Positions 1 to 64,000 are shown, numbered from the stretch's first letter. The stretch is 64,000 bases of DNA from a virus (IMGVR_UViG_3300021961_000037:1-64000), one strand, 5' to 3'. The notes: generated by a model from the letters alone, not told the origin. Program-made: numbers and translations.

Positions 1-1
1 G

Positions 2-265
2 ATCATCTCCTACATCCAACGTCGACACGGATGGGATATGGAGATTCTGGCCGATCGACGCGAAGTCGAAGAAATGCTTTTCAAACGGTTCAGCCGGTAC
101 GACGAAGAAATGTGGGAAAAAGTCCTCAACACGGATGCTATTTCCGACCTACACCATGAGGTGTACAAACTGTCCCAAACCTACATCGGTTATGCGATAG
201 ATGAAGTCTTGTCAGAGGAGGATGTTGATGGCGAAGAAGACGGGAATCACCCAGAGTTTGATTAG
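2..265 (+). CDS. Hypothetical acidic protein, 5' truncated
   Basis: The reading frame is open from base 2, so the gene begins upstream of the window. An internal ATG at 38 exists, but nothing marks it as the true start. The visible part (about 87 residues) is charged, ends in an Asp/Glu-rich tail (DGEEDGNHPEFD) and has no recognisable domain. Its stop overlaps the stop of the convergent gene 262-525 by four bases. No function can be assigned. Confidence 0.6.
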   Translation: MISYIQRRHGWDMEILADRREVEEMLFKRFSRYDEEMWEKVLNTDAISDLHHEVYKLSQTYIGYAIDEVLSEEDVDGEEDGNHPEFD

Positions 266-525
266 TCTTCCGAATCCAAAGAATCCAGAGGGTCGCCCTC
301 AATAATCTGAAGTTTCGCCGTAAACTCGTTGTTTTCGGGGTTATCAACGGAAAGAATCTGAAGACCGAGAGCCTCAATCATCAGGTCTGCCACCTCACCC
401 ATATCTTCCTCAAATACCGCAACTTCCTCATCGGTTGTCTCGTCGTCAACCGCCAGGGAAACCATGATTTCGGTCAAAACTTCGTGGATTAGCAAACGTG
501 CTTCTGCCGGGGTTTTTGTAGCCAT
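262..525 (-). CDS. Hypothetical small acidic protein
   Basis: This 87-residue acidic protein begins MATKTPAEARLL. The frame stays open further upstream, but the start at 525 is chosen because the added N-terminus reads through the promoter region and a TAGAAT box lies exactly 7 nt before this ATG. The same box position recurs at many genes here and fits leaderless translation. The sequence is helical and Glu/Asp-rich, with no recognised family. It is divergent from the single-stranded DNA binding protein gene and convergent with the first gene of the window. Confidence 0.65.
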   Translation of the reverse strand: MATKTPAEARLLIHEVLTEIMVSLAVDDETTDEEVAVFEEDMGEVADLMIEALGLQILSVDNPENNEFTAKLQIIEGDPLDSLDSED

Positions 526-527
526 GC

Positions 528-561
528 TTGTGATTCTAACCAGGGTTGGGTAGTATGACCG
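528..561. promoter_or_regulatory. Overlapping divergent promoters
   Basis: On the plus strand TTGTGA (528-533) and TAGTAT (551-556) are 17 bp apart and would drive the SSB gene. On the minus strand TAGAAT (538-533) lies 7 nt upstream of the ATG at 525, with a poor -35 (CGGTCA, 561-556). The two promoters overlap, so they may compete. Confidence 0.5.
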
Positions 562-611
562 TAAGTCCGTTCCGATTGGCGGGACGGCAAAACACACTAG
601 GAGGATCCGAA

Positions 612-1082
612 GTGTCAGCATCACCGGTAACCCTGGTCGGCAACATAACAGCCGACCCGAAGTTGGAGTTCCTTGCAAATGGAAGTGCCAAACTTTCATT
701 CAGCATCGCCTGCAACCATTATTGGACAGACCAAAGCGGCGAAAAGCAGGAGAAGACGTCGTTCTTCAACATCGTCGCATGGCGCACCCTCGCAGAAGAC
801 GGCGGTAACACGCTGGCCAAGGGAAGCAAAGTTGTTGTGACTGGTCGTCTGGAACAGCGTTCGTATGAGGATAAGGAAGGCAACAAGAAGTCGATCATCG
901 AGGTTGTCGCGGACAACATCGGTTTGTCGGTTTACGGTGTCGAGTCGTACCAGAAGAAGGAACGTTCCCAGGGAGTCCCGTCTTCCGCCACTCCGCGCGC
1001 AAAGACCGCAACCCGTCCGAGTGTTCCGATGAAGAAGGTTCCCGCCCAGCAGACGTTGGCTGAAGAGGAAGAGCCGTTCTGA
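612..1082 (+). CDS. ssb: Single-stranded DNA-binding protein
   Basis: This is an OB-fold SSB of 156 residues that would coat ssDNA during phage replication and recombination. It has the classical order: N-terminal PVTLVGNITADPKL strand, central FFNIVAW, then KGSKVVVTGRLEQRSY. A Pro/Lys-rich linker leads to an acidic C-terminal tip (EEEEPF), the usual docking peptide for replication partners. The GTG at 612 is chosen over an in-frame ATG at 555 because AGGAGG (599-604) sits 7 nt before it and the OB-fold begins there. A 43-residue membrane protein gene follows with a TGATG overlap. Confidence 0.93.
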   Translation: MSASPVTLVGNITADPKLEFLANGSAKLSFSIACNHYWTDQSGEKQEKTSFFNIVAWRTLAEDGGNTLAKGSKVVVTGRLEQRSYEDKEGNKKSIIEVVADNIGLSVYGVESYQKKERSQGVPSSATPRAKTATRPSVPMKKVPAQQTLAEEEEPF

Positions 1083-1213
1083 TGTCGTTCATGCTGGATT
1101 ATGGCGACGACCAGCCTGAGGAAAACGACGACTGGTTTAGTGAAGCAAAGCAGAGGTGGGCTGTTGTTGCCATCTTTGTGGTGGCAATCGTTATTGTTCT
1201 TCGCTTCGTCTGA
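1082..1213 (+). CDS. Small single-pass membrane protein
   Basis: This 43-codon gene overlaps the SSB stop (TGATG), suggesting translational coupling. The N-terminal half is acidic (DYGDDQPEENDDW). It is followed by a hydrophobic helix of about 17 residues (AVVAIFVVAIVIVLRF) that ends at the C-terminus, so it is a likely tail-anchored or single-pass membrane peptide. The family is unknown. A strong hairpin terminator follows directly. Confidence 0.6.
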   Translation: MSFMLDYGDDQPEENDDWFSEAKQRWAVVAIFVVAIVIVLRFV

Positions 1214-1230
1214 CCAACAGGTGAAAGGAG

Positions 1231-1276
1231 AAAGCCCCCCGATAAACGCATCCCGTGAGATGCTTCGGGGGACTTC
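1231..1276. terminator. Bidirectional hairpin terminator
   Basis: The outer stem is CCCCCGA (1236-1242) with TCGGGGG (1265-1271), extended by AAG/CTT after one mismatch. The inner stem is GCATC/GATGC (1248-1252, 1259-1263). It lies between the convergent SSB operon and the 1280-1684 gene and would serve both strands. Confidence 0.75.
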
Positions 1277-1279
1277 TTC

Positions 1280-1684
1280 TTATTTGATTACTTGAACTTG
1301 CATCGGTTGTGATGCAATCTTGTCTCGCAACTGTGCGAGTTCTGCGTTCATCGCAGGTTTGTTGTTCATTGAGTGTGCGTAGTTTGCGAACTCCGGTTCA
1401 AAGAACATTTCGTGCAAGTCAAGGTGATCGCCTTCTTCGTCGGTTGCACCGCAGATTACGATGTCGCCAACGAGGAGTTGGTTGAAGATTGCGCTCACGC
1501 ACGCATTGGGGTCTAACTTGTCAATGAGTCCTGTGTCGTGTACGTATGCGGAGATGTTCATGTCTGGTTGACGGACAACATCGAACCATCCACCAACGAC
1601 TTCCCAGATTTTTTCACCCGCCTTGTCGCCAAGTTCAATGGGTTCTGTTTTGCCGTTTGCCCTGACAACGATTGCTTTGCTCAT
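1280..1684 (-). CDS. DUF3846-like protein
   Basis: The 134-residue protein starts MSKAIVVRANGK and follows the layout of the phage/plasmid DUF3846 family. An N-terminal strand region leads to a mid-region Gly-Gly segment with MNISAYVHDTGLID, then NACVSAIFNQLLVGDIVICG. The DUF3846 function is not established. A helical C-terminal tail (NAELAQLRDKIASQ) is extra. The start is preceded by AGGAGC about 7 nt away, so this gene uses a Shine-Dalgarno site. It is the last gene of the minus-strand group read from the promoter at about 2.8 kb. Confidence 0.75.
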   Translation of the reverse strand: MSKAIVVRANGKTEPIELGDKAGEKIWEVVGGWFDVVRQPDMNISAYVHDTGLIDKLDPNACVSAIFNQLLVGDIVICGATDEEGDHLDLHEMFFEPEFANYAHSMNNKPAMNAELAQLRDKIASQPMQVQVIK

Positions 1685-1692
1685 GTTTGCTC

Positions 1693-1782
1693 CTAGTTGA
1701 TAAGTAGGTTTATTGTTCTGATTATCTGGAAGATGATTGCGATTATGGATACCGCAAGCATCGTGTAGAAGATTTTACGCAT
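1693..1782 (-). CDS. Tiny hydrophobic membrane peptide
   Basis: This is a 29-residue reading frame with a basic N-terminus (MRKIF) followed by an almost uninterrupted hydrophobic helix (MLAVSIIAIIFQIIRTI). Its ATG overlaps the end of the preceding gene by 8 bases, an arrangement typical of coupled phage genes, and it fills an otherwise empty gap. There is no strong ribosome-binding site. It could be a small membrane effector or a chance frame. Confidence 0.45.
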   Translation of the reverse strand: MRKIFYTMLAVSIIAIIFQIIRTINLLIN

Positions 1783-2074
1783 TGGGTGTAACAGACTTAG
1801 AGAACTCAACGTCAAGGTTGAGTTGCCCGTCGGGTGCGTAGAACTCTTGGTATCCACGCTTCACTTTGGGGTTGCGTAGTGCCACGAAGTTCACCCGAAG
1901 GTTCATGGGTAGGGTTGCGACCCAATCGCATGCTTCTTTGCCGTTCATGAACGGCCCGTACAACTTGTCTCCGTGCATGCCTGGTTGCGGAACTCGTGCG
2001 ATGAGAACAGTATTTGGGTACTGTGCTTCCATTTGTGCACGGAACTCGTCGAAGGTTGGTTGGTTTTCAGACAT
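1775..2074 (-). CDS. Hypothetical protein
   Basis: The 99-residue soluble protein has no recognised family. It begins MSENQPTFDEFRAQME and contains a mixed alpha/beta middle (TVLIARVPQPGMHGD, NLRVNFVALRN). It overlaps the upstream metallophosphoesterase by 8 bases and the downstream tiny membrane peptide by 8 bases, so it belongs to the same minus-strand operon. Confidence 0.75.
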   Translation of the reverse strand: MSENQPTFDEFRAQMEAQYPNTVLIARVPQPGMHGDKLYGPFMNGKEACDWVATLPMNLRVNFVALRNPKVKRGYQEFYAPDGQLNLDVEFSKSVTPNA

Positions 2075-2792
2075 CGTAAATCAAAATGCTTTCTTGACCC
2101 ATCCCGTCTCTACCGAGGACGTTTACCTCGGTTTCGCCGATGTGCCATGTTGCTCGTGTGTGATGGTGACCACATACTACGACATCCGGTTGAACTTTGT
2201 CAACGATTTCGCTGACTAGTGCGCGTTGTGAGACGCTTACTGGGATGTCGTCTTTGTATGAGATTTCTTTGCCGAGTGGTGCCTCGTGGGTGACGAGGAT
2301 GTCTACATGCTGGTCGGTGAGAAGGTCAACATGGTATGGGTTGATTAGTTCACCTCTCCACCATGACATGCCTTCTTCTCGTTGTTTCCAGTCAACGCTG
2401 TACGCACCGCCGTATCCCATGAAGGTTGTGTCGCCGATCTTGAAACGACATCCACGAGGTATCCATCGCACCCACTTATTGGGGGTGTCAATCGGTTCGT
2501 TGTCTCCGTGTTCTTCTTTGAGTTCGTGGAGAATGTCGTGGTTTTCATGGTTGCCGTCTACCCACAGGATGTGGATGTTGTGCTGTTCTGCCATGCGTGC
2601 GACGTTGTTTACGAACTTGCGTCCACGAGGAAGGTGTACCCAGTATCCGAAGTCACCACACGCAATGATGTGTGTGCAGTCAGACTTGTGTGCGGTTTCA
2701 ATGACCCATTGTGCGTGGTCAATGTCTCCGTGTATGTCTCCTGCGAAGAGAACTCGTTGGTTCTCTTGTATTGGGTTGTGTAGTTTCTTCAT
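2067..2792 (-). CDS. Metallophosphoesterase (calcineurin-like)
   Basis: This protein carries the whole dinuclear-metal phosphoesterase signature in order: GDIHGD, GDFG, GNHEN, THEAP and GHHH. It should hydrolyse a phosphomonoester, phosphodiester or nucleotide; the substrate cannot be read from the sequence. The frame is open to 2828, but the ATG at 2792 is chosen. TTGACA (2828-2823) and TAAAAT (2805-2800) are 17 bp apart and would place transcription start at, or 1-2 nt before, this ATG, so the longer frame would not be in the mRNA. That gives 241 residues and a leaderless message. It heads an operon with three smaller genes. Confidence 0.92.
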   Translation of the reverse strand: MKKLHNPIQENQRVLFAGDIHGDIDHAQWVIETAHKSDCTHIIACGDFGYWVHLPRGRKFVNNVARMAEQHNIHILWVDGNHENHDILHELKEEHGDNEPIDTPNKWVRWIPRGCRFKIGDTTFMGYGGAYSVDWKQREEGMSWWRGELINPYHVDLLTDQHVDILVTHEAPLGKEISYKDDIPVSVSQRALVSEIVDKVQPDVVVCGHHHTRATWHIGETEVNVLGRDGMGQESILIYDV

Positions 2793-2799
2793 AGGTATC

Positions 2800-2828
2800 A
2801 TTTTATCGGCTCCACAGATAAATGTCAA
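2800..2828 (-). promoter_or_regulatory. Consensus promoter, leaderless start
   Basis: TTGACA (2828-2823), 17 bp spacer, TAAAAT (2805-2800), then 7 nt to the ATG at 2792. It decides the start of the metallophosphoesterase gene. Confidence 0.85.
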
Positions 2829-2886
2829 CCTATCCCCAAAGAGTGTAAGGGGAGCCTAACTACCCGCCAGAGCAAGCAAATACGGC

Positions 2887-2898
2887 TAATCTTGACAC
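2887..2898 (+). promoter_or_regulatory. -10 box directly before a start codon
   Basis: TAATCT (2887-2892) ends 6 nt before the ATG at 2899. No good -35 is seen at 16-18 bp. The geometry matches the other leaderless starts in the window. Confidence 0.45.
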
Positions 2899-3321
2899 AT
2901 GGCAACAAATCTCACAGACAAAATCATCGCCACCCAAATACCCGAAGAAATCATTGCCCTCATCGTCGCCGTCGGATCAGACAAAACAATCGACAAAAAC
3001 AACCAGGAAGTCAAAGAACTCCTGCCACATCCGGCAGTCGTACGTGCAGTAATGGCAGAAGCGGGACTCGCAGCAGCATCACCGGCACAAGACCTCGACC
3101 AGGCTGACGCGTGGATCCGGGAACAACGCGACTGGCAAACACGTGCAATGCTCGTGCAAGCCCAACTCCAAGAACAGTTCCCCTTCACCAAAGAACAAGC
3201 AACAAAAGGAAACCTTCCCGTTTGGGCAGTAGAACCGTGGGCAACCAAACTCCTTTACCAATGGGCAGACGGACTGCAAGAAGCAGTACTTCAAGCCGAA
3301 ACATTCCTCCTCAACAAATAA
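2899..3321 (+). CDS. Hypothetical protein
   Basis: This 140-residue, mostly helical protein is Ala/Gln/Glu-rich (for example AQDLDQADAWIREQRDW) and has no recognised domain. It is the first gene of a tightly packed plus-strand operon running to 5660. The ATG is 6 nt after a TAATCT box. From here to about 6.6 kb the plus strand is strikingly A/C-rich. Confidence 0.75.
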   Translation: MATNLTDKIIATQIPEEIIALIVAVGSDKTIDKNNQEVKELLPHPAVVRAVMAEAGLAAASPAQDLDQADAWIREQRDWQTRAMLVQAQLQEQFPFTKEQATKGNLPVWAVEPWATKLLYQWADGLQEAVLQAETFLLNK

Positions 3322-3331
3322 GGCGACAAAC

Positions 3332-3694
3332 ATGAGTGACTTCCCGGAAGACAACATCGAAGCAGCAATGGATCGAGTAGCAGAATCAATAGTCCCGACT
3401 CGATCGAAAAACACCGGCACGGCAAAAGGCGAAACGGCCCAAAGCCAAATCCTGATACGTGCATCTTCAGAGGATCACGAGTTAATCAAGAAAGCCGCAG
3501 CCTTCCTCGGAATCTCAATGTCGGAGTTCGTCCGAAAGACAGCAGTTGAGAAATCCCGTGAACTTATTGAGTGCCAACACCCTCGGTCACACAGAAAGTC
3601 ATACCCGTGGAGCGAAGTCTGCCTCAAGTGCGGTCAACGACTCAGGGACGGCGACGGTCATACATACATGACAGCCAAAACAAAAAAGAAGTGA
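3332..3694 (+). CDS. Ribbon-helix-helix-type protein with C-terminal Cys cluster
   Basis: Residues about 35-75 (ILIRASSEDHELIKKAAAF, then GISMSEFVRKTAVEKS) fit a ribbon-helix-helix/DUF1778-like DNA-binding fold as found in antitoxins and small repressors. A short Cys/His tail follows (C-x2-H, then VCLKCGQRL) and may bind zinc. No toxin partner is visible; the next gene is an HNH nuclease, which overlaps by 4 bases. A role in operon autoregulation is an inference. Confidence 0.7.
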   Translation: MSDFPEDNIEAAMDRVAESIVPTRSKNTGTAKGETAQSQILIRASSEDHELIKKAAAFLGISMSEFVRKTAVEKSRELIECQHPRSHRKSYPWSEVCLKCGQRLRDGDGHTYMTAKTKKK

Positions 3695-4050
3695 AGAAGC
3701 AGAGAAAACCACTAAAAAGAACACCCCTCAAACGGTCGAGCAAACGGATCAACCAACGTTCAGCGAAACGCGAGAAACTGTACGAATCCCGGAGGCCGTT
3801 CGTGGCGGGACTTCTGGCGGAGTTCCCCTGGTGTCAAGCCTGCCCGGTGTTTGCCGGACACGACGGAAAAATCACATTCGTTCGACGCAAAGCAGTTGAC
3901 GTACACGAGTTGATTCGCAGGTCTCAAGGGGGAAGCATCTTGGACAGGGAGAACTGCATCACCGTATGCCGTCCTTGCCACAGGCGCATCGGAGAGCACC
4001 CACAGTTGGCTGTTGACCTCGGTTTGGCGAAACGGTCGTGGGACAAATGA
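3691..4050 (+). CDS. HNH endonuclease
   Basis: The 119-residue protein has a basic N-terminus and a complete HNH core: C-x2-C (CQAC), VDVHELIRRSQGG, ENCITVCRPCHRRIGEHP. The paired CxxC motifs suggest a structural zinc. The GTG at 3691 overlaps the previous stop as GTGA and is preferred to an upstream start inside the ribbon-helix-helix gene. In phages such proteins act in packaging, recombination or as stand-alone nucleases. The RuvC-like neighbour favours a DNA-processing role here. Confidence 0.85.
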   Translation: MKKQRKPLKRTPLKRSSKRINQRSAKREKLYESRRPFVAGLLAEFPWCQACPVFAGHDGKITFVRRKAVDVHELIRRSQGGSILDRENCITVCRPCHRRIGEHPQLAVDLGLAKRSWDK

Positions 4051-4562
4051 ACACGATGGGGTTGGACTTATCCCTCACATCTACAGGTGTGTCTATCGGA
4101 GGGGTCACTCAAAGTATCCAATCGGATACCCGTGGCGTTCACCGGCTGCAGCACATCAGAAATCGAATAATCGAACTTGTTGTCGAACATCAGATCACAT
4201 TGGCCGCTGTCGAAGGTTACTCTTATGCGTCCCGCCACTCGCAAGCACATTCGCTTGGCGAACTCGGCGGCGTCATCCGGCTGGCCCTGTTCGAGAACGA
4301 CGTAACATTCATCGTCATTCCCCCTACATCCAGAGCGAAGTTCGCTACAGGTAAAGGAAACGCAGGCAAACCCGAGGTGTTGTCAGCGATTTCCGCTAAA
4401 ACAGGCATCGTTTGGGCTGGTGGCGACGGGTCGGACAGATGCGACGCCTGGGTTATGGAGCAAATGCTTCTTGTAAAACTGGGGCAAAGCAGTTACGATT
4501 GGTCGAAAGAGCAACTCGATGCTCTCGACAAGGTGGACTGGACGGGACTCACAGATGGCTAG
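4047..4562 (+). CDS. RuvC-like Holliday junction resolvase
   Basis: The protein has an RNase H-fold resolvase layout. MGLDLSLTSTGVS supplies the first catalytic Asp, LAAVEGYSY the Glu, and a late DGSDRCDAWVM the final acidic residues. It probably resolves branched replication and recombination intermediates before packaging. The ATG at 4047 overlaps the HNH stop (ATGA) and is preferred to the GTG at 4038. The length of 171 residues is typical for bacterial RuvC-type enzymes. Confidence 0.8.
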   Translation: MNTMGLDLSLTSTGVSIGGVTQSIQSDTRGVHRLQHIRNRIIELVVEHQITLAAVEGYSYASRHSQAHSLGELGGVIRLALFENDVTFIVIPPTSRAKFATGKGNAGKPEVLSAISAKTGIVWAGGDGSDRCDAWVMEQMLLVKLGQSSYDWSKEQLDALDKVDWTGLTDG

Positions 4563-4899
4563 ATTGCAACCAATCTCACAAATCGAAATTGAATCAGAAA
4601 TAATGCGACTTATGGGGATGCTCGAAGAGGAAACCGAAGCATTCGAAACGTTGGCTACAGACTGCGCCAAAAAGGAGGCGTTGATGAAGGCGAACTGGGC
4701 TAAGGAATACCTGTCTGCGAAGGGCTCCATCAAGGAACGGGAAGCGTGGGCTGACTACAAACTGTCAGACGAAGCCTACGCATACAAGATTGCCGAAGCA
4801 CTCGTCAAAGCCAAACGAGAAAAGTTGCTTTCCGTCCGCACATCACTTGACGCACTCCGGACATTGAACGCGAACGTACGTGTGCAGGTGAACCCGTGA
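4555..4899 (+). CDS. Hypothetical helical protein
   Basis: This 114-residue protein is predicted almost entirely helical, with heptad-like segments (EIESEIMRLMGMLEEETEAF, KAKREKLLSVRTSLDALRT). Its ATG at 4555 overlaps the end of the resolvase gene by 8 bases. It could be a coiled-coil accessory of the recombination genes. No family was recognised. Confidence 0.75.
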   Translation: MARLQPISQIEIESEIMRLMGMLEEETEAFETLATDCAKKEALMKANWAKEYLSAKGSIKEREAWADYKLSDEAYAYKIAEALVKAKREKLLSVRTSLDALRTLNANVRVQVNP

Positions 4900-5660
4900 G
4901 CAACATCCACGAATCAATCCGGCATCTGGCCACCCCTATCGACAAGTTAGTCCCGCTTCCCGGCAATCCCCGGAAGGGCGCAGTCGAAGCAATCATGGCT
5001 TCGTACCGGGAGTTCGGCCAAGTGAAACCTGTCGTAGTGAAAGCGAACGATGATGGCACCTCAACGGTTATTGCTGGCAACCATCAAGTTGAAGCGTGCA
5101 GACGGCTCGGCTGGACAGAGGTGGCGGTCGTACAGTTCGCTGGTAGCGACGTGGACGCAATCGCATTCGCTCTCGCAGACAACAGGACAACAGAACTCGG
5201 CACAACAGACAACACTCTTCTCTTTGAAATGATTGACATGGCTGAAGAGCACATGGAACTGTTTGAATCACTCGGCTGGGACGACTTTGAGTTCGCCTCC
5301 ATGGAAGACAACTACACATCCACAGACGACGGCACATACACCCCGCCTGTGATGCAGACAATAGACACAGCACCTGTCGCACCACAACCATCACCCGTAG
5401 TCACCCGTGACGCTGACGGCGAAACCACCCTCTCAGCACCTGAATCAGTTGACACAAACACAGCAGTCACACAAGGCGCACCTGCAGTAGTCAACAACCC
5501 CTCAAAAGCGGTAGTCCAATACACGCTTGTATTTGACTCAGCAGAGCAGCAACGCAAATGGTATGACTTCATACGCTGGCTGAAAGCAGACGCAGGCTAT
5601 GACGGCAACACCACCGCTGAACGGCTACTCAACTTCCTAGACAGTCACGCAAACTATTGA
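4896..5660 (+). CDS. ParB-like N-terminal domain protein
   Basis: Residues about 10-110 form a ParB/Srx-like domain (IDKLVPLPGNPRK, PVVVKANDDGTSTVIAGNHQ, VEACRRLGW, ALADNRTTELG). The usual GxxR motif appears as GNHQ. In phages this domain is found in DNA-binding and nuclease-like proteins and next to methylases or PAPS-reductase-like genes. A long Thr/Ala/Pro-rich linker follows, then a distinct C-terminal domain of about 45 residues (FDSAEQQRKWYDFIRWLK). The GTG at 4896 overlaps the previous stop (GTGA). A second ParB-like protein lies at 48946-49494. Confidence 0.82.
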   Translation: MSNIHESIRHLATPIDKLVPLPGNPRKGAVEAIMASYREFGQVKPVVVKANDDGTSTVIAGNHQVEACRRLGWTEVAVVQFAGSDVDAIAFALADNRTTELGTTDNTLLFEMIDMAEEHMELFESLGWDDFEFASMEDNYTSTDDGTYTPPVMQTIDTAPVAPQPSPVVTRDADGETTLSAPESVDTNTAVTQGAPAVVNNPSKAVVQYTLVFDSAEQQRKWYDFIRWLKADAGYDGNTTAERLLNFLDSHANY

Positions 5661-5691
5661 CATCCGTACACCCCCAAAGTAATATGAGGGT
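5657..5691 (+). promoter_or_regulatory. Consensus promoter, leaderless start
   Basis: TTGACA (5657-5662), 17 bp spacer, TAATAT (5680-5685), then 6 nt to the ATG at 5692. The -35 contains the stop codon of the ParB-like gene. It is the clearest leaderless arrangement in the window. Confidence 0.88.
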
Positions 5692-5952
5692 ATGGCAAAC
5701 AACGACTACTACTGGTCAGGCGCATTCGACTGCAAAGACTGCGGAATCCACACAGGCGAAGCACACGAGTACTACATGGTCAACAACGACCTATGGAAAC
5801 AACACGGCACAGAACAAGGAATGCTATGCATCGGATGTCTAGAAAACCGGATGCAACGACAACTCACAGCAGACGACTTCACAGACTGCGCACTCAACAA
5901 CGGAATCTACGGTCAATCACCACGACTACAACAACGACTAGGGCACCCATAA
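5692..5952 (+). CDS. Small zinc-ribbon-like protein
   Basis: This 86-residue protein has two cysteine pairs, CKDC (about residues 14-17) and CIGC (about 46-49), typical of a small zinc ribbon, followed by a polar helical tail. It may bind nucleic acid or a host protein; nothing more can be said. It has its own near-consensus promoter with no 5' leader. It faces the convergent gene 5993-6547 across a 40-base gap holding only a weak GCCTC/GAGGC hairpin. Confidence 0.78.
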   Translation: MANNDYYWSGAFDCKDCGIHTGEAHEYYMVNNDLWKQHGTEQGMLCIGCLENRMQRQLTADDFTDCALNNGIYGQSPRLQQRLGHP

Positions 5953-5992
5953 ACCACCCGTAAGCCTCAAAACGAGGCAACACAACAATCAA

Positions 5993-6547
5993 CTAATCGT
6001 TCTCAGGGAAAACCTGCACAGGTGCAACCTTACAAAAAGTCACATACGAATCAAGAATCGCCTTCACCAAACCACCAATCCTCTCACCAGACTCAACAAC
6101 AGTCTCACTAGGGTCAAAGAACACAGGATGACCAACATCATCCAACTTATACTGCACAACCTTCACCCGTGACTCACCCGACCACGACATCGTAAACACA
6201 CACAACGCCTCAACAACATCAGTAAACGGATTAGACGCAAACTCCCTCGCCAAATCCCCACGCACATACTCACCAACACCATCAACAGGACGCTCACGAA
6301 AATACACGTCAGTCACAAACGACAACGAATCAAACCTCTTCACCCCAGACCGATACGCCAAACGCAACGCCTCAGGAAGATTCTCAACAGGATTACCATC
6401 CAAACCAGACTGCAAACCAACCATCTCATCACCATGCTCAAACACAAGAAACGACTTCAAATCAGACGAAACAGAATCCTTACAAGACTCCAACTTCATC
6501 GCCTTCGCCACACCACAAACACGCTCAACAGTCACATCAATATCCAT
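5993..6547 (-). CDS. Hypothetical protein
   Basis: The 184-residue protein begins MDIDVTVERVCGVAK and shows mixed alpha/beta character with no recognised family. It is expressed from a TTGACA-17-TAGACT promoter ending 6 nt before the ATG. The codons are unusual: its coding strand is G/T-rich whereas plus-strand neighbours are A/C-rich. The composition here therefore follows the DNA strand and not the gene. Confidence 0.75.
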   Translation of the reverse strand: MDIDVTVERVCGVAKAMKLESCKDSVSSDLKSFLVFEHGDEMVGLQSGLDGNPVENLPEALRLAYRSGVKRFDSLSFVTDVYFRERPVDGVGEYVRGDLAREFASNPFTDVVEALCVFTMSWSGESRVKVVQYKLDDVGHPVFFDPSETVVESGERIGGLVKAILDSYVTFCKVAPVQVFPEND

Positions 6548-6553
6548 AAAAAC

Positions 6554-6582
6554 AGTCTACAAAAAGAAACCTAACCTGTCAA
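6554..6582 (-). promoter_or_regulatory. Consensus promoter, leaderless start
   Basis: TTGACA (6582-6577), 17 bp spacer, TAGACT (6559-6554), then 6 nt to the ATG at 6547. Confidence 0.85.
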
Positions 6583-6693
6583 CCCCCACCACCACAAACA
6601 CCCCCCCCACCCAACCAAAACCAGAAACCATCGACAACAAGCAGCGACAACAAGCAGCGAAATAAACGGGACTGCAACCCCTGGAACCGGAGA
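6583..6693. other. Noncoding strand-composition switch, candidate replication origin
   Basis: This gap holds a C/A-rich stretch with a run of eight C near 6600 and a 13-bp tandem repeat. To the left (2.83-6.6 kb) the plus strand is A/C-rich regardless of gene direction; to the right (6.7 to about 10 kb) it is G/T-rich regardless of gene direction. Such a flip is typical of a replication origin, but no DnaA-like boxes were identified. Confidence 0.4.
6632..6657. repeat. Tandem 13-bp repeat (two copies)
   Basis: CGACAACAAGCAG occurs at 6632-6644 and again at 6645-6657, followed by CGA of a partial third copy. It lies within the composition switch. Confidence 0.8.
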
Positions 6694-6909
6694 TCAGGCC
6701 GTGGGCGGTACTGCGCTATTTTTTGGGGGTGTTGGTTTTGTTTTAGTTTTTCTGTTTGGGGTGGTGAGTTTGTCTGCTTGTTTGATTGCTGTGTCGAGGA
6801 TTTTTTGGGCTTGTTCTAGTTGTTTGATTTCTTTGGTGAGTTGGGTGATTTCTTTGTCTAGTTGTTTGATTTCTTTTGTGATTTGGGTGATGTCGGTGTT
6901 TGTTGTCAT
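6694..6909 (-). CDS. Small coiled-coil protein
   Basis: The 71-residue protein has a regular heptad pattern (repeats of ITKEIKQLDKEITQLTKEIK) over residues 5-45, then a Lys/Thr/Pro-rich tail. It should form a coiled-coil oligomer; its role is unknown. TAGCAT lies 6 nt before the ATG. The opposite strand has an equally long open frame (6701-6916), but this strand gives the plausible protein and the promoter. Confidence 0.6.
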   Translation of the reverse strand: MTTNTDITQITKEIKQLDKEITQLTKEIKQLEQAQKILDTAIKQADKLTTPNRKTKTKPTPPKNSAVPPTA

Positions 6910-6915
6910 GGGTTG

Positions 6916-6921
6916 ATGCTA
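6916..6921 (-). promoter_or_regulatory. -10 box, leaderless start
   Basis: TAGCAT (6921-6916) with 6 nt to the ATG at 6909. No recognisable -35 is present. Confidence 0.45.
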
Positions 6922-7012
6922 GTTGGTGTTTTGTTGTTTTGGGTGGTTTGGGGTGGGTGTTTTTTGTGGGTGTGTTGTGTTTGGTTTAGTTTATCTAGGT
7001 GGGGAGGGGTGA

Positions 7013-7288
7013 GTGATTGCCCGCCGTTTTAAAAATTTTTTTTGGGGTCTTGTTGTCGGTACGCTTTTGGTTATGCCGTTTAAGGATGTTGCGCGTAGGC
7101 GGGAGTGGGAGCGGGATAGGGCATGGAAGCGTCGAACGCAGGCTCGTCGTGATTATGAGCGGGAGAGGCGTAATAGGAAGCGTGTGGAGGTGTACATGTT
7201 GTTGCCTGAGCCTGAGCGTTCAAGAAGGTTGGAGGCGAATGCCCGTCGTCGTGCGTTGAATATGCGTTGGGGTGGGCGAGATTGTTAG
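7013..7288 (+). CDS. Basic membrane-anchored protein
   Basis: This 91-residue protein has an N-terminal hydrophobic segment (FFWGLVVGTLLVMPF) followed by a very basic helical domain rich in Arg/Glu (REWERDRAWKRRTQARRDYE). It could be a membrane-tethered nucleic-acid-binding or coiled-coil protein. The GTG at 7013 is preceded by GGAGGGG at good spacing. The gene ends four bases inside the convergent gene 7285-7773. Confidence 0.6.
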   Translation: MIARRFKNFFWGLVVGTLLVMPFKDVARRREWERDRAWKRRTQARRDYERERRNRKRVEVYMLLPEPERSRRLEANARRRALNMRWGGRDC

Positions 7289-7773
7289 GGCTGGTTGAGT
7301 TGGTTTATGTGGATGAGGCGTGTGTTTTGGGGGTCGTAGTCTGAGGGGGTTCCTTGTTCCCATGCGTCGGTTTGTTTTATCCATCCGTAGATGGTGACTT
7401 CTCGGAATTCGGGTGGGGTGGGTTTTGCTACGAAGAGTACGAGGTTGGGGATGTTGTTTTGGTGTTGTCTGACGGCGGCGGTTTCTCGTGTTCTGAGGCG
7501 TCGGACTTCTATGTTGGCGCCTACGTCGGCGATGTGGCGGTATTTTTGGTGTTCGGTGTGGTGCCATACGTGTCCGGACCAGTAGCGGTTTGTGTGTTTG
7601 GCTACGGCTAGTTCGCAGATGGCGGCTGCTACTAGGGCGGTTCGGTTGTCTTCTTGGAGTTGTTTGTTGCCGTAGTGGGGTGCGTCGTGTTTTCCCCAGT
7701 TTGCGGTGTATCGGCGTATGCCTATGTTGCAGGCGTGTTCGTATTCCCAGGGTTCTAGTGTGATTGTGATCAT
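7285..7773 (-). CDS. Conserved phage protein of unknown function
   Basis: The 162-residue protein starts MITITLEPWEYEHACNIG. It contains conserved-looking polar motifs: RYTANWGKHDAPHYG, an Ala-rich helix around ALVAAAICELAVAKH, then RYWSGHVWH, ADVGANIEVRRLRT and TIYGWIKQTDAWE. This resembles a protein type seen in other phage genomes, with an Asp/Glu-Arg-Arg arrangement that recalls PD-(D/E)xK nucleases (IGANIEVRR); that link is only a suggestion. Its ATG overlaps the upstream stop (ATGA), so it is coupled to 7770-8180. Confidence 0.7.
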   Translation of the reverse strand: MITITLEPWEYEHACNIGIRRYTANWGKHDAPHYGNKQLQEDNRTALVAAAICELAVAKHTNRYWSGHVWHHTEHQKYRHIADVGANIEVRRLRTRETAAVRQHQNNIPNLVLFVAKPTPPEFREVTIYGWIKQTDAWEQGTPSDYDPQNTRLIHINQLNQP

Positions 7774-8180
7774 TTGTGGCGTTTTTTGTGGGTTTGTGTT
7801 ACTTGGTTGATGGCGTGGAGTCCTAGTAATGTGATTTTGTATTCGAAGATTTTTCCTTGTTGTTGGCGGTGTTCGGTGTGGGGTAGGGGTTTGCGGGTGA
7901 GGTAGCCGAGTTTGTGGAGTTTGGTGCACCAGTTGCTGATTTGTCTGCTGGTGTAGCGGTGTTCTTGGAATTTGCGGTAGTCGTTGATGGGGAACCATTC
8001 TTGGTTGGTCATTCTGGAGCGCATGGAGGCGTAGCAGAGGACGGTGTAGGTGCCTTTTCCGTAGGCGACGAAGGTGGAGGGGTGGGTTAGTGGGGTTTTG
8101 GGTTGTGTGTTTTTGGGTTGTGTCTTTTTTTTGCTTTTTTTTCGTGGTTTTGGTTTTAGGGTTTCGCTGAGGTTTATCAT
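7770..8180 (-). CDS. Winged-helix-like DNA-binding protein
   Basis: This 136-residue protein has a very basic N-terminus (KPKPRKKSKKKTQPK). A compact domain follows with a helix-turn-helix appearance: WFPINDYRKFQEHRYTSRQI, SNWCTKLHKLGYLTRK, FEYKITLLG. The order fits a winged helix reading DNA, as in replication initiators or transcription regulators; no exact family is claimed. It lies beside the possible origin, and its coding strand is A/C-rich like the other minus-strand genes here. Confidence 0.6.
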   Translation of the reverse strand: MINLSETLKPKPRKKSKKKTQPKNTQPKTPLTHPSTFVAYGKGTYTVLCYASMRSRMTNQEWFPINDYRKFQEHRYTSRQISNWCTKLHKLGYLTRKPLPHTEHRQQQGKIFEYKITLLGLHAINQVTQTHKKRHK

Positions 8181-8219
8181 GTTGGTTTGAGTGTATTGCT
8201 TTGTGGTGGGTTTTGCTAC

Positions 8220-8232
8220 TAGTGTGGCGGTT
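8220..8232 (+). promoter_or_regulatory. -10 box, leaderless start
   Basis: TAGTGT (8220-8225) ends 7 nt before the ATG at 8233. A TTGCTT about 18 bp upstream could be the -35. Confidence 0.45.
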
Positions 8233-8751
8233 ATGACTGATCATGTTTTTGAGAAATTTAATGGTGTTGTTGTTTGGGATGATGCGGCGCGTGTGGCGAC
8301 TGCGGATATTTTTGGGTATGCGTCGGGGTTTAAGCGGTCTTCTGCGGTGATTGCTGATTTGCGTTCGTTTTTGGATGCTGCGATTGGGTTGGATTTTGAT
8401 GCTGGTAATCGTACGTATGAGGCTCGTTATGGTTCGTGGCGTGAGGTTGGGGCTGTTGCGGTGTTGTTGGCGAAGAATCTTGGTGTGGTGTTGGATGTTG
8501 ATGTTGTGTCTGGGACGTTGGTTCGTAAGCAACGTGATTATGGGCATGAGAATATTCGACGGTTTGGGTCGCAGGGTTTGTTTGTGCGGTTGCATGACAA
8601 GGTTGCCCGGTTGGAGAATTTGTTGTTGTCGGGTGCTGTTCCTGAGAATGAGTCGTTGCAGGATAATGTGATGGATGTGGTTGGGTATTGTGCGATTGGG
8701 TGTATGTGGGAGGCTCGGGTATTTTTGTTGCCTTTGGATAGGGCGGCGTAG
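8233..8751 (+). CDS. Nmad1/DUF1599-like protein
   Basis: The C-terminal half (KQRDYGHENIRRFG, GLFVRLHDKVARLENLL) matches the nucleotide-modification-associated domain 1 (DUF1599) signature, in which a DYG-x-EN-x-RF segment precedes a conserved RLHDK-x-AR-x-x-NL helix. Family members are encoded with nucleotide and DNA-modification genes; the biochemistry is not firmly established. The N-terminal half (residues 1-95) has no identified domain. The ATG at 8233 is chosen because a TAGTGT box lies 7 nt upstream. It is translationally coupled (TAGTG) to the next gene. Confidence 0.75.
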   Translation: MTDHVFEKFNGVVVWDDAARVATADIFGYASGFKRSSAVIADLRSFLDAAIGLDFDAGNRTYEARYGSWREVGAVAVLLAKNLGVVLDVDVVSGTLVRKQRDYGHENIRRFGSQGLFVRLHDKVARLENLLLSGAVPENESLQDNVMDVVGYCAIGCMWEARVFLLPLDRAA

Positions 8752-9002
8752 TGTCGCATCATAAGAAGAAGGCGACGAATAAGCGGACTTTGGATAGGGT
8801 TCGTTTGGCTGGTACTCCGATTGTTCCGAAGGGTTTTAAGCCGTTTGTGTTGTCTGGTATGTCATCTGAGGATGATGTTGTGGAGTTTTTGCGTAAGGGG
8901 GTTGAGGCTGGTGATAAGGATGCCGAACTTCTTTTGGATTTATTGAAAGTGTTGACAGTTAATGATTTGATTGTTGAGGGTGTTATTCGTATACAGAAAT
9001 AG
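8751..9002 (+). CDS. Hypothetical protein
   Basis: This 83-residue protein has a basic N-terminus (SHHKKKATNKRTLDRVRL) and an acidic helical C-terminus. The GTG start shares a base with the preceding TAG, so it is co-translated with the Nmad1-like gene. No family was recognised. Confidence 0.65.
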   Translation: MSHHKKKATNKRTLDRVRLAGTPIVPKGFKPFVLSGMSSEDDVVEFLRKGVEAGDKDAELLLDLLKVLTVNDLIVEGVIRIQK

Positions 9003-9044
9003 GCCCTTGGTTCTGTTTAGTTTTTAGGGTTGGGGTGTGTGGGG

Positions 9045-9056
9045 TAAACTTGGTGG
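9045..9056 (+). promoter_or_regulatory. -10 box before a GTG start
   Basis: TAAACT (9045-9050) lies 6 nt before the GTG at 9057. The -35 is weak. The geometry fits a leaderless message. Confidence 0.5.
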
Positions 9057-9653
9057 GTGGCTGATGAGATTGTTGATGATGCGTCGGTGAAGTATCCCGG
9101 CGAGTTTATTTTGGGTGTTGTGCGTAATTCTTTGCGTCGTCGTCGGAGACGGAAGCGTTTTTCGTTTAAGTCAACTGGTTTGGATGCGAATGCTTCTGTG
9201 CATGACTATTTTTATATCCAAAGCAATAGTCATAGTAAAAGCGCTTCTCCTTATACGAATGATGCGTTGCGTGAACGGTTGAAGAATCGAATCATGGCTG
9301 GTTCTGAGGGTGGTCGCCCTGGTCAGTGGTCTGCTCGTAAGGCTCAGTTGTTGGCTGTTCGTTATCGTGCTGCTGGTGGCGGGTATAAGAAGGGTAAGAA
9401 GCCGACGAAAGCGCAGAGGTCTTTGCGTAAGTGGACTCGTGAGAAGTGGCGTACTTCTGATGGGAAACCGGCTTTGAGGGATGGTCAGATGCGCCGTTAT
9501 CTGCCTGATAAGGTTTGGGGTAAGTTGACGCCTGCCCAGAGGTCTGCCACGAACCGTAAGAAGATTCAGGGTGATGGGCAGGGTCGGCAGTTTGTCCCTA
9601 ATACGGAAGTTGCACGAAAGAAGGGTAAGGCGTACCGCAGTCGGACACGCTGA
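9057..9653 (+). CDS. DUF5872-like basic protein
   Basis: Residues about 90-198 match the DUF5872 layout found in phage and large-virus proteins: WSARKAQLLAVRY, RSLRKWTREKWRTSDG, RRYLPDKVWGKLTPAQ, then GRQFVPNT. The N-terminal 85 residues include an Arg cluster (RRRRRRKR). The protein is strongly basic, suggesting nucleic-acid contact. The GTG start lies 6 nt after a TAAACT box. Confidence 0.72.
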   Translation: MADEIVDDASVKYPGEFILGVVRNSLRRRRRRKRFSFKSTGLDANASVHDYFYIQSNSHSKSASPYTNDALRERLKNRIMAGSEGGRPGQWSARKAQLLAVRYRAAGGGYKKGKKPTKAQRSLRKWTREKWRTSDGKPALRDGQMRRYLPDKVWGKLTPAQRSATNRKKIQGDGQGRQFVPNTEVARKKGKAYRSRTR

Positions 9654-9659
9654 TGTTTA

Positions 9660-10112
9660 GTGGTAAATAAGAAATCCGCCCCACAACATGACATTCTTGA
9701 AATCAAGAGGGTTGGGGAATGGGGCAAACTTGAATATCACCACCGTTTGACTTGTGGTCATGTGGAGGTGCGTAAACGCCCGTCTAAGGCCCCTAGGATC
9801 GCTTGTGCGTGGTGTGTGGTGGCTTCCGAGAAGCAGAGGGAGTTGAAGGCTTTAACGATTGTTCAGCCTCCGGTTTTGGAGGAGGTGTGGGATTTTTATG
9901 ATGATTCTGTCGTTGATGAGGTGATGGTCGCCGATTTGCGTTCTGGGGTGGCTAATGCTTTGGGTTGTCCACAGGAGAATGTGGAAGTTGTCGCAACTAT
10001 TGACGACGACGGTAATTTGCGAGTTAATTACGTGTCGGTGTTTTTAGATTATTCGCAAGCAAAAAATATTGCTTCTAGCGGTGCCTCTGTTGTTGACATT
10101 TCTGGGGGCTGA
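9660..10112 (+). CDS. Hypothetical protein with possible metal site
   Basis: This 150-residue protein has a Cys/His cluster at about residues 31-53 (LTCGHVEV, then IACAWC) that could hold zinc. An acidic C-terminal domain follows (NVEVVATIDDDGNLRVNYV). It has a GTG start just after the preceding stop. No family was identified. It precedes the WhiB gene in the same direction. Confidence 0.7.
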   Translation: MVNKKSAPQHDILEIKRVGEWGKLEYHHRLTCGHVEVRKRPSKAPRIACAWCVVASEKQRELKALTIVQPPVLEEVWDFYDDSVVDEVMVADLRSGVANALGCPQENVEVVATIDDDGNLRVNYVSVFLDYSQAKNIASSGASVVDISGG

Positions 10113-10143
10113 CCAGTAACCTGATTCCACACAAGGGGGTTCT

Positions 10144-10503
10144 GTGGAACAGTCAATTTATCGGGCTCTTAATTTTGATGTGAATCAAGCGGCCTGTCGT
10201 GGTTCTGACATCAATCTTTTTTATCCGAATACGGCATACAAGAACAGTCGTGGTGGTTCGCGGTTTTATCAAAATCAGGCTATTGCGATTTGTTCTGGTT
10301 GTTCAGTGAAAGATGAGTGTCTTGAATATTCTCTTCATTATGAACCGTGTGGTGTGTGGGGTGGGAAAACAGAAATTGAGCGTGACATCATCAGACGCCA
10401 GCGAGGTATTTCTTTGCCGGCTGATTGTTATCTTCCTGATTCGGTTAAGCGGGAACGCAGGCGTTATAGAATCCCCGTCATGAATCAGCGGGTTGAAGAG
10501 TGA
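10144..10503 (+). CDS. WhiB-like [4Fe-4S] transcription factor
   Basis: The protein has the four-cysteine arrangement of WhiB proteins (C18, C50-x2-C53, C59) with AACRGSD, CSGC, and the GVWGG turn, followed by an Arg-rich C-terminal helix. WhiB proteins occur in Actinobacteria and their phages, where they bind the primary sigma factor region 4 through an Fe-S cluster and redirect host transcription. This is the best host-range marker in the window. The GTG start is at 10144. It is translationally coupled (GTGA) to the primase-helicase. Confidence 0.93.
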   Translation: MEQSIYRALNFDVNQAACRGSDINLFYPNTAYKNSRGGSRFYQNQAIAICSGCSVKDECLEYSLHYEPCGVWGGKTEIERDIIRRQRGISLPADCYLPDSVKRERRRYRIPVMNQRVEE

Positions 10504-12257
10504 GCGACATAGTCGCTTCGCAGACCGTTGAGTCTTTTCTTTCTCGATTGAATGGTGTTCGCCGTACTGGTACTGGTTGGCAGGCACGATGCCCTTGCCG
10601 TAACGATGACGATAATCCATCTCTGTCTATTGGTCAGGGCAAGGACGGTCGTGTTCTTGTTAACTGTCACCGTGGTAACGGGTGTGATGCTATTGAGATT
10701 TGTTCATCTTTGGGGATGAAGGTGACTGATTTGTATCCTCCGAGGCAAGAGGAACGAAAACTTACGCTTGTCGCAACATACGACTACCGTGACGAAACTG
10801 GTGCGATTGTTTTTCAGAAACAGCGTTTTGTTGACCAGTGGGGTAAGAAAACTTTTAAGCAGCGTCGTCCAGACCCTACGAATGCAAAGAAGTGGGTGTA
10901 CAGCCTTGATGGTGTGGACAAGATTTTGTATCGGTTGCCTCAGGTTGCGCAGGCTAGGCGAGATGGTGAAGTTATTTGGTTGGTGGAGGGTGAGAAAGAT
11001 GCGGACACGCTTGTTGGGCTCGGTTTGTGTGCGACGACTCCACCGAACGGTGCGGGTAAGTGGCTTGACATCCACACCAAAGCGCTTGAGGGCGCAAATG
11101 TGTTTATCATCGCCGACAACGATGAGGTTGGCAGGGAGCACGCTGTTGATGTCGGAAATGTTCTTGTCAAGAACGGATGCACTGTATCCACTTGGATACC
11201 TCCAAAGGGATTTAAAGATGTAACCGATTTGATTGAGGCTGGCAACACGATCGATGATTTGGTTGAGTTGAAAGATGCCGAGCCTGTTGAGTCAGCGTCA
11301 AAGGAAGTTGAGACAGAAGAGGTAAGTGATGTTGCGGTGGAGAACGCAACAACCAAGATGTCTTCTCTTGCTGAACAGATTGACAAGGTGTTGAATCGTG
11401 ATGATTTGTCGGAGGACACCAGAATTTCTCGTGCCTCAATGTTGTTGTTGCAGTACAACAGGGAAGACGACTACGACAGAGGGAAACTTGTTAACTGGCA
11501 AGAGTTCCTCATGGAGGAAGTTGATGAGGGTTTTGATTGGGTTATCCCAAATCTGATTGAGCGTGGTGAGCGAATCATGGTTGTCGCCGCTGAGGGTGTC
11601 GGTAAAACGATGTTGGCTCGGCAGGTTGCGATTTGTAGTGCCGCTGGAATCAACCCGTTCACTATGTCAAGGATTAAGCCGATTAGAACTTTGACTATTG
11701 ACCTTGAAAACCCGGAGCGGATTATTAGGCGAACATCCACTTCAATTATGGGTGCGGCTAAACGTTTCGGCTATGCGGATTCTATTGATGCACATATTTT
11801 GATTAAACCTGCTGGTGTTGACCTTCTTCGTGCGTCAGATAAGGCAATCATTGAGGAAGCGGTGGACAAGGTAAGACCAGACCTTTTGCTTATTGGTCCC
11901 GTGTATAAGGCTTTCATTGACCCTGGTGGCAGGACTTCTGAGGCTGTAGCCGTTGAGGTTGCGAAGTATTTTGACATGATTCGCGACTATTACAACTGTG
12001 CTCTTTGGCTTGAGCATCACGCCCCCTTGGGTTCTTCGATGGCTACCCGTGATTTGCGCCCGTTTGGTTCTGCGGTATGGTCACGCTGGCCAGAGTTTGG
12101 TATCGCTCTTCAGCCAGACCCAACATCAGTTGGTGAATATGTTTACGATGTTCGTCACTTCCGTGGGGCGAGAGACCAACGCCAGTTCCCCATCAAGATG
12201 AAGCGAGGTAAGGTCTTCCCGTTTGAGGTCATTGAATTCAATAAGATGTCTACATGA
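10500..12257 (+). CDS. Primase-helicase (Toprim plus RecA-like ATPase)
   Basis: This 585-residue bifunctional replication protein begins with a zinc-binding segment (CPCRNDDDNPS, CHRGNGCDA). A Toprim core follows (VEGEKDADTL near residue 163, ADNDEVGREHA), then an acidic linker. The RecA-fold ATPase has Walker A AAEGVGKT (about 363-370), TLTIDLENPE, and Walker B LLLIGPVYK. This matches the RepA/primase-helicase proteins of phages that prime and unwind DNA at the fork. The GTG start overlaps the WhiB stop, linking WhiB expression with replication. Confidence 0.9.
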   Translation: MSDIVASQTVESFLSRLNGVRRTGTGWQARCPCRNDDDNPSLSIGQGKDGRVLVNCHRGNGCDAIEICSSLGMKVTDLYPPRQEERKLTLVATYDYRDETGAIVFQKQRFVDQWGKKTFKQRRPDPTNAKKWVYSLDGVDKILYRLPQVAQARRDGEVIWLVEGEKDADTLVGLGLCATTPPNGAGKWLDIHTKALEGANVFIIADNDEVGREHAVDVGNVLVKNGCTVSTWIPPKGFKDVTDLIEAGNTIDDLVELKDAEPVESASKEVETEEVSDVAVENATTKMSSLAEQIDKVLNRDDLSEDTRISRASMLLLQYNREDDYDRGKLVNWQEFLMEEVDEGFDWVIPNLIERGERIMVVAAEGVGKTMLARQVAICSAAGINPFTMSRIKPIRTLTIDLENPERIIRRTSTSIMGAAKRFGYADSIDAHILIKPAGVDLLRASDKAIIEEAVDKVRPDLLLIGPVYKAFIDPGGRTSEAVAVEVAKYFDMIRDYYNCALWLEHHAPLGSSMATRDLRPFGSAVWSRWPEFGIALQPDPTSVGEYVYDVRHFRGARDQRQFPIKMKRGKVFPFEVIEFNKMST

Positions 12258-12895
12258 CGGAAAAGGGTTTGACGCGCGAGTTTCTTGCGGAACGTGATGT
12301 CCGCATCTTCAAGATGCGTCAGGCTGGTGTGCCCATCACGGAGATTGCCCGAAGGTTTGGGGTTACATCAAATTCGGTTAACTCGTCAATTAAGAGGCAG
12401 TTGAACAAGTTGAGCCAAGAAGCGCTTCTTGCCTACCCTGAGGTGCTACAGATGGAATTGGAGCGTCTGGACGCGTTACAGCAGGCAATCTGGCCCCTTA
12501 CGCAGCACCGCAAGGTGAAGATGGATGATGGCACCGAGGTTTCTGTTGAGCCAGACATCAAAGCGGTTTCAACTGTTTTGTCAATTATTGACAGGCGTGC
12601 AAAGTTGCTTGGTATGGAGCAAACCAGTGTCCACGTGAATATGGACGTTCGTGATTCCACTCAGAATATTCGTGCTGCGTTTGCGAATGCGCCGGGTGTT
12701 AAGGAAGTGGAAAAATTTGATCCAGAGTCAGAGGCTAAGAAGTTGCTTGCCGTGATGCGGGAGGCTGGGGTATTGCCAGAAAATGTTGTCAACGAGTTGT
12801 TGGGCAATATTCCTGCTTTGAGCGAGTCATATATTGAAGATGCGGAGGTCATTGAGGATGACGAATCATCTGACTCTGGCGATTCGGGCGCTTAA
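12254..12895 (+). CDS. Helix-turn-helix protein, terminase-small-subunit-like
   Basis: Residues 14-55 form a helix-turn-helix (AGVPITEIARRFGVTSNSVN). A helical middle follows with the segment RRAKLLGMEQ, frequent in phage terminase small subunits, and then an acidic C-terminal tail. It would recognise packaging DNA if it is TerS; a regulator is the alternative. It overlaps the primase gene (ATGA) and lies about 31 kb from the large terminase on the same strand, an unusual separation. Confidence 0.6.
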   Translation: MTEKGLTREFLAERDVRIFKMRQAGVPITEIARRFGVTSNSVNSSIKRQLNKLSQEALLAYPEVLQMELERLDALQQAIWPLTQHRKVKMDDGTEVSVEPDIKAVSTVLSIIDRRAKLLGMEQTSVHVNMDVRDSTQNIRAAFANAPGVKEVEKFDPESEAKKLLAVMREAGVLPENVVNELLGNIPALSESYIEDAEVIEDDESSDSGDSGA

Positions 12896-13127
12896 TCTTT
12901 ATCCTGTTTCAATTCATCAGACTCGTTATGGCGGTACTTACGAGGGTGATGATGCTCTTTGGTTCGCTGTTTCGGGAGATGTCCCCGAGGATGCTGTCGG
13001 TGACGATTGCGAGTGTTTGGATTTTTGGCTTTCTGACGATTCACTGCTCGTGGGTCGAGGCAGGACACCGAATGAAGCCCTTGTCAATCTGATTCAGCGA
13101 GTAAAAGGTTTCGCTGAACTTCCATAA
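12858..13127 (+). CDS. Hypothetical protein
   Basis: The 89-residue protein starts MTNHLTLAIRALN. It is rich in aromatic and acidic residues (GTYEGDDALWFAVSGDV) and ends in a helix resembling a regulatory or replication-associated phage orphan. The ATG at 12858 lies within the end of the preceding gene, with an AGG-rich stretch upstream. No family was recognised. Confidence 0.65.
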   Translation: MTNHLTLAIRALNLYPVSIHQTRYGGTYEGDDALWFAVSGDVPEDAVGDDCECLDFWLSDDSLLVGRGRTPNEALVNLIQRVKGFAELP

Positions 13128-13219
13128 ATCAATTATAGATTATTGCCGTGTAGCAGATGGCACATATCATTTTGACCGATTGTGCAACGGTTCACTATCA
13201 TTTATGTAATAATATTCGG

Positions 13220-13381
13220 ATGCCTATTTTAGTACTTTTAATAACTGTTGGAATTGTTGCAGTATCACATGCTTTTCTGATGAAGTCTGTTAGCGAATAC
13301 AGTGAGTACGGGTCAAACCCGACACAGGACTGGCGTAATTTCGAAGCCAGCAAGACTGGTTCCCGAGTTAACTTTTTTTAG
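13220..13381 (+). CDS. Small N-terminally anchored membrane protein
   Basis: From the ATG at 13220 the 53-residue product has an immediate transmembrane helix (ILVLLITVGIVAVSHAFL) and a short polar tail. A longer frame from 13157 exists, but its added N-terminus is unlike a protein start. A TAATAA/TAATAT stretch lies 4-7 nt before 13220, fitting the leaderless pattern. The function is unknown. It converges on the dioxygenase gene. Confidence 0.5.
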   Translation: MPILVLLITVGIVAVSHAFLMKSVSEYSEYGSNPTQDWRNFEASKTGSRVNFF

Positions 13382-14206
13382 TTACTTTCTACCCCAGTTA
13401 TATGGGTGTTGGTTGAAAAAGACTTCTTCGCTGAAGTCGGTGGTGATAATCATGTGCTCATCAAATATCTGTTGCGATGTTGGCGGACATCTATCTACCA
13501 CTAGCGTTCTGAGTAGCCACCTGTCGGTTCCGTCGTAGCGTGGTTGAAAAGACTTGCGACCATGGATAGTTTTCCGGTTGTCAAGAACTAGAACATCTGC
13601 GGTTTTTAGAGCAATCTGTTGAATATGATTCGGGATTTCTGTTTTTAGATTTATCAAAGCAACTTCTGCGTCATCATCAATCCCGCGCATCAGGAACTCA
13701 TCAAAACACATTTCAAAACCATCTTCGGTTATTTTCAGAATTGGCATTGTGATGACCTGGTCCGGCTCTCCGTTCTGCCGGAAACTGTCATCAACTGATG
13801 TTATGTATGCATTCCGACATAGTTGACTGATTGTCCAATCGTCAAGACCAGCGACAATATCTTCAACGATTGCATATGTCGTAAACGCTTTTGAATCACC
13901 CCTCAGGCACATCAGCAAAAGATGTGATGGCTTGAACGGGTGAAATGCTGTTTCCGTGTGAAGTTGCAAATCTATTTTGGACGATGAAGATATTTGAGAA
14001 AACTCAGTCCTTGGATTCGGACAAATTGATTGAACCAATCGACCATTTTGTTCCTGTTTATACCCAGTCGGTATTCCGTAATGTCTGGAGAACTTAACAA
14101 GTAAATCGGTTGCCTGCTTTATCTCATCTAACTTTGTCAACGGGGTTATCGGGGTCGGCGGGATGTCACCTATTAGCGCACCCTCAATCAGAGTTACGGG
14201 ATTCAT
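13382..14206 (-). CDS. Clavaminate-synthase-like Fe(II)/2-oxoglutarate dioxygenase
   Basis: This 274-residue enzyme is of the TauD/clavaminate-synthase superfamily. The iron facial triad is visible as H-x-E in LHTETAFHP (about residues 84-86) and a distal His in DNRKTIHGRKSF (about 216). A downstream Arg (YDGTDRWLLR) would bind 2-oxoglutarate. HxE in place of HxD, and the context around IHGR, resemble the amino-acid beta-hydroxylases VioC and AsnO. The substrate is unknown: a free amino acid or a modified base or peptide are possible. The ATG at 14206 is preferred (GGAG 7 nt upstream); a GTG one codon earlier is possible. It is last in a minus-strand operon with a MazG-like gene. Confidence 0.82.
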   Translation of the reverse strand: MNPVTLIEGALIGDIPPTPITPLTKLDEIKQATDLLVKFSRHYGIPTGYKQEQNGRLVQSICPNPRTEFSQISSSSKIDLQLHTETAFHPFKPSHLLLMCLRGDSKAFTTYAIVEDIVAGLDDWTISQLCRNAYITSVDDSFRQNGEPDQVITMPILKITEDGFEMCFDEFLMRGIDDDAEVALINLKTEIPNHIQQIALKTADVLVLDNRKTIHGRKSFQPRYDGTDRWLLRTLVVDRCPPTSQQIFDEHMIITTDFSEEVFFNQHPYNWGRK

Positions 14207-14418
14207 CACCTCTCTCCGCGTGATTTACCTTTGCTTGGTTGCTTCTTGCCGACTGGACCATGCAAATCATGAGTACGGAGAGGGTGACCGAACGGCAAAC
14301 GTGTTCGTTTGCGCCCAGCCTTCGTTCCGGGAACAATCTCAACTTCTTTTGTGATTGGGTTTATCCGTTCACGCTGTTGTGGGCCTCGTGAGAGCCCCTT
14401 TCCACGTTTCTTTCCCAT
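14206..14418 (-). CDS. Small basic protein
   Basis: This 70-residue, Lys/Arg/Gly/Pro-rich protein begins MGKKRGKGLSRGPQQRERI and is probably disordered and nucleic-acid-binding. Its start shares a base with the MazG-like stop (TAATG), and its end abuts the dioxygenase start, so all three are coupled. No family was recognised. Confidence 0.7.
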   Translation of the reverse strand: MGKKRGKGLSRGPQQRERINPITKEVEIVPGTKAGRKRTRLPFGHPLRTHDLHGPVGKKQPSKGKSRGER

Positions 14419-14759
14419 TACCTATTGTCCCCGCTTCCGTGGAGAGTGTTTGCTTCTTGCCGCTTTGACAACTTGTCAATGTTGGTTCTCGCAACAGTCG
14501 CCATGTTGACTTTTAGTAATGTGCAGAGTTCTGATATATACCAAAGAACATCACCGATTTCAGCCTGAAGCATGAGGCTCTGTTCATCTGTCAGTTCCGA
14601 ATTGTGGTCACGAATAAGTTTCTTAACCTTGCCAGCAACTTCACCAGCCTCAGAAACTAAACCGAGAGTTAGATACTCAAGAGCCTGCTCTTTGGGGTAT
14701 ACGGCTGTAAGTTTCGTCCTGAATTGGTAGTTTGCAAAATCCATGTCGTCCACTTCCAT
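14418..14759 (-). CDS. MazG-like nucleotide pyrophosphohydrolase
   Basis: This 113-residue all-alpha NTP pyrophosphatase-like protein has the signature helices LGLVSEAGEVAGKVKKLIRD (E-x2-E-type metal site) and AEIGDVLWYISELCTLL (E-x2-D). Family members hydrolyse (d)NTPs or related nucleotides to monophosphates. Phages use them to alter nucleotide pools or alarmones; the substrate here is unknown. AGGA lies upstream of the start. Confidence 0.85.
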   Translation of the reverse strand: MEVDDMDFANYQFRTKLTAVYPKEQALEYLTLGLVSEAGEVAGKVKKLIRDHNSELTDEQSLMLQAEIGDVLWYISELCTLLKVNMATVARTNIDKLSKRQEANTLHGSGDNR

Positions 14760-14771
14760 GATGTTTTCCTA

Positions 14772-15407
14772 CTAAATGTCGTCCCTATAAAAAATTTCAA
14801 AACCAGTATCAATCAGACCAGATGCGAGGGATGAGAAATACGATTCCCGATCAATCGTTTCCTCGTCCAGCGGAACTGGGTCAAGTTTGAGCGATGCCTT
14901 TAATGTTGCAGGATATGTTAAATCACGGAACACATCAAGACCTGCATACCAAAGCGGGCTATTAAATGTCACCTTTCTGCCAAGTTCAATTTTGTAAGGC
15001 AGGGAAATAAATGTTGCGTCTTCTGATGAAATCTGAGTAAAAGAAATACATTCTTTTACAGGGGAGTCTGGTTCTGCAAAAAGTTCTGCGAGATTCTGGT
15101 CTTTCGTGTCTGAGGGGCTCATTGAGCAGTATGCCTCAGCAATAAACGTGAACTGATCCACGCCCCATCCACGCCTCATGATGCATGCAGCCTTTGTGAG
15201 AGCCTCAATCCGCTTGTCTCGTTCCATCTGGTGCGTTTCTCGTAACTGCATGATGCAGACAAGTTCGTCATTTTTCCAGCAGAAGAGGTTGATATTTAGG
15301 TCTTCGCCAATCCCCTCTTCTTTGATTGTCAATGATTTTGCGACTTTCGTGGATTCGACGGCAAGCGCCAATTTGTCAAACTCTGTGGCGTATTTACCTG
15401 TCTGCAT
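14772..15407 (-). CDS. Hypothetical protein
   Basis: The 211-residue protein is shown from the ATG at 15407 (MQTGKYATEFDKLAL); the frame stays open upstream to a TTG at 15479. It has mixed alpha/beta character with a helical stretch DKRIEALTKAACIMRRGWG and then acidic segments. No domain was recognised. It heads the minus-strand group with the MazG-like and dioxygenase genes. The start is uncertain. Confidence 0.6.
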   Translation of the reverse strand: MQTGKYATEFDKLALAVESTKVAKSLTIKEEGIGEDLNINLFCWKNDELVCIMQLRETHQMERDKRIEALTKAACIMRRGWGVDQFTFIAEAYCSMSPSDTKDQNLAELFAEPDSPVKECISFTQISSEDATFISLPYKIELGRKVTFNSPLWYAGLDVFRDLTYPATLKASLKLDPVPLDEETIDRESYFSSLASGLIDTGFEIFYRDDI

Positions 15408-15480
15408 ACAGGAATACGGTACTCCATCTGCATGCCCACCAACGGGAAGGGGGTTGCATTTTGGTGGTATCTCTCTCAAC

Positions 15481-15493
15481 TAGTGTCTTCACT
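15481..15493 (+). promoter_or_regulatory. -10 box, leaderless start
   Basis: TAGTGT (15481-15486) with 7 nt to the ATG at 15494. The same hexamer and gap occur at 8220 and 54120. Confidence 0.45.
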
Positions 15494-15760
15494 ATGGCAT
15501 CAAAGAAAAAGACACCAACAAAGAGCAACAAAAAGAAGACAACAACCAAGAAGAAGGCTGCTCCCAAGAAGAGCCGCCCTGCCTCAACATCGACAGCCAA
15601 GGCTTCGGTCGCTAAGGCACAGGTTGAGGTCGCTGCTGCTGTCTCCAGTGTTGAGCCGGTCGCTAAGGAAGTGGCAGGGAATGTAGTCGTTTACGCAAAC
15701 GATGTGAAGTCCAAGTCGCTCCGCCAGCGCGTCCTCGCCTGGTTCCGCAACGCACAGTAA
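15494..15760 (+). CDS. Histone H1-like Lys/Ala-rich protein
   Basis: This 88-residue protein has an N-terminal half that is nearly all Lys, Thr, Ala, Ser and Pro (SKKKTPTKSNKKKTTTKKKA), like the tails of histone H1 and actinobacterial HupB. A short amphipathic C-terminal segment with an RQRVLAWFR motif follows. It probably binds DNA without sequence specificity. The ATG at 15494 is chosen because TAGTGT (15481-15486) lies 7 nt upstream and the frame before it makes no sense. A deacetylase-fold gene 4 kb away offers a speculative partner. Confidence 0.75.
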   Translation: MASKKKTPTKSNKKKTTTKKKAAPKKSRPASTSTAKASVAKAQVEVAAAVSSVEPVAKEVAGNVVVYANDVKSKSLRQRVLAWFRNAQ

Positions 15761-15803
15761 CTTTTCCTATCGCAGATAGGCAAGGTACATTTGCTGTTTT
15801 GTG

Positions 15804-16181
15804 CTACCCCGAAATGGGTTGCCGCACAACGGAAATATCTATTCTGTCGGCCAGTTGACGTAAAAGTTTTACGCCCTGTGCTGTCTCATGCATAGAGCAC
15901 CAGTCCTCTAGCCCGCTATCAATCATTGCTTCAAGGTACTCAACACCAACTAAAAATTTGGCGATGTTCGCTTTAGGAACACCATACTTTTCGATATCGG
16001 TTTCTTCCTTGTTCAATAGTTTCTCTGATGCTCCGCAGGCAAGCAACAGTGCGCCGACAATATCTACAGACTTTGTGTATGGGTCATATGTCAGCGTTTT
16101 GGACATCCCGCGGTTCTGCAGGATGTCAGACGCCTGTCTGTATATGCCATGCACGCCCATGTCGTGTAAGCAGAAAAACAT
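15804..16181 (-). CDS. DUF6197-like protein
   Basis: The 125-residue protein resembles DUF6197 of actinobacteria and their phages: an early helix, a middle VDIVGALLLACGASEKLL segment, and a C-terminal W-x(6)-TAQGVKLLRQLADRI helix. The function of that family is unknown. The ATG at 16181 lies 2 nt after the ribonucleotide reductase stop, so it is co-transcribed with it. Earlier starts would fall inside the reductase gene. The family call rests on pattern similarity only. Confidence 0.6.
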   Translation of the reverse strand: MFFCLHDMGVHGIYRQASDILQNRGMSKTLTYDPYTKSVDIVGALLLACGASEKLLNKEETDIEKYGVPKANIAKFLVGVEYLEAMIDSGLEDWCSMHETAQGVKLLRQLADRIDISVVRQPISG

Positions 16182-16183
16182 GA

Positions 16184-18115
16184 TTAACGAATTGGGCAAG
16201 CCCCAGAAGCGCAAGCATCCATATCCAAATCGTCACCCGATGTGTTGCTGAGTTTGATGCTCATGTCAATCTTCTTTGACATTGCGTTGTATTCGTCCTC
16301 CGTTATTTCCTCATATGGGGGCAACGGGAAGTTGTGGTCGCTATGCAAAAGGAATGAAACTGACTTTACATTCTCGTCGTAGTTCTTGGACAACCATTCC
16401 TTGATGGAGTCAAGTTCGTCCTTCTTGTAATAAACAGTTACGGACACAGCATTGTCTGCCCATACCCTCTGCATTTTTGCGACCCACTCCAACTGTTCAA
16501 TGGCGGTCATGTTCTTGGCAAGAATGGCGTTATCTGGCGACTTGCACGGGAACTCCACGACGTACTTGGTGTGATCTTCACGACCATCCAATCCGATATC
16601 CCACACCACTTTGTGCCCACGCTTGCGCAGCGAGTCAACTAGAGCGTCAGCGGCCCCAAAGCGCACTCGCCGAATGTAGAAAGGTGCAAATGCTGGGTGA
16701 ATACCCGGTGTGACCCCTGGGAGAAGGGAAAGCGTTCCAGACGGCTGAACAGTGGTCAAACGAACAGACTTCGGCAAATTGTTTTTCGCTGAATACGTTT
16801 CGTCATATTCTTCAAGAGCCTTATACGCATTTGACAGCCACCCAATCTGCTGTTCAGTGCACTGGAGGATTCCAGTGATGCTCTGACCTAGGCGTGCATT
16901 CTTTCGAACGATGTTTGTCGTCTTTTCGTATGGGTATTCCAGTCTGGTGATTTGCTTCTGGAGCATGTAGAGCAAACGGGAAATTTCTCGTAGTTCTTTC
17001 TCCGAGCGAACATTCGGAAGGAATATGGTTGCGAGGTTGCATGATTCTCCGTCACCCAATGCAATCTCTGCACATGGGTTGAATCCCTCAACTGTGTTAT
17101 CAGCCTTCGCTTCCCCAGTTCGCCCATACTTTCTTGCTAGACGGCGGTTGACAAGACCATAGGGCTCACCATTGCCCGTGTAGCCCTTCCAGAGTTCTGG
17201 TTGGATGTGCTCGTAGTAATCGGCATAAATGCTGTTGTTGCTGTTTGCTCGCCATGCTGGGATGTCGCCAGATGCCCAGTTTTTTGCTCGCAAAAACAGC
17301 ACATCGTCCGGGTCTCCGATAGCGATTTGGGCAGAACGGCGAGACGACCCAGAAACAACAATTCGTCCAATGATGTTGCATATGTCAAGAACATCAATGG
17401 AACGCAACTTCTTGCCTTCACGGTTGTGGAACACCTTGGAAATGTCTTCAATGCCCTCCACTAGTGCGCCAGGTCCGCTTGCGGTTCCACCAAACGTCTT
17501 CAGTGGGGCACCAAACTCACGAATCAGAATCGTTGAGTACGAGAAAGACTTTCCCGTTTCAAAGAATGATTTCAGGACACTGTGTAGAAGTCGTCGCCAC
17601 CCTTGGCGGGAGTCTGGGACGATGATGTCAGCATCGTTTGACCGCTCGTGTGTGATTCGTACACCTGGCTTCACTTTTGGAAGGTCGTGAATCTTCGATC
17701 GCTCAACGGAAAAACCAACACCTCCACCGAGCATCAAGTAATCGAAAAGAAGTTCAAAATCTTCAATTGATTCAATGTTTGTGAAATAGCAGTTGTTCAG
17801 CGATGAGGCGTTGAATTTTTTGATTAGTGGAGTTCCGAGTTGCCATAGTGCGCGACCAGAGAAAGAGCAACGCAGGTTGTAGACATGGTCAAAGATTGAT
17901 TCCAAATCTTTTTGTGTCCATTGGACGCCGATGTCTACCGCACCGTTTACGCATCGTGAAACTGTTTCAATCCATGTTTCATTTCGATCAAGACCTTCAA
18001 TTGGTCGAGAGTACGTGCGGAGGTAAACGATTTCTCCAAGCCCACTAAAACCCCACGGAGGTGTTACATGACGGTATTGTTCCAAAAATTCTGGGGTTAG
18101 TGATGCCTTGGACAT
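16184..18115 (-). CDS. nrdJ: Adenosylcobalamin-dependent ribonucleoside reductase (class II)
   Basis: This 643-residue enzyme of the monomeric B12-dependent class makes deoxynucleotides for phage replication. Visible features are SSLNNCYFTN (first redox Cys), FDYLMLGGGVGFSVERS, the radical-site segment FNPCAEIALGD, SCNLATIFLPN, the phosphate loop QPSGTLSLLPG, and a C-terminal shuttle pair C635/C640 (CASGACPI). No metallo-subunit gene is present, as expected for class II. It has its own promoter about 45 nt upstream of the start; that leader is too short for a cobalamin riboswitch. Confidence 0.95.
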   Translation of the reverse strand: MSKASLTPEFLEQYRHVTPPWGFSGLGEIVYLRTYSRPIEGLDRNETWIETVSRCVNGAVDIGVQWTQKDLESIFDHVYNLRCSFSGRALWQLGTPLIKKFNASSLNNCYFTNIESIEDFELLFDYLMLGGGVGFSVERSKIHDLPKVKPGVRITHERSNDADIIVPDSRQGWRRLLHSVLKSFFETGKSFSYSTILIREFGAPLKTFGGTASGPGALVEGIEDISKVFHNREGKKLRSIDVLDICNIIGRIVVSGSSRRSAQIAIGDPDDVLFLRAKNWASGDIPAWRANSNNSIYADYYEHIQPELWKGYTGNGEPYGLVNRRLARKYGRTGEAKADNTVEGFNPCAEIALGDGESCNLATIFLPNVRSEKELREISRLLYMLQKQITRLEYPYEKTTNIVRKNARLGQSITGILQCTEQQIGWLSNAYKALEEYDETYSAKNNLPKSVRLTTVQPSGTLSLLPGVTPGIHPAFAPFYIRRVRFGAADALVDSLRKRGHKVVWDIGLDGREDHTKYVVEFPCKSPDNAILAKNMTAIEQLEWVAKMQRVWADNAVSVTVYYKKDELDSIKEWLSKNYDENVKSVSFLLHSDHNFPLPPYEEITEDEYNAMSKKIDMSIKLSNTSGDDLDMDACASGACPIR

Positions 18116-18159
18116 TGATTGCGCCTTTTCTTTCGTAGATAGAATTAGATAAGAGGATA

Positions 18160-18188
18160 ATTATACGCCAGCCCCCTCTTTCAGTAAA
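18160..18188 (-). promoter_or_regulatory. Promoter for the ribonucleotide reductase
   Basis: TTTACT (18188-18183), 17 bp spacer, TATAAT (18165-18160). The 5' leader is about 40 nt and includes AAAGG near the start, so this gene uses a Shine-Dalgarno site. Confidence 0.75.
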
Positions 18189-18194
18189 TTGGAC

Positions 18195-18497
18195 TTACTG
18201 ATTAATTAGACCAAGTTCACGTGCTGTGGATAAAGGGATTGCTTGCCCTTTTCTGTACTTGAGAACTTTGATTGTTTGTCTGGGCGCAATTTGCTTTTCC
18301 TCGTAGATATTTTCTTCCACAACAAACATTTGGTCTTTGTCAAGCGACGGGAATACACCCACTCCGAAAATGCGTTCTGGTGGGATATGGTTTTCTGGAA
18401 TGCAGTCACCAGTCGGGTGCCCACAAACTGGGCATGGTGAGCGATCTGCTCGAATTAGGCGGATATCTCCGTAGATGTACTCTTCTGACTCGCCCAT
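18195..18497 (-). CDS. Zinc-ribbon-like hypothetical protein
   Basis: The 100-residue protein has CPVCGHPTGDC at residues 22-32, a compact metal-binding knuckle, followed by PPERIFGVGVFPSLD and a C-terminal segment KVLKYRKGQAIPLSTARELG. It looks like a small conserved phage protein; the role is unknown. TAACAT lies 6 nt before the ATG. It precedes the reductase gene, separated by that gene's promoter. Confidence 0.72.
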   Translation of the reverse strand: MGESEEYIYGDIRLIRADRSPCPVCGHPTGDCIPENHIPPERIFGVGVFPSLDKDQMFVVEENIYEEKQIAPRQTIKVLKYRKGQAIPLSTARELGLINQ

Positions 18498-18503
18498 TTC
18501 AAG

Positions 18504-18509
18504 ATGTTA
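18504..18509 (-). promoter_or_regulatory. -10 box, leaderless start
   Basis: TAACAT (18509-18504), 6 nt before the ATG at 18497, immediately after the terminator of the upstream gene. Confidence 0.5.
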
Positions 18510-18516
18510 CTACACA

Positions 18517-18546
18517 GCAAAAGGGCGGCACCTTTCGGTGCCGCCC
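18517..18546 (-). terminator. Rho-independent terminator
   Basis: A perfect 10-bp stem, GGGCGGCACC (18523-18532) with GGTGCCGCCC (18537-18546), carries a GAAA loop on the minus strand and is followed by TTTTGC. It ends the transcript of 18565-18801. Confidence 0.9.
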
Positions 18547-18564
18547 AATCCGCCAGAAGGGGGT

Positions 18565-18801
18565 TTATTTGTTGGCGAATTTCTTGCTTTTCTTGAGGTT
18601 TTCGTACTCTTCCTCAAAAAGTTTCTTGAACTCGGCGCTGTACTTGTTCTCTAGTACGAACCATGCGCGACGCTTTGCTTCCATCCGGCGACGGACTTCT
18701 GCCTTGCGCTCTTCCTTACGGCGCTCTCGCTCTTCTGGGGATAGCGGTTTACGTCCTCGGCGTGTTCCGAGTTTCTTTCGCATTTCTTGATATGTAGTCA
18801 T
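18565..18801 (-). CDS. Small basic helical protein
   Basis: This 78-residue, Lys/Arg/Glu-rich protein has a long amphipathic or coiled helix (SPEERERRKEERKAEVRRRM, then KKLFEEEYENLKKSKK). It is monocistronic, with a strong TTGCAA-17-TATTAT promoter, a leader of about 40 nt and a perfect terminator, which suggests abundant or separately timed expression. No family was recognised. Confidence 0.72.
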   Translation of the reverse strand: MTTYQEMRKKLGTRRGRKPLSPEERERRKEERKAEVRRRMEAKRRAWFVLENKYSAEFKKLFEEEYENLKKSKKFANK

Positions 18802-18848
18802 AGTTTGCTTTCTTGAGTGTTTTTATTTGGCCCTATCGGGTTAGTAAA

Positions 18849-18877
18849 ATAATACGGTGTTAAAAATCTAATTGCAA
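18849..18877 (-). promoter_or_regulatory. Promoter of the GGGGGTTGCA type
   Basis: TTGCAA (18877-18872), 17 bp, TATTAT (18854-18849). It is preceded by GGGGG, as in the capsid promoter near 25.13 kb. Confidence 0.65.
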
Positions 18878-18940
18878 CCCCCAAAAACTCAGATTCTCTA
18901 ATTACATCCCTGAAATTTGCCGTTCGGGGTGGGGTTGTGT

Positions 18941-18969
18941 ATCGGTGAGCCACTGGTTAGAATAACACC
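18941..18969 (+). promoter_or_regulatory. -10 box, leaderless start
   Basis: TAGAAT (18958-18963) lies 6 nt before the ATG at 18970, with a partial -35 TTGTGT 17 bp upstream. CTGGTTAGAAT is shared exactly with the minus-strand promoter before 525. Confidence 0.55.
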
Positions 18970-19476
18970 ATGAGTTATACACCATTAAAAACACTAGAAA
19001 TGCCCACTGTACGTAGCCTCAAAGAATCAGCCATAATCTGCAAAGATTTTGATGCAGTTCTTACTGTAGGACCTTCTCCTGTTGAGGTGAAGAAATTCAA
19101 TCACCCCAACCACAAGATTGTCTCTTTCGCAGATACGGCAAGCCCCCACTATCCGGATTCACCGAAACTGAGCCAAATTCTTGATGCGGTCACATGGGGG
19201 ATTGGGCAAAGCAATCTTCTTGTCCACTGCCATGCGGGTATATCCCGCTCCACCGCAACAGCGTGGGGCATCGCTATCGGCAACGGGGTGCACCCAGAGC
19301 AAGCAATTAAGATGCTATGCGAAGCACACCCAAATGATTTGTCCCTATGGTCAAATAAGGGAGATAAGCGACCCTTTGCACCAAACCTTCTAATCGTGGA
19401 ACACCTTCAAACTATTTTTGGGTTTAAAAACAACGAACTTAAAACCATTGTCCACAAGTATTCAAGTTGGTACTAA
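18970..19476 (+). CDS. Dual-specificity/tyrosine phosphatase-like protein
   Basis: The 168-residue protein contains the Cys-phosphatase P-loop HCHAGISRS (C-x5-R, near residue 85), with an upstream FADTASPHYPDS segment that could provide the general-acid Asp. The surrounding helix and strand order fits a dual-specificity phosphatase. It might remove phosphate from host or phage proteins, or act on phosphorylated nucleotides or lipids. It lies two bases upstream of a deacetylase-fold gene, so the two form an operon of putative signalling enzymes. Confidence 0.82.
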   Translation: MSYTPLKTLEMPTVRSLKESAIICKDFDAVLTVGPSPVEVKKFNHPNHKIVSFADTASPHYPDSPKLSQILDAVTWGIGQSNLLVHCHAGISRSTATAWGIAIGNGVHPEQAIKMLCEAHPNDLSLWSNKGDKRPFAPNLLIVEHLQTIFGFKNNELKTIVHKYSSWY

Positions 19477-19478
19477 AC

Positions 19479-20462
19479 ATGAGCAAACTAAATGTTTTCT
19501 ATAACAACGATTACACGGCTTCTCCTGAATCTTTTGAGACCACTCGAAAGTCAAAGTTTGTAGCCAAGAGGCTTGCCAAGCATCACGCAAATGATGTCAA
19601 TGTCGTTGATCCTCGTCATTTTGTACATCAAAGCACAATTGATGAACTCATCACCGCAACACACACCAAACAGTATGTTGACGCACTGAAAACTGGAAAA
19701 CCATTACACCTTGCAGCATCAAGCGGGTTTGAGTGGGGAGCATCAACATACGATTTTGCCCTTGCGCATGCGCATGGCGTCGTAGCATCAGTTGACTTAG
19801 TTATTGAGAACGGTGGTCGTGCTGGGACTCTTTCCTCGGGTCTTCACCATGCATCGCCGGAACATGGTTCTGGTTTTTGCACCGTGAACGGTCTTGCTGT
19901 CGGAGCGTTACGCGCCGTGCAACAAGGACGAAAAGTAATGATTCTTGACTTTGATGCACATTGCGGTGGCGGAACAATGAAGCATCTCAATCGAATGATT
20001 GAAAATGGACAAATCAATAGCGGAGACATCGTTCAGGTTGACCTGAGTGTTTCTGGATTTGATATGTACGAAACAAATACAGCCAACTACAGGCGTGTCG
20101 TTTCACTTCACTCAGACAGCAATATGGGTGACGATGGCGAAGAATCAATATCTGATTCTGGTGACGAATATATTGAGTGGATTACCGATGCTTTGGTGGC
20201 TGCTGAACTTCGTTACCAAGACGACATGATTGTTATCTATAATGCTGGAATTGACCCAATAAATGTTGTTGATTTCGGTGACCCAATGGGAGTTTTGGAG
20301 CGCAGAGAGGAACTGGTATCAAGTTGGATTGCCGATAAGCCATCAGTGTTCACACTGGCTGGTGGCTACAAGTGGAATGATTTTACGCTTGACGACATTG
20401 CGGATGGACATATCATTAACATCGCAATCTGGGCACGACACCTTGCACGGGTAAGCGCATGA
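19479..20462 (+). CDS. Histone-deacetylase-superfamily amidohydrolase
   Basis: This 327-residue protein has the arginase/deacetylase fold and all HDAC catalytic landmarks: SGLHHASPEHGSGFC (His-His pair, about residue 122), ILDFDAHCGGGT (Asp-x-His zinc ligands, about 157), YNAGIDP (third ligand Asp) and LAGGYKW (transition-state Tyr). Relatives deacetylate lysines, acetylpolyamines or acetoin-related substrates. The substrate here is open. The ATG at 19479 is chosen; a TTG four codons earlier overlaps the phosphatase gene. Confidence 0.9.
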   Translation: MSKLNVFYNNDYTASPESFETTRKSKFVAKRLAKHHANDVNVVDPRHFVHQSTIDELITATHTKQYVDALKTGKPLHLAASSGFEWGASTYDFALAHAHGVVASVDLVIENGGRAGTLSSGLHHASPEHGSGFCTVNGLAVGALRAVQQGRKVMILDFDAHCGGGTMKHLNRMIENGQINSGDIVQVDLSVSGFDMYETNTANYRRVVSLHSDSNMGDDGEESISDSGDEYIEWITDALVAAELRYQDDMIVIYNAGIDPINVVDFGDPMGVLERREELVSSWIADKPSVFTLAGGYKWNDFTLDDIADGHIINIAIWARHLARVSA

Positions 20463-20719
20463 TTAAACACGGAACATATAACGCCTATACGAATGGTGGA
20501 TGTAGGTGCGACAAGTGTCGGAAGGCTGCGTCTGACTACATGCGCCAGTATCGGTCAACTGCAAAAGGCAGAGAAACGCAACGGTACTACACTGTTTTAG
20601 GAAACAAAAAAGCACAACTAGCATCTCAGTGGGTACAAAAAAATAGACCAGATATTTGGGATGCTATAAGTAAAAAAGCGACAACAATCATTCAGGAAAA
20701 ACAAGGTAAAGGTGGTTGA
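20459..20719 (+). CDS. Small Cys-rich HGTYNAY-type protein
   Basis: The 86-residue protein begins with HGTYNAYTNGGCRCDKCRK, a motif typical of many small actinobacterial and actinophage proteins (HGT-x-x-x-Y...C-x-C-x2-C). A basic helical stretch YMRQYRSTAKGRE follows. The Cys cluster probably binds zinc, and DNA binding is plausible. It overlaps the deacetylase stop (ATGA). Confidence 0.75.
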   Translation: MIKHGTYNAYTNGGCRCDKCRKAASDYMRQYRSTAKGRETQRYYTVLGNKKAQLASQWVQKNRPDIWDAISKKATTIIQEKQGKGG

Positions 20720-20722
20720 CCA

Positions 20723-20986
20723 ATGAAAAACTCCTACAATCCACAAGAGGAAATAAGTGATATTTCACAGCGCCTAACTGAACTTGCGGAGACCTACGAA
20801 AAACGAATCAAAGCGCTTGAGGAAATGGTCATCTCCATGGAAAAACTTCTCAAAGATATGGCGACAAAAAGTGCTTACTTTGAACGCGGTCAACACCGAC
20901 TGGGCACTAAGATTGACAACATTGAAGGAACCATTGGGAAAACATTTCCCTCTATTGGAGATACGACGAAATGGACAAAACAGTAA
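20723..20986 (+). CDS. Coiled-coil hypothetical protein
   Basis: The 87-residue protein is helical, with a heptad-rich middle (YEKRIKALEEMVISMEKLLK), and should oligomerise. Its end overlaps the start of the DNA methyltransferase by 16 bases, so the two are coupled. No family was recognised. Confidence 0.7.
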   Translation: MKNSYNPQEEISDISQRLTELAETYEKRIKALEEMVISMEKLLKDMATKSAYFERGQHRLGTKIDNIEGTIGKTFPSIGDTTKWTKQ

Positions 20987-22854
20987 ACACTAAGCCAAAA
21001 CTGTTAAGCCTCTTTTCTGGCGTTGGTGGGTTTGATCTTGGTTTAGAAAATGCTGGCATGGAAACCGTTTTCCAGTGCGAATGGGACAAGCACGCTGCGG
21101 ATATCCTTCATGCACACTGGCGGGATGTTCCCAAATGGGGAGATATTTCAACCCTAACCGGGAAACACATTCTTGATTGTGCCCCAATCATAGATGTTGT
21201 TGCATGGGGGTCGCCATGCCAAGACCTTTCCGTGGCTGGCAAACGTGCGGGGTTGGGTGGCGAACGCTCAGGATTGTTCCACGAAGGTATTCGAATCATC
21301 AAAGAAATAAGGGAGTTGACAAATGGAAAATACCCAAGAATCTCTATTTGGGAAAACGTCGCCGGAGCCCTATCGTCCAGCAATGGTGCCGACTTCGGGC
21401 AAGTCCTCTACGAAATGGATGAAGCAGGGGCGTGTTTCTCGGAGTGGCGAATGTTGGATGCGCAATACTTCGGAGTCCCACAACGGCGTCGAAGAGTGTT
21501 CCTCGTCTCTGTCTTCGATTCTTCAATCGCCCAAAAGTGTCCAGACCCGTTACTACCTGTCAGCGAAGGCGTGCGCTGGGATTCTGCGGCGAGCCGACCG
21601 ACGGGGGAAGACGCTACCCGAGCGACTGAGCAAAGCCTTGGAAGCGGTAGTGAAGTCGCAAACACCATCTCTGCCAGCCTCTACCACCACGGAACAGTAG
21701 TCAATCAAGATGCAAATAATGGGCATGTAGTTGTCAACGAACCGTATACGGTGACAAGTTTTGCCAAATACGAACAAGGTGTTGGAACATTGCGTTCCAA
21801 TGGTGGCGATTTGGCTGGCGGGTCGGAAACCATACTCGTGGAAAATATTGTGTCCGACGAAAACCAAGAGCGTGTCCAAAAAGCAATCATCATGCGTCAG
21901 CGCGAAGGCAAACCCGGTGGTGGCAAGGGGCCGCTATTGTCCGTAGACAAATCGCTTACGCTGGCGGCTAATGCGAATGATCAAACATTGTTCGTAGAGG
22001 AACCGATGCTTATTGACGGTCGCCGTATTGATGATGTTCGTGTCTATGAACCTCCAGTGCAAACCTTGCAAGCACGCATGGGTACTGGTGGGAATAATGT
22101 TCCTGTCATAGGTTTTTCCCACACTCAAGGTTTGTCTGCACAACCATCCGAATCAGCGTGGCCAACCTTACGGACTCAGGGGGCAGGGATGGCGGTGGCT
22201 ATCCCAATTCAGGATGGGCGAGATATGGAGAAACACCAAAATGGTATTGGAATCGGTGAAGAAGGCGCCCCTTCCTACACAATTGACCAGACTGGTGCGC
22301 AAGCAGTTGCGTATTCAATTCGCGAGGACGCAAAAGCCAATACATTCTCTGCAACGGAACTTGACAAAGCGAACGCCTTGGGTGCGCTAAGACCATCACC
22401 CCAATCACATCATGCCCAAATGTTCATTGTTGAAAACACTGGTGGCAACTCGGTTATTCAATACGACGGCTACAACCAAAAAGTAAACGAAGATGATGTG
22501 TCTGTGACAATCAGAATTGGTCGTGACTCATCTGACTGTATTGCCCAACCACAAGAAGTCGTTGGGACTCTTCGCAGTGGAGGAGATGGCGGTGTCCCTT
22601 CAAGCCGTGGCGAACATCTGGTCATTGACAATCAGGTTCAGGAAGAGCCACTTATGGCGGTGCGGAGGCTGACCCCGCTGGAATGCGAACGACTCATGGG
22701 ATGGCCAGATGAATGGACCAGATGGAAGTCGGATGGCAGTGAGCAATCTGATACGCACCGATACAAGCAGTGCGGCAACGGTGTCGCTTCTCCGGTCGCC
22801 CAATGGATTGGCGAAACTATTGTTCGGATTATCGGCTCTGCCGACGAAAACTAG
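20971..22854 (+). CDS. dcm: DNA cytosine-C5 methyltransferase
   Basis: This 627-residue enzyme transfers a methyl group from S-adenosylmethionine to cytosine C5. Motifs visible are I (LSLFSGVGGFDLGLENAG), IV (GSPCQDLSVAG, Cys near residue 83), VI (WENVAG), VIII (QRRRRVFLVS), IX (RRLTPLECERLMGWP) and X (YKQCGNGVASPV). Between VIII and IX lies an insert of about 390 residues built of degenerate repeats centred on phrases like GTLRSNGGD, TLQARMGTGG, PTLRTQGAG and GTLRSGGDG, far longer than a usual recognition domain. No cognate endonuclease is adjacent, so it probably protects phage DNA. Confidence 0.93.
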   Translation: MDKTVNTKPKLLSLFSGVGGFDLGLENAGMETVFQCEWDKHAADILHAHWRDVPKWGDISTLTGKHILDCAPIIDVVAWGSPCQDLSVAGKRAGLGGERSGLFHEGIRIIKEIRELTNGKYPRISIWENVAGALSSSNGADFGQVLYEMDEAGACFSEWRMLDAQYFGVPQRRRRVFLVSVFDSSIAQKCPDPLLPVSEGVRWDSAASRPTGEDATRATEQSLGSGSEVANTISASLYHHGTVVNQDANNGHVVVNEPYTVTSFAKYEQGVGTLRSNGGDLAGGSETILVENIVSDENQERVQKAIIMRQREGKPGGGKGPLLSVDKSLTLAANANDQTLFVEEPMLIDGRRIDDVRVYEPPVQTLQARMGTGGNNVPVIGFSHTQGLSAQPSESAWPTLRTQGAGMAVAIPIQDGRDMEKHQNGIGIGEEGAPSYTIDQTGAQAVAYSIREDAKANTFSATELDKANALGALRPSPQSHHAQMFIVENTGGNSVIQYDGYNQKVNEDDVSVTIRIGRDSSDCIAQPQEVVGTLRSGGDGGVPSSRGEHLVIDNQVQEEPLMAVRRLTPLECERLMGWPDEWTRWKSDGSEQSDTHRYKQCGNGVASPVAQWIGETIVRIIGSADEN

Positions 22855-23255
22855 TTCTTTTTAAATTCGGCCCAGGTCTTATCTCCAACACCGAAATATT
22901 CTCTGGCGTAGCCAGATTCGATGATGTCTTTATTTAGACAAGCAGTTTTGGGGTCGTTGATATCTTCCGAAGAATAGATGCGAGCCAAAATTCGCCCGTA
23001 TTTATCGTTTTTGTCGGGGATTGTGTTCACATACACCCATTTGTGATTAGTCAACCAATCCTTTGTGAAGGCTTTGGCTTTCAAACCTAGTTCTTTTTCA
23101 GCCAAATCTTTTGTTCGTGATTCGGGCGTGTTGACACCATAAAGACGAACGCGAATCTTGTGATGGATGTTGAATCCAAGGTCAACCATTAGGTCAACCG
23201 TATCGCCATCAACTACATGCAAAACTGTTGCGCCGTACCAAAACCGTTCGCTCAT
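22851..23255 (-). CDS. Staphylococcal-nuclease-like protein
   Basis: The 134-residue SNase (thermonuclease) fold shows VVDGDTVDLMVDLG (calcium-site Asp), VRLYGVNTPE (catalytic Arg and Glu) and KYGRILARIY (second Arg). These enzymes cut DNA and RNA with calcium. No signal peptide is seen, so it acts in the cytoplasm, perhaps on host nucleic acid. It overlaps the upstream gene by TAATG and converges on the methyltransferase with a four-base overlap. Confidence 0.88.
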   Translation of the reverse strand: MSERFWYGATVLHVVDGDTVDLMVDLGFNIHHKIRVRLYGVNTPESRTKDLAEKELGLKAKAFTKDWLTNHKWVYVNTIPDKNDKYGRILARIYSSEDINDPKTACLNKDIIESGYAREYFGVGDKTWAEFKKN

Positions 23256-23596
23256 TAGGATTGTTCCTTAATCAAATTTTCTTTGATAATCCACAACTTG
23301 CAAATTGCGTCAGCCTCAATCTCACCTTCAACAATTTCGCAGCCTTTGCCACCCTCAAAGAATTCACAATTTGAGCAAATCATCCCCTCTGCTTTGAATG
23401 GTGACTTTGCCACATAATGTGCGCCATCTGAACCTGTTCCTTGATTCCATTTCCCAAACTTCTTTGAGATTGCTTCGTACATTTCATACATTGCCTTTTG
23501 ACGAGGATTCAAGTCGGCGTTGTCTTCTTCGTCAGGCTTCGCAATTACTATGCGGGCATTCTGTAAAAGCGCTCGCATTAGTTCGTGGTTATGCAT
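23255..23596 (-). CDS. Hypothetical protein with Cys motif
   Basis: The 113-residue protein starts MHNHELMRALLQNARIVIA. Near the C-terminus is MICSNCEFFEGGKGCEI, a C-x2-C...C cluster seen in phage head and capsid-associated proteins. The start at 23596 is chosen because GATAAT lies 6 nt upstream; an earlier ATG at 23641 is inside the capsid terminator. Function unknown; coupled to the nuclease gene. Confidence 0.7.
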   Translation of the reverse strand: MHNHELMRALLQNARIVIAKPDEEDNADLNPRQKAMYEMYEAISKKFGKWNQGTGSDGAHYVAKSPFKAEGMICSNCEFFEGGKGCEIVEGEIEADAICKLWIIKENLIKEQS

Positions 23597-23602
23597 ATCT
23601 CT

Positions 23603-23608
23603 ATTATC
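23603..23608 (-). promoter_or_regulatory. -10 box, leaderless start
   Basis: GATAAT (23608-23603), 6 nt before the ATG at 23596 and just downstream of the capsid terminator. Confidence 0.45.
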
Positions 23609-23612
23609 CCAT

Positions 23613-23666
23613 ACAAAGCAAAACCCCCGCCTCAACCCCATGTTTCGGGGTCTTGGCGGGGGTTAC
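23613..23666 (-). terminator. Strong terminator after the capsid gene
   Basis: Stem AACCCCCGCC/GGCGGGGGTT (23622-23631 and 23655-23664) encloses a second stem AACCCC/GGGGTC-like. On the minus strand it is followed by TTGCTTTG, after the major capsid gene. Confidence 0.85.
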
Positions 23667-23689
23667 GCTTCAAACGGCGTTAGCCGTTA

Positions 23690-24997
23690 TCAGGCAGGTG
23701 CTCCGTCGAACGTGACAGCAACGAACGCCTCAGGGCGCTTGACGGCGAGCGCAAGGCGCTGCTCGGCAAGAACCACGATTGCGTTACGGACGAAGAAGTC
23801 CGCATGCTGTTCGCTGATTCGGATGGACGCTTGCTCGCGGTCGTACAACTGCGCGCCGGTTCCGAACGCACCGACGAGAGCGGTGCCCTCGGCGATGGCA
23901 GGAGTGTCCACGACGGGGATGCGCCACAAACGTGGCTGACCACCGAGTGCAACCGAGACAGCAACGAGGTACTGACCGTTGTTGTCCTTCGACAGTTCGA
24001 TGTCTTCCCAGTCGTTCGGGTGCAAAACGACACCCGTCGGCTCGTAGTACGCAAGGAACGACAGCGTGGCAGCGCGACGAATCGCGTCAGCCTTGAGGTC
24101 GCCCACTGCGCCAGAAGACCAGTCGTAGGTCTGGATGCCCGATGTCTGAAGAACGCCAGTCAGGTTCTCGCCGGTGCCATCACCGTTGAGAATCTGCTCG
24201 TCTTCCTGCAGACGGAGACCGTACATCAACTCGTTGTCGATGATCGAGCGCAACTGCGGCTCGTCAGCAAGAACGTTGCGGTGTGCGGCTTCCCAGTGGG
24301 CGAGTGTGCGGACAGGAGCCTGCTCACCAACGAATGTGAAGCCAGACTGCGGCTTCGCTGCGAAGGTTGCCGGCGAACCACCACGCTCAGCAACTGCTGC
24401 GGCGTTGTTGGTGAAGCCCGTCATGCGGAAGTACTCGATCACTGCTGCAGTGGTCGTGCGGGTTGGGAACAGGTCACGAACGCGACGTGTGCGCATCGGC
24501 GGAACGACGATGGCGTCACGCTGAACCGAGCCGAAAGAACCAGGGGTGCCACTCGGCAGTGCCGAGTAGATGTCCTTGGTGCCCCAAGCGCCGGTCACAT
24601 CGGCACGGTTGACCATGTAAGGCGAAGGCATGTTCGCGCCGTTACGACCCTGGTTCAGAGCCTTGAACTCGTCGGATGTTGTGAACATCTCGCCGAGGCT
24701 CTTGGCCTGATACGGAGCCGGAGCGGACTGCGAAGCGACGGCGGCTGCCTGAGCGACGGACTCAGCCGACGACTCCGAACCCCAGCGCTCTGCATCGCGC
24801 ATTCCCTCAAGACCCTCAATGAGTCCCTTGATTTCGCGAATGTCCGACATGTTGCGGTCAAACGCACTCTTCTGTTCTGCGGAAACAACAACTGTTCCAT
24901 CTTCGACCTTGAAAGAGTCGGCAATGGTCTTGTTGTCCGCCATCTTTGCGCGAAGTGCACCTTGCAGTTCGCGGAGACGACTGTCATCGAATGACAT
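23690..24997 (-). CDS. Major capsid protein (HK97 fold)
   Basis: The 435-residue protein has the standard HK97-type order. Residues 1-75 form a helical/coiled region (RLRELQGALRAKMADNK, MSDIREIKGLIEGLEGM) resembling the delta or scaffolding domain. An Ala-rich linker leads to the coat domain with NELMYGLRLQEDEQILNGDG, TGVVLHPNDWEDIELSKD and RISEQHADFFVRNAIVVLAE. It builds the shell after cleavage by the prohead protease at 38.6-41.1 kb. AGGAGG precedes the ATG. It is followed by a strong terminator and preceded by its own promoter. Confidence 0.95.
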   Translation of the reverse strand: MSFDDSRLRELQGALRAKMADNKTIADSFKVEDGTVVVSAEQKSAFDRNMSDIREIKGLIEGLEGMRDAERWGSESSAESVAQAAAVASQSAPAPYQAKSLGEMFTTSDEFKALNQGRNGANMPSPYMVNRADVTGAWGTKDIYSALPSGTPGSFGSVQRDAIVVPPMRTRRVRDLFPTRTTTAAVIEYFRMTGFTNNAAAVAERGGSPATFAAKPQSGFTFVGEQAPVRTLAHWEAAHRNVLADEPQLRSIIDNELMYGLRLQEDEQILNGDGTGENLTGVLQTSGIQTYDWSSGAVGDLKADAIRRAATLSFLAYYEPTGVVLHPNDWEDIELSKDNNGQYLVAVSVALGGQPRLWRIPVVDTPAIAEGTALVGAFGTGAQLYDREQASIRISEQHADFFVRNAIVVLAEQRLALAVKRPEAFVAVTFDGAPA

Positions 24998-25100
24998 ATT
25001 ATTCCTCCTACGGAATAGTTTGGATGGGTGATTTGTATTTCTTGTCGCGACTTAGGTAAGCACCCAGTCCAGTAACGTTTAAATTACTGTACTAATGAGA

Positions 25101-25135
25101 ATAACACTTTGGTAGTACTTTAAAATGCAACCCCC
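25101..25135 (-). promoter_or_regulatory. Capsid promoter, GGGGGTTGCA type
   Basis: GGGGGTTGCAT (from 25135) with TTGCAT at 25130-25125, 18 bp spacer, TGTTAT (25106-25101). A leader of about 100 nt precedes the capsid ATG. Confidence 0.5.
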
Positions 25136-25161
25136 ATAACGGGCAGTTGTATTTGATATCT

Positions 25162-26295
25162 TTACAGCCTTTTATACCGTTTAACTACTTGGGGGCAGCA
25201 CGCAGATTTGTATTTGATACCAAACTCTCCATCATCAAAATTGCCATCTTTCTTGGCATTTTTGGGGTCTTTGGATGGATGATTTGCGGGAATAAGGTCA
25301 AAATCTTTCCGCGTTCCCTTCGGCATGGGGGCAGATGAACTCATTGCTTTCAGAAATGTTCCAACCCTTTTCATCGCCTCTTTTTCATCACCAACAGACA
25401 AACCACGTAGATAGACAGTCTTCAAATCACGAAGATTTGTTCTGAACAATGGGTTGTCAACATCGGCATTATGACGCCTAACACGGATAGCGAGAGCATT
25501 CACTGCCTCGCTGTCAATTGTCGGTATTTTTCGTTTCGGACGGTTTATTTCCTTCTTCTGAATAAAAGAATCCGCTAGTTCTTTCTTCCTCCCACGACGA
25601 CGACCACGAGGCGAGTTATCGCCACGAATGTTCATCACACGGTTATAGTCGGATCCGTTTGAGCACGGCAACCAAACAATCTTGCCGTCGCGTGCCGTAT
25701 ATCTCCTGATTCCTATACATCCGAGGTTTCTTGAGCGGACACGAGCAGAATCGGGGTTGGTGAATACATCAGGGTCGGTTGATCGACTTACAAAGTTGAC
25801 AAATCCTTTATGGTCAATGTCTGTTACGTCTTCATCTTTTCCTGCAACTGGTGCAGACATAAGACCGCCACCGTCAATAGTCTCAATCCCAATTACGCCA
25901 CGCTGACCCAAATTTTCAAACTTGTCGGTTGCAACACATGGTGCGTAGTACCGTTCTCCGCCAAGGATAACTACACGTACTTTTGAGCATCCATTGCGCT
26001 TTGATGCAGCAAGAGCCATCCCTCTGTCTTTGTAATATTCTGAAGATTTTGATTCCATTCTCAGCGACCTGTGAACAATCTCGGCCTCTGAGACAAAACG
26101 GCTTTTTGCCCCCGCCTTCAGATATTCAGACTTACCTTTTCGGATAGCGACAAACTCGTCGTGAGACGCACAGGGCATCCACGACCCGTCAGCCTCGTGT
26201 GCACCACGGCATCCGAGTTGGCGGGCTACACGAAGAGCCTGTTCACGAGAGACTTTCGGTTTTTCACCTTTTGAAGAAAAGGAAACAGATTTCAT
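25162..26295 (-). CDS. Protein with three Cys-pair repeats
   Basis: The 377-residue basic protein has no known family. It contains three copies of a module with a GC step and a distal [WY]-x-PC: C29/C42, C103/C120 and C193/C211 (LGC...SWMPC, NGC...YYAPC, LGC...VWLPC). Each copy is preceded by an Ala/Arg-rich helix and followed by a Phe/Tyr helix. An Arg/Lys-rich linker and a C-terminal CC pair follow. The repeats may be zinc- or disulphide-stabilised binding units. It is last in the minus-strand head operon before the capsid gene. Confidence 0.75.
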   Translation of the reverse strand: MKSVSFSSKGEKPKVSREQALRVARQLGCRGAHEADGSWMPCASHDEFVAIRKGKSEYLKAGAKSRFVSEAEIVHRSLRMESKSSEYYKDRGMALAASKRNGCSKVRVVILGGERYYAPCVATDKFENLGQRGVIGIETIDGGGLMSAPVAGKDEDVTDIDHKGFVNFVSRSTDPDVFTNPDSARVRSRNLGCIGIRRYTARDGKIVWLPCSNGSDYNRVMNIRGDNSPRGRRRGRKKELADSFIQKKEINRPKRKIPTIDSEAVNALAIRVRRHNADVDNPLFRTNLRDLKTVYLRGLSVGDEKEAMKRVGTFLKAMSSSAPMPKGTRKDFDLIPANHPSKDPKNAKKDGNFDDGEFGIKYKSACCPQVVKRYKRL

Positions 26296-26537
26296 TAATC
26301 TTCTATTTCTATATTTTCCATGGATGAACCCATGAACTCATCGTAAAGTTCATCAATCTTGTCTCTATTCTCTGGCTGGGAAAGGTACCACGCCATCATG
26401 TCTGACGCATTTTCATCGTCTGATTCATTTGCGAAGGCAACAGCAATCGTCAAAATACGTTGGCGAAGTTCCGGTGACTCCACATTGTCAAAAAATTCTG
26501 CGCGCATTGCAACAATGTCTTCATCTGAAAGTTTCAT
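26295..26537 (-). CDS. Small acidic hypothetical protein
   Basis: This 80-residue, Asp/Glu-rich helical protein (VAMRAEFFDNVESPELRQRI, ending MENIEIED) has no known domain. Its ATG shares a base with the upstream stop (TAATG), and its stop overlaps the start of the next gene. It could be a small virion or chaperone-like component for its large neighbours. Confidence 0.7.
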   Translation of the reverse strand: MKLSDEDIVAMRAEFFDNVESPELRQRILTIAVAFANESDDENASDMMAWYLSQPENRDKIDELYDEFMGSSMENIEIED

Positions 26538-29500
26538 TATGCCCTGACCCTTCTGTTGCGACGCCTAACTGGTGTCAATGATGTCCTCAAAAGTCTACGG
26601 GGATCAGACTCAACTTTTTCTCTAGCGAATGTCAAAATACCGCCACCAATTGGTGCATTAGCAAGGAACCACCCTTTAACCTGAGCATCACGAACCTTAT
26701 CTTTGCCGCTTCCCGAGACGGCAAAAATCATTTCTTGGTGTGAAACCCGTGGCTTGGTGAGCAATTTCCTCACTAGTGCATATTCTTGGTCGTTGCGAAT
26801 AAGCCCACCGCCACCAAATTTCTCATAGAAACGAACTTCTTCAAGAAACGATTCAACCGGGAATGCTGATCTTGGCTTATAGCCAACTTTTGCCCAAACA
26901 AACTGACCATCCTGAGCGGCTGTAACTTTTGCTTTGGTTACGCCAATTGCTTGGAGACCCATGAAGGCATAGTTGTTGTAAATGGTTGCAATACCATTGT
27001 TTTTGTCGGCATCATTGGTGATGAAAAGTGTTCCGTTGTACACCTGCTTGTTGTTCAAAGTTATTGACCTTGACGATGAGCCGACTTTTCGAAGTATCCG
27101 ACCGTTACTGTCAATTTCATTGAAATTAACCTCAACACTGAAACTTGAACCAGAGCCCCTAACAGAGGCAACGGCGTTGTAGAGTTTCCCGTTTTCTCCA
27201 ACAATTTTGTCATGCTGATAGAGATTTTTGATATAAGCCTGCTGCTCGGAAGGTTGCAACATGCGGAATGCTTCAGGCGTCATGTCCTTCCACGGCAGGT
27301 CGCCATCGCCATGTCGTTGTCTTAGGTATTCACCGATTTTTTTCTTGCGTCGCACAATTCCATCACCAATAACATTTTTGATGTTGTCCGCCACACCCTG
27401 CCCGAGTTTCGCTGCTTTTTCATCAAGTTTGAAATCTGGTCGTTGCTGAGCAAAACGAACAGCAGCAATCAAATCGTCTTTGCGTGACTGATACGCACGG
27501 TATTGGGCGAGGTTTCCATACTCGCTACTTAGCGACGCAAGGAATTGAAGAACATTTTCGTTTTGGGGAGAATTTTTTATCCTATCTTTTAGTTGTGTAA
27601 TGCGTTCTAGTATCTGATTTTCGTTCTGTGGAATTGCAAGACGAAGATTCTGGTTAACCCTGTCTGCTATTTCTTGGTTGGTCGCATTTGCATTGATGGA
27701 AGCCAGAACTCTCAGCAGTGATCTTTGCATGGCTCTATTTGCAGAATGAACACCCTTCAAATGTTGACCATCCAACCCGTCAACCCAAGCAAATGCCTTT
27801 GCCCGCAACTGCTCATCTTGAATTCGATTAACAAAACCTTTAATTTCGTCAATTTCCTTCTTGTCAATACCTTTGATTTCCGCAGCAGCAAATGCTTTCG
27901 GTTTTACCCCACCAGCATTTACCTGTGGTGCGTTTGGAACAGTAGGAGGCTCTGGGGCGTTGGGCGCCTGTGGCTCTTTCGGTGCCTTTGGTGCTTGTGG
28001 CTTAGGCGCATTGCGTCGCTCATCACGCTCACGAATCAGCCTATTGATCCGGTTTGTTCGCTCGTTATAGTTGATTCGCGCAATTTCGTACTCTTCATTG
28101 CGGAGGACAACTAATTCTGCGAGAAGACCTATTTGTTCTTTGCGTTGGTCGTTATCTGGTTGGTTATTTATTAAATCTGCAATGCGATTAAGTGCTGATC
28201 GCCTATCCCCACTTCGTCCAGTCATCCTGTTGAGGTCGGCATCTCTTTGTTGATTGAGAAGAGGGATACGGTCTTCACCATACTGTCCAACAACACCAAT
28301 TACACGAGACTCAATCTCGTTTAGTCTTCCATCAAGTCCACGCAATCGTTGGAGGACGACTGAACGCCTATCTTCGCTCATCGGAAGACCTTCAACAAAC
28401 TTGCGGACTTTCTCTTCGTTCGCGGCGTTGCCACGCTCTGGAATGTCCGAAAGCAAATCAGTCGCTTTGATTCTTTTTCTGGGCGCAGGTTTTGGCGGTT
28501 GCGCACCAGCATCTGGAACCGCATCAGCGTTGGGTCGTTGTGTTGCAACACGCTCGGCCCTCTGCTCCGAAGCAACGCGACGACGCTGGCGCCTCGGCCT
28601 TGGCGTAGGCTGAACTGGTTGAGCCTCTGGAGCGTCAACTCTTGGCGCATTTTCATCCGTTCTTGGAGCACCAGGCTGAACAATCTCCCGCTGCATTCGT
28701 CGTTGTTCCGATGGACGAAGATTTCCACGGCTTTGGCGTCGGCGTCTTGCTGGTGCTGCTGGTTGTTCAACTACCCGCTCTACACGGTTGCGCCTACCAG
28801 CGTTAGCCCCACGGGGTCGTCGTGGTGGGTTGACTACCTCAGTTGACCTGTCATCATCTCGTCCTTCAAGCCGTTCTGCAACTCCTCGAAGACCACGCTC
28901 AAGACGACCTGCCCCTCGTTCGGCGTTTTGTAAACGGTTCACCATTCGTTCGTTGCGGCGATTTACTCTCCTGCCGCGGCGACCATCATCAATATTTTCA
29001 AGACGTTCACCGATATTTGTTATTGCATTAGCAATACGTCGCGCCACTCCCCAGCCACAGTTTCGTCCAAAGCGATCCGTAATTTGACCGCCATACCGCG
29101 TACCGACTGGGCACCGCCAACCTCCACGCCGGTTCGTTCCCGGAATTGACAGATTGGGGTCCCACATTGCCCGTACACGCTTTACCTCATAATTAAATGT
29201 TGTTTTGTGTCTTTCCGAAATGAATGCGGACGCTTTGTAGGCAATGATTGATTTTGCTTCTTCTGTTGAAAAAACCGATATTGGGGTGTCAGAAATTGAA
29301 ACAATAGGGAGCATCTTTTCTTGTTCTTGTGACTCAGATGCTTCTGCTTTCGCTTTTTCTATTGCCGCTGGAAGCAAATTCTGTGGCATTGGGCCGTCAA
29401 TCCTCATGCCTCTATCTAGTGAAACTGCAAGTTCTGATTTGGGTATTGGGGAATCCTCATATTCGTCAACAAGGGCGCTGACAAGTTCTTTCGCATTCTC

Positions 29501-29593
29501 TGTTAGGGGCGTGAATTTTGAGCCTTGGCTGGATACAAGCACGGAGAAGAAAGGCTTGTTGTCTCGTGTCCTAACCAGAAAAGCAGTGTTCAT
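26537..29593 (-). CDS. Giant modular head-associated protein with Cys signature
   Basis: This 1018-residue protein has four parts. (1) Residues 1-150 start FLVRTRDNKPFFSVLVSS and match the start of the 948-residue neighbour. (2) The signature RCPVG...ITD...C has C161 and C179, then a basic GRRGRRVNRRNERM stretch. (3) A long Arg/Pro/Ala-rich, probably disordered region (about 240-380) is followed by helical segments, with a second Pro-rich linker near 545-590. (4) A C-terminal globular region (about 790-1000) contains a phrase like GQFVWAKVGYKPRSAF, often seen at the end of large actinophage proteins. No enzyme class can be assigned. It is probably carried in the virion. Confidence 0.75.
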   Translation of the reverse strand: MNTAFLVRTRDNKPFFSVLVSSQGSKFTPLTENAKELVSALVDEYEDSPIPKSELAVSLDRGMRIDGPMPQNLLPAAIEKAKAEASESQEQEKMLPIVSISDTPISVFSTEEAKSIIAYKASAFISERHKTTFNYEVKRVRAMWDPNLSIPGTNRRGGWRCPVGTRYGGQITDRFGRNCGWGVARRIANAITNIGERLENIDDGRRGRRVNRRNERMVNRLQNAERGAGRLERGLRGVAERLEGRDDDRSTEVVNPPRRPRGANAGRRNRVERVVEQPAAPARRRRQSRGNLRPSEQRRMQREIVQPGAPRTDENAPRVDAPEAQPVQPTPRPRRQRRRVASEQRAERVATQRPNADAVPDAGAQPPKPAPRKRIKATDLLSDIPERGNAANEEKVRKFVEGLPMSEDRRSVVLQRLRGLDGRLNEIESRVIGVVGQYGEDRIPLLNQQRDADLNRMTGRSGDRRSALNRIADLINNQPDNDQRKEQIGLLAELVVLRNEEYEIARINYNERTNRINRLIRERDERRNAPKPQAPKAPKEPQAPNAPEPPTVPNAPQVNAGGVKPKAFAAAEIKGIDKKEIDEIKGFVNRIQDEQLRAKAFAWVDGLDGQHLKGVHSANRAMQRSLLRVLASINANATNQEIADRVNQNLRLAIPQNENQILERITQLKDRIKNSPQNENVLQFLASLSSEYGNLAQYRAYQSRKDDLIAAVRFAQQRPDFKLDEKAAKLGQGVADNIKNVIGDGIVRRKKKIGEYLRQRHGDGDLPWKDMTPEAFRMLQPSEQQAYIKNLYQHDKIVGENGKLYNAVASVRGSGSSFSVEVNFNEIDSNGRILRKVGSSSRSITLNNKQVYNGTLFITNDADKNNGIATIYNNYAFMGLQAIGVTKAKVTAAQDGQFVWAKVGYKPRSAFPVESFLEEVRFYEKFGGGGLIRNDQEYALVRKLLTKPRVSHQEMIFAVSGSGKDKVRDAQVKGWFLANAPIGGGILTFAREKVESDPRRLLRTSLTPVRRRNRRVRA

Positions 29594-29750
29594 TGATTTG
29601 CATCTTTCTAGATTGCAGAATAGTGCGTGCGTAGCATCAAAAACGCTATAGAAATCTTACCACTATGTGATATGCGCCGTAGAGCAAGCACGGGGAGACA
29701 GATTTTCGGTCAACCCAACACTGGATATGTAACCAATTTCAGAAGTTGTA

Positions 29751-30089
29751 TTATTCTGCCTTTGGTGTTGCCCACGCACTTGCTGTTGCCACTGACTTTT
29801 TTGCTCCGTCCGATTCTGGCTCAAAGAAATCAGATGGATTTGGTGAATATCCGTTTGACTCCCAGAATTTCCCTAAGTAGATATAGGCGATGTCTTCGTA
29901 TTCGTTTGTAGATGTCGCTTTTTCCAATTTTTCAGCGACATTGTTGAGATATGTTTTCGTCTCATCGTCGGTAGAAGGGTTAATCATTATGTTGACTTTC
30001 CCATCTTCAATCACAACAACAGAACGAGGCGCTTTACGCTTGTCTACATCATCAAGAAAATAACTTACATATGTTCCATCTTCAAACAT
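29751..30089 (-). CDS. Hypothetical acidic protein
   Basis: The 112-residue protein starts MFEDGTYVSYFLDDVDKRK, with a short beta-rich N-terminus, a central helix (YLNNVAEKLEKATS) and a loop-like C-terminus. GGGAG lies 5 nt before the ATG. It follows the kinase-like gene closely and may be its immunity, chaperone or co-packaged partner, by position only. The 157-base gap below it (29594-29750) holds no clear gene. Confidence 0.7.
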   Translation of the reverse strand: MFEDGTYVSYFLDDVDKRKAPRSVVVIEDGKVNIMINPSTDDETKTYLNNVAEKLEKATSTNEYEDIAYIYLGKFWESNGYSPNPSDFFEPESDGAKKSVATASAWATPKAE

Positions 30090-30091
30090 TT

Positions 30092-32938
30092 CTACTCCCT
30101 TGATGCTTGAGCGATATTGCGCAATGTTGCTTGGATGTTGTCCCTATTCGCTCTGATTCTATCTTGTGGCATGCCAATCGCTCGCCAATAACGAACCATT
30201 TCTGTAACCACATTTGCAATTGTGGCGTCAGACAGATTGCGGAAATTTTGTCTAATTGCCGCCGAATCAACCCTTTCCAGTATTCGTCTAGCATCGTCAA
30301 GAGACCTCTGTGGCACGATCCCACGCCCTCCTGCCATAATTCCATGGTCAATCGGCAGTTTCTGATTTCCCGCCCACATGTAGTTGTTGATATGCCTGTC
30401 TGGATTTCCAAGAATCTCATCAATAAACTTGACATGTTTTGATGCTTGGCGGTCAGGGCTGTTTGGAGCATTGCGCCCTTCGGTAACATCCATGCCATGA
30501 ACATCGCCAAAATGTTCAACAAGAATACTGTGGTTCATATTCCGTCTATTTCGCTCTCGATTTACACGCTCTTCTCTTGCTCCAATAATGCGAACACGCG
30601 CCATTGGGCGGCCAGACAACTGACCAATAAGAGCAGCCAACTGTTCACCCACCGCTTCATCTTCCACAAATGACGGAGATTTAATGATGTAGCGCTTTCC
30701 AGTTACCTGATCAACCACAAGATATGTTTTATGTCTGTCGGATGCGGCACCCCTATTATTGATACCGTTCCCAGGGTCTCCAAGTAGTTGAAATCTTTTT
30801 CCATTGACTGGAGTTCCCGGCATTGCTGCATTATCAAATATTGCGTCTTTGACCAAGAGGTCTGGGACATCATCAAGCGACCCGCCATTCGCTAAATGAT
30901 TTTTTGCATCAGTAGCATTATTGATTCCCACATTTCCACTTGCAACATGCTTTGGAACGAGGACGCCATCAACGACGGTGTGTCCCATGTTTTGCTCAAA
31001 TCGCTTATTGCCATGCCCGTGAATGCCAGTATTAACTGACCTGAGGTCAGAAGCCTTTATTTTGTCCCCATCAGCCCCTCGGCGTCGCCGTGTTTTACGA
31101 ACTGGTGTTTGTGGTTCTGGTAGCGGTTCTTCAGCCGGAGGTGGCTGTGGCGGTTGTGATGGGAGTCTGCGAGCAGGAGGCTCAGGCGGTGCCTGTCTTT
31201 GATTTGGGGCAGCAGCACCACGGTTGCGCTCTTGAATCATTCGGTTCACATAATCACCACGGGCATTGCGCTGATTGTTGTTGTCGTAGTAGCGACCGAA
31301 ACGGCGCTCAAGTTCGGCTTTTTCTTCGCCTTCAGGGAAATCTGGTTCACGCCAATACGCAGTGTCTGGAAGACCATTCTGGCGGAAGCGGTTATATACA
31401 TTTCTCTCTGAACGTGCATCGGGAAGACTTCCACCCAAATCTGGTGGTTGTGGTGGTGCGGGTGGTGCGGGTGGTGCTTCTGGAACAACTCGTGTTGGTC
31501 TAGCCGCAGGACGTTGCTGTGGAATCGGTTGGTCGGCAGGACGAGGACGGCGATTAGCGCCCTGACCAGCCTGTGCATCTGAAGCATTCACCCTGCGACG
31601 ACGCGGGGCTCGGGGTTGAGGTCGACGCTCTGGTCGTGGAGCAACATTCCTCTCGTCAGGAACTTCACCACCATTTGCGCGACCCCATGCTTCACGCAGA
31701 TTGTTGCGGTTGAATTTGTACCACTCATCTCGGGTGAGTAAACCAGCCCGACCGCCACGACGCTGAATTTCTTGCACACGATTCTCGTACTCGGCGTATT
31801 TGCGATTTACGTAGTCGTCGTACCTTTCGCCCGCTCGTGGTGCATCACCAATATCGCTGGCTGTTTCGTCCACTCGTTCTGCTGCTGCTCCTCGGCGTCG
31901 AGGTTGCCTTGGTGGGCGAGGTGGCTCCTCTGTGCGCGGAGCGCCAGGCTCTCGGACTTCTCGTTCCATTCTCCGCTGTTCAGATTCACGAAGATTGGGT
32001 CGCCGTCTCCTCGGCGGGCGAGGTGGTGTTTCTCTATCTTCTGGAACATCGATTTCTTGTTGCCGTTGCGGTGCGACACGACGAACAGGACCAACACGAA
32101 GCGGACCATCTTCGCCGAATACCTGCGCTAAACGACCCCTCCTGCGTCCGCCAGTTGTTGGTTCTGCAACGCCATCACCTTCAAGACGTTCTGCGATACC
32201 ACGCAATCCACGCTCAACACGTCCACCAGCGCCAGCATCTCGCCGGAGTCTGCTAGCCATTCTTTCATTTCTGCGATTTACTCGCCGACCACGACGACCG
32301 TCGTCAATGTTTTCCAATCGTTCGCCAATGTTGGTTATTGCATTTGCAATCCGTCGTGCTACACCCCATCCACAGTTACGACCAAAGCGGTCAGTTATTT
32401 GACCACCGTATCGTGTACCTACCGGGCACCTCCAACCGCCACGGCGATTTGTTCCTGGGATTGCCAAATTGGGATCCCATAGCGCACGGACACGCTTAAC
32501 CTCATAGTTGAATGTTGTTTTGGTTTGGTCAGCGATAAAGGCGAGCGCTTTGTATTCAATGATGTTGTGGCGAATTTCGCTTGGGAAGTCATCAATTACG
32601 CGGTCGGCAACATCTGATGAATATACGGTTTTTGAAATCATTGCTGGCGGCTTTGTTCCGCTTTCATATTGCGGAATGTTTGCTTCCTCTAGAAATGATG
32701 CAATCCGTGTTCGTGTTTCCCTATTGACTTGCAATGGACCCTCTATGCTCAGGTCATCATCAAGCGCCCCATCAAGTTCGTTTTTCTTTATCGGCTTGTT
32801 TTTGTAGGCTTCATCAAGCGCATTTGTGACATCGTCGGCATCTTCGGAAAGTGGCTGAAAGTCTGTTGACCCAGCAGAAACCGTTACGAGGATATACGGA
32901 CGGTTGTCTCGTGTGCGGATGAAGTAAACGGATTTCAT
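30092..32938 (-). CDS. Giant modular protein with kinase-like C-terminal domain
   Basis: In this 948-residue protein the first 220 residues parallel the 1018-residue neighbour (FIRTRDNRPYILVTVSAG, then RCPVG...ITD...C with C171/C189). The middle (about 250-640) is Arg/Pro-rich and likely disordered. From about 660 a folded domain shows a HipA/phosphatidylinositol-kinase-type pattern: KRYIIKSP (Lys near 753), EDEAVGEQLAALIG, ILVEHFGDV, catalytic loop GNPDRHINNYMW (DRH at 847) and LPIDHG (Asp near 864) as metal-binding Asp. It could phosphorylate a host protein or be a catalytically altered relative. Confidence 0.75.
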   Translation of the reverse strand: MKSVYFIRTRDNRPYILVTVSAGSTDFQPLSEDADDVTNALDEAYKNKPIKKNELDGALDDDLSIEGPLQVNRETRTRIASFLEEANIPQYESGTKPPAMISKTVYSSDVADRVIDDFPSEIRHNIIEYKALAFIADQTKTTFNYEVKRVRALWDPNLAIPGTNRRGGWRCPVGTRYGGQITDRFGRNCGWGVARRIANAITNIGERLENIDDGRRGRRVNRRNERMASRLRRDAGAGGRVERGLRGIAERLEGDGVAEPTTGGRRRGRLAQVFGEDGPLRVGPVRRVAPQRQQEIDVPEDRETPPRPPRRRRPNLRESEQRRMEREVREPGAPRTEEPPRPPRQPRRRGAAAERVDETASDIGDAPRAGERYDDYVNRKYAEYENRVQEIQRRGGRAGLLTRDEWYKFNRNNLREAWGRANGGEVPDERNVAPRPERRPQPRAPRRRRVNASDAQAGQGANRRPRPADQPIPQQRPAARPTRVVPEAPPAPPAPPQPPDLGGSLPDARSERNVYNRFRQNGLPDTAYWREPDFPEGEEKAELERRFGRYYDNNNQRNARGDYVNRMIQERNRGAAAPNQRQAPPEPPARRLPSQPPQPPPAEEPLPEPQTPVRKTRRRRGADGDKIKASDLRSVNTGIHGHGNKRFEQNMGHTVVDGVLVPKHVASGNVGINNATDAKNHLANGGSLDDVPDLLVKDAIFDNAAMPGTPVNGKRFQLLGDPGNGINNRGAASDRHKTYLVVDQVTGKRYIIKSPSFVEDEAVGEQLAALIGQLSGRPMARVRIIGAREERVNRERNRRNMNHSILVEHFGDVHGMDVTEGRNAPNSPDRQASKHVKFIDEILGNPDRHINNYMWAGNQKLPIDHGIMAGGRGIVPQRSLDDARRILERVDSAAIRQNFRNLSDATIANVVTEMVRYWRAIGMPQDRIRANRDNIQATLRNIAQASRE

Positions 32939-34221
32939 TTCTTTGCTTTTGCCTTAAGTGATTCCTTGATGAAAGCCTCATAAACCCATTTGCGCACTGT
33001 TCGCTCAACACCATCCGGACCAGTAAATGTCACTAGTTCAAGCGGTTCTGGGACATTGCCGAAGTCTTCTGTGTATTTGAATGCGCCTTTTGTTGCGTCC
33101 GCAAATTCTTTTATGTTTGCGCCGACATCATATGGATTCTTATTCACTGCACTGTTTAGTTGTCGCCCAAATTTCCGGCGTTCACCAACGGTCAGTGGTC
33201 GCTGTCTTTCAATGCTGATAGAAGCACCATTGGGTGCAACAAACGCAATCCTACTCATTGATGGGCCAGCGAGAAGCGCAAGATCATCGGAGGATATTGC
33301 TTGTGGCGTTCTTGCTGCGCGAATCATTGCTCCATCCAGCATGTCTTTGTTTCCGCTGAACTGGCGGAGAACAGACGATGGAACAACTGGACGAAGAACG
33401 ATTCCGTCACGACGAATCATCCGACCTTCACCATCCTCTGCGCTCTTCAGCACTTTGATTGCATCAAGAACCGACTTGTTGAAAGCCTTCCTATTCGGGG
33501 CGGCATTTCTTGGTATTTTTGCAAGACGCTGAATTTGAAGAGTTCTCTCACGCGTGTTTTGTCCCTGCACAACTTCAGAAAGACTTTCTGCGCGTGCAGT
33601 TGGTGGCTTATTGTTTGCACGTCGGATTGCTCGTGCAATCAAAGCCAAGGGTCCTGGGATGTCAAACAATTGGGCTCCACATGTTGAGAATTGGTTGTCT
33701 GTGAATCTGCCACCAAACTCAAATCCTGCAGGGCATCGTGAAATCTTGTCATTGACATTAGGGATGAAGCGACGAACCCCGCCACCACCACCTGGAGTGA
33801 GGGCGCGATAAATACCCGAACGTATCGGGTTCCTTGCCGGAGATACGTTTCCAGGTGTTACATATGAACCAATGCCTTGAATAGTCCTTCCAATTGTTGA
33901 ACCAGAACTAACAAGTCCTACTTTTTCGTTAATTGGGTCACCGCCAACAACTCCCCTGCTGATTGTTGAGCCAAGGCGTGACATTCTTTGACGAAGATAA
34001 AGATGTGCTTTAAGATTCAGCAAATCCCTGTTCCCGTTAAGTGGGGTTGAACGAATGTTGGAATGACTGGTTGCAAGTTGTTTAGATTCGTTGATTTTTA
34101 TGGTCATTTCCGTTCCGAGCGGGATGATTGTCCGTTTCACTGAACTTCCAGTACGGCATCGACTCTTCACCCTGCGTGTCCGCAGAAAGCGGTCAATTGT
34201 TTGATTTATGAAACTGCTCAT
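32935..34221 (-). CDS. Head-associated protein with Cys signature
   Basis: The 428-residue protein begins with a basic segment. A Gly/Ser-rich region leads to the shared signature SRCPAG...FTD...C (C163/C181) and a helix ALIARAIRRANN. The C-terminal 230 residues are alpha/beta with LELVTFTGPDGVERTVRKW at the end; no enzyme motif is evident. It overlaps the kinase-like gene by four bases. It appears to be the minimal member of the local family, possibly structural. Confidence 0.72.
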   Translation of the reverse strand: MSSFINQTIDRFLRTRRVKSRCRTGSSVKRTIIPLGTEMTIKINESKQLATSHSNIRSTPLNGNRDLLNLKAHLYLRQRMSRLGSTISRGVVGGDPINEKVGLVSSGSTIGRTIQGIGSYVTPGNVSPARNPIRSGIYRALTPGGGGGVRRFIPNVNDKISRCPAGFEFGGRFTDNQFSTCGAQLFDIPGPLALIARAIRRANNKPPTARAESLSEVVQGQNTRERTLQIQRLAKIPRNAAPNRKAFNKSVLDAIKVLKSAEDGEGRMIRRDGIVLRPVVPSSVLRQFSGNKDMLDGAMIRAARTPQAISSDDLALLAGPSMSRIAFVAPNGASISIERQRPLTVGERRKFGRQLNSAVNKNPYDVGANIKEFADATKGAFKYTEDFGNVPEPLELVTFTGPDGVERTVRKWVYEAFIKESLKAKAKK

Positions 34222-34281
34222 CGGTGCCCTTTATTAGGTCGCAACTTATTTGAGGCTGAAATAATTGTACATTACTGAATA

Positions 34282-34533
34282 TCACTCCGATTCCTTCGGT
34301 TTGTCACCAATTCCGACGGATTCACGCCACTGTTCAATGTTTTTGTCGTTGATAACGACTTTGCCGTTTCTTGGCCGAGTACTCAGCATTACATCAATAT
34401 CCGTCGGCATTACGGATTCAGTAACAATTGTATACCAGATTTCCCCGTCGTATCCATGAACATAGGTTGCGCCAAGAAAACTGGTGACCCTTTCGCCACT
34501 GTGCCCGGTGTAGTCAGGTACTTTTAACGCCAT
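34282..34533 (-). CDS. Hypothetical protein
   Basis: This 83-residue, beta-rich protein (ATYVHGYDGEIWYTIVTESV, then GKVVINDKNIEQW) starts at the stop of the peptidase-like gene (TGATG), so it is translationally coupled to it. It has no recognised family. An accessory or protective partner of that protein is possible by position. Confidence 0.68.
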   Translation of the reverse strand: MALKVPDYTGHSGERVTSFLGATYVHGYDGEIWYTIVTESVMPTDIDVMLSTRPRNGKVVINDKNIEQWRESVGIGDKPKESE

Positions 34534-36818
34534 CAGAAAATAACCTCTTCCTTTGGAAGGTCTGGCATCCGACCAGAAACCGCTCTCAATTTACGAACCC
34601 ATGCTTTCGCTTCTGGGGTCATGATAGTTGAACTGACCTGAGAATTTTGCGGAACAATCAAACGTGTCATCCGACTAATATCATCAATAACCTTGTCATC
34701 AATTACATTGGCATCAGGGAAATGTTGCACATATTTGCTAATCGTGATTCCCTCTGCAACGGACTCCCAAATGTTGGTTCTTGCGTAGTCGGACGATTGC
34801 CCAAGGTTCGGCAAAACATCCCTAAATGTTTGACCTTTGCTTTGTATGCGCATTGAGTCAAATCCAAGAACACCACTGAATGCCTGACGGCCTTCCTCCA
34901 TGAAATCCTCAATACTTTGTCCGTCAAGCGCTGTCTCAATGACTCGTCTGATGCCGTCAATTTCTTTGAAATCTTCAACATCATCTGTTTTGTAACCAAA
35001 CATCTTATTTCGGTTAGAGCCAACAGAATCCAGCGCCTGATAAAGGATGTTGTCCTTATCCCTCAATACTGTCTCTTTCGGAGAATAAAACTGGTTCAAG
35101 TTTTGAAGAGCATTTGAATCACTGTCAACCGCAAAACTGTGAAGAGTTCTAGTCGTGTAGTTACCAAAATATTCATCAAGATTCTTTGCTCCGGTGTAAC
35201 CGAAGTTTACTCGTCTTTCTTTTTCATCAGTAAAAAGTTTCGTAATATCAGACCATTTGGCATCAGGGTCAATACCGTGGTCAAGTGCAAAACGTGAGCC
35301 AAGATATGTGTCTCCAACATTTTCACCTTTGGAAATAATCTGTTGAAGCGCCGGCTTTGCGCTCGCATCCGGGTCAATGCCAACAGACCTTAGGATTTCA
35401 ACATAGTGCGATGCGTGAGCAACTTCGTGGATAGCGAGATTCACCTGATTATCGTCTGCGCCAATAATTCTCACCGTATGATCCAGCATGTCTCCTGCCC
35501 TGCCGACATCATCACTCAGTTTGGAATTATCCATCACCAAAGAATCTGGCACGATGCGCACAGCAGGAATTACTTTTCCATCACTATGAGCGGCCATCCA
35601 TGCGTAACCACCAGCACCGTCCAAACCCCTATCGCTTGAACGATGTACCTCAAAGGTGAATGTTCCTCTTAAGGATGGGTTATCGGCAAGAGAAATCTCG
35701 ACACCGACAAGAGACTCAATTATTCCTTTGGCAACCTCATTGCGGACGGCATTTTTGCCTTCTTCGGTTTGCATAATGTCAATGATTTTCTGTAATTGAC
35801 CTGCAAGTTCCTTGCGTCTTGCATCTCTTTGCGGCTCAAGCCCGTCAATTGCTTCAGTTATGAGAGCAATTCGCTTAGCGCCATCTTTTTCAAGATAGTC
35901 AAGTGAATCATCAATCATTTCCTTTGCACTTCTTGACTGTGGTATCCCCATCTTCAGCATCAATTCGTCGCCAAATTCTTCAAAACTTCTTTCCCCACGG
36001 TCTGGGACATATTTTGCGAGGAGTTTCTCCGACTTCGCCTCAAGTTCGGTATTGAAAGAATCGGCATCAAATGTGACTTTTGCGAGTAGCGGGCTACGAT
36101 CAGAATCTGCTGGTGGTGAAGCATCAGCCAAATCCATCTGCGGGGTTTCAAGTCTCCTATTTTCTTTTCTGTTCTTTTTTCGGATTGACGCAAGTACGCC
36201 AGTTGAATACCTTGCGGTACCAAAAAGATTGAGTCTGTCAATAAGTTCATTGGCCTCTGACCGCTGTTCTGCTGTCAGTTTCCCACTCTTCTCCAAACGA
36301 TTAAGCGCTAGTTCAGCCACATCTCGTCCTGCAGAACGAACCAAATCAACACCAAGAAGAGTCATTGCGGAAAGCGTCCCAGAACCGTCAACATTCAAGT
36401 AATCCAAAGCGTCAAGAGTTGCGAGCGAAGCCATTACTGCAACACGTGCAGCACCGCGAACTTCTTTCTTATCTAGGACTGCTTTTGCTTGAGAAAGCAG
36501 TTGACCAACTTCTCTCCTGCTAGCACGAACCGCACGTTTTGCGAGCGCCAAGCCAGGAACCATGCAGTTGGACATCTGCATGTCGGTAAACTGATTGGCG
36601 TTTGGCGTACCCGGCGGGCAACGAAGTTTCCCCAACTCGTCAACAATCACTCCAGCGGCACGCGCAGCACGAGAGCCAACAGATGAAATGTTTGGGTTGT
36701 CCCTCAGCGAAGGACCAAGAAAGCCCTTGAACAAAAGGACATTTTCGTGAACAGAAGATACAGATTTTCTGTATGCCTCCACCCTCTCGTTTGCATCCCA
36801 AGCAAGAGACGACTTCAT
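34533..36818 (-). CDS. Modular protein with HExxH peptidase-like domain
   Basis: In this 761-residue protein the signature LRCPPG...FTD...C (C67/C85) comes early, followed by an Ala/Arg-rich helical region and a helical middle (about 250-375). A domain around residues 385-560 then contains NLAIHEVAHASHYVE, with HEVAH at 464-468, the consensus zinc-metallopeptidase motif. A downstream DEYFGNYTTRT might contribute a third ligand. If active, it could cleave cell-wall peptides or host or virion proteins. It overlaps the small gene 34282-34533. Confidence 0.72.
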   Translation of the reverse strand: MKSSLAWDANERVEAYRKSVSSVHENVLLFKGFLGPSLRDNPNISSVGSRAARAAGVIVDELGKLRCPPGTPNANQFTDMQMSNCMVPGLALAKRAVRASRREVGQLLSQAKAVLDKKEVRGAARVAVMASLATLDALDYLNVDGSGTLSAMTLLGVDLVRSAGRDVAELALNRLEKSGKLTAEQRSEANELIDRLNLFGTARYSTGVLASIRKKNRKENRRLETPQMDLADASPPADSDRSPLLAKVTFDADSFNTELEAKSEKLLAKYVPDRGERSFEEFGDELMLKMGIPQSRSAKEMIDDSLDYLEKDGAKRIALITEAIDGLEPQRDARRKELAGQLQKIIDIMQTEEGKNAVRNEVAKGIIESLVGVEISLADNPSLRGTFTFEVHRSSDRGLDGAGGYAWMAAHSDGKVIPAVRIVPDSLVMDNSKLSDDVGRAGDMLDHTVRIIGADDNQVNLAIHEVAHASHYVEILRSVGIDPDASAKPALQQIISKGENVGDTYLGSRFALDHGIDPDAKWSDITKLFTDEKERRVNFGYTGAKNLDEYFGNYTTRTLHSFAVDSDSNALQNLNQFYSPKETVLRDKDNILYQALDSVGSNRNKMFGYKTDDVEDFKEIDGIRRVIETALDGQSIEDFMEEGRQAFSGVLGFDSMRIQSKGQTFRDVLPNLGQSSDYARTNIWESVAEGITISKYVQHFPDANVIDDKVIDDISRMTRLIVPQNSQVSSTIMTPEAKAWVRKLRAVSGRMPDLPKEEVIF

Positions 36819-36830
36819 CGTCTCACCTAC

Positions 36831-37061
36831 TTAGAACGATTCGGCTTCGGCAGGCTTCTCTTCTGTTGACTCAACCACCGCTTCTGTCACATCGGACTCG
36901 GCAACCGGCTCAGCAACGACTGCTTCTGCTTCATGTGCAACGGACTCTTCAGCCTTCTTTGATGAACGCTTCTTTGGTTTTGGCTGGGCGGAATCCTTCA
37001 CTTCTGAAGATTCTGCTCCGCCGATAAATCCAGCGCTGTTGGGTTGACGAACTTTCTTCAC
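36831..37061 (-). CDS. Disordered Lys/Glu/Ala-rich protein
   Basis: The 76-residue, low-complexity protein has a KPKKRSSKKAEE segment followed by an acidic Ala/Val/Glu tail (AVVAEPVAESDVTEAVVEST). Its GTG overlaps the preceding stop (GTGA). It may be a capsid decoration, scaffolding-like or DNA-compaction tail. No fold was recognised. Confidence 0.65.
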   Translation of the reverse strand: MKKVRQPNSAGFIGGAESSEVKDSAQPKPKKRSSKKAEESVAHEAEAVVAEPVAESDVTEAVVESTEEKPAEAESF

Positions 37062-38569
37062 TTTGTTTCTCCATCTTGCTCAATTTCCAATGCGAGCATC
37101 TCAAACTCCATCAGGGAACCGATGAGATTCTTTGCTTCGTCGTCAGAAAGTTTCTCTTCATCTGTTTCGACCAGAGACTTCTCTCCGTCCATCCAGTTTT
37201 CAGGAATCATTTCTTCCTTGCCAAGGTCGCGGGCACGCTTCATGATGTGCTTCTTTGCCGCTTCCTTATCGCCTGCGCGACCGAAAGCCTGAATTGCGTT
37301 CTGCAAGTCCGCCTCATCAACGATTGGGAATGATCCGTCTGGAAGAGCCATGCCTTCTTTGGCAAGTTCTTCACGGCGGTCGTCGCTATACATGCGCTTC
37401 AGGGCAAGGTCAGCAACTTCCTCATCAATATCCGATGCTTCTTCGGCATCGTACTCGTCATATCCGAGTACTTCTCCGTCAACACCAACGAAGACATCGT
37501 AAGACTTGCCGTCCGTGCCCTCAATTTCAACGGCGTATGCGTCGTAGCCCTCGAACATGTCTGCATCAACGGCAACAACTTCGCCCTCAATGGACTTCGT
37601 TGCAATTGACGCTGCTTCGTCAAACGAGATGACTTTCTCGCCAGGGACTGTGGCAACTTCGCCAATCAAATCCTCATTCAGGAGGTGCCATCCCATGCAC
37701 TCGCCGGTAGTTCCGTCAAAGTAAGCCTCAATCGGCTTTCCATCTTTGCGCTGAACATCAACAACGAAGATATCCGTCTTGTCTGCGTATCCAGAGTCAA
37801 GGATTTTTCCGCTGAACATATCTTCGGCGATACCTTCAACTTCAAGAAGTGTCGGCATATTTTCGTGTGGTTCGCATCCGCCAGGGCAGTTTGCGCAAAT
37901 GTCACTTCCACCAGGGTACATTTTGCGCTCAATCGCGCAAACGAACGCCTGCTCGTCACCATCGAACTGCTCGCTCTTCACGCCCATGCTTTCCATGCGC
38001 TTCTTGCGTGCATTCTTGCGGTTCTTGAGCATTTCCTCAAGTTGACCCCACATCTTTTCTTCTTCTTCGTCGTCCATTTGGTCGTCGCCATCAACTGCTG
38101 TGACAGCGTCTTCCTTCATGTCGTCTTCTTCTTCGTCGTCCTCTTCGTCGGCGACTGCTGCGGCCATTACTTCCATCGGGGAAGTTGGCTTGGCTGCTGA
38201 CGCCTTCTCTTCAACATCCTCAACATTCTCTGTTGTCTCAGTTGTTGAGTCTTCAACCCAGTCGGACTCAAATTCATCATCCTTGACTGCGACGGCGGTA
38301 GCACCGCACTTGCCGCAGACTTTTGCGCCTGGCTTGTATCCGCACTCAGAGATATCAAGACCCTTTGCGCACTTAATATCGCCGTTGGCGAGAAGTTGGA
38401 CTGTCGGTGTATCTGCCATGTCTTCTGACTCCTTGTATTGCATCGTCTTCACGATGCAACCCGCTGGATTGGTACAACCACTACATGGCGTAAGGCGTTT
38501 AACGCCCGAAACCATGCAGTGATATTTTGCTGATTTTTCTGGTAAACCTGTATTAGAAGTATAACCCAT
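37058..38569 (-). CDS. Acidic Cys-rich protein with PepSY-like domains
   Basis: The 503-residue, very acidic protein has an N-terminal Cys cluster (CSGCTNPAGC; later CAKGLD...CGKCG) and an Asp/Glu-rich linker. A second cluster follows (CAIERKMYPGG, CANCPGGC), then two PepSY-like repeats (IFVVDVQRKDGKPIEAYFDG; YAVEIEGTDGKSYDVFVGVD). A C-terminal region GSFPIVDEADLQNAIQAFGR resembles a segment common near phage capsid genes. Its location between protease and capsid and its acidic character suggest a scaffold or virion protein. An alternative ATG at 38419 has a good AAGGAG. Confidence 0.7.
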   Translation of the reverse strand: MGYTSNTGLPEKSAKYHCMVSGVKRLTPCSGCTNPAGCIVKTMQYKESEDMADTPTVQLLANGDIKCAKGLDISECGYKPGAKVCGKCGATAVAVKDDEFESDWVEDSTTETTENVEDVEEKASAAKPTSPMEVMAAAVADEEDDEEEDDMKEDAVTAVDGDDQMDDEEEEKMWGQLEEMLKNRKNARKKRMESMGVKSEQFDGDEQAFVCAIERKMYPGGSDICANCPGGCEPHENMPTLLEVEGIAEDMFSGKILDSGYADKTDIFVVDVQRKDGKPIEAYFDGTTGECMGWHLLNEDLIGEVATVPGEKVISFDEAASIATKSIEGEVVAVDADMFEGYDAYAVEIEGTDGKSYDVFVGVDGEVLGYDEYDAEEASDIDEEVADLALKRMYSDDRREELAKEGMALPDGSFPIVDEADLQNAIQAFGRAGDKEAAKKHIMKRARDLGKEEMIPENWMDGEKSLVETDEEKLSDDEAKNLIGSLMEFEMLALEIEQDGETK

Positions 38570-38613
38570 AATAGTGTTTGCTTTCTGTTAGCAACGCGAC
38601 ATCATGCAAGTTG

Positions 38614-41130
38614 CTACTTTTTGCTTTCAATATTTTGGATTACATTGGTGAGAGCATCATATGCATCGCTAGGAATATCTGCGATGTCAAATATTTCAAC
38701 ACCAAATTCATTTGCTTCTGACTTGATTCCGTAGTGTTCAAGAACGGGGTCAAGTATTTCCTTAATGCCAAAGACGCTCTGTGTCTTGGCTTTCACGAGG
38801 AAACTTCCGCTTTTGAGTTCAAGTTCATTGACCCCTCCAGCGAGAAGAACTTCCTGCATCAACTTGTATGCGTCACGCAATTTCTGCATATTTCGTGCAT
38901 TTATTACGCGACCAGCCTTAACTTCAACATCTTCCTCAAGTTCTTTGACCATCTCAGCAAGCGCTGCGGCTAGGGCAGCAATCATTTCCCTGCCCCCACC
39001 ACCACAACTTCCGCCACAACCGCAACCACCACCAGGCTTTGACATGAGAGGCATCTCAATGGTTTGCCCATCTTCGTCTTCACCCTCAATAACCCAGTTG
39101 TCGTCACCAGTCATCTGCGAGATGAACTCTGGTTCTGCGTTCATGAACTCACGAAGAGCCTCGTATGCCTGCTTGTTTGCGTCCTCTTCGTCATCTGTCT
39201 CAAAGTCCGGCAAGGAACCAACAGCCATCCGTTCTGCTACTTCTTCCATCATCATTGCGTTCTTTTCCTCAGTTCCCTGATCTCCAAAAACCTCAATAAT
39301 GTCTTCCACCGTGAACGAGCCATCATCTTTGCGCCCTGCCAAGCGACGAAGTCGGTCATTCCACTCTGAGTCATTCCAAATTGAGCCGTTGGCGATTCCA
39401 CGAATCTTCTTGCGGCAATTCTTCATCCCAGGATGATGGCATCCTTCGTTCGGCCAGAGACCAGTCGTTTCGTGGTGAAGCCATGCACAGATGTTGTTCA
39501 ATGGGTACAACTCTGGATGGTTAGCAAGAATCACTCGGCATCTGCGGAATCCACCTGGCTTACGCATGATTGGACGCCAGTAGCGGAGCAAGCGCTCAAG
39601 GTTGCCTCGACGAGGACCGTACCCACGGAAACGAGCAGTGACCACTTCCTGCGGAATCAAGCCGCCAAGCGGGTCAGCCTTTTCTGGCGACTTCGGCTTC
39701 ACACCAACGGGAACCTGCGGGTCTTCATCCATGTCGTAGCGGTCTTCAAAACGACGTTCTTCGTCTGTGGTGGAAGGACCTTCGTCGCCGTTCATATTGA
39801 GAAATACCAACTTTGGCTTGACCCGTGTCGGGTCGCCGAACATGAACTTGCCGTCTTCGTAGTGGTAGGAAACGCGGAGTGTGGTGACACCCTGCTCGCC
39901 ACGGTGGTCAAAGATGACCTGGTTGGCGTCTGATTCACGAACACGAACAGCACCACCAAACCGTTTTGCAAGCGCACTTGCGAGGTTCGCCGCACGACCT
40001 AGTTCTGGCTTTGTTGCTGGAACGCTGTCGTCGTTTTCCTCGTCTGATTCTTTTTCTTTTGCTTGTTCCATCAGTCGGCTAATCATTTCCATAACGCGGC
40101 GCTTCTTAAACTGCTCCATTGCGCGGGCACGCATCATCCGCTCCACTTCGGAGCGATTCATCGCCTTCGGTGTCGGCTCCATACCCTTTGACCGGAGTTC
40201 GGCGTAGACAAACTGCTGGCATTCCTTTTTGAAAGACGGATCTGATGTCACAGCCTCAATTGCTTTGGCTTGTATGTCACCAATTTCTTCAGTCTTCTTG
40301 GAGTTTTGATAACGCTCCAGCAGCCTTCTGCCTTTTGCGGCAAGTTTGGATGCATCTTCCATGTTCTGGGGAACAGGTTCACCCCAAGCGGCTGCCGACA
40401 GTGCGAGACGTGTCGGTTTGCCGTTGTCGTCCTTCATTGGACCACTTGGGTTTGTAAAGAAACGAGTAAGGAATGAGCCCTTGCGACGCATCTTTTCTGG
40501 TGTGTCGGCGGGTCCCTTTACCCCGGGCTTGAGGTTTGAGCCCTGCGTGCGATTGAAGTGTCGTCGACCAGCGGCGGTCAAACCACCCTTGGGGTCTTTG
40601 AGTGGCTGGTCTTGCTTGATGCTGATTGTTCCCGTGAGTTGGTTTGCGCCATGCAAAACGGGTGAAACTTCGTAAAGTTCAACTTTCTTGAGAATGTTTG
40701 CTTGCCGTGCTGGGTCAAAGTCTGCCTCAAGTGTTTTGTAGCCAATTGACCATTCTTGTTCTTCCCCAAAGAACGAAACATCTGCAAATGCTTGACGTCC
40801 ACGCTCTGACTTGAGGTTGAACTGAACTCGGGCGTACATTCCGCCGATTCCAGCATTTTTCATTTTTGCTGGCAGTCTCGGGTCGGACTTCGGAACCTCG
40901 TAGATTTCTAGAACTTTTCCAATCGGTTCATTCCAGTTGTGGCCCCAAACTACGCGAGGCTTACGGCGCTTAAGGCTTTCCGTGAATGCGCCAGAGATAA
41001 TGATGTCCCCGACTGAGTCTTTGTTGCCGATACCCGCTACAAAGGCTTCAACAATTCCTTGGGCTTCGTCAACATTTACTTGCCCTTGGACTGCCTTATA
41101 TTCCGTAAGTTCGATTGCTGTGTTTGGCAT
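38614..41130 (-). CDS. Prohead protease with long C-terminal extension
   Basis: Residues 1-175 are an HK97-type (S78) prohead protease: VEAFVAGIGNKDSVGD, catalytic His64 in VVWGHNWNEPIGKV, catalytic Ser128 in EWSIGYKT, then YEVSPVLHGAN. The usual protease is about 200 residues; this protein has 838. The extension contains a helical part, a Cys/His block (CRVILANHPE, CAWLHHETTG, GCHHPGMKNC), a Gly-Cys cluster (GGGCGCGGSCGGGG) and a C-terminal coiled region that could act as scaffold. AGGAGAG precedes the ATG. It should process capsid and perhaps the modular cargo proteins. Confidence 0.88.
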   Translation of the reverse strand: MPNTAIELTEYKAVQGQVNVDEAQGIVEAFVAGIGNKDSVGDIIISGAFTESLKRRKPRVVWGHNWNEPIGKVLEIYEVPKSDPRLPAKMKNAGIGGMYARVQFNLKSERGRQAFADVSFFGEEQEWSIGYKTLEADFDPARQANILKKVELYEVSPVLHGANQLTGTISIKQDQPLKDPKGGLTAAGRRHFNRTQGSNLKPGVKGPADTPEKMRRKGSFLTRFFTNPSGPMKDDNGKPTRLALSAAAWGEPVPQNMEDASKLAAKGRRLLERYQNSKKTEEIGDIQAKAIEAVTSDPSFKKECQQFVYAELRSKGMEPTPKAMNRSEVERMMRARAMEQFKKRRVMEMISRLMEQAKEKESDEENDDSVPATKPELGRAANLASALAKRFGGAVRVRESDANQVIFDHRGEQGVTTLRVSYHYEDGKFMFGDPTRVKPKLVFLNMNGDEGPSTTDEERRFEDRYDMDEDPQVPVGVKPKSPEKADPLGGLIPQEVVTARFRGYGPRRGNLERLLRYWRPIMRKPGGFRRCRVILANHPELYPLNNICAWLHHETTGLWPNEGCHHPGMKNCRKKIRGIANGSIWNDSEWNDRLRRLAGRKDDGSFTVEDIIEVFGDQGTEEKNAMMMEEVAERMAVGSLPDFETDDEEDANKQAYEALREFMNAEPEFISQMTGDDNWVIEGEDEDGQTIEMPLMSKPGGGCGCGGSCGGGGREMIAALAAALAEMVKELEEDVEVKAGRVINARNMQKLRDAYKLMQEVLLAGGVNELELKSGSFLVKAKTQSVFGIKEILDPVLEHYGIKSEANEFGVEIFDIADIPSDAYDALTNVIQNIESKK

Positions 41131-41154
41131 GAGTCTCTCCTGTGCTCATACCAC

Positions 41155-41184
41155 AATAAACTATTTAGGTCTTCAAAAATGCAA
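41155..41184 (-). promoter_or_regulatory. Promoter before the protease gene
   Basis: TTGCAT (41184-41179), 18 bp spacer, TTTATT (41160-41155). It resembles the capsid promoter (TTGCATTTT start, 18-bp spacing). Confidence 0.45.
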
Positions 41185-41185
41185 C

Positions 41186-41219
41186 ACTTTCAGTAAAGTG
41201 TCTTTGGTTTACTGAAAGT
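41186..41219 (-). terminator. Perfect 12-bp inverted repeat after the portal gene
   Basis: ACTTTCAGTAAA (41186-41197) and TTTACTGAAAGT (41208-41219) pair around a 10-nt loop. On the minus strand it follows the portal stop and runs into GTTGCATTTTTG. It may be a terminator, or an operator given the promoter right beside it. Confidence 0.65.
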
Positions 41220-43441
41220 CAGTCAAACCTGAAGCGCAAACGGCATCTGCAGTTGTATGTAAGTGACGGCGGAGCAAGTGGGTCGCCAGGGAAGCGAAGC
41301 ATTGTTCCACCGACAGCGAAGCCTTCACCAAAGTCAACTGTCTTGCCCTCAAGGAACTGGTGAGCGGTCCTGACCTTGGAATCTTTGCGTGTGATCCATG
41401 TCTTGGTTAAACCACCAGATTCTTTTCCGGAAAGGTAGACACCAGCATTGAATGCGCTCTGTGCTTCGTGTTCCGCCATTGCGCGGCGGCGCTTGCGTAG
41501 GAGATTAATGAAAATGGCAGCCAAAGCCAGTCGTAGCAATTGCGATTTGTCTTCATCATCCCCAGATGCAAGAGCCACGAGAACCGCTGCCGCAATTTCC
41601 TCAAAAGTTGACTGATTCGCCTGTTGCATTCGCTCAATCTGCTGTTCGGCGAGTTTTTCCAGTTCTTCTTGGTCAATATTCACCGGCATGTTTGTTTTTG
41701 ATGACACATAGTCTTTTGCTTCGTTGCAGATGGCGATAATGACTGGCTTCACATCATCCGACAGTTGCTTGTTCCATACGTCAATGTCAAAGAACATGTC
41801 TGCGGTTAGAACGCCAGAAGAAAGTGCTTTGAGTGACTTCTTCCCAAATGCTTTTTCTACAACTACTCGTTGCTGTCGCTCAAAGAGACGCTCAAGTGTG
41901 CGGTCAAGAATTTCCGTCCACCTATCGGTGTCTGTGTCTGCTTTTGTTTCAACTTCTTCCATGAACTTTTGGTGGAGTTGAGATTGGATTTCCTCAAAAG
42001 CGCTGAGTTGCTGTTCTGCTGGTAGTGCGCCAGTTTCCATCGGTTGTTCTGCGCCAGTTGCGGGAGCCTCTCCTTCTGGTGCTGGAATTGGTGCTGGCGG
42101 TGCCGGCTGTGGCATTTCCGCTGCTCCGTCTTGTGGTGGTAATCCAGCCACGGGAGCATTTTGCTCGGTTCCGACCATGTCAACTGGTTGCTGTTGCTCT
42201 GGTTTGAACGCCTTCTCGGTATTTGCAATCGGAGTAAGGTTCGGATTGGAGAGAAGAGAATCCGCAAGTTCCGACTCAACTTTTTTGCGACCAGTTGACG
42301 ATCGGTACTCGTTGACAGAAATCAAACCTTGCTGGAATTCATCCATCGTGTACCGCTCTCGTTCCTGCTTCGCAAGAATGAGAATCGGAATATCCGCCGT
42401 GTCAAAGTCAACATAGTAATTGTCATCAAGTTCATCTAGCGCACGACTCAATGTATGCAGATGGGGAACCATTGTTTCCATCCAGAAAACACGAAGTTCT
42501 TCTGAGGCATTGCTGAATGTTCTTCCAGCAGCATTTCCTATAACAGACTCTGGAACTCCGAATGCTGAGAGGATTTCTTCTTTCTGGATTTGACGCAACT
42601 GAATGTACGCAGCGTCTCTCGGAGAAGCAGAAGTATCCACATAGTCAACGCCGTCTGTTGACGCAATGACACTTGTGTATCCGACACGGGAAAGATTTCC
42701 GCGGAAACGAGCCTTTAATTCTTGCTTGTCGTCTTCTTCCATGTCGCCACGAACAACGATGAGACCGCCTGGTCTGCCGTCGTTCAACAGATAGTTGCGG
42801 TTGTACAACTTCGCAAGGTTCTCAAGTTCAATTGCGATTCCCGCCGATTCCATTGGCGTGATTGACAGATATGGGTCAAGCGGATGTGGTCGTCGAACCC
42901 AACAAACATCTTCTGGCTTGAGGGTTACCTTTGTTCCGTTGCGCATATCAACTTCATAGCCAGAAACAAATTTCCTGGGGTCTGGAATTGGTGCTGTGTG
43001 TTGTGGGGGGAGGAGATGGAGACCAATGATGCGACCATCACGTCCCCGAACTTTTTCTATGAAGGCACCCCTACTGCTCATGAGCAGTTGCGATGAAAGT
43101 CTGTATCTAAAGACGAACGAGTTTTCGCCCATGTTTGTTTTTGAGTTCAGTAGTTCAACAATTGTTTCGTCTGTTGTGACTATTTCTCCACGCTGATCAT
43201 TGTCTTTGCGAAGCATGACTGGCAGGCGAGCCTGATTGCCGGCGATTGCATCAATACAGCGGAAAACCCATGTGACTTTTTGGATTCCCTCTCGGTATGC
43301 ACGCTCGATATCCCAGCCATCCCGATACGGCTTTCCAGCACGACCAGCATCAAATGCGATTGGGGCACCAGCGTTCAAAATTGATTTTTCTTCAATTCCG
43401 CTACGGATGTCCTTATTGGCGAACCCACTATTCCATGCCAT
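41219..43441 (-). CDS. Portal protein fused to a MuF-like domain
   Basis: In this 740-residue protein the N-terminal 430 residues follow the HK97 portal pattern: VTWVFRCIDAIAGNQARLPV, RGAFIEKVRGRDGRI, PLDPYLSITPMESA, EILSAFGVPESVIG. A Pro/Gln-rich linker follows. The C-terminal 270 residues end with WITRKDSKVRTAHQFLEGK and PGDPLAPPSLTYNCRCRLRF, the MuF-type minor-head ending (HxxL...PGDP...NCRC). Portal and MuF are usually separate. The portal forms the DNA channel. Its ATG overlaps the stop of a tiny membrane protein gene (TAATG). Confidence 0.9.
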   Translation of the reverse strand: MAWNSGFANKDIRSGIEEKSILNAGAPIAFDAGRAGKPYRDGWDIERAYREGIQKVTWVFRCIDAIAGNQARLPVMLRKDNDQRGEIVTTDETIVELLNSKTNMGENSFVFRYRLSSQLLMSSRGAFIEKVRGRDGRIIGLHLLPPQHTAPIPDPRKFVSGYEVDMRNGTKVTLKPEDVCWVRRPHPLDPYLSITPMESAGIAIELENLAKLYNRNYLLNDGRPGGLIVVRGDMEEDDKQELKARFRGNLSRVGYTSVIASTDGVDYVDTSASPRDAAYIQLRQIQKEEILSAFGVPESVIGNAAGRTFSNASEELRVFWMETMVPHLHTLSRALDELDDNYYVDFDTADIPILILAKQERERYTMDEFQQGLISVNEYRSSTGRKKVESELADSLLSNPNLTPIANTEKAFKPEQQQPVDMVGTEQNAPVAGLPPQDGAAEMPQPAPPAPIPAPEGEAPATGAEQPMETGALPAEQQLSAFEEIQSQLHQKFMEEVETKADTDTDRWTEILDRTLERLFERQQRVVVEKAFGKKSLKALSSGVLTADMFFDIDVWNKQLSDDVKPVIIAICNEAKDYVSSKTNMPVNIDQEELEKLAEQQIERMQQANQSTFEEIAAAVLVALASGDDEDKSQLLRLALAAIFINLLRKRRRAMAEHEAQSAFNAGVYLSGKESGGLTKTWITRKDSKVRTAHQFLEGKTVDFGEGFAVGGTMLRFPGDPLAPPSLTYNCRCRLRFRFD

Positions 43442-43617
43442 TATTCAGACCCCAACAAATATCCGAAAATTCCGCAAGTGACCCCTCCAACTATGAAGCC
43501 CGCTGGTGGGAAAATTAGAAATGAACCGACTGTCGTCCCACCAACAAATAAAACCATTAGACCATTTGCTGCGGATGAGCGGGTCAAGTACTTCCCGAGT
43601 TTTGATAATTTGTCCAT
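43441..43617 (-). CDS. Small two-helix membrane protein
   Basis: This 58-residue frame starts MDKLSKLGKYLTRSS and continues with two hydrophobic stretches (GLMVLFVGGTTVGSFLIF; GFIVGGVTCGIFGYLLG) separated by PPA. Its stop overlaps the portal start (TAATG), a strong sign of a real coupled gene. The size and topology would fit a small holin or another membrane peptide, but the position upstream of portal is unusual for a holin. Confidence 0.65.
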   Translation of the reverse strand: MDKLSKLGKYLTRSSAANGLMVLFVGGTTVGSFLIFPPAGFIVGGVTCGIFGYLLGSE

Positions 43618-43690
43618 CTAGACCGTCACCCTAGCAAAAGTAAGACTCAAACCATAGTACATTATTGGTGTTCACGAGATTGCGGAAACC

Positions 43691-44995
43691 ATGACAGACT
43701 GGAAATCAATTTTAGAATACCTCCAGCCCAAAGAACCGTCATTCTGCCCTGAGCAACCTTCCATAACTCAAAAAGTGTTTTTGAGAACATACGCATTGGA
43801 AGCATTGTTCGGTGGTGCTGCCGGTGGAGGTAAATCTTCTGCGTTGTTGATGGCTGCGTTGCAATATGTCGATGTGCCTGGCTATTCGGCGATTCTTTTC
43901 CGCCGTACTTACGCAGACCTCGCCCTTCCGGGAGCGTTGATGGATCGTTTCAGGTCGTGGATTTCGCAATATGACGATGTCCACTGGAATGCAAACAGTT
44001 ATGTTGCGACATTCCCATCTGGTGCACGTATTTCGTTTGGCTACTTGAACAATCAAAATGACTTTCTTCGTTATAAAGGTTCAGAATTTCAGTTCGTTGG
44101 CATGGATGAGGTGACGGAAATTCGTGAATCTGATTACAGGTATTTGTTCTCTCGGCTCCGCCGTCCTGCCAGTGGCGAACTTTCCAAAGTCCCCCTACGG
44201 ATGAGGGCGGCGTCAAACCCAGCCCCCAACTGGGTGAGGCAACGGTTTATCGTTGAGGGCAAGCAAGAAAGTAGAATTTTTGTACCTTCCTTCCTTACTG
44301 ATAACCCTGGAATTGATGCAGAGTCATATCGTCAGGCGCTTTCTGCTCTAGATCCGATTGAACGGCGAAGGCTTGAAATGGGTGACTGGTGGGCTACAAC
44401 GCTCGGAACCCTATTTGACAGAGCCAATTTCCCGATAATTGATTACACGGAGTTGCCCCAGATGACCAGTTCCACACGGGTGGTCAGGTACTGGGATTTG
44501 GCTTCAACTGAGCCATCAAGCAGTAATCCTGACCCCGACTGGACGGTTGGGACGATGATGCTGTTTGATAATGGAATTGCTTATGTCTTGGATGTCCGTA
44601 AAATTCGGGCAAAAGCAGACAAAGTTGAGGCATTTATTGCAAGAACAGCGGAAGAAGATGGCAAAACAGTGGCGATTCGCATGGAACAGGAGCCTGGTTC
44701 TTCGGGCAAGGCTTTGGTTGACCAGTACGCCAGATATGTGGTTCCGGGCTGGGATTTGCAGGGGGTCAGGCCGACTGGTGACAAGGTGACGAGAGCAAGA
44801 CCTTTCGCTGCCGCCGTAGCCAACGGTAATGTTCGACTGGTTAGGGGTCCGTGGATTACCGACTGGTTGGATGAGTTTTCCTCCTTTCCCGAGGCATCCA
44901 GCCATGACGACCAAGTTGACTCCGCTGTTGGGGCATTCGTATTTTTAACGGGATTGGGGTTGCCACAAAGGGGACGCGTCAGTATCATCGTCTAG
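43691..44995 (+). CDS. terL: Terminase large subunit
   Basis: The 434-residue packaging motor has an N-terminal ATPase with Walker A GGAAGGGKSS (Lys near residue 48), ILFRRTYADLALPG, Walker B FVGMDEVTE (about 136-144) and a coupling segment MRAASNP. The RNase H-like nuclease shows RYWDLAST, AIRMEQEPGSSGK and the final acidic DDQVDS. It translocates and cuts concatemeric DNA. It is divergent from the portal operon, with about 70 bp between the small membrane gene start and this ATG. Confidence 0.94.
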   Translation: MTDWKSILEYLQPKEPSFCPEQPSITQKVFLRTYALEALFGGAAGGGKSSALLMAALQYVDVPGYSAILFRRTYADLALPGALMDRFRSWISQYDDVHWNANSYVATFPSGARISFGYLNNQNDFLRYKGSEFQFVGMDEVTEIRESDYRYLFSRLRRPASGELSKVPLRMRAASNPAPNWVRQRFIVEGKQESRIFVPSFLTDNPGIDAESYRQALSALDPIERRRLEMGDWWATTLGTLFDRANFPIIDYTELPQMTSSTRVVRYWDLASTEPSSSNPDPDWTVGTMMLFDNGIAYVLDVRKIRAKADKVEAFIARTAEEDGKTVAIRMEQEPGSSGKALVDQYARYVVPGWDLQGVRPTGDKVTRARPFAAAVANGNVRLVRGPWITDWLDEFSSFPEASSHDDQVDSAVGAFVFLTGLGLPQRGRVSIIV

Positions 44996-45008
44996 CGAGT
45001 ACCAATGT

Positions 45009-45022
45009 TGCCCGAAAGGGCA
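45009..45022 (+). promoter_or_regulatory. GNRA-capped hairpin before the XRE gene
   Basis: TGCCC/GGGCA around a GAAA tetraloop, 14 nt before the ATG at 45036. There is no U-tract, so it is more likely a leader structure or regulatory site than a terminator. Confidence 0.35.
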
Positions 45023-45035
45023 GAAAGGCTAGAAG

Positions 45036-45290
45036 ATGAAAATCAAGAAAGTATCCAAGACGCAACTACGCAAAGCGTCAGAAAATAGCAGTGCTGTTAT
45101 TGCAAATTGGTTGCGAACAAATCGCCTGAAGGCTGACTTGTCGCAGGCCCAACTTGCAGACCTTGCTGGAATTGACAGGAAGACTGTCAATCGTATTGAG
45201 AACGGTCATTTTTCTCCGAACATTGACACGATGACACGCGTCGCTGTAGTCTTGGGCAAGAAAACACCATCCATCCCACTACATATCTAG
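45036..45290 (+). CDS. XRE-family helix-turn-helix regulator
   Basis: The 84-residue protein has a canonical Cro/CI-type domain: LSQAQLADLAGIDRKTVNRIENG, then FSPNIDTMTRVAVVLG. It likely binds an operator near its own gene or the terminase-portal divergent region. It has no dimerisation or peptidase domain, so it is Cro-sized. No integrase was found, so lysogeny is not implied. Confidence 0.88.
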   Translation: MKIKKVSKTQLRKASENSSAVIANWLRTNRLKADLSQAQLADLAGIDRKTVNRIENGHFSPNIDTMTRVAVVLGKKTPSIPLHI

Positions 45291-45306
45291 ACCAAGCGAG
45301 GCAACT

Positions 45307-45825
45307 ATGACTATTGAACCGTGGGAACAGTCTGACGCAACAGCGCCACTGACTGACTTCCGTCGGGCAATCATGGACTTGGGTGACCATGTGCGGAAAA
45401 TTGCTGACAGCGACAACGAGAACGATGTTATTGATGTTCTCGTGTTGCTTCATGCAATCAAAGCGGAAATCGGATTTGTTTTTTCTGAGTACCAAACATT
45501 GGTGACAGACAAAATTCCAGATTCTTCTATGGTTCGTGCCTCGAACGGTCAGACGATTGAAAAGAAGATTGGCAATGACCGCCGTTCATGGGAACATGAA
45601 AAACTTACTAGCGAAGTTTTGCGTCGTCTAAACGAAATGTCTATTGACATGGATACCGGCGAGGTAGTCATGTCCTCACAGCAAATAGCACTCAAACTGC
45701 TTGACTATCTGCAACCTTCGTATTGGCGAGTTAAGGAACTGGCAAAACTCGGAATTAACGCAGACCAATACTGTGAACTTGGAGAACTCAAGAGCAGCAT
45801 CATCATCAGAAAGGTTGATAAGTAA
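45307..45825 (+). CDS. Hypothetical protein, recombination operon
   Basis: This 172-residue helical protein has an acidic N-terminus, a central KIGNDRRSWEHEKLTSEVLR segment and a C-terminal part on helix VMSSQQIALKLLDYLQP. It overlaps the start of the Rad52-type gene by one base. The tight coupling suggests a helper of the annealing protein. No named domain was recognised. Confidence 0.75.
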   Translation: MTIEPWEQSDATAPLTDFRRAIMDLGDHVRKIADSDNENDVIDVLVLLHAIKAEIGFVFSEYQTLVTDKIPDSSMVRASNGQTIEKKIGNDRRSWEHEKLTSEVLRRLNEMSIDMDTGEVVMSSQQIALKLLDYLQPSYWRVKELAKLGINADQYCELGELKSSIIIRKVDK

Positions 45826-46514
45826 TGAGTAACCTATACCAGCAACTTTCCGAGGCATTTCCTCAGGAAATGGAAAAGACCGTAAATAAGAGCGGTACGG
45901 TTTTGACATATGTGCCAGTTAGCGAAATCATTAATCGACTAAACAAAGTTCTCGGTGTTGATAAGTGGTCATTCACCATCGTCCGTTGCGAGCGTGATGC
46001 AAACGACCCAGACTTTGTCGTTGCACATGTCCGCATTGACTGGTACCAAACCGAGTCCGCCTGCGTGTCTCGTGATGGTTTCGGTGGACAGAAAATCAAG
46101 CGCAAGAAGGATGGAACCATTATTGATCTTGGTGACGAGTTCAAGGGCGCCATCTCTGATGCATTGAAGAAGTCAGCACAAACACTCGGTGTCGGTTTGT
46201 ACCTTGCCAGAAGCGAGGATGCAATGGAAATTGAGCAGGCTATTGAGGCAAGCGCCCAAGCACAAAAAGAAACTGGGTCGCCAAAGTATTTCCAAGTAAA
46301 GGAAATGTTTGATGGTTTGAGCGAGGAAAAGAAACGAGACGTCAAAAAGTTCTGGTCCGATTACAGCGGTGGAACATCAAAGCCGTTGTCCAAAATGGTT
46401 GACGATGAACTTGATGTAATTCTGTCTGAAATAGTCCGATTGCAGTTTGACGGAGCAACCCGCATTGACCCAGCGAATGGTGCAGGCACGGACGAAAAAG
46501 CAAACGACGACTGA
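45825..46514 (+). CDS. Rad52/Sak-type single-strand annealing protein
   Basis: The N-terminal 140 residues show the Rad52/22 core: LTYVPVSEIINRLNKVLGVD, a VRIDWY strand, a DGFGG loop and DLGDEFKGAISDALKKSAQTLGVGLYL. These proteins anneal complementary single strands during recombination and concatemer formation. The C-terminal tail is acidic and could contact SSB or the next nuclease. The following gene, a RecB/Cas4-like nuclease, would supply resected ends. Confidence 0.88.
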   Translation: MSNLYQQLSEAFPQEMEKTVNKSGTVLTYVPVSEIINRLNKVLGVDKWSFTIVRCERDANDPDFVVAHVRIDWYQTESACVSRDGFGGQKIKRKKDGTIIDLGDEFKGAISDALKKSAQTLGVGLYLARSEDAMEIEQAIEASAQAQKETGSPKYFQVKEMFDGLSEEKKRDVKKFWSDYSGGTSKPLSKMVDDELDVILSEIVRLQFDGATRIDPANGAGTDEKANDD

Positions 46515-46515
46515 C

Positions 46516-47271
46516 GTGCTGACTGCTCCGGATTACCTATCGCCTAGTTCTATTTCAACATTTCATCAATGCCCACTGAAGTACAAGTACTCACGGATTG
46601 ACGGGATAAAGGAGCCGCCGACAGAAGCGACGCTTATGGGCACATTTGTCCACGAAGTATTGGAGGGTTTTTATTCACTTGCTCCGAGTGATAGAACCGT
46701 CCACTCCGCCAGAACGCTTGCGTCATCGGCATGGCAGAACTACGAGAAGGATGCATCAATAGTTCTTCGTGGCAATGTTGATTCCATCAGGGCTATGCGG
46801 TGGAGGGCATGGTGGTGTATTGAGAAGTTGATGGCGATGGAAGATGTCGCCGAGGTTCATTTTGATGGGATTGAAACTGAACTAAACGCCGAAATTGATG
46901 GAGTCAAAATCAAGGGTTTTGTTGACCGCTGGCATTTTGATGGGGATTCGATTGTCATTGGGGATTATAAAACTGGGAAAGTTCCCCGAGAACCGTACAG
47001 AGATGACAAGTTTGACCAATTGTTGATTTACGGAATTATTTTGAGTGAATCAATGGGTAAGGAGTTGAAGTCCGTTGAACTTCTGTACATAGGGCATGGT
47101 CAGAAACTTTCCAAAACCCCAACCGGCGAAGATATCGCAAGAGTTAAAAAAATGATTGTTGATACACGGGCAGAGATTGACAAACGGTGCCAAACGGAGG
47201 TATTTGAGGCTCGTCCGAGTATGCTGTGCAACTGGTGTTATTTTAAAAAAACATGTCCTGAGTGGAGTTAG
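46516..47271 (+). CDS. RecB/Cas4-like PD-(D/E)xK exonuclease
   Basis: The protein begins at the motif YLSPSSISTFHQCPLKYKY, typical of the RecB nuclease family. It continues with GTFVHEVLEGFY, then the active-site sequence GFVDRWHFDGDSIVIGDYKTGK (D...D-x-K). It ends CNWCYFKKTCPEW; together with the N-terminal Cys this gives four cysteines for an Fe-S cluster. It likely resects ends for the Rad52-type protein. The GTG at 46516 lies one base after the previous stop; earlier in-frame ATGs at 46447 and 46477 would overlap that gene. Confidence 0.87.
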   Translation: MLTAPDYLSPSSISTFHQCPLKYKYSRIDGIKEPPTEATLMGTFVHEVLEGFYSLAPSDRTVHSARTLASSAWQNYEKDASIVLRGNVDSIRAMRWRAWWCIEKLMAMEDVAEVHFDGIETELNAEIDGVKIKGFVDRWHFDGDSIVIGDYKTGKVPREPYRDDKFDQLLIYGIILSESMGKELKSVELLYIGHGQKLSKTPTGEDIARVKKMIVDTRAEIDKRCQTEVFEARPSMLCNWCYFKKTCPEWS

Positions 47272-47278
47272 TTAAAAA

Positions 47279-47803
47279 ATGAATGATGATGCATTTGCGC
47301 GTTTGGTCGCTGATGAGGTCAAAAACAAAGCAACCGGTGAGGAAGTTGCCTATCTGTTGTTGCCAGAGAACTGGTCTAGGTGGCAACGTGCGCTTAAATC
47401 ACTTATTGACAATCTGAACTCGCAGCGAAATTCCATTATTGAAAGCGAACGCTCAGCAATCAATAAATACAAGCACCTTGGAGATGAGGGCGTTGTCATC
47501 ATTTCTGAACTGAACGCAAACTTTGAAGATCGCCGCAGGAAGATTGAGCGCTTTACTTTCTTCGTTGAGCAAAAATACGATGAAGTAACCCGAAAGATTG
47601 CCACAAATACTGAAGAGATTGATAAGCGTGTCGGTATGGTCGGTTTCTATCGCCGAGCAATAGAGAAGCATCGAGAGTTGATGAAAGAGTACGAACTTGA
47701 CTCAACGGACATTGATGATGCTCTTTGGGCTGCGCTTGATGGACGCTGGGAATTTGACGACATTACAGAAGAAAGCGCATACGAATCCCTAGACAGGGAC
47801 TAA
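47279..47803 (+). CDS. Coiled-coil hypothetical protein
   Basis: This 174-residue, highly charged helical protein has long amphipathic stretches (NSQRNSIIESERSAINKYKH, DEVTRKIATNTEEIDKRVG) and an acidic end. No enzymatic motif is visible. It sits between the exonuclease and the PAPS-reductase-like gene in the same transcript. Confidence 0.72.
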   Translation: MNDDAFARLVADEVKNKATGEEVAYLLLPENWSRWQRALKSLIDNLNSQRNSIIESERSAINKYKHLGDEGVVIISELNANFEDRRRKIERFTFFVEQKYDEVTRKIATNTEEIDKRVGMVGFYRRAIEKHRELMKEYELDSTDIDDALWAALDGRWEFDDITEESAYESLDRD

Positions 47804-47812
47804 TGTTTCTTC

Positions 47813-48946
47813 GTGACACGTCAACGACTATTCCTTGACATTTCATGTGTTGATGCGGCAAGGCAACGGATTCGCCATGTTTACGACACATTTGACACTG
47901 TTTGTGTTCAGTTTTCTGGCGGTAAAGATTCGACTGCCATTCTTTATCTGGCGAAAGAAGTTCACGAAGAACGAAATCTGGGTCCTGTAAAAGTTATTTT
48001 TCGTGACGAAGAGATGGTCAGTCCGTCGGTTGTTCGTTTCGTTGAGAAGGTAAAGAATTATGACTGGGTTGATATGGAGTGGTATTGCCTTCCGTCCGGT
48101 CAGGAGGTGTGGGTTCTTGGTCGCCGTGAGTACGCGATGCTCTGGTCTCAGGCACGGAAAGAAGACGGTCGGCTAGTAAGAGATATGCCCGAGTGGGCTA
48201 TCAGGGCTGAGCATTTCGGTTTGGATCCAGCAAAACCCTCGCCAAAACTTGTTGACCATTACACGATGCAGGGGAAGAAGGGGAGGACGGCGTTTATTAC
48301 TGGTGTGCGCGCCAATGAGTCAATGGTTCGCTACAGGTCGTGTGTTCAAAAGTTGCATGAGAACTATATAGTCGCACCGTTCATGATGCCGAAATCAATT
48401 CCCCTGAGGTTTGCAAAAGTTATTTACGACTGGACAACCGAAGATGTTATGAAGTTTCTGATTCACGAACATAACGCCGAGTACTGCGAATACTACGACC
48501 TTGCCGAAATGACTGGAAGTAATTCTCGTGTTGGCATTCCACTTCACTCTGTCGCTATTAGGAGGATTGGGGATGTTGTCGCCACGGAGCCAGAATTTTA
48601 CGATGACCTTGTCAGGTGTTTCCCGCAAATTGATGCGCAGAGGAGATATTGGAAGTATTTTGACATTGAGAGTTTGATTGCGAACTATGCGTCAAACGGA
48701 TGGGACGGAGTGCGTGATTGCATTGAAGATAACATGTTGACTCCGGGGCTGAAGCAGGATGCTATGAAGTTTGCTTCTGATTTTAGGAAGAAGCGCGCAG
48801 TTGACCCGTTTGGTTTTCCGCTTGAGTATTTGATTCGAACACTTTTGTTGAATGAGTTTCATCAATCAACCCCTACGCCAGTAGGTCCGAAAACAAGGGC
48901 ACACACAATGAGAATGAAGGCAATTGAGTCTGGGGAGGACTATTAG
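47813..48946 (+). CDS. PAPS-reductase-family PP-loop protein
   Basis: The 377-residue protein has the adenylyl-binding PP-loop VQFSGGKDSTAILYLA near residue 33 and a family-like FRDEEMVSPSVVRF. A later FITGVRANESMVRYRSC segment resembles phosphoadenosine-phosphosulphate reductases and IbrA-type proteins. Phage versions are not assimilatory enzymes and are often encoded beside a ParB-like gene, as here. A role in DNA or RNA sulphur modification or in transcription control is possible. The GTG start is at 47813; it overlaps the next gene by one base. Confidence 0.83.
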   Translation: MTRQRLFLDISCVDAARQRIRHVYDTFDTVCVQFSGGKDSTAILYLAKEVHEERNLGPVKVIFRDEEMVSPSVVRFVEKVKNYDWVDMEWYCLPSGQEVWVLGRREYAMLWSQARKEDGRLVRDMPEWAIRAEHFGLDPAKPSPKLVDHYTMQGKKGRTAFITGVRANESMVRYRSCVQKLHENYIVAPFMMPKSIPLRFAKVIYDWTTEDVMKFLIHEHNAEYCEYYDLAEMTGSNSRVGIPLHSVAIRRIGDVVATEPEFYDDLVRCFPQIDAQRRYWKYFDIESLIANYASNGWDGVRDCIEDNMLTPGLKQDAMKFASDFRKKRAVDPFGFPLEYLIRTLLLNEFHQSTPTPVGPKTRAHTMRMKAIESGEDY

Positions 48947-49494
48947 TGAATGTCGTAACTGTTCCGCTTAGTTCGTTGAGGGCACCGAGTTGGGGGTCAA
49001 CATATCTTCTTCGTCCTGACAAAACGCTTCTTCGTATATCGCTCGTTGAATCTGGGTGGTTACAACCTTTGGTTGTGCGACTTGATGACCAGACAATAAT
49101 TGATGGAACGAAAAGGTGGGATATTGCCTGCTCGGACGACAAGTTTTTGTCCAAGTTTGGTTCCGATGTCCCCGTTGTTTACCATGATGTTGACGAGATT
49201 GATGCGATGATTCTTCATGTGCGCCTGAATAGGGCTAGGGGGAATGTTCACCCGGTCGGTCTTAGCGCAATCATGAAGAAGATTGTTTACTCAGGGAAAT
49301 ACGACGATAAAGATTTGTCAAATATCTTCGTAATGGGTGATGACGAGGTTGACCTTTTGCTTTCAAGCGGTTTGCTCAAGAATAAGAACTGGGCAAAGTA
49401 TGAGTATTCCCGAGCATGGGTTCCGATTGAGGTTCCGAAGGGGGCTGATGCTGGAACATCGTTTATAGAGCGACCACCTAATCCCGATAGGTAG
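48946..49494 (+). CDS. ParB/sulfiredoxin-like protein (IbrB-like)
   Basis: The 182-residue protein has a compact ParB-N-type domain: TVPLSSLRAPSW, then VESGWLQPLVVRLDDQTIIDGTKRW, DVPVVYHDVDEI and LHVRLNRARGNV. The pair with a PAPS-reductase-like gene mirrors ibrA-ibrB arrangements in prophages. Coupling is by a GTG overlapping the preceding stop region (TAGTG). A distinct ParB-like protein is encoded at 4896-5660. Confidence 0.8.
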   Translation: MNVVTVPLSSLRAPSWGSTYLLRPDKTLLRISLVESGWLQPLVVRLDDQTIIDGTKRWDIACSDDKFLSKFGSDVPVVYHDVDEIDAMILHVRLNRARGNVHPVGLSAIMKKIVYSGKYDDKDLSNIFVMGDDEVDLLLSSGLLKNKNWAKYEYSRAWVPIEVPKGADAGTSFIERPPNPDR

Positions 49495-49510
49495 TTTTAG
49501 ACCCACTTTC

Positions 49511-49538
49511 TTGAAATGTGGTAAAGTCGTTGTAGTTT
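49511..49538 (+). promoter_or_regulatory. Putative promoter before the tail operon
   Basis: TTGAAA (49511-49516), 16 bp spacer, TAGTTT (49533-49538). AGGGG follows shortly before the ATG at 49555. Confidence 0.4.
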
Positions 49539-49554
49539 CTTTTCAGGGGTGAGT

Positions 49555-49935
49555 ATGCCACGACCGCGTTTCACGGAAGATATTGAATTCCGCACAGATG
49601 TCAATACGGCTGGTGATGTAATTCGTCGTGCCCGGTTTGTTGCGCGTCCTAGGCGTGTTGGCGGAAGGACTGTTCCTGGAAATGCGCGATACTACCGCCG
49701 ACGACAGCAGGAACTGTTGGCTGGCCGTCGTGCCGCCCAACGAGCAGCAAGGGGTGCAAGACGGACACGTGCGACTGCACAAAGGGCTGGGCGTCGCGCT
49801 GGTAATCCTCGTGCCGCTGGTGGTGGTCGTCGCACTGTTACGCCTCGTGGTCGGGGTGGTGTGCGTGGAGCGCTGGCTCGTGTTGCTCGGGGTATTGCCA
49901 ACCGTCTTGAGAGACGCCGTACCCGCCGTCGTTGA
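49555..49935 (+). CDS. Arginine-rich basic protein
   Basis: This 126-residue protein is mostly Arg, Ala and Gly after a short acidic start (FTEDIEFRTDVNTAGDV). The long tail (RRAAQRAARGARRTRATAQR and similar) is protamine-like and should bind DNA or RNA strongly. It may be a capsid-interior or DNA-condensing protein. The ATG at 49555 has AGGGG upstream; the GTG two codons earlier is the alternative. A hydrophobic frame on the same strand is a by-product of the Arg codons. Confidence 0.65.
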   Translation: MPRPRFTEDIEFRTDVNTAGDVIRRARFVARPRRVGGRTVPGNARYYRRRQQELLAGRRAAQRAARGARRTRATAQRAGRRAGNPRAAGGGRRTVTPRGRGGVRGALARVARGIANRLERRRTRRR

Positions 49936-49949
49936 TCGGGAGGTGAACC

Positions 49950-50576
49950 GTGCTGGTTACGGTTTCTGAGTTACAAAAATATATGGACATCCGGTTTTCA
50001 AGCCGTCAGGAAGAGGCTGCCGAGTATGTCATAGAAGGCTTGCAAAGTGAGTTAGAGGCATATTTGCGTCGACCAGTTGAAGTTAACAACTATGTCGAAA
50101 CATATGTGATGGACAACAATCATGTTGGTGTTCCAATGTCATCTTTCCTTTACAACTATGACGATGTCGGAACGCATGAAATGATGAATGTTGCCCAACC
50201 GCCAGTGACTGTTTATTTGGACAACTCTCCAGTTGCATCTGTTAACTCGGTTAAAATTGTGCACCCGAACGATGCAACCGAAATAACACAGGTTGAAGGT
50301 CGTGACTACATTGTCCGTAAATACGGGATTGATTTGTATACCGCTTTTTCGAACGACAAAGTTATTGTTGATTATGAGGCTGGTCTTGATGGGGAAAACA
50401 TCAAGATGTTCAAGTTGATGATTCTGCGTGCTGGGACACGAGAGATGCAAAATATGCATGACGATGTTGTCGGAGTGAAAGACCTTGAAACACGAAATGT
50501 TGCTCCACTTGAAACGGGATTTTTGGAAAAAGAACTTCTCGCAGTTAAGCGGTGGCGTCGAAACAGAATAGCCTGA
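49950..50576 (+). CDS. Head-tail connector (adaptor) protein
   Basis: The 208-residue protein starts MLVTVSELQKYMDIRFSSRQ and is helical at both ends with a beta-rich middle (PVTVYLDNSPVASVNSVKIV, GRDYIVRKYGIDLY). This fits gp6/gp15-like connectors that bind the portal and close the head. The GTG start is at 49950. It precedes genes for tail completion and terminator proteins, in the standard order. Confidence 0.75.
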   Translation: MLVTVSELQKYMDIRFSSRQEEAAEYVIEGLQSELEAYLRRPVEVNNYVETYVMDNNHVGVPMSSFLYNYDDVGTHEMMNVAQPPVTVYLDNSPVASVNSVKIVHPNDATEITQVEGRDYIVRKYGIDLYTAFSNDKVIVDYEAGLDGENIKMFKLMILRAGTREMQNMHDDVVGVKDLETRNVAPLETGFLEKELLAVKRWRRNRIA

Positions 50577-50577
50577 C

Positions 50578-51036
50578 ATGACTGTTGAAGTGCGTGTACG
50601 AGTTTTTGCTGAAGCGGCTATCCGGCGTATGCGCGATATGGAGCGCAGGTCTAAGGATTTCAGACCAGTTCTCAGATGGGCGAAGCGTGAAATTGAAAAA
50701 GCAAACGCCCGAAACTTTGCTGCCAGCGGACTTCCTGTTGGTGGGTGGGCACCGCTTGATGCAAGGTACGCAGCGTGGAAAGCAACAAACTTTCCTGGAC
50801 GCCCAATCATGGAAGTGAACGGCAGGTTGGCGGACAGTCTTACGAGGCTGGATGGTCCGGTGAACAAAATACGGTTGAAGTCGGCAGAGTTTGGCACCGA
50901 TGTGGAATACGCAAAGTTTCATCAGTACGGAACAAGCAGGATGCCGAAGCGTCAAATTGTTTATGAGCCAAAGGGTTTTGCGAGGACATTGGCAGAGCAC
51001 ACTGGCGAGTATGTTGTTTATGGGCGGTTCCGATGA
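50578..51036 (+). CDS. Tail-completion protein (Mu gpG-like)
   Basis: The 152-residue protein has the virion-morphogenesis pattern: an N-terminal helix, then NFAASGLPVGGWAPLDARYA, LADSLTRLDG, and FGTDVEYAKFHQYGTSRMPKR before a short C-terminus. Mu gpG and HK97 gp10-like proteins act at the head-tail joint. It overlaps the next gene by four bases. Confidence 0.78.
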   Translation: MTVEVRVRVFAEAAIRRMRDMERRSKDFRPVLRWAKREIEKANARNFAASGLPVGGWAPLDARYAAWKATNFPGRPIMEVNGRLADSLTRLDGPVNKIRLKSAEFGTDVEYAKFHQYGTSRMPKRQIVYEPKGFARTLAEHTGEYVVYGRFR

Positions 51037-51620
51037 CAGAGTTAATGCAGGGCGCACAATTCGCCAAAGCGTATGTAAATAATTACCTAAACGCTGACTT
51101 ACCGTCTCGTTTAGTTAAGTATCGCAGCGGGTGGAATCTTGACGACCGTGAACTGCCGAATCCAGAACTTTTCCTCACATACGAGCCGATTGCTTTGGAT
51201 CACTGGCCGACGGTAATAACTGTCGCTATTTCAACGAATCGCTTTGAGAGGTTGATGCTTGGCGCGGAGGGCGACCCCCTTTACAGAGTTAATTACAACA
51301 TGAGGACATATATCTGGACGAAAACAGAGGGTTCAGAAGAAGTGACCCTTATGCGAGACAGATTGACAACCGTACTTCGTTCGGCATTGCTTGACAGACC
51401 CTCTCTTAATCGTCATGACGCGACATATGGATGTGATGCCCAGATTGATGAAGAAAGTCTCACCGAAGAATTTTCCGACTTGACCCTAATCAAGGGCGAC
51501 CGCGTCTTGGCGGGAGCATATTTAGGGTATGATTTAATGTTGACAGAAGTTATTTATAGAGACCAAGTTGGTAGTCTCTCGGAAATCAGTACAGAAGTAT
51601 ATAACCTTCGTGGAGAGTAG
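51033..51620 (+). CDS. Putative tail terminator protein
   Basis: This 195-residue alpha/beta protein has a beta-strand ladder (LFLTYEPIALDHWPTVITVA, YRVNYNMRTYIWTKTEG) and a following helix (EEVTLMRDRLTTVLRSALLD). This arrangement is typical of phage neck or tail-terminator proteins. The position directly before the sheath genes supports that reading. No exact family is claimed. Confidence 0.65.
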   Translation: MTELMQGAQFAKAYVNNYLNADLPSRLVKYRSGWNLDDRELPNPELFLTYEPIALDHWPTVITVAISTNRFERLMLGAEGDPLYRVNYNMRTYIWTKTEGSEEVTLMRDRLTTVLRSALLDRPSLNRHDATYGCDAQIDEESLTEEFSDLTLIKGDRVLAGAYLGYDLMLTEVIYRDQVGSLSEISTEVYNLRGE

Positions 51621-51626
51621 TTTCAG

Positions 51627-52055
51627 ATGCGTGTTATAACGGATAAAACATTTGGTGGTGAAGACGGGATGGTTCGTATTTGGAACCAGACTGCTGGCCT
51701 CGTACAAGTTACGCCAGATGGTCATCTGTTGGGCGCCCATCAGTCTGCTTGGGTTGACGACAATGAGACTGTTCAGCACCTGATTGAAATCAACCATGTC
51801 GTAGTTACTGCTGGGACATCAAAGAAAACCGCAAAAAAAAATACAAAAGCCAAAGCAAAGCCGATAGACCAGCCCCAGAAAGATACCTCAGAGGTTCTTC
51901 CTGTTGTCCTGGAGCAAGACCCTGAGGTAACTCAGGTTAATGAAACACAGCAAGAAACAGCAACAACTGATAATACTGCAATACTTGACAGTTTTGTTTT
52001 GGATAGTTCGCCTATCGCAGACAATACTGAAAGTGTTTCAGTCGAGAACATCTAA
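51627..52055 (+). CDS. Putative minor structural protein
   Basis: The 142-residue protein has a small N-terminal beta domain (VRIWNQTAGLVQVTPDGHLL, QSAWVD) of the kind found in phage structural proteins. A Lys/Ala-rich hinge (KKTAKKNTKAKAKP) and a long acidic, likely disordered tail follow. The function is unknown; its position between tail terminator and sheath suggests a virion component. Confidence 0.65.
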   Translation: MRVITDKTFGGEDGMVRIWNQTAGLVQVTPDGHLLGAHQSAWVDDNETVQHLIEINHVVVTAGTSKKTAKKNTKAKAKPIDQPQKDTSEVLPVVLEQDPEVTQVNETQQETATTDNTAILDSFVLDSSPIADNTESVSVENI

Positions 52056-52061
52056 CTAATG

Positions 52062-52067
52062 TATACT
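52062..52067 (+). promoter_or_regulatory. -10 box upstream of the sheath gene
   Basis: TATACT (52062-52067), about 44 nt before the sheath ATG. The -35 is weak. GGAGG precedes the start by about 8 nt. Confidence 0.4.
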
Positions 52068-52117
52068 CGCTGTAAGCAATATTTCCTGAGTTGCATCAAG
52101 ACGACGGAGGATGCCGG

Positions 52118-53578
52118 ATGCCCGGAGTAACAATTTCCACAGCAGTTCGCACAGGTGCGGTTAATACAGGTGTGGCGCCAGCCGCTACCTTCTTCGTCGT
52201 CGGTGAGACGACACGAGGAATCGACACTGAAGCAGTTCTCGTTACATCACTTGAGGATTACGAGACCAAGTTTGGCGCTCATACCACTGGTCAATACACC
52301 TGGTACTCACTCCGAACATTCTTTGAAGAGGGCGGTGTCAACGCCTATGTTGGCCGCGCAACAGCAAGCGATGCGGTTGCTGCAAGTGCAGCCCTTCTTG
52401 ACAGCACATCTGGTGCTGGTCTGACGTTGACAGCGGTCGGCGATGGATCATGGGGAAATGACCTCGAAGCCGTCGTTACTGTTGACGGTTCTGAGTTCAC
52501 ACTAACTGTCTCATACGAAGGTAGTGAAATTTTCTCTGGCACATACACAAGTCTTTCGGGTGCGCTTACGGGAATCAACTTCTCAAGCGGTGCAGCAAAC
52601 TATTTCACCGCTGCTTACACGGTTGGTGCAGACCCGACTGAAACACTTGAAGCAAATGCTGGCGAGGCGTTCACATCTGGCGACAACGGAACAATTGCGA
52701 AGTCGGACTTTGTTTCTGCTCTTGATTTGTTCAGCGCCGAACTTGGCTCTGGCTGTGTTGCGGCACCTGGTGTCGTGACTGGTTCGTCGGACGACTCTGT
52801 GTACACGGGATTGCGTGAGCACGCAGTGGCAATGAACCGAATTGCGCTTTGCAGTTTCTCAACTGGGACATCGCTTTCTGGCGCACGTTCCGCTTCGGAG
52901 GCATACACCGGAACAGAGGGTCATGAGCACATGGCTTTCTATCACCCGTGGGTAGTGATTCCTTCTGGAACTGTTACCGTCAGCATTCCGCCCGAGGGCT
53001 ATGTCGCTGGCGCACGTTCGCGCTCGCACAACCAAGTTGGTCCGTGGCGAGCATTCGCTGGCGTGAACTCTGAGGCTCAGTTTGTCTCTGGTCTCGACAT
53101 GTCTGTCAGCCGATCCGAGGGAGACCTCATGGAGGCAGCACGTGTCAATCCGCTCCGTGTAATCAACGGACGCGTTCGTATCTACGGCGCACGGTCACAT
53201 TCAACTGTCACCGAGCAGTGGCGTTTCATCACTGCACGAGACACAATCAACTACATTGTTGTTGAGGCTGAGAAGCGTCTTGAGGATCTCGTGTTCTCCA
53301 CAATTGACGGACGTCAAACACTGTTTGCAAACATCATCAATGCTTGCCAAGCAGTTCTTGAGCCGGTTCGCATCAACGGTGGATTGTACGAGGGCTTTAC
53401 CGCCGATGGTCGCCGAATTGACTACGGATACACGGTCAAGTGTGATTCTTCAATCAACCCGCTTTCGCAACTTGAGGCTGGCACGGTGAGGTGCCGTGTT
53501 GGTGTACGAGTTTCGAGCGTCGGTGACAAGATTGAAGTTGAACTCATCAAGTCAAACCTCACAACAGCATTGGCATAA
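52118..53578 (+). CDS. Tail sheath protein
   Basis: The 486-residue contractile-tail sheath shows the N-terminal MPGVTISTAVRTGAVNTG, SLEDYETKFG, FFEEGGVNAYVGRA and a beta-rich insertion (about 90-180). The conserved C-terminal half includes HPWVVIP, PPEGYVAGARSRSH, GVNSEAQFVSGLDMSV, NPLRVINGRVRIYGARS and RRIDYGYTVKCDSSINPL. It shows that the phage has a contractile tail. The ATG at 52118 has GGAGG at good spacing; an in-frame start at 52091 is unlikely. Confidence 0.95.
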   Translation: MPGVTISTAVRTGAVNTGVAPAATFFVVGETTRGIDTEAVLVTSLEDYETKFGAHTTGQYTWYSLRTFFEEGGVNAYVGRATASDAVAASAALLDSTSGAGLTLTAVGDGSWGNDLEAVVTVDGSEFTLTVSYEGSEIFSGTYTSLSGALTGINFSSGAANYFTAAYTVGADPTETLEANAGEAFTSGDNGTIAKSDFVSALDLFSAELGSGCVAAPGVVTGSSDDSVYTGLREHAVAMNRIALCSFSTGTSLSGARSASEAYTGTEGHEHMAFYHPWVVIPSGTVTVSIPPEGYVAGARSRSHNQVGPWRAFAGVNSEAQFVSGLDMSVSRSEGDLMEAARVNPLRVINGRVRIYGARSHSTVTEQWRFITARDTINYIVVEAEKRLEDLVFSTIDGRQTLFANIINACQAVLEPVRINGGLYEGFTADGRRIDYGYTVKCDSSINPLSQLEAGTVRCRVGVRVSSVGDKIEVELIKSNLTTALA

Positions 53579-53590
53579 CGGAGGAAGTAA

Positions 53591-54076
53591 ATGGCACGCC
53601 CAGTTCTTTTTAAGAACCTCGCTACACAGCGTCAGGTTGTCGCAAAGATTACACCGAGCAACGCTGGTGGTGACCTTCCGACGTTCCCCGACTACTTCAC
53701 ACAGGTGAGTGGTGGTGAAATCACAGCCGCTGTTGAAAAGGTTTACCACGGTGGCGACATTTTCCCAGAGACCCTGTGCGCTCCTTCGGAAATTGGTGAC
53801 GTAACACTTACTGGCTACCTGTCCGCAGATGCCGATTTCTTGAGCCGTCTCCAGCAGTTGCGCCAGATGGTCGGTCGTGTCCGCTACAACATTGATGTCC
53901 ATGTGTTTGACTGCGATATTGCTGTTCCTGGCGCTGACCGCTCTTACACGAATGCGCTTCTGGTTGGTTTGACAGAGCCCGACGGTGATGCCACCTCGGG
54001 AACCCCTGCAACCTTTGCGATGACTTTCAGCATCTCAACGGTTTCGGTGGCTCGTAACCCGCTCGCCGCTGGCTGA
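53591..54076 (+). CDS. Tail tube protein
   Basis: The 161-residue protein directly follows the sheath gene with a GGAGG start. The beta-rich pattern (DVTLTGYLSADADFLSRLQQ, VRYNIDVHVFDCDIAVPG, ATFAMTFSISTVSVARN) fits a tube protein of contractile phages. It ends at a strong terminator, so sheath and tube can be made in excess over the following tail genes. Confidence 0.87.
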   Translation: MARPVLFKNLATQRQVVAKITPSNAGGDLPTFPDYFTQVSGGEITAAVEKVYHGGDIFPETLCAPSEIGDVTLTGYLSADADFLSRLQQLRQMVGRVRYNIDVHVFDCDIAVPGADRSYTNALLVGLTEPDGDATSGTPATFAMTFSISTVSVARNPLAAG

Positions 54077-54078
54077 TA

Positions 54079-54103
54079 AACCCCCTTTCGGGGTTCCATT
54101 TTT
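54079..54103 (+). terminator. Rho-independent terminator after the tube gene
   Basis: AACCCC (54079-54084) and GGGGTT (54090-54095) form a stem with a CTTTC loop, followed by CCATTTTT. Confidence 0.85.
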
Positions 54104-54119
54104 GATGGCATGGCTGTGT

Positions 54120-54132
54120 TAGTGTTGCCCGC
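54120..54132 (+). promoter_or_regulatory. -10 box, leaderless start of the chaperone gene
   Basis: TAGTGT (54120-54125) ends 7 nt before the ATG at 54133, directly after the terminator. Same hexamer and gap as at 8220 and 15481. Confidence 0.45.
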
Positions 54133-54642
54133 ATGAGCAACGACTTTACTTTCACAAGCGGAAATAATGCTGATGCCGAGGCTGCGGATAGCAATGTCCT
54201 GAATCAGTTGAAGGCGGTTATTCAGAAGACCACGAAGCGTGAGGATATCTTCATTCAGGTTCCTGAGCGTGACGGTGTTCTTGTCCGGGTTTCACCGAAT
54301 ATCACGCAGAACCAGTTGCGTGCATGGCGTCGTAACGCTGGAGATGACACGAAGAAGGGTTTGGATACCCTGAAGTTTTCGTGCAACGTTATTGCTGCCA
54401 CGTGCACTGGCATCATGATTAACGATGAGATTGTCACCAACGACATGGGTGTTGAGGTGACTTTTGCTTCTCAGGAAATCATGCAGATGACTGGTACTTC
54501 GCGTCCGCACCCAGATTGTGTTCAAGCATTTTTTGGTTTGGAGCCACACATTGAGGCGGCGGCTGTCGCCATCATTGAGGCTTCTGGATATGGTGACGCA
54601 GTTGAGGCTGTGGACCCTACGAAGAGGTCTTCGGAGAACTAG
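54133..54642 (+). CDS. Tail assembly chaperone (G part)
   Basis: The 169-residue protein lies between the tube and tape-measure genes, the constant position of gpG chaperones. It has a helical N-terminus (NVLNQLKAVIQKTTKRED), an FIQVPERDGVLVRV strand, and a helix-rich C-terminus. The gene ends near a second frame expected to yield the longer G-T product. The chaperones coat the tape measure during tail-length control. Confidence 0.82.
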   Translation: MSNDFTFTSGNNADAEAADSNVLNQLKAVIQKTTKREDIFIQVPERDGVLVRVSPNITQNQLRAWRRNAGDDTKKGLDTLKFSCNVIAATCTGIMINDEIVTNDMGVEVTFASQEIMQMTGTSRPHPDCVQAFFGLEPHIEAAAVAIIEASGYGDAVEAVDPTKRSSEN

Positions 54643-54818
54643 TCAGCGACGACCGCATCAAAATTGCGGCTCGGCTCGGAGACCTCTTTCATTGCGACCC
54701 GATTAAGTTGCTTGACTGTGATATTGATGAATGGCTGATTCGCCTTGCCTGTGCTAAAGTTATAGAGCAGGATAGAGAAAAACAGGAAGCAGAAGCAAAG
54801 CGTCAATCCAAACGCTGA
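54606..54818 (+). CDS. Tail assembly chaperone extension (T part), -1 frame
   Basis: This is a 70-residue open stretch in the -1 frame relative to the G gene, starting just after an in-frame TGA at 54603 and overlapping G by 37 bases. It has no good start codon of its own. It ends in a charged helix (EWLIRLACAKVIEQDREKQE). Expression by a -1 programmed frameshift is expected; GGACCCT (54612-54618) is one possible slip area, where tRNA-Pro could move from CCT to CCC. Confidence 0.72.
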   Translation, partial: GCGPYEEVFGELVSDDRIKIAARLGDLFHCDPIKLLDCDIDEWLIRLACAKVIEQDREKQEAEAKRQSKR

Positions 54819-54862
54819 TTCCGCTGGAGCGCTCAATATCCGTCTAATCAACGGAGATATGT

Positions 54863-57800
54863 ATGGCACGAGAGCGCGTAGTTATCAATATCGAGGTCAA
54901 CTCGGATATTGCGACGATTGAGGCTACCCGTGCGGCTTTGGAGCGTCTTACTAAACAAAACCGTGACCTTAACGACGAGTATGACCGTCATAAGAAACGC
55001 ATCACGGAAGTAACTAAAGAGAACAAGCGCCTTAACCGTGATAGTGACATGGTTGGCAATTCGTTGCGCAATCTTGGTAAGCATACGGCGACATCCAGTA
55101 GGCGGTTTGCCGGTTTGCGTAAGTCTGTTTTGAGTTTGCGTAAGGATATTGGAACACTAATTAGCGCTTTTGGTGGAATGATTGGGGTTGTAAACAAACT
55201 TTCTTTGATTGAGATTCCTCTTCTCGCTCTCGGCATGGCTGGCATAACGTCCTTGTTTAAGAGTGGTACAGGGTTTGTGAACCTTTATAGAGCGGCGATG
55301 AGTTCGCTTGCGTACACCGCTGCTGGCGTCGGTGTTGCTGTCACCACGGTTATATCTGCATTGCGTGAGTTCCAGTCAGTTCAATTTGCGCCAATGTACG
55401 TGGATGGTGCGATAAATACCGAGGATCGTTTTGCTGCTGCGTCTGGGGCGATGCGAATGTTTGTTGATAATACGAGACTTGCTGTTGTTGGGTCCGAGTC
55501 GCTTCAGAAGGCTTTCGGTACTTTGAGTAAACAGAAGCCAGTGACTGGTGGAACTGTTGCTGCGTTTGAGGGCTTGATGAATATTGTCGCCGGTAGCGGT
55601 GGGGATATTGGGAAGGGAAGCGAGAAACTTGCAACATTTTTGGCGCAGGTTCAAAAGGGTGGACTCGGGAGTGCCGCTTCAGCAGCCAAAGACCTTGGTC
55701 CTGACTTTGAGAAAATCATTAAAGAAGCGCAAGCGCTTGGTTTAAAGACATCTGACGAGTTTTTTAAGGCGGCTGCTGACGGTGCTCTTGGTGAGACTTT
55801 TCAGAAGAAATATGCGGGCCAGTTGGATGCTCTTAACGACACCCTGATTGGTCGTTTTAAGACTGCTTTACAGAGCACAAAAAATCTTTTGGGCGATATT
55901 GGTGACCAGTTTCTGCAGCCTACTGGTGAAGCGGTAATCAAGATTCAGAGGATTATTGAGCGGACGATACTGCAACTTACTCCCATGTTGCGTCAGTTCG
56001 GAACCGACACATTTTTGGGTGATGTCGTTAATCTGATTGACAAGGTATCTGTCAAGTTTGTTGGTTTGATGAATAAATATCTTGGTACCACTCCAGGTTT
56101 GTTTGAAAAACTTGGCGAATACATGGATGCGATTGGTAAAAGGTTTGAGAAGGTTCAGGATTGGGCTCGACAGTTTGTTGATGCTGGTCAGTTAATTACA
56201 GACAATTTTATTAAACCGATTTTTGAAGGTTTGATGGACAAGTTTGGTGGAGGAATGAATGTTCTCGCTAGTTTGGTTGAGGCTAATGCGCCGTTGCTGA
56301 GGTCTCTCGCTGACAGCATTGTTGATGTTATTGCTGCAATTGGTGAGTACGGGAACATGCTTAAAGAGGCGTTTATTGCGGTCATTCCGCTTCTCAATGT
56401 TTTCTTGAAGGTCACTGAAAAGATTTTTTCTATTTGGACGAAAATAAGTAAAGGTTTGTTGAGTGTTTTCGGTGGTATCGGTGGTGGTATCGGTAAGGCT
56501 CTTGCTGCTGTTCCTGTTCTATATGGCTCACTTATTCTTTTCAGTCGTTTTTTCAAAGTTTTTGGCGGAATGTTCGGGAAAGATATGAGCATTAAGGCGA
56601 ACAATGTTTTCGTCAACGGTAGAGGTATTGGTGGTGGGCCGATGGGTGGACCTATGGGTGGCCCAGGCGGAAGGCCTATGGGTGGACCTGGGATACGAGG
56701 TCGAATGGGGTACTCATACAACCTTGCACGTAACAGTGGTGTGGGGATAGCGAGGTCTGCTCAGGCGGGTTTGCGATCTGGTTACGCTGGCGTAAAAGGT
56801 CTTGGTGGTTCTGGGGCATTCAACCAGTTGTACGGCTTGGGGAATATGGGTTTGATGCTCGGTGGAACTGCCTTGATGGGTGCTGGTCAAAAAATGGGTG
56901 GGACATCAACTGCTGGTGGAGCAGCGCTCACTGGTTTGGGTGCGGCAGCAAATCTTGGCGCAGCGGGTTCAATGCTTGGTTTGGGGGAATTGACATTTGG
57001 TACTGGAAGTGCAGTCGGTACCGGCGCAATTCTTGGTGGCGCTGCCGCTATCGGCGGAGGTTATGCGGCTGGCTCGTATATTGGTTCTAAATTCACAGAT
57101 GATTCCGTTAGGTCGCGCGCAATGTCAGCAGCGACATCAGCGGCAGTTGGCGCTGCAATCGGAAGTGTTGTTCCTGGAATCGGAACTGCGGTTGGTGCTG
57201 GATTGGGTGCTGTTGTCGGTGGTGCTGTTGGGTATTGGAAGGCTGGCGCGGCGCGTAGAGATGCACGCAAAGCAGCAAAAGGCGTCATGGACAACTTTTT
57301 CATGGAAACAGAAGACGCATTCGCGGCTGGAGATGTTGAGAAACTGAAGGCCCAACTTGAAGGATTGAACGCCGAAATCGCCAAAGCAGCAACTGGCGAT
57401 ATTGACTACTACAACAAAAAGATTGACGAGCAACGCAAAAAGATTGACGAAACAGCAAAACAGATTGATAACTATTCAAGGAACGCTGATCTTGCTGAAA
57501 GAATGTTTGGGAAGAGCACCGATGCGTTGAACAAACTAGCCGAAGAAGCCGGCATCAATGTGCGCGACAAGGTTCTTAATTTCACTGAAATGCTGAAACT
57601 TGTTGGGAAAACTTCCGAGGAGCAGACTCGACTGGTTAAGCAATTTTGGGGAACTCTCGGCGGTCAGGCTCTTGGTGGTGCGCTCGGAAAACTTGACAAA
57701 ATCAGGGAGCGTCGAGATACACAAAACGCTCTGGATGCTTCACAGGCGTCGCTTTTGGGTGGAAATGTTTCTGGCGAGAATCTTCTTTCTTTCGTTGAAA

Positions 57801-58342
57801 ATCAAATCAAGTTCTCTACGGCGGAGTACGGAGAATTGGGTGGTTTGGCTAATGCCTATGAATCAATCATTGCTGGTTTGTCTGGTGAAACCTTGGGCAA
57901 ACTTGATGATAAAACAAAAGAAAAGTTGATGGCGCTTGCCAACGACATACTTGACCCAACAGCGTTGGTCAAATCAATGGATCAGGAAATGCTTGCGACA
58001 ATGGTCGGCGGTGCGAGTGCGCTTGCTGGTATGTCTTCGTCAGACATACTTTCTTTGGTTAATCAAAAGATGAAGACAGATCCGAACTTCCTTGCGAATT
58101 TCGGCGCATATCAAAGTCGAAATAACATGACTCAAATGAATGCAATGATTACTGGTCAGGGTGGCATTGTTGGCGCTTCGTCTCCGTATGGTTTTATGCC
58201 TCAGATTACGGTGAATGTCAATGCTCCGGTAATTGACCCAGAAGTTGTTCGTCAGATTCGCCTAGAACTTGAAGCATCGTTGCGCACGGCAAGGGAAAAG
58301 GGTGGCACCTTCACTGGTGGTGCAGGGACGTTTAGGCGTTAA
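54863..58342 (+). CDS. Tape measure protein
   Basis: This 1159-residue protein sets tail length and aids DNA passage. The N-terminal coiled coil (RLTKQNRDLNDEYDRHKKRI), central hydrophobic helices (SLIEIPLLALGMAGITSLF; SLAYTAAGVGVAVTTVIS), a Gly/Met/Pro-rich stretch near residue 590-620, a glycine-rich hydrophobic region around 650-760 and a later coiled coil (DNFFMETEDAF onward) are typical. GGAG precedes the ATG. It is followed directly by the baseplate genes. Confidence 0.93.
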   Translation: MARERVVINIEVNSDIATIEATRAALERLTKQNRDLNDEYDRHKKRITEVTKENKRLNRDSDMVGNSLRNLGKHTATSSRRFAGLRKSVLSLRKDIGTLISAFGGMIGVVNKLSLIEIPLLALGMAGITSLFKSGTGFVNLYRAAMSSLAYTAAGVGVAVTTVISALREFQSVQFAPMYVDGAINTEDRFAAASGAMRMFVDNTRLAVVGSESLQKAFGTLSKQKPVTGGTVAAFEGLMNIVAGSGGDIGKGSEKLATFLAQVQKGGLGSAASAAKDLGPDFEKIIKEAQALGLKTSDEFFKAAADGALGETFQKKYAGQLDALNDTLIGRFKTALQSTKNLLGDIGDQFLQPTGEAVIKIQRIIERTILQLTPMLRQFGTDTFLGDVVNLIDKVSVKFVGLMNKYLGTTPGLFEKLGEYMDAIGKRFEKVQDWARQFVDAGQLITDNFIKPIFEGLMDKFGGGMNVLASLVEANAPLLRSLADSIVDVIAAIGEYGNMLKEAFIAVIPLLNVFLKVTEKIFSIWTKISKGLLSVFGGIGGGIGKALAAVPVLYGSLILFSRFFKVFGGMFGKDMSIKANNVFVNGRGIGGGPMGGPMGGPGGRPMGGPGIRGRMGYSYNLARNSGVGIARSAQAGLRSGYAGVKGLGGSGAFNQLYGLGNMGLMLGGTALMGAGQKMGGTSTAGGAALTGLGAAANLGAAGSMLGLGELTFGTGSAVGTGAILGGAAAIGGGYAAGSYIGSKFTDDSVRSRAMSAATSAAVGAAIGSVVPGIGTAVGAGLGAVVGGAVGYWKAGAARRDARKAAKGVMDNFFMETEDAFAAGDVEKLKAQLEGLNAEIAKAATGDIDYYNKKIDEQRKKIDETAKQIDNYSRNADLAERMFGKSTDALNKLAEEAGINVRDKVLNFTEMLKLVGKTSEEQTRLVKQFWGTLGGQALGGALGKLDKIRERRDTQNALDASQASLLGGNVSGENLLSFVENQIKFSTAEYGELGGLANAYESIIAGLSGETLGKLDDKTKEKLMALANDILDPTALVKSMDQEMLATMVGGASALAGMSSSDILSLVNQKMKTDPNFLANFGAYQSRNNMTQMNAMITGQGGIVGASSPYGFMPQITVNVNAPVIDPEVVRQIRLELEASLRTAREKGGTFTGGAGTFRR

Positions 58343-58344
58343 TT

Positions 58345-59136
58345 ATGGCTACTACTGTAACTGCGTGGGTCCGCATAAACCCTGCCCTGACAAATGCTTC
58401 AGCATTAACACAAAATGATTCAGTGCAGAATGTTGTCCCACTTATTATTCGTCTTCTTCCAGCAACACCAGACCAAATTGCAGAAGATTTCCAACTTCCA
58501 TACAACCCGTTGCAGGTTACTTACGGTGATCTATCTGATGAGGTTACGCAAATTGCGCGACCTGGAACTACACCGATTATTGCTTTCAAGTCACATCGGT
58601 TGATGACTGTTGACTTTTCGTTCATAGTTGCGCAACCAGGCGACGGGCTTGCCACGAGTGTTGATAGTTCTTTGCAGAATTTGCGTAAATTTGCTGCGAG
58701 CAGTAATAGGGTTATTTCTTTACTCAATTTTGATTCGTTGACAAACACGCCTTTTGTTTTCCGTAATTCCACTCAGGAACGTCTTACTGATGGACTGTTT
58801 TTCAATATTGTTTCTCTTGAAATTCAGAGTGTCAGAAGGAACAAAAACAATGAGATAACTCAGGCGAATGTCAACATTAGTCTCGTTGAAAACAGGAACC
58901 CGCTGATTAATGTTGCGTTCATTCCGCCACTGAAGTACACAAAAAAACCAGAAAAATGTTCCAATAAAAAGTATCGGCGGAATAATCCGGGGAAATGCCC
59001 CAAGAAGACCGAGAAGGTTACCTCTCCTTCGCAGTCCGAATTGTCAAGAGCGACGGCTGCAAATAATGCCTATGCGCAAAAAGATGGATTTACGCGATGC
59101 TTCTTTAACGCAGATGGATCAATGGTCTGTTCCTGA
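58345..59136 (+). CDS. Tail/baseplate protein
   Basis: The 263-residue protein has a beta-rich core (IIRLLPATPDQIAEDFQLPY, LQVTYGDLSDEVTQIARPG, FSFIVAQPGD) and then a C-terminal Lys/Cys-rich part (KPEKCSNKKYRRNNPGKCPK) that resembles an excalibur-type calcium motif at its edge, though incomplete. It lies between the tape measure and the gpD-like hub, the place of a distal-tail/LysM-like adaptor. The exact role is an inference. Confidence 0.65.
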   Translation: MATTVTAWVRINPALTNASALTQNDSVQNVVPLIIRLLPATPDQIAEDFQLPYNPLQVTYGDLSDEVTQIARPGTTPIIAFKSHRLMTVDFSFIVAQPGDGLATSVDSSLQNLRKFAASSNRVISLLNFDSLTNTPFVFRNSTQERLTDGLFFNIVSLEIQSVRRNKNNEITQANVNISLVENRNPLINVAFIPPLKYTKKPEKCSNKKYRRNNPGKCPKKTEKVTSPSQSELSRATAANNAYAQKDGFTRCFFNADGSMVCS

Positions 59137-60122
59137 TGATTACTTCCGATGTTCTTTCAATACAAAACCACGATACTTTGCAGAAAGTGGAATTCGCACA
59201 AGCGGTGACTGAATTGCGTGTAAATTATGACATCAATGGGTGTTCGCAGTTAACCGTGAACGTCGCTGATTACAAAATGCGAATGTGGGATAACAACTAT
59301 TTCCAAGTGAGCACACCAGTTTTGTTTAAGGGTGAACGATTTCGCATAGCATCAACCGAAATTTCGCAGGCTGATGGTGAATATGTAAATGTTAAACTGG
59401 AAATTCGCACTGAGGCTGTGCAAAAAATGAAAGAAGACAAGACGCCACAGTCCTACAGATCGTCAACTGGTTTCGAATTTGCAAGAAAGGTAGCGAACAA
59501 GTTCGGACTTGAGCCGATAATTCAGGAGGTCGCTGGTGTAAAACAGGCGACAATCAAAGTAAAAGAAAAAAACAATAAAGAGTCTGTTTGGGATGTCCTG
59601 CAAAGATCAGCGCAAGATATCCAATTCATGTGCTTCGTTGCGGATGGAAGATTGTTTTATGCTTCACCGCAGTGGCTTCTCGGAAGATGGGGTTTGGAGT
59701 CAACGCCTGGGGCAACATTCGAGGTGTATAGGGGAAAAACGGAAAAACGAACTCTTCTGTATATTCCGTTGATTTATCCAGCAGACCCAAAGTTGAACTT
59801 TTTCTTGTTGCAAATGCCAAACATGCGAAGGTCTGAAGACTCGCCGAAGGAGTCGGAGGGGACAGCGCAATTGTGGGCTGGTGACCGCTACGAGGAGGGA
59901 ATTGGGAGCGCCTATAATATTCGTGCTGGGATGACAGTTGTTGTGTATGGGGTTAGTGGATTTAATCAAGCATATTTAGTTACTTCGGTTGATTATCAGT
60001 ATGGGCTTTCGGAACCTGTTGAGGTTGCTTTTGCTACTGTGGCTAAGTTGGCTCCCGCCGATAAAGCGAAGATTGATGAAAAGGTTTCTGAGGTAACTGT
60101 GATTTCGGGAACTGGAGGATGA
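59136..60122 (+). CDS. Baseplate hub protein (gpD/gp27-like)
   Basis: The 328-residue protein has a layered beta structure: an N-terminal region ending NVADYKMRMWDNNYF, PVLFKGERFRIASTEIS, then STGFEFARKVANKFGLEPII and SVWDVLQRSAQDIQFMCFVA, the conserved part of late-control-D proteins. It trimerises at the tube end and receives the spike. It is followed by the gpV-like spike gene. Confidence 0.83.
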   Translation: MITSDVLSIQNHDTLQKVEFAQAVTELRVNYDINGCSQLTVNVADYKMRMWDNNYFQVSTPVLFKGERFRIASTEISQADGEYVNVKLEIRTEAVQKMKEDKTPQSYRSSTGFEFARKVANKFGLEPIIQEVAGVKQATIKVKEKNNKESVWDVLQRSAQDIQFMCFVADGRLFYASPQWLLGRWGLESTPGATFEVYRGKTEKRTLLYIPLIYPADPKLNFFLLQMPNMRRSEDSPKESEGTAQLWAGDRYEEGIGSAYNIRAGMTVVVYGVSGFNQAYLVTSVDYQYGLSEPVEVAFATVAKLAPADKAKIDEKVSEVTVISGTGG

Positions 60123-60123
60123 T

Positions 60124-60537
60124 GTGGTTGTAAATTTAAATGACGGTTTTGAAAACTTCCAGCGTGCAGATTCGCTTCAGAGAATTGATATTGATTTTTC
60201 GTCTATACACATCGGCGTCGTGACCGCTGTTGGGTCAGCCACGAACACTGTTTTTGTGAAGATTCCGGCAATCAACGAGAATGCCGAATTGGGTCCTTTT
60301 AAGTGTCTTCAACCTTTTACAAATGTTGTTGAAACACCAGTCCAGCAAACATTGACGACCACATCTGGCTCCGACCCTGATGGCGGAACATTTCTTACGA
60401 GTGCAAGTTTAAGTTCAACCACAACAGACATTCAGGGTGTCTACGGTACTCTTAATTTGCCGAGTGTGGGCAACCGTGTTTTGGTCGTATTAATGAATAA
60501 TTCGTTTGATGAAGGTGCGGTGATTGGGAAACTATGA
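60124..60537 (+). CDS. Baseplate spike protein (gpV/gp5-like OB fold)
   Basis: The 137-residue protein has an OB-type N-terminal fold (IGVVTAVGSATNTVFVKIPA) and a C-terminal LPSVGNRVLVVLMNNSFDEGAVIGKL segment, the usual signature of spike base domains. It lacks the long beta-helix needle, so the tip may be made by another protein. The GTG at 60124 is preceded by GGAGG. Confidence 0.8.
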   Translation: MVVNLNDGFENFQRADSLQRIDIDFSSIHIGVVTAVGSATNTVFVKIPAINENAELGPFKCLQPFTNVVETPVQQTLTTTSGSDPDGGTFLTSASLSSTTTDIQGVYGTLNLPSVGNRVLVVLMNNSFDEGAVIGKL

Positions 60538-60836
60538 ACACTTTAAGACTCCCCATCCGTTTTAAGACAAATTATTCAATGGAAACCATTTCTGATGCCA
60601 CCGACGAATATTATGCAAAACTGTTGGCAGATTCGCTCCGCATTGAGCCTGGTGAACTCCCGATTAGTACATCATTCGGTGTTCTTGACCCGTCCTTTGA
60701 ATACCAGACACCGCTAAAAGCGGTTCAGAACGCTGCCCGCCATATCCCAGAAATTTCTGTAACAAATGTTTCGTCTAAACTGGATGATACGGGGAAAATC
60801 CTGCTCAAAGTTGATTTTACGATTAAGGAATCCTGA
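60534..60836 (+). CDS. Baseplate wedge protein (gp25/W-like)
   Basis: The 100-residue protein has the gp25/gpW pattern: LRIEPGELPISTSFGVLDPS and a C-terminal beta hairpin VTNVSSKLDDTGKILLKVDF. It builds the sheath-proximal wedge. It overlaps the spike stop (ATGA) and the gpJ-like start. Confidence 0.8.
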   Translation: MNTLRLPIRFKTNYSMETISDATDEYYAKLLADSLRIEPGELPISTSFGVLDPSFEYQTPLKAVQNAARHIPEISVTNVSSKLDDTGKILLKVDFTIKES

Positions 60837-62011
60837 TGGCTTCACCAGATTTTTCAGACTACGTTGACCTAACGCTTTTTGATACGACGGCGAACACTAT
60901 CTACAATGAGGCGATTGAGTACGCAAAGACAGCGTTCCCAGAGTTTTCTCCACGTGTCGGAACCGTTGAAAATGCAATTCTTGAAGCGTTTGCTCATGCT
61001 TCGTTCAATTTGACGACAACCATAAACAGGCTTCCTGATGGTTTGATGGAAGGTCTACTCAAACTCATGGGATTCTCCCGGATTGAAGCAACTCCAGCGG
61101 CTGGCGTAGTCAGTATTGAGGTGACGATAAATACTGGTGTAACAATTTCTGCTGGAACAATCGTTTCGTTTGATGTTTTTGACACTGGTGGCGTACTCAC
61201 ACAGTACCTATTTGAAACAACCGAGGATTTGATAATTTCATCCGGAAATACCAGTGGAACGGTAAATGTTGTCGCCGTTTCAGCAGAGGAATATCCGGAT
61301 ATACCAGTTCCCCAGGCGCTTACACTCGTTTCGACTACGCCATATATTTTTCAAGTTGAATTGCAAAGCGTGAGTACGGTCGGAACAAATACGGAATCAG
61401 ATGAAGAATATTTTAATCGTGCCTCCAGATACCTTGCATCGCTGTCAAGTGCTCTAGTTACAGCAAATCAGATGACCAACTACATTTCCACAATGTACCC
61501 AACGGTTTCACGATTCAAAGTGTACGACCTTACGGAATCTGTGGACATGGATTTCAGCGCTGCGGACGCCGCTGGAGAGGTCACCGTGGCAATGTGTGAC
61601 AGTATTGGCGACCCGATTGATAGTGCTCAAAAAACAATCATCCAAGACGATCTTGAATCAAAAGTTATTGCAGGTCTCAATGTGGGTCTGTATGACATGC
61701 AAATATTTGATGTTGATGTCGTAGCAGAGGTTGTTGTTGAGACAAATTATTCAACTGCAACAGTTTCTCTTGCCGTGTCCGCAGCAATCGAAAGTTATCT
61801 TTCAATCGCTGGTTGGGATTGGCAGGAAGGCGTTGCATCTAACAGACTTTCTGCTATCGCTGCCCGTGTTCCTGGTGTCAAGTATGTCGTTTCAATGTCG
61901 TCTACTTTGCCTACTTCCGTGCCTAGCCTTGCCTCTGAGTCGGCTGGAGAAATCACCATAATCGAAAAGGGAGCAATCCCAATAGGCTCGTGCACAACAA
62001 CAGCGGTTTAA
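60836..62011 (+). CDS. Baseplate J-like wedge protein
   Basis: The 391-residue protein has the baseplate_J layout. The N-terminal AIEYAKTAFPEFSPRVGTV leads to ATPAAGVVSIEVTINTGVTI (turn-rich 'PAG' segment), then GTNTESDEEYFNRASRYLAS. A C-terminal ESYLSIAGWDWQEGVASNRL precedes the final strand. It joins wedges at the baseplate periphery. It overlaps the gp25-like gene by one base. Confidence 0.88.
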   Translation: MASPDFSDYVDLTLFDTTANTIYNEAIEYAKTAFPEFSPRVGTVENAILEAFAHASFNLTTTINRLPDGLMEGLLKLMGFSRIEATPAAGVVSIEVTINTGVTISAGTIVSFDVFDTGGVLTQYLFETTEDLIISSGNTSGTVNVVAVSAEEYPDIPVPQALTLVSTTPYIFQVELQSVSTVGTNTESDEEYFNRASRYLASLSSALVTANQMTNYISTMYPTVSRFKVYDLTESVDMDFSAADAAGEVTVAMCDSIGDPIDSAQKTIIQDDLESKVIAGLNVGLYDMQIFDVDVVAEVVVETNYSTATVSLAVSAAIESYLSIAGWDWQEGVASNRLSAIAARVPGVKYVVSMSSTLPTSVPSLASESAGEITIIEKGAIPIGSCTTTAV

Positions 62012-62012
62012 T

Positions 62013-63299
62013 ATGCTCCCAACAGTAAACTATATTGATGAATCTGAGCGCAGATTTGTTGAGTCAGCGTACTTTGCAACGCTTTTGGGCGGAATATGGA
62101 AATCAGATGCGACTATTACCGAGGATCCGTTAACATATCAAGATTTTGCTTTTGGGTCAATTTTTGTTGACGCAGTTGCCGAATCGGAAACAACCTACAA
62201 CATCTGGTCAAACCCGTCAACAGATGTGCCGTCACAGTATGCAATCACAACAGACATAGAAAACACAGATTATATTGAGGCGTTTTGCTGGGTTCGTCCG
62301 ACAAAAAATTGCACAGTAAATATCAACACTCAGTTGACGGAGGTGTACCTTGATGAACCAACAAACAATTTCATGCTTTCATCTGACACAAACGATGTTT
62401 TTGAGGGCAATGTTGGTTCTCACATAATTGCTGTTGGTGGCGCCGACGAACCAATATGGCATTTGGTTAGAGCAAAACTGATTCAAATCCCGTCCGGTGA
62501 CGCGCAATATTCAATTGGTTTGAAAATAAATGTCGTATTTGATGATGATGCATCGCCTGGTGAATTGAACATTTCAAGGCCAACGATTATCAGAACTCAT
62601 GCCATCTTTGAAAACGAGGCACTACAGGAAACATATCTATTCATACCAGATGTGTTTTTGGAGCAAGACACCGCAGATTTCACCTCCAACGAGGTCACAT
62701 ATCCGCTAATGCGTTTAATTGACGTCGCCTCTGACACTGCGCATGATGTTGCACAAAAAATTGATGAAATCAAATATATGGATATTGAATCAGGGTTTGA
62801 CAGTACAGATACCGAAACATATAGCACCTTGATTAATCCTCTGTATTCGGATGTTCCGACACTCGGGTGGCTTTCTCAATTCCGAGGAAGAAATCTTGTC
62901 GTCACATATGAGCCATCTACCGATGGAGAAGAGTGGGAACAGTTTATTCTGGATTCATCAACTCTTGACGGAACTGATGTTATGGCAACATCATCAATTT
63001 CAACCTCTGGGATTTCGGGTGGAGTTGAAGAATATTTTCGCTGGCAGGTAGACACTGGGTATTACGGTCACAATGCCGGAACCATTTCATCAATGCTTTC
63101 AGCAATCCAACTATTTCTTACTGGCGATAAAACAATCAATTATGTAGCCACGCCAACAAGCATCCATTTTCAAACAAGTATCACAGAAACGTACGGATCA
63201 GATGCTTTGGCAATTGGTGACCCGAACCCGTACATTCTTGCGGTTATTGAACCAGCAAGACCACTTGGAATGATTGCGACCCACGAATTAGTTGCCTAG
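62013..63299 (+). CDS. Putative tail protein I-like wedge protein
   Basis: The 428-residue protein sits where gpI follows gpJ. The middle (PLMRLIDVASDTAHDVAQKI) and a LINPLYSDVPTLGWLSQFRG segment resemble the short gpI-type family. The first 215 residues are a large beta-rich domain not found in the classical 150-200 residue gpI, possibly an added receptor-binding or carbohydrate-binding module. The call is by position and partial similarity. Confidence 0.62.
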   Translation: MLPTVNYIDESERRFVESAYFATLLGGIWKSDATITEDPLTYQDFAFGSIFVDAVAESETTYNIWSNPSTDVPSQYAITTDIENTDYIEAFCWVRPTKNCTVNINTQLTEVYLDEPTNNFMLSSDTNDVFEGNVGSHIIAVGGADEPIWHLVRAKLIQIPSGDAQYSIGLKINVVFDDDASPGELNISRPTIIRTHAIFENEALQETYLFIPDVFLEQDTADFTSNEVTYPLMRLIDVASDTAHDVAQKIDEIKYMDIESGFDSTDTETYSTLINPLYSDVPTLGWLSQFRGRNLVVTYEPSTDGEEWEQFILDSSTLDGTDVMATSSISTSGISGGVEEYFRWQVDTGYYGHNAGTISSMLSAIQLFLTGDKTINYVATPTSIHFQTSITETYGSDALAIGDPNPYILAVIEPARPLGMIATHELVA

Positions 63300-63319
63300 A
63301 TATTTACTTTCATATTTGG

Positions 63320-63347
63320 TTGGCATAAAAAGGTAAACTTGTAGTAT
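63320..63347 (+). promoter_or_regulatory. Promoter before the lysis-like genes
   Basis: TTGGCA (63320-63325), 16 bp, TAGTAT (63342-63347). GGGAGAA precedes the ATG at 63367. Confidence 0.6.
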
Positions 63348-63366
63348 CCCTAAAGACGGGAGAAAT

Positions 63367-63633
63367 ATGGACGATCAAGAAAACATTGACGATCCAGCAA
63401 TCGTTGAAGTTGACACCGAAATGGATGAATTGCGCAAGGTATTGCGTAATACCATGTCGGAAAAACTCATAACGAATTTCGTCATTATTGCCGAAGTTAC
63501 CGATGAGGATGGTCAATCGCTGTCCCTGTCCGTATCTGACAGCATTACGCCATGGCTGGCGTATGGGATGATTAACAGCGCTCTGGCGATGCTAGGGTCT
63601 GGAGAATACCAATTCCCTTCAACGGAAGAATGA
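63367..63633 (+). CDS. Hypothetical acidic protein
   Basis: The 88-residue protein begins with an acidic segment. A hydrophobic middle follows (KLITNFVIIAEVTDEDGQSL), then SDSITPWLAYGMINSALAML. It resembles small actinophage proteins of unknown role. It precedes the holin-like gene and shares its transcript. Confidence 0.65.
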   Translation: MDDQENIDDPAIVEVDTEMDELRKVLRNTMSEKLITNFVIIAEVTDEDGQSLSLSVSDSITPWLAYGMINSALAMLGSGEYQFPSTEE

Positions 63634-63641
63634 GGCTAATA

Positions 63642-63878
63642 ATGGATAAAAACATCAAAATGAACCTTGGCGACCAGGCGGTTAAGGGTGCAGTTCTCGG
63701 CGCTCTTGCGTACTTTGGCGACGCTTTCGGTTTGGATGCCACGCAGGTTGCGGTCGCCATGCCGGTTGCACTGACAATCCTCGCTTGGGTTTCTACGAAG
63801 ATTGGTGACAAGGGCACGACAGTCTTGTTCCGTGTTGTCAAGCAAGCGGCAGCAGCACAGGCAAAGAAAAGCAAGTAG
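63642..63878 (+). CDS. Holin-like membrane protein
   Basis: The 78-residue protein has a hydrophobic helix (AVKGAVLGALAYFGDAF), a second (VAVAMPVALTILAWVS) and a basic C-terminal tail (QAAAAQAKKSK), a class-II holin-like topology. No endolysin is visible up to the window end, so the holin role is a suggestion. The ATG at 63642 has GAGG upstream; an earlier in-frame start at 63630 is less likely. Confidence 0.5.
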   Translation: MDKNIKMNLGDQAVKGAVLGALAYFGDAFGLDATQVAVAMPVALTILAWVSTKIGDKGTTVLFRVVKQAAAAQAKKSK

Positions 63879-63904
63879 TTTCAAGCCACGCGCATTTGCT
63901 ACCT

Positions 63905-63934
63905 TATACTTGTAGACGACACAAAATGTCGTCT
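63905..63934 (+). promoter_or_regulatory. -10 box and leader hairpin
   Basis: TATACT (63905-63910) is followed at once by a perfect 8-bp hairpin, AGACGACA (63914-63921) with TGTCGTCT (63927-63934), loop CAAAA. The hairpin would form at the 5' end of the mRNA for the gene at 63953 and may stabilise it. There is no U-tract. Confidence 0.5.
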
Positions 63935-63952
63935 CCGAGTGTGGGGTAGTAA

Positions 63953-64000
63953 ATGCTTGCTGGAAGGTACAACATAGTCTGTGACCAAGGGTCAACCTTT
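63953..64000 (+). CDS. Putative tail fibre/structural protein, truncated at window end
   Basis: Only the first 16 residues are seen (MLAGRYNIVCDQGSTF). The Y-x-I/F...EQ/DQG-x-TF phrase is a common opening of phage virion proteins with an Ig-like or fibre fold. GGGG lies upstream of the ATG. It continues beyond the window. Confidence 0.5.
   Translation, partial: MLAGRYNIVCDQGSTF

Follow-up and report, generated by a model that had tools for sequence, protein, structure and literature searches.

Why should four neighbouring proteins in a viral head operon, differing in length and in their C-terminal domains, carry one and the same two-cysteine signature? The question is posed by a stretch of 64,000 nt, referred to here as the window, with which a virus record of 114,094 bases begins. 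An initial annotation had drawn attention to four linked proteins within the interval 25162-36818 that contain the motif RCPxGx6[FI]TDx5C. A six-frame regular expression search of the window returned exactly four matches to this motif, one in each of the named open reading frames, and the equivalent DNA pattern was matched four times in the window and not once in 100 dinucleotide-preserving shuffles; the remaining part of the record beyond the window contained no additional copy. The cysteine positions originally reported were all correct: C161/C179 in the protein of 1018 aa, C171/C189 in that of 948 aa, C163/C181 in that of 428 aa and C67/C85 in that of 761 aa. Two details required amendment. 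Firstly, the first open reading frame of the interval (25162-26295, with DUF3721) lacks the tag. Secondly, the N-terminal parts of the 1018-aa and 948-aa proteins are paralogous, with ~52% identity across ~310 aa, so the signature, present in all four proteins, represents three independent lineages within the window and not four. We consider it probable, with ample room for doubt, that these are modular head-cargo proteins of three families, in which a portable encapsidation tag marks effectors that are both packed and ejected. The viruses that carry them are uncultured aquatic myoviruses, probably of actinobacteria.

All four genes lie on the minus strand of an operon that runs from portal, prohead protease and protein F, through the tagged D (761 aa), C (428 aa) and A (948 and 1018 aa) proteins, to protein E and the capsid gene. 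Terminase lies upstream in divergent orientation; the phage is identified as a myovirus by a plus-strand tail sheath gene. The capsid and prohead protease genes said to flank the tagged proteins were recovered as Pfam matches: the major capsid protein (23690-24997, minus strand; PF05065, E 1.5e-45) anchors the cargo region downstream, and an S78 prohead protease with DUF6321 (38614..41130, minus strand; PF04586) anchors it upstream, next to a portal with a MuF-like/head-morphogenesis C-terminus (41219..43441, minus strand). Protein E (25162..26295, minus strand), the untagged DUF3721 protein, is a conserved neighbour of the capsid gene and contains three other short two-cysteine modules. Protein F (37058..38569, minus strand) is acidic, cysteine-rich and held at the same place in all five relatives compared; its C-terminus matches that of Gordonia phage capsid maturation proteases, the N-terminus of which matches the prohead protease of the window, and it is a candidate for the scaffold.

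Within this region, and again on the minus strand throughout, the 1018-aa A-family protein (26537..29593), whose C-terminal domain is unrecognised, has its tag at 29057..29116 and, 41 residues before it, a YKA (29231..29239) that is a putative processing or binding site. Its paralogue of 948 aa (30092..32938) has the tag at 32372..32431, a corresponding putative YKA site at 32546..32554 and a C-terminal HipA/PI3K-like kinase in which the catalytic residues are retained, including the catalytic loop DRHINN (residues 847-852; 30383..30400). The 428-aa C-family protein (32935..34221) has the tag at 33679..33738 and, as in its clade, lacks the probable C-terminal pseudokinase present in most C proteins, ending instead in a conserved, confidently modelled C-family domain (residues 235-423; 32953..33519). 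The 761-aa D-family protein (34533..36818) has the tag at 36564..36623 and a HEVAH (residues 464-468; 35415..35429), its version of the nearly invariant HExxH of that family. Each of the four tag positions comes from the regular expression search with its shuffle control.

A degenerate DNA pattern located the tag in at least 119 viral DNA stretches in IMG/VR, and nearly all of the matches listed encode the motif within long open frames. Families were defined by clustering the parts of the sequences N-terminal of the tag, giving, among the matches listed, 69 C, 58 D and 32 A sequences together with one singleton. D proteins range from 500 to more than 3200 aa, most with HExxH ~300-400 residues past the tag; this motif is essentially invariant across the family, and within the window's clade, D proteins may bear a kinase in its place. 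C proteins, mostly ~680 aa long, consist of the conserved domain, often with a degenerate kinase attached, and A proteins (~840-2900 aa, one to several genes per phage) mostly carry a DRHxxN kinase. In some cases (L025, L068, L072, L078 and L115) a single protein contains two tags. Alignment of 42 diverse tags left R, C, P, G, T and C invariant, and with spacing left open the two cysteines lay 18 residues apart in 200 of 201 copies from the fetched loci, a count that is partly biased as the first loci were picked with fixed spacing. A profile search that allowed gaps gave 78 tag matches in 30 whole records, which were chosen from pattern hits, mostly as the longest, and are not a random sample. 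In the 25 records possessing both anchors, namely prohead protease and capsid, 65 of 66 tags fell between the two and on their strand, the lone tag outside being a weak 20-bit match, and the position was kept in 24 of these 25 testable records. Recurrence of the tag beside capsid genes with varied domains, predicted at the outset, was thus observed. Tag-bearing genomes in GTDB were limited to four metagenome-bin contigs, which permit no host assignment from that source.

The modular character of these proteins, also proposed in the initial annotation, is clearest from the tag module itself, which runs from 45 residues upstream of the motif start to 60 residues downstream of it: modules that are 90-96% identical bear unrelated or different C-termini. 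The two A proteins of the window are 90% identical in the module, and elsewhere the match spans only 25 residues. Between the A proteins of L040 and L022 the module is 95% identical and the next 200 residues ~74%, after which the proteins continue into different kinase types; the D proteins of the window and of L018 share 60% module identity, and the latter has a kinase instead of HExxH. Pfam searches identified RNase_T (DnaQ-type exonuclease) in three D proteins, one of which also has an ADP-ribosyltransferase, and a NUDIX domain in L064, a fusion protein with two tags. PI3/PI4- or HipA-like kinases were identified in several tagged proteins. The proteins of the window itself have at most one recognisable domain each, and the 1018-aa protein had no match in Pfam, PHROG or NCBIfam. 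The C-terminus of the 948-aa protein matched HipA_2 at E 0.061, below the curated family cut-off, and the best relative gave PI3_PI4_kinase at E 2.1e-7; A-family kinases retain the catalytic Lys, Asp, Asn and second Asp, all invariant in alignment A7. By hhalign (98.7%, E 3e-16), these kinases are homologues of the C-family C-terminus, which has lost the catalytic-loop Asp and Asn and is therefore probably a pseudokinase. D-family proteins with the conserved HExxH are putative metallopeptidases; the 761-aa example matched no family in Pfam or the PDB, and its model, which is poor, found as its top fold match an uncultured-phage protein named 'PI3/4-kinase' in UniProt.

Such proteins might instead be assembly or structural factors, with the tag fixing them to shell or scaffold, perhaps as a lining of the inner capsid, and with enzymes that act in the producing cell or on other virion proteins. 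We judge this somewhat unlikely. The tagged genes are consistently found at the position where scaffolds are encoded, between protease and capsid, and the C family, universal in the records and consisting largely of a probable pseudokinase or an unrecognised domain, could be structural, which counts against a cargo role. Moreover, the AlphaFold2 model of the 428-aa protein matched several phage minor capsid proteins in a viral library (E 1e-4 to 1e-3, probability 1.00), matches that we read as arising from residues 235-423, since these are the sole confident part of the model (pLDDT ~90), although the output does not show the aligned residues; against the PDB, the same model gave nothing below E 0.5. 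There is also precedent in P1 DarA, which lines the capsid (PMC12810830). Against this, enzymes are swapped on nearly identical modules where an assembly factor would be expected to be conserved, and ADP-ribosyltransferase, NUDIX and exonuclease domains are a better fit to effectors directed at the host.

Cysteine content sets the tagged proteins apart from their surroundings. In the 1018-, 948- and 761-aa proteins the tag pair are the only cysteines, and the 428-aa protein has one more. Across 16 complete A proteins just 2 non-tag cysteines occur in 15,644 residues (0.13 per 1000 aa), compared with 11 per 1000 residues in other open reading frames of the window, and the tag pair are also the only cysteines in two A-family members 2129 and 2889 residues long. 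This depletion perhaps reflects threading, or avoidance of stray disulfides. One must consider that neither the capsid protein nor a putative tape measure of 1159 aa contains a cysteine: poverty in cysteine is common in ordinary virion proteins, and as such the depletion indicates residence in the virion and does not prove ejection. Retention of the tag pair while nearly all other cysteines have been purged, in proteins of up to ~2900 aa, raises the idea of a redox gate, whereby the pair, alone able to form a disulfide or a shared metal site, would lock cargo in the virion and open in the reducing cytoplasm of the host. We regard such a gate as decidedly unlikely; if true, one portable tag would serve many interchangeable effectors.

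AlphaFold2 models built from family alignments did not show the single small fold that had been anticipated around the two cysteines. The tag had a pLDDT of 40-56 in the 428-aa C protein and, within the poor overall model of the 761-aa D protein, its region reached 60-77 with tiny strands only; the tag profile gave no meaningful match to the PDB, and the D and C profiles gave none. On these models the tag, at least by itself, resembles a linear motif more than it does a small, stable domain, and the want of a confident predicted fold counts against a cargo tag. It also counts against the tag as a stabilising structural mini-element, a disulfide or metal-bound hairpin with no loading role in proteins that enter the head by other contacts. 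That possibility, which would accommodate both the short strands of the 761-aa model and a pair that are the only conserved cysteines and lie at a constant distance, seems to us very unlikely, as the tag is borne by three otherwise unrelated families, always near the N-terminus and only in this operon. Ahead of the tag, a hydrophobic-K-A site is found in 30 of 31 A proteins, at a distance of 41 residues in those examples that were listed. The site also precedes the tag in 42 of 60 C proteins, frequently by 76 or 78 residues, and by analogy with T4 internal proteins and P1 DarA it could be a maturation cleavage site. The suggestion that FKA is a single prohead cleavage site common to capsid, protease and tagged proteins was weakened on inspection: in the capsids FK[AS] lies in the N-arm, past the expected HK97-like cut, and in the proteases YKA is at the start of the S78 domain. 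With these similar sites explained otherwise, the KA site remains only a lead. Finally, that the tagged proteins are non-virion host-takeover enzymes made during infection and placed in the head operon by chance is scarcely credible, for although their enzyme classes are the same as in host-takeover proteins, their position is kept across records and their cysteines are purged like those of virion proteins.

For modular head cargo, then, we infer that the proteins are packaged, cleaved, ejected and active in the host, along the following lines. The N-terminal module would comprise the [FYL]-K-[AG] site and the two-cysteine tag, and would be read by capsid, scaffold (candidate F) or portal during prohead assembly, such that any bearer is enclosed. 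Trimming of the N-terminus by the prohead protease may occur near the KA site. The C-termini, which vary (kinase, putative metallopeptidase, exonuclease, NUDIX, ADP-ribosyltransferase or unrecognised), would ride in the head, be ejected with the DNA and act on host targets early in infection. To our knowledge, the selection of large enzymes for head loading is known in few phages only, T4 and P1 among them. With a strict, searchable tag, head cargo could be recognised from sequence alone in environmental phages; the tag would also yield a list of candidate injected effectors, among them kinases, nucleases and an ADP-ribosyltransferase, and add a second capsid-loading signal for biotechnology.

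No family in Pfam, PHROG, NCBIfam or the PDB covers the tag region, and a full-text literature search did not find the motif strings in this sense, in keeping with the original remark that no such family had been described. Using tblastn against 50,697 phage records, no match was found for the 1018-aa and 761-aa proteins, one C-family or one D-family protein, and the 45-residue tag region gave chance-level matches only among isolated phages. Loading of interchangeable enzymes by such a tag looks previously undescribed. Among the closest relatives found in isolates are Gordonia phage GMA6 and Brevibacterium phage Cantare, with capsids 48-58% identical, and this kinship suggests an actinobacterial host. 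In both, the protease gene adjoins the capsid gene with no cargo between and no tag, an observation that counts against the cargo reading and from which the tagged cargo is probably an insertion in the window's lineage. The head-operon cargo of these two phages lies upstream of the protease. In cultured Gordonia phages, GMA6 among them, the ADP-ribosyltransferase and HExxH head-operon proteins have a common N-terminal motif, VRDA[DE]YWGxPVGTPI, also present on Mycobacterium phage proteins annotated as MuF fusions; unlike the tag, this motif is cysteine-free. Its PxGTP core recalls the CPPGTP of the tag, a resemblance that is a lead only, with homology unproven.

Of systems already described, the MuF-fusion toxins similarly join a head-protein module to variable enzymatic domains, but the tagged proteins have no MuF domain, the MuF-like part here being the end of the portal. 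Nearest in kind are the polyvalent proteins, presented by Iyer et al. 2017 (PMC5512222) as large, multidomain proteins with metallopeptidase, kinase and ADP-ribosyltransferase domains, predicted to be packaged and injected. The tagged proteins are likewise large, multidomain and encoded among the virion genes of a portal-terminase phage, and the combination of several enzymatic domains in one chain is matched by the L008 D protein (HExxH at 716, RNase_T at 2042-2231, ADP-ribosyltransferase at 2395-2628). Unlike polyvalent proteins, their kinases are PI3/HipA-like; polyvalent-associated domains (LPD, ArdC-N, MuF-C, PBECR) had no Pfam match in 41 relatives and the window proteins, and a term search of PMC5512222, from which the word 'cysteine' is absent, did not find a strict two-cysteine N-terminal tag on three families. 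The nearest structural precedent is DarA/Hdf of P1, a large injected antirestriction protein on the inner capsid whose N-terminus is removed by the prohead protease (PMC12810830); it differs in sequence, has no two-cysteine tag and belongs to no family of swapped enzymes. In mode of working, the nearest system is the capsid-targeting sequence of T4, ~10 residues at the very N-terminus that put different proteins, even foreign ones, in the head and are removed by the maturation protease (PMC7697877). Like the T4 internal proteins, those described here have in common a short N-terminal element on otherwise unrelated chains, though the tag, known from sequence alone, is ~20 residues long with two fixed cysteines, starts 48-300 residues into the protein and is unrelated in sequence to its T4 counterpart.

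In the window's clade, many proteins of the A family (one of the N-terminal families that bear the two-cysteine tag) keep a second short motif, NLRxSEQRRMxREIxxPGAPRT, within Arg/Pro linkers that are elsewhere variable; copies in the window lie at 28658-28723 and 31931-31996. At five of the fetched viral loci (L025, L068, L072, L078 and L115), two tags occur in one protein with a spacing of about 360-390 residues, which looks like a fusion of a C-type with an A-type protein.

In the window, what is a single maturation protease in Gordonia phages appears to be split, its N-terminus corresponding to the 838-aa prohead protease (38614-41130) and its C-terminus to protein F503 (37058-38569). The cargo genes of the window phage follow F503 and precede the capsid gene. 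In eight records (G001, G010, G004, G006, G008, G022, G028 and G014, behind L009, L012, L031, L058, L089, L106, L110 and L117), the prohead protease domain is part of a giant open frame, roughly 2900-4800 aa long. Adjoining the capsid gene, the DUF3721 protein (25162-26295) carries three C-x(13-18)-C modules distinct from the tag, and several relatives encode DUF3721-type proteins at the equivalent position. Elsewhere in the window are a phage-borne phosphoadenosine phosphosulfate reductase gene of sulfur metabolism (47813-48946) and a cysteine-free 1159-aa protein that is the putative tape measure (54863-58342).

Among cultured phages, the ADP-ribosyltransferase and the HExxH head-operon protein of Gordonia phage GMA6 (L181:660-4801) have in common an N-terminal, cysteine-free motif, VRDA[DE]YWGxPVGTPIxxGM, which is also found on an ADP-ribosyltransferase of Gordonia phage Stormageddon and, in Mycobacterium phages, on proteins annotated as MuF fusions. 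This motif is possibly a cultured-phage counterpart of the two-cysteine tag.
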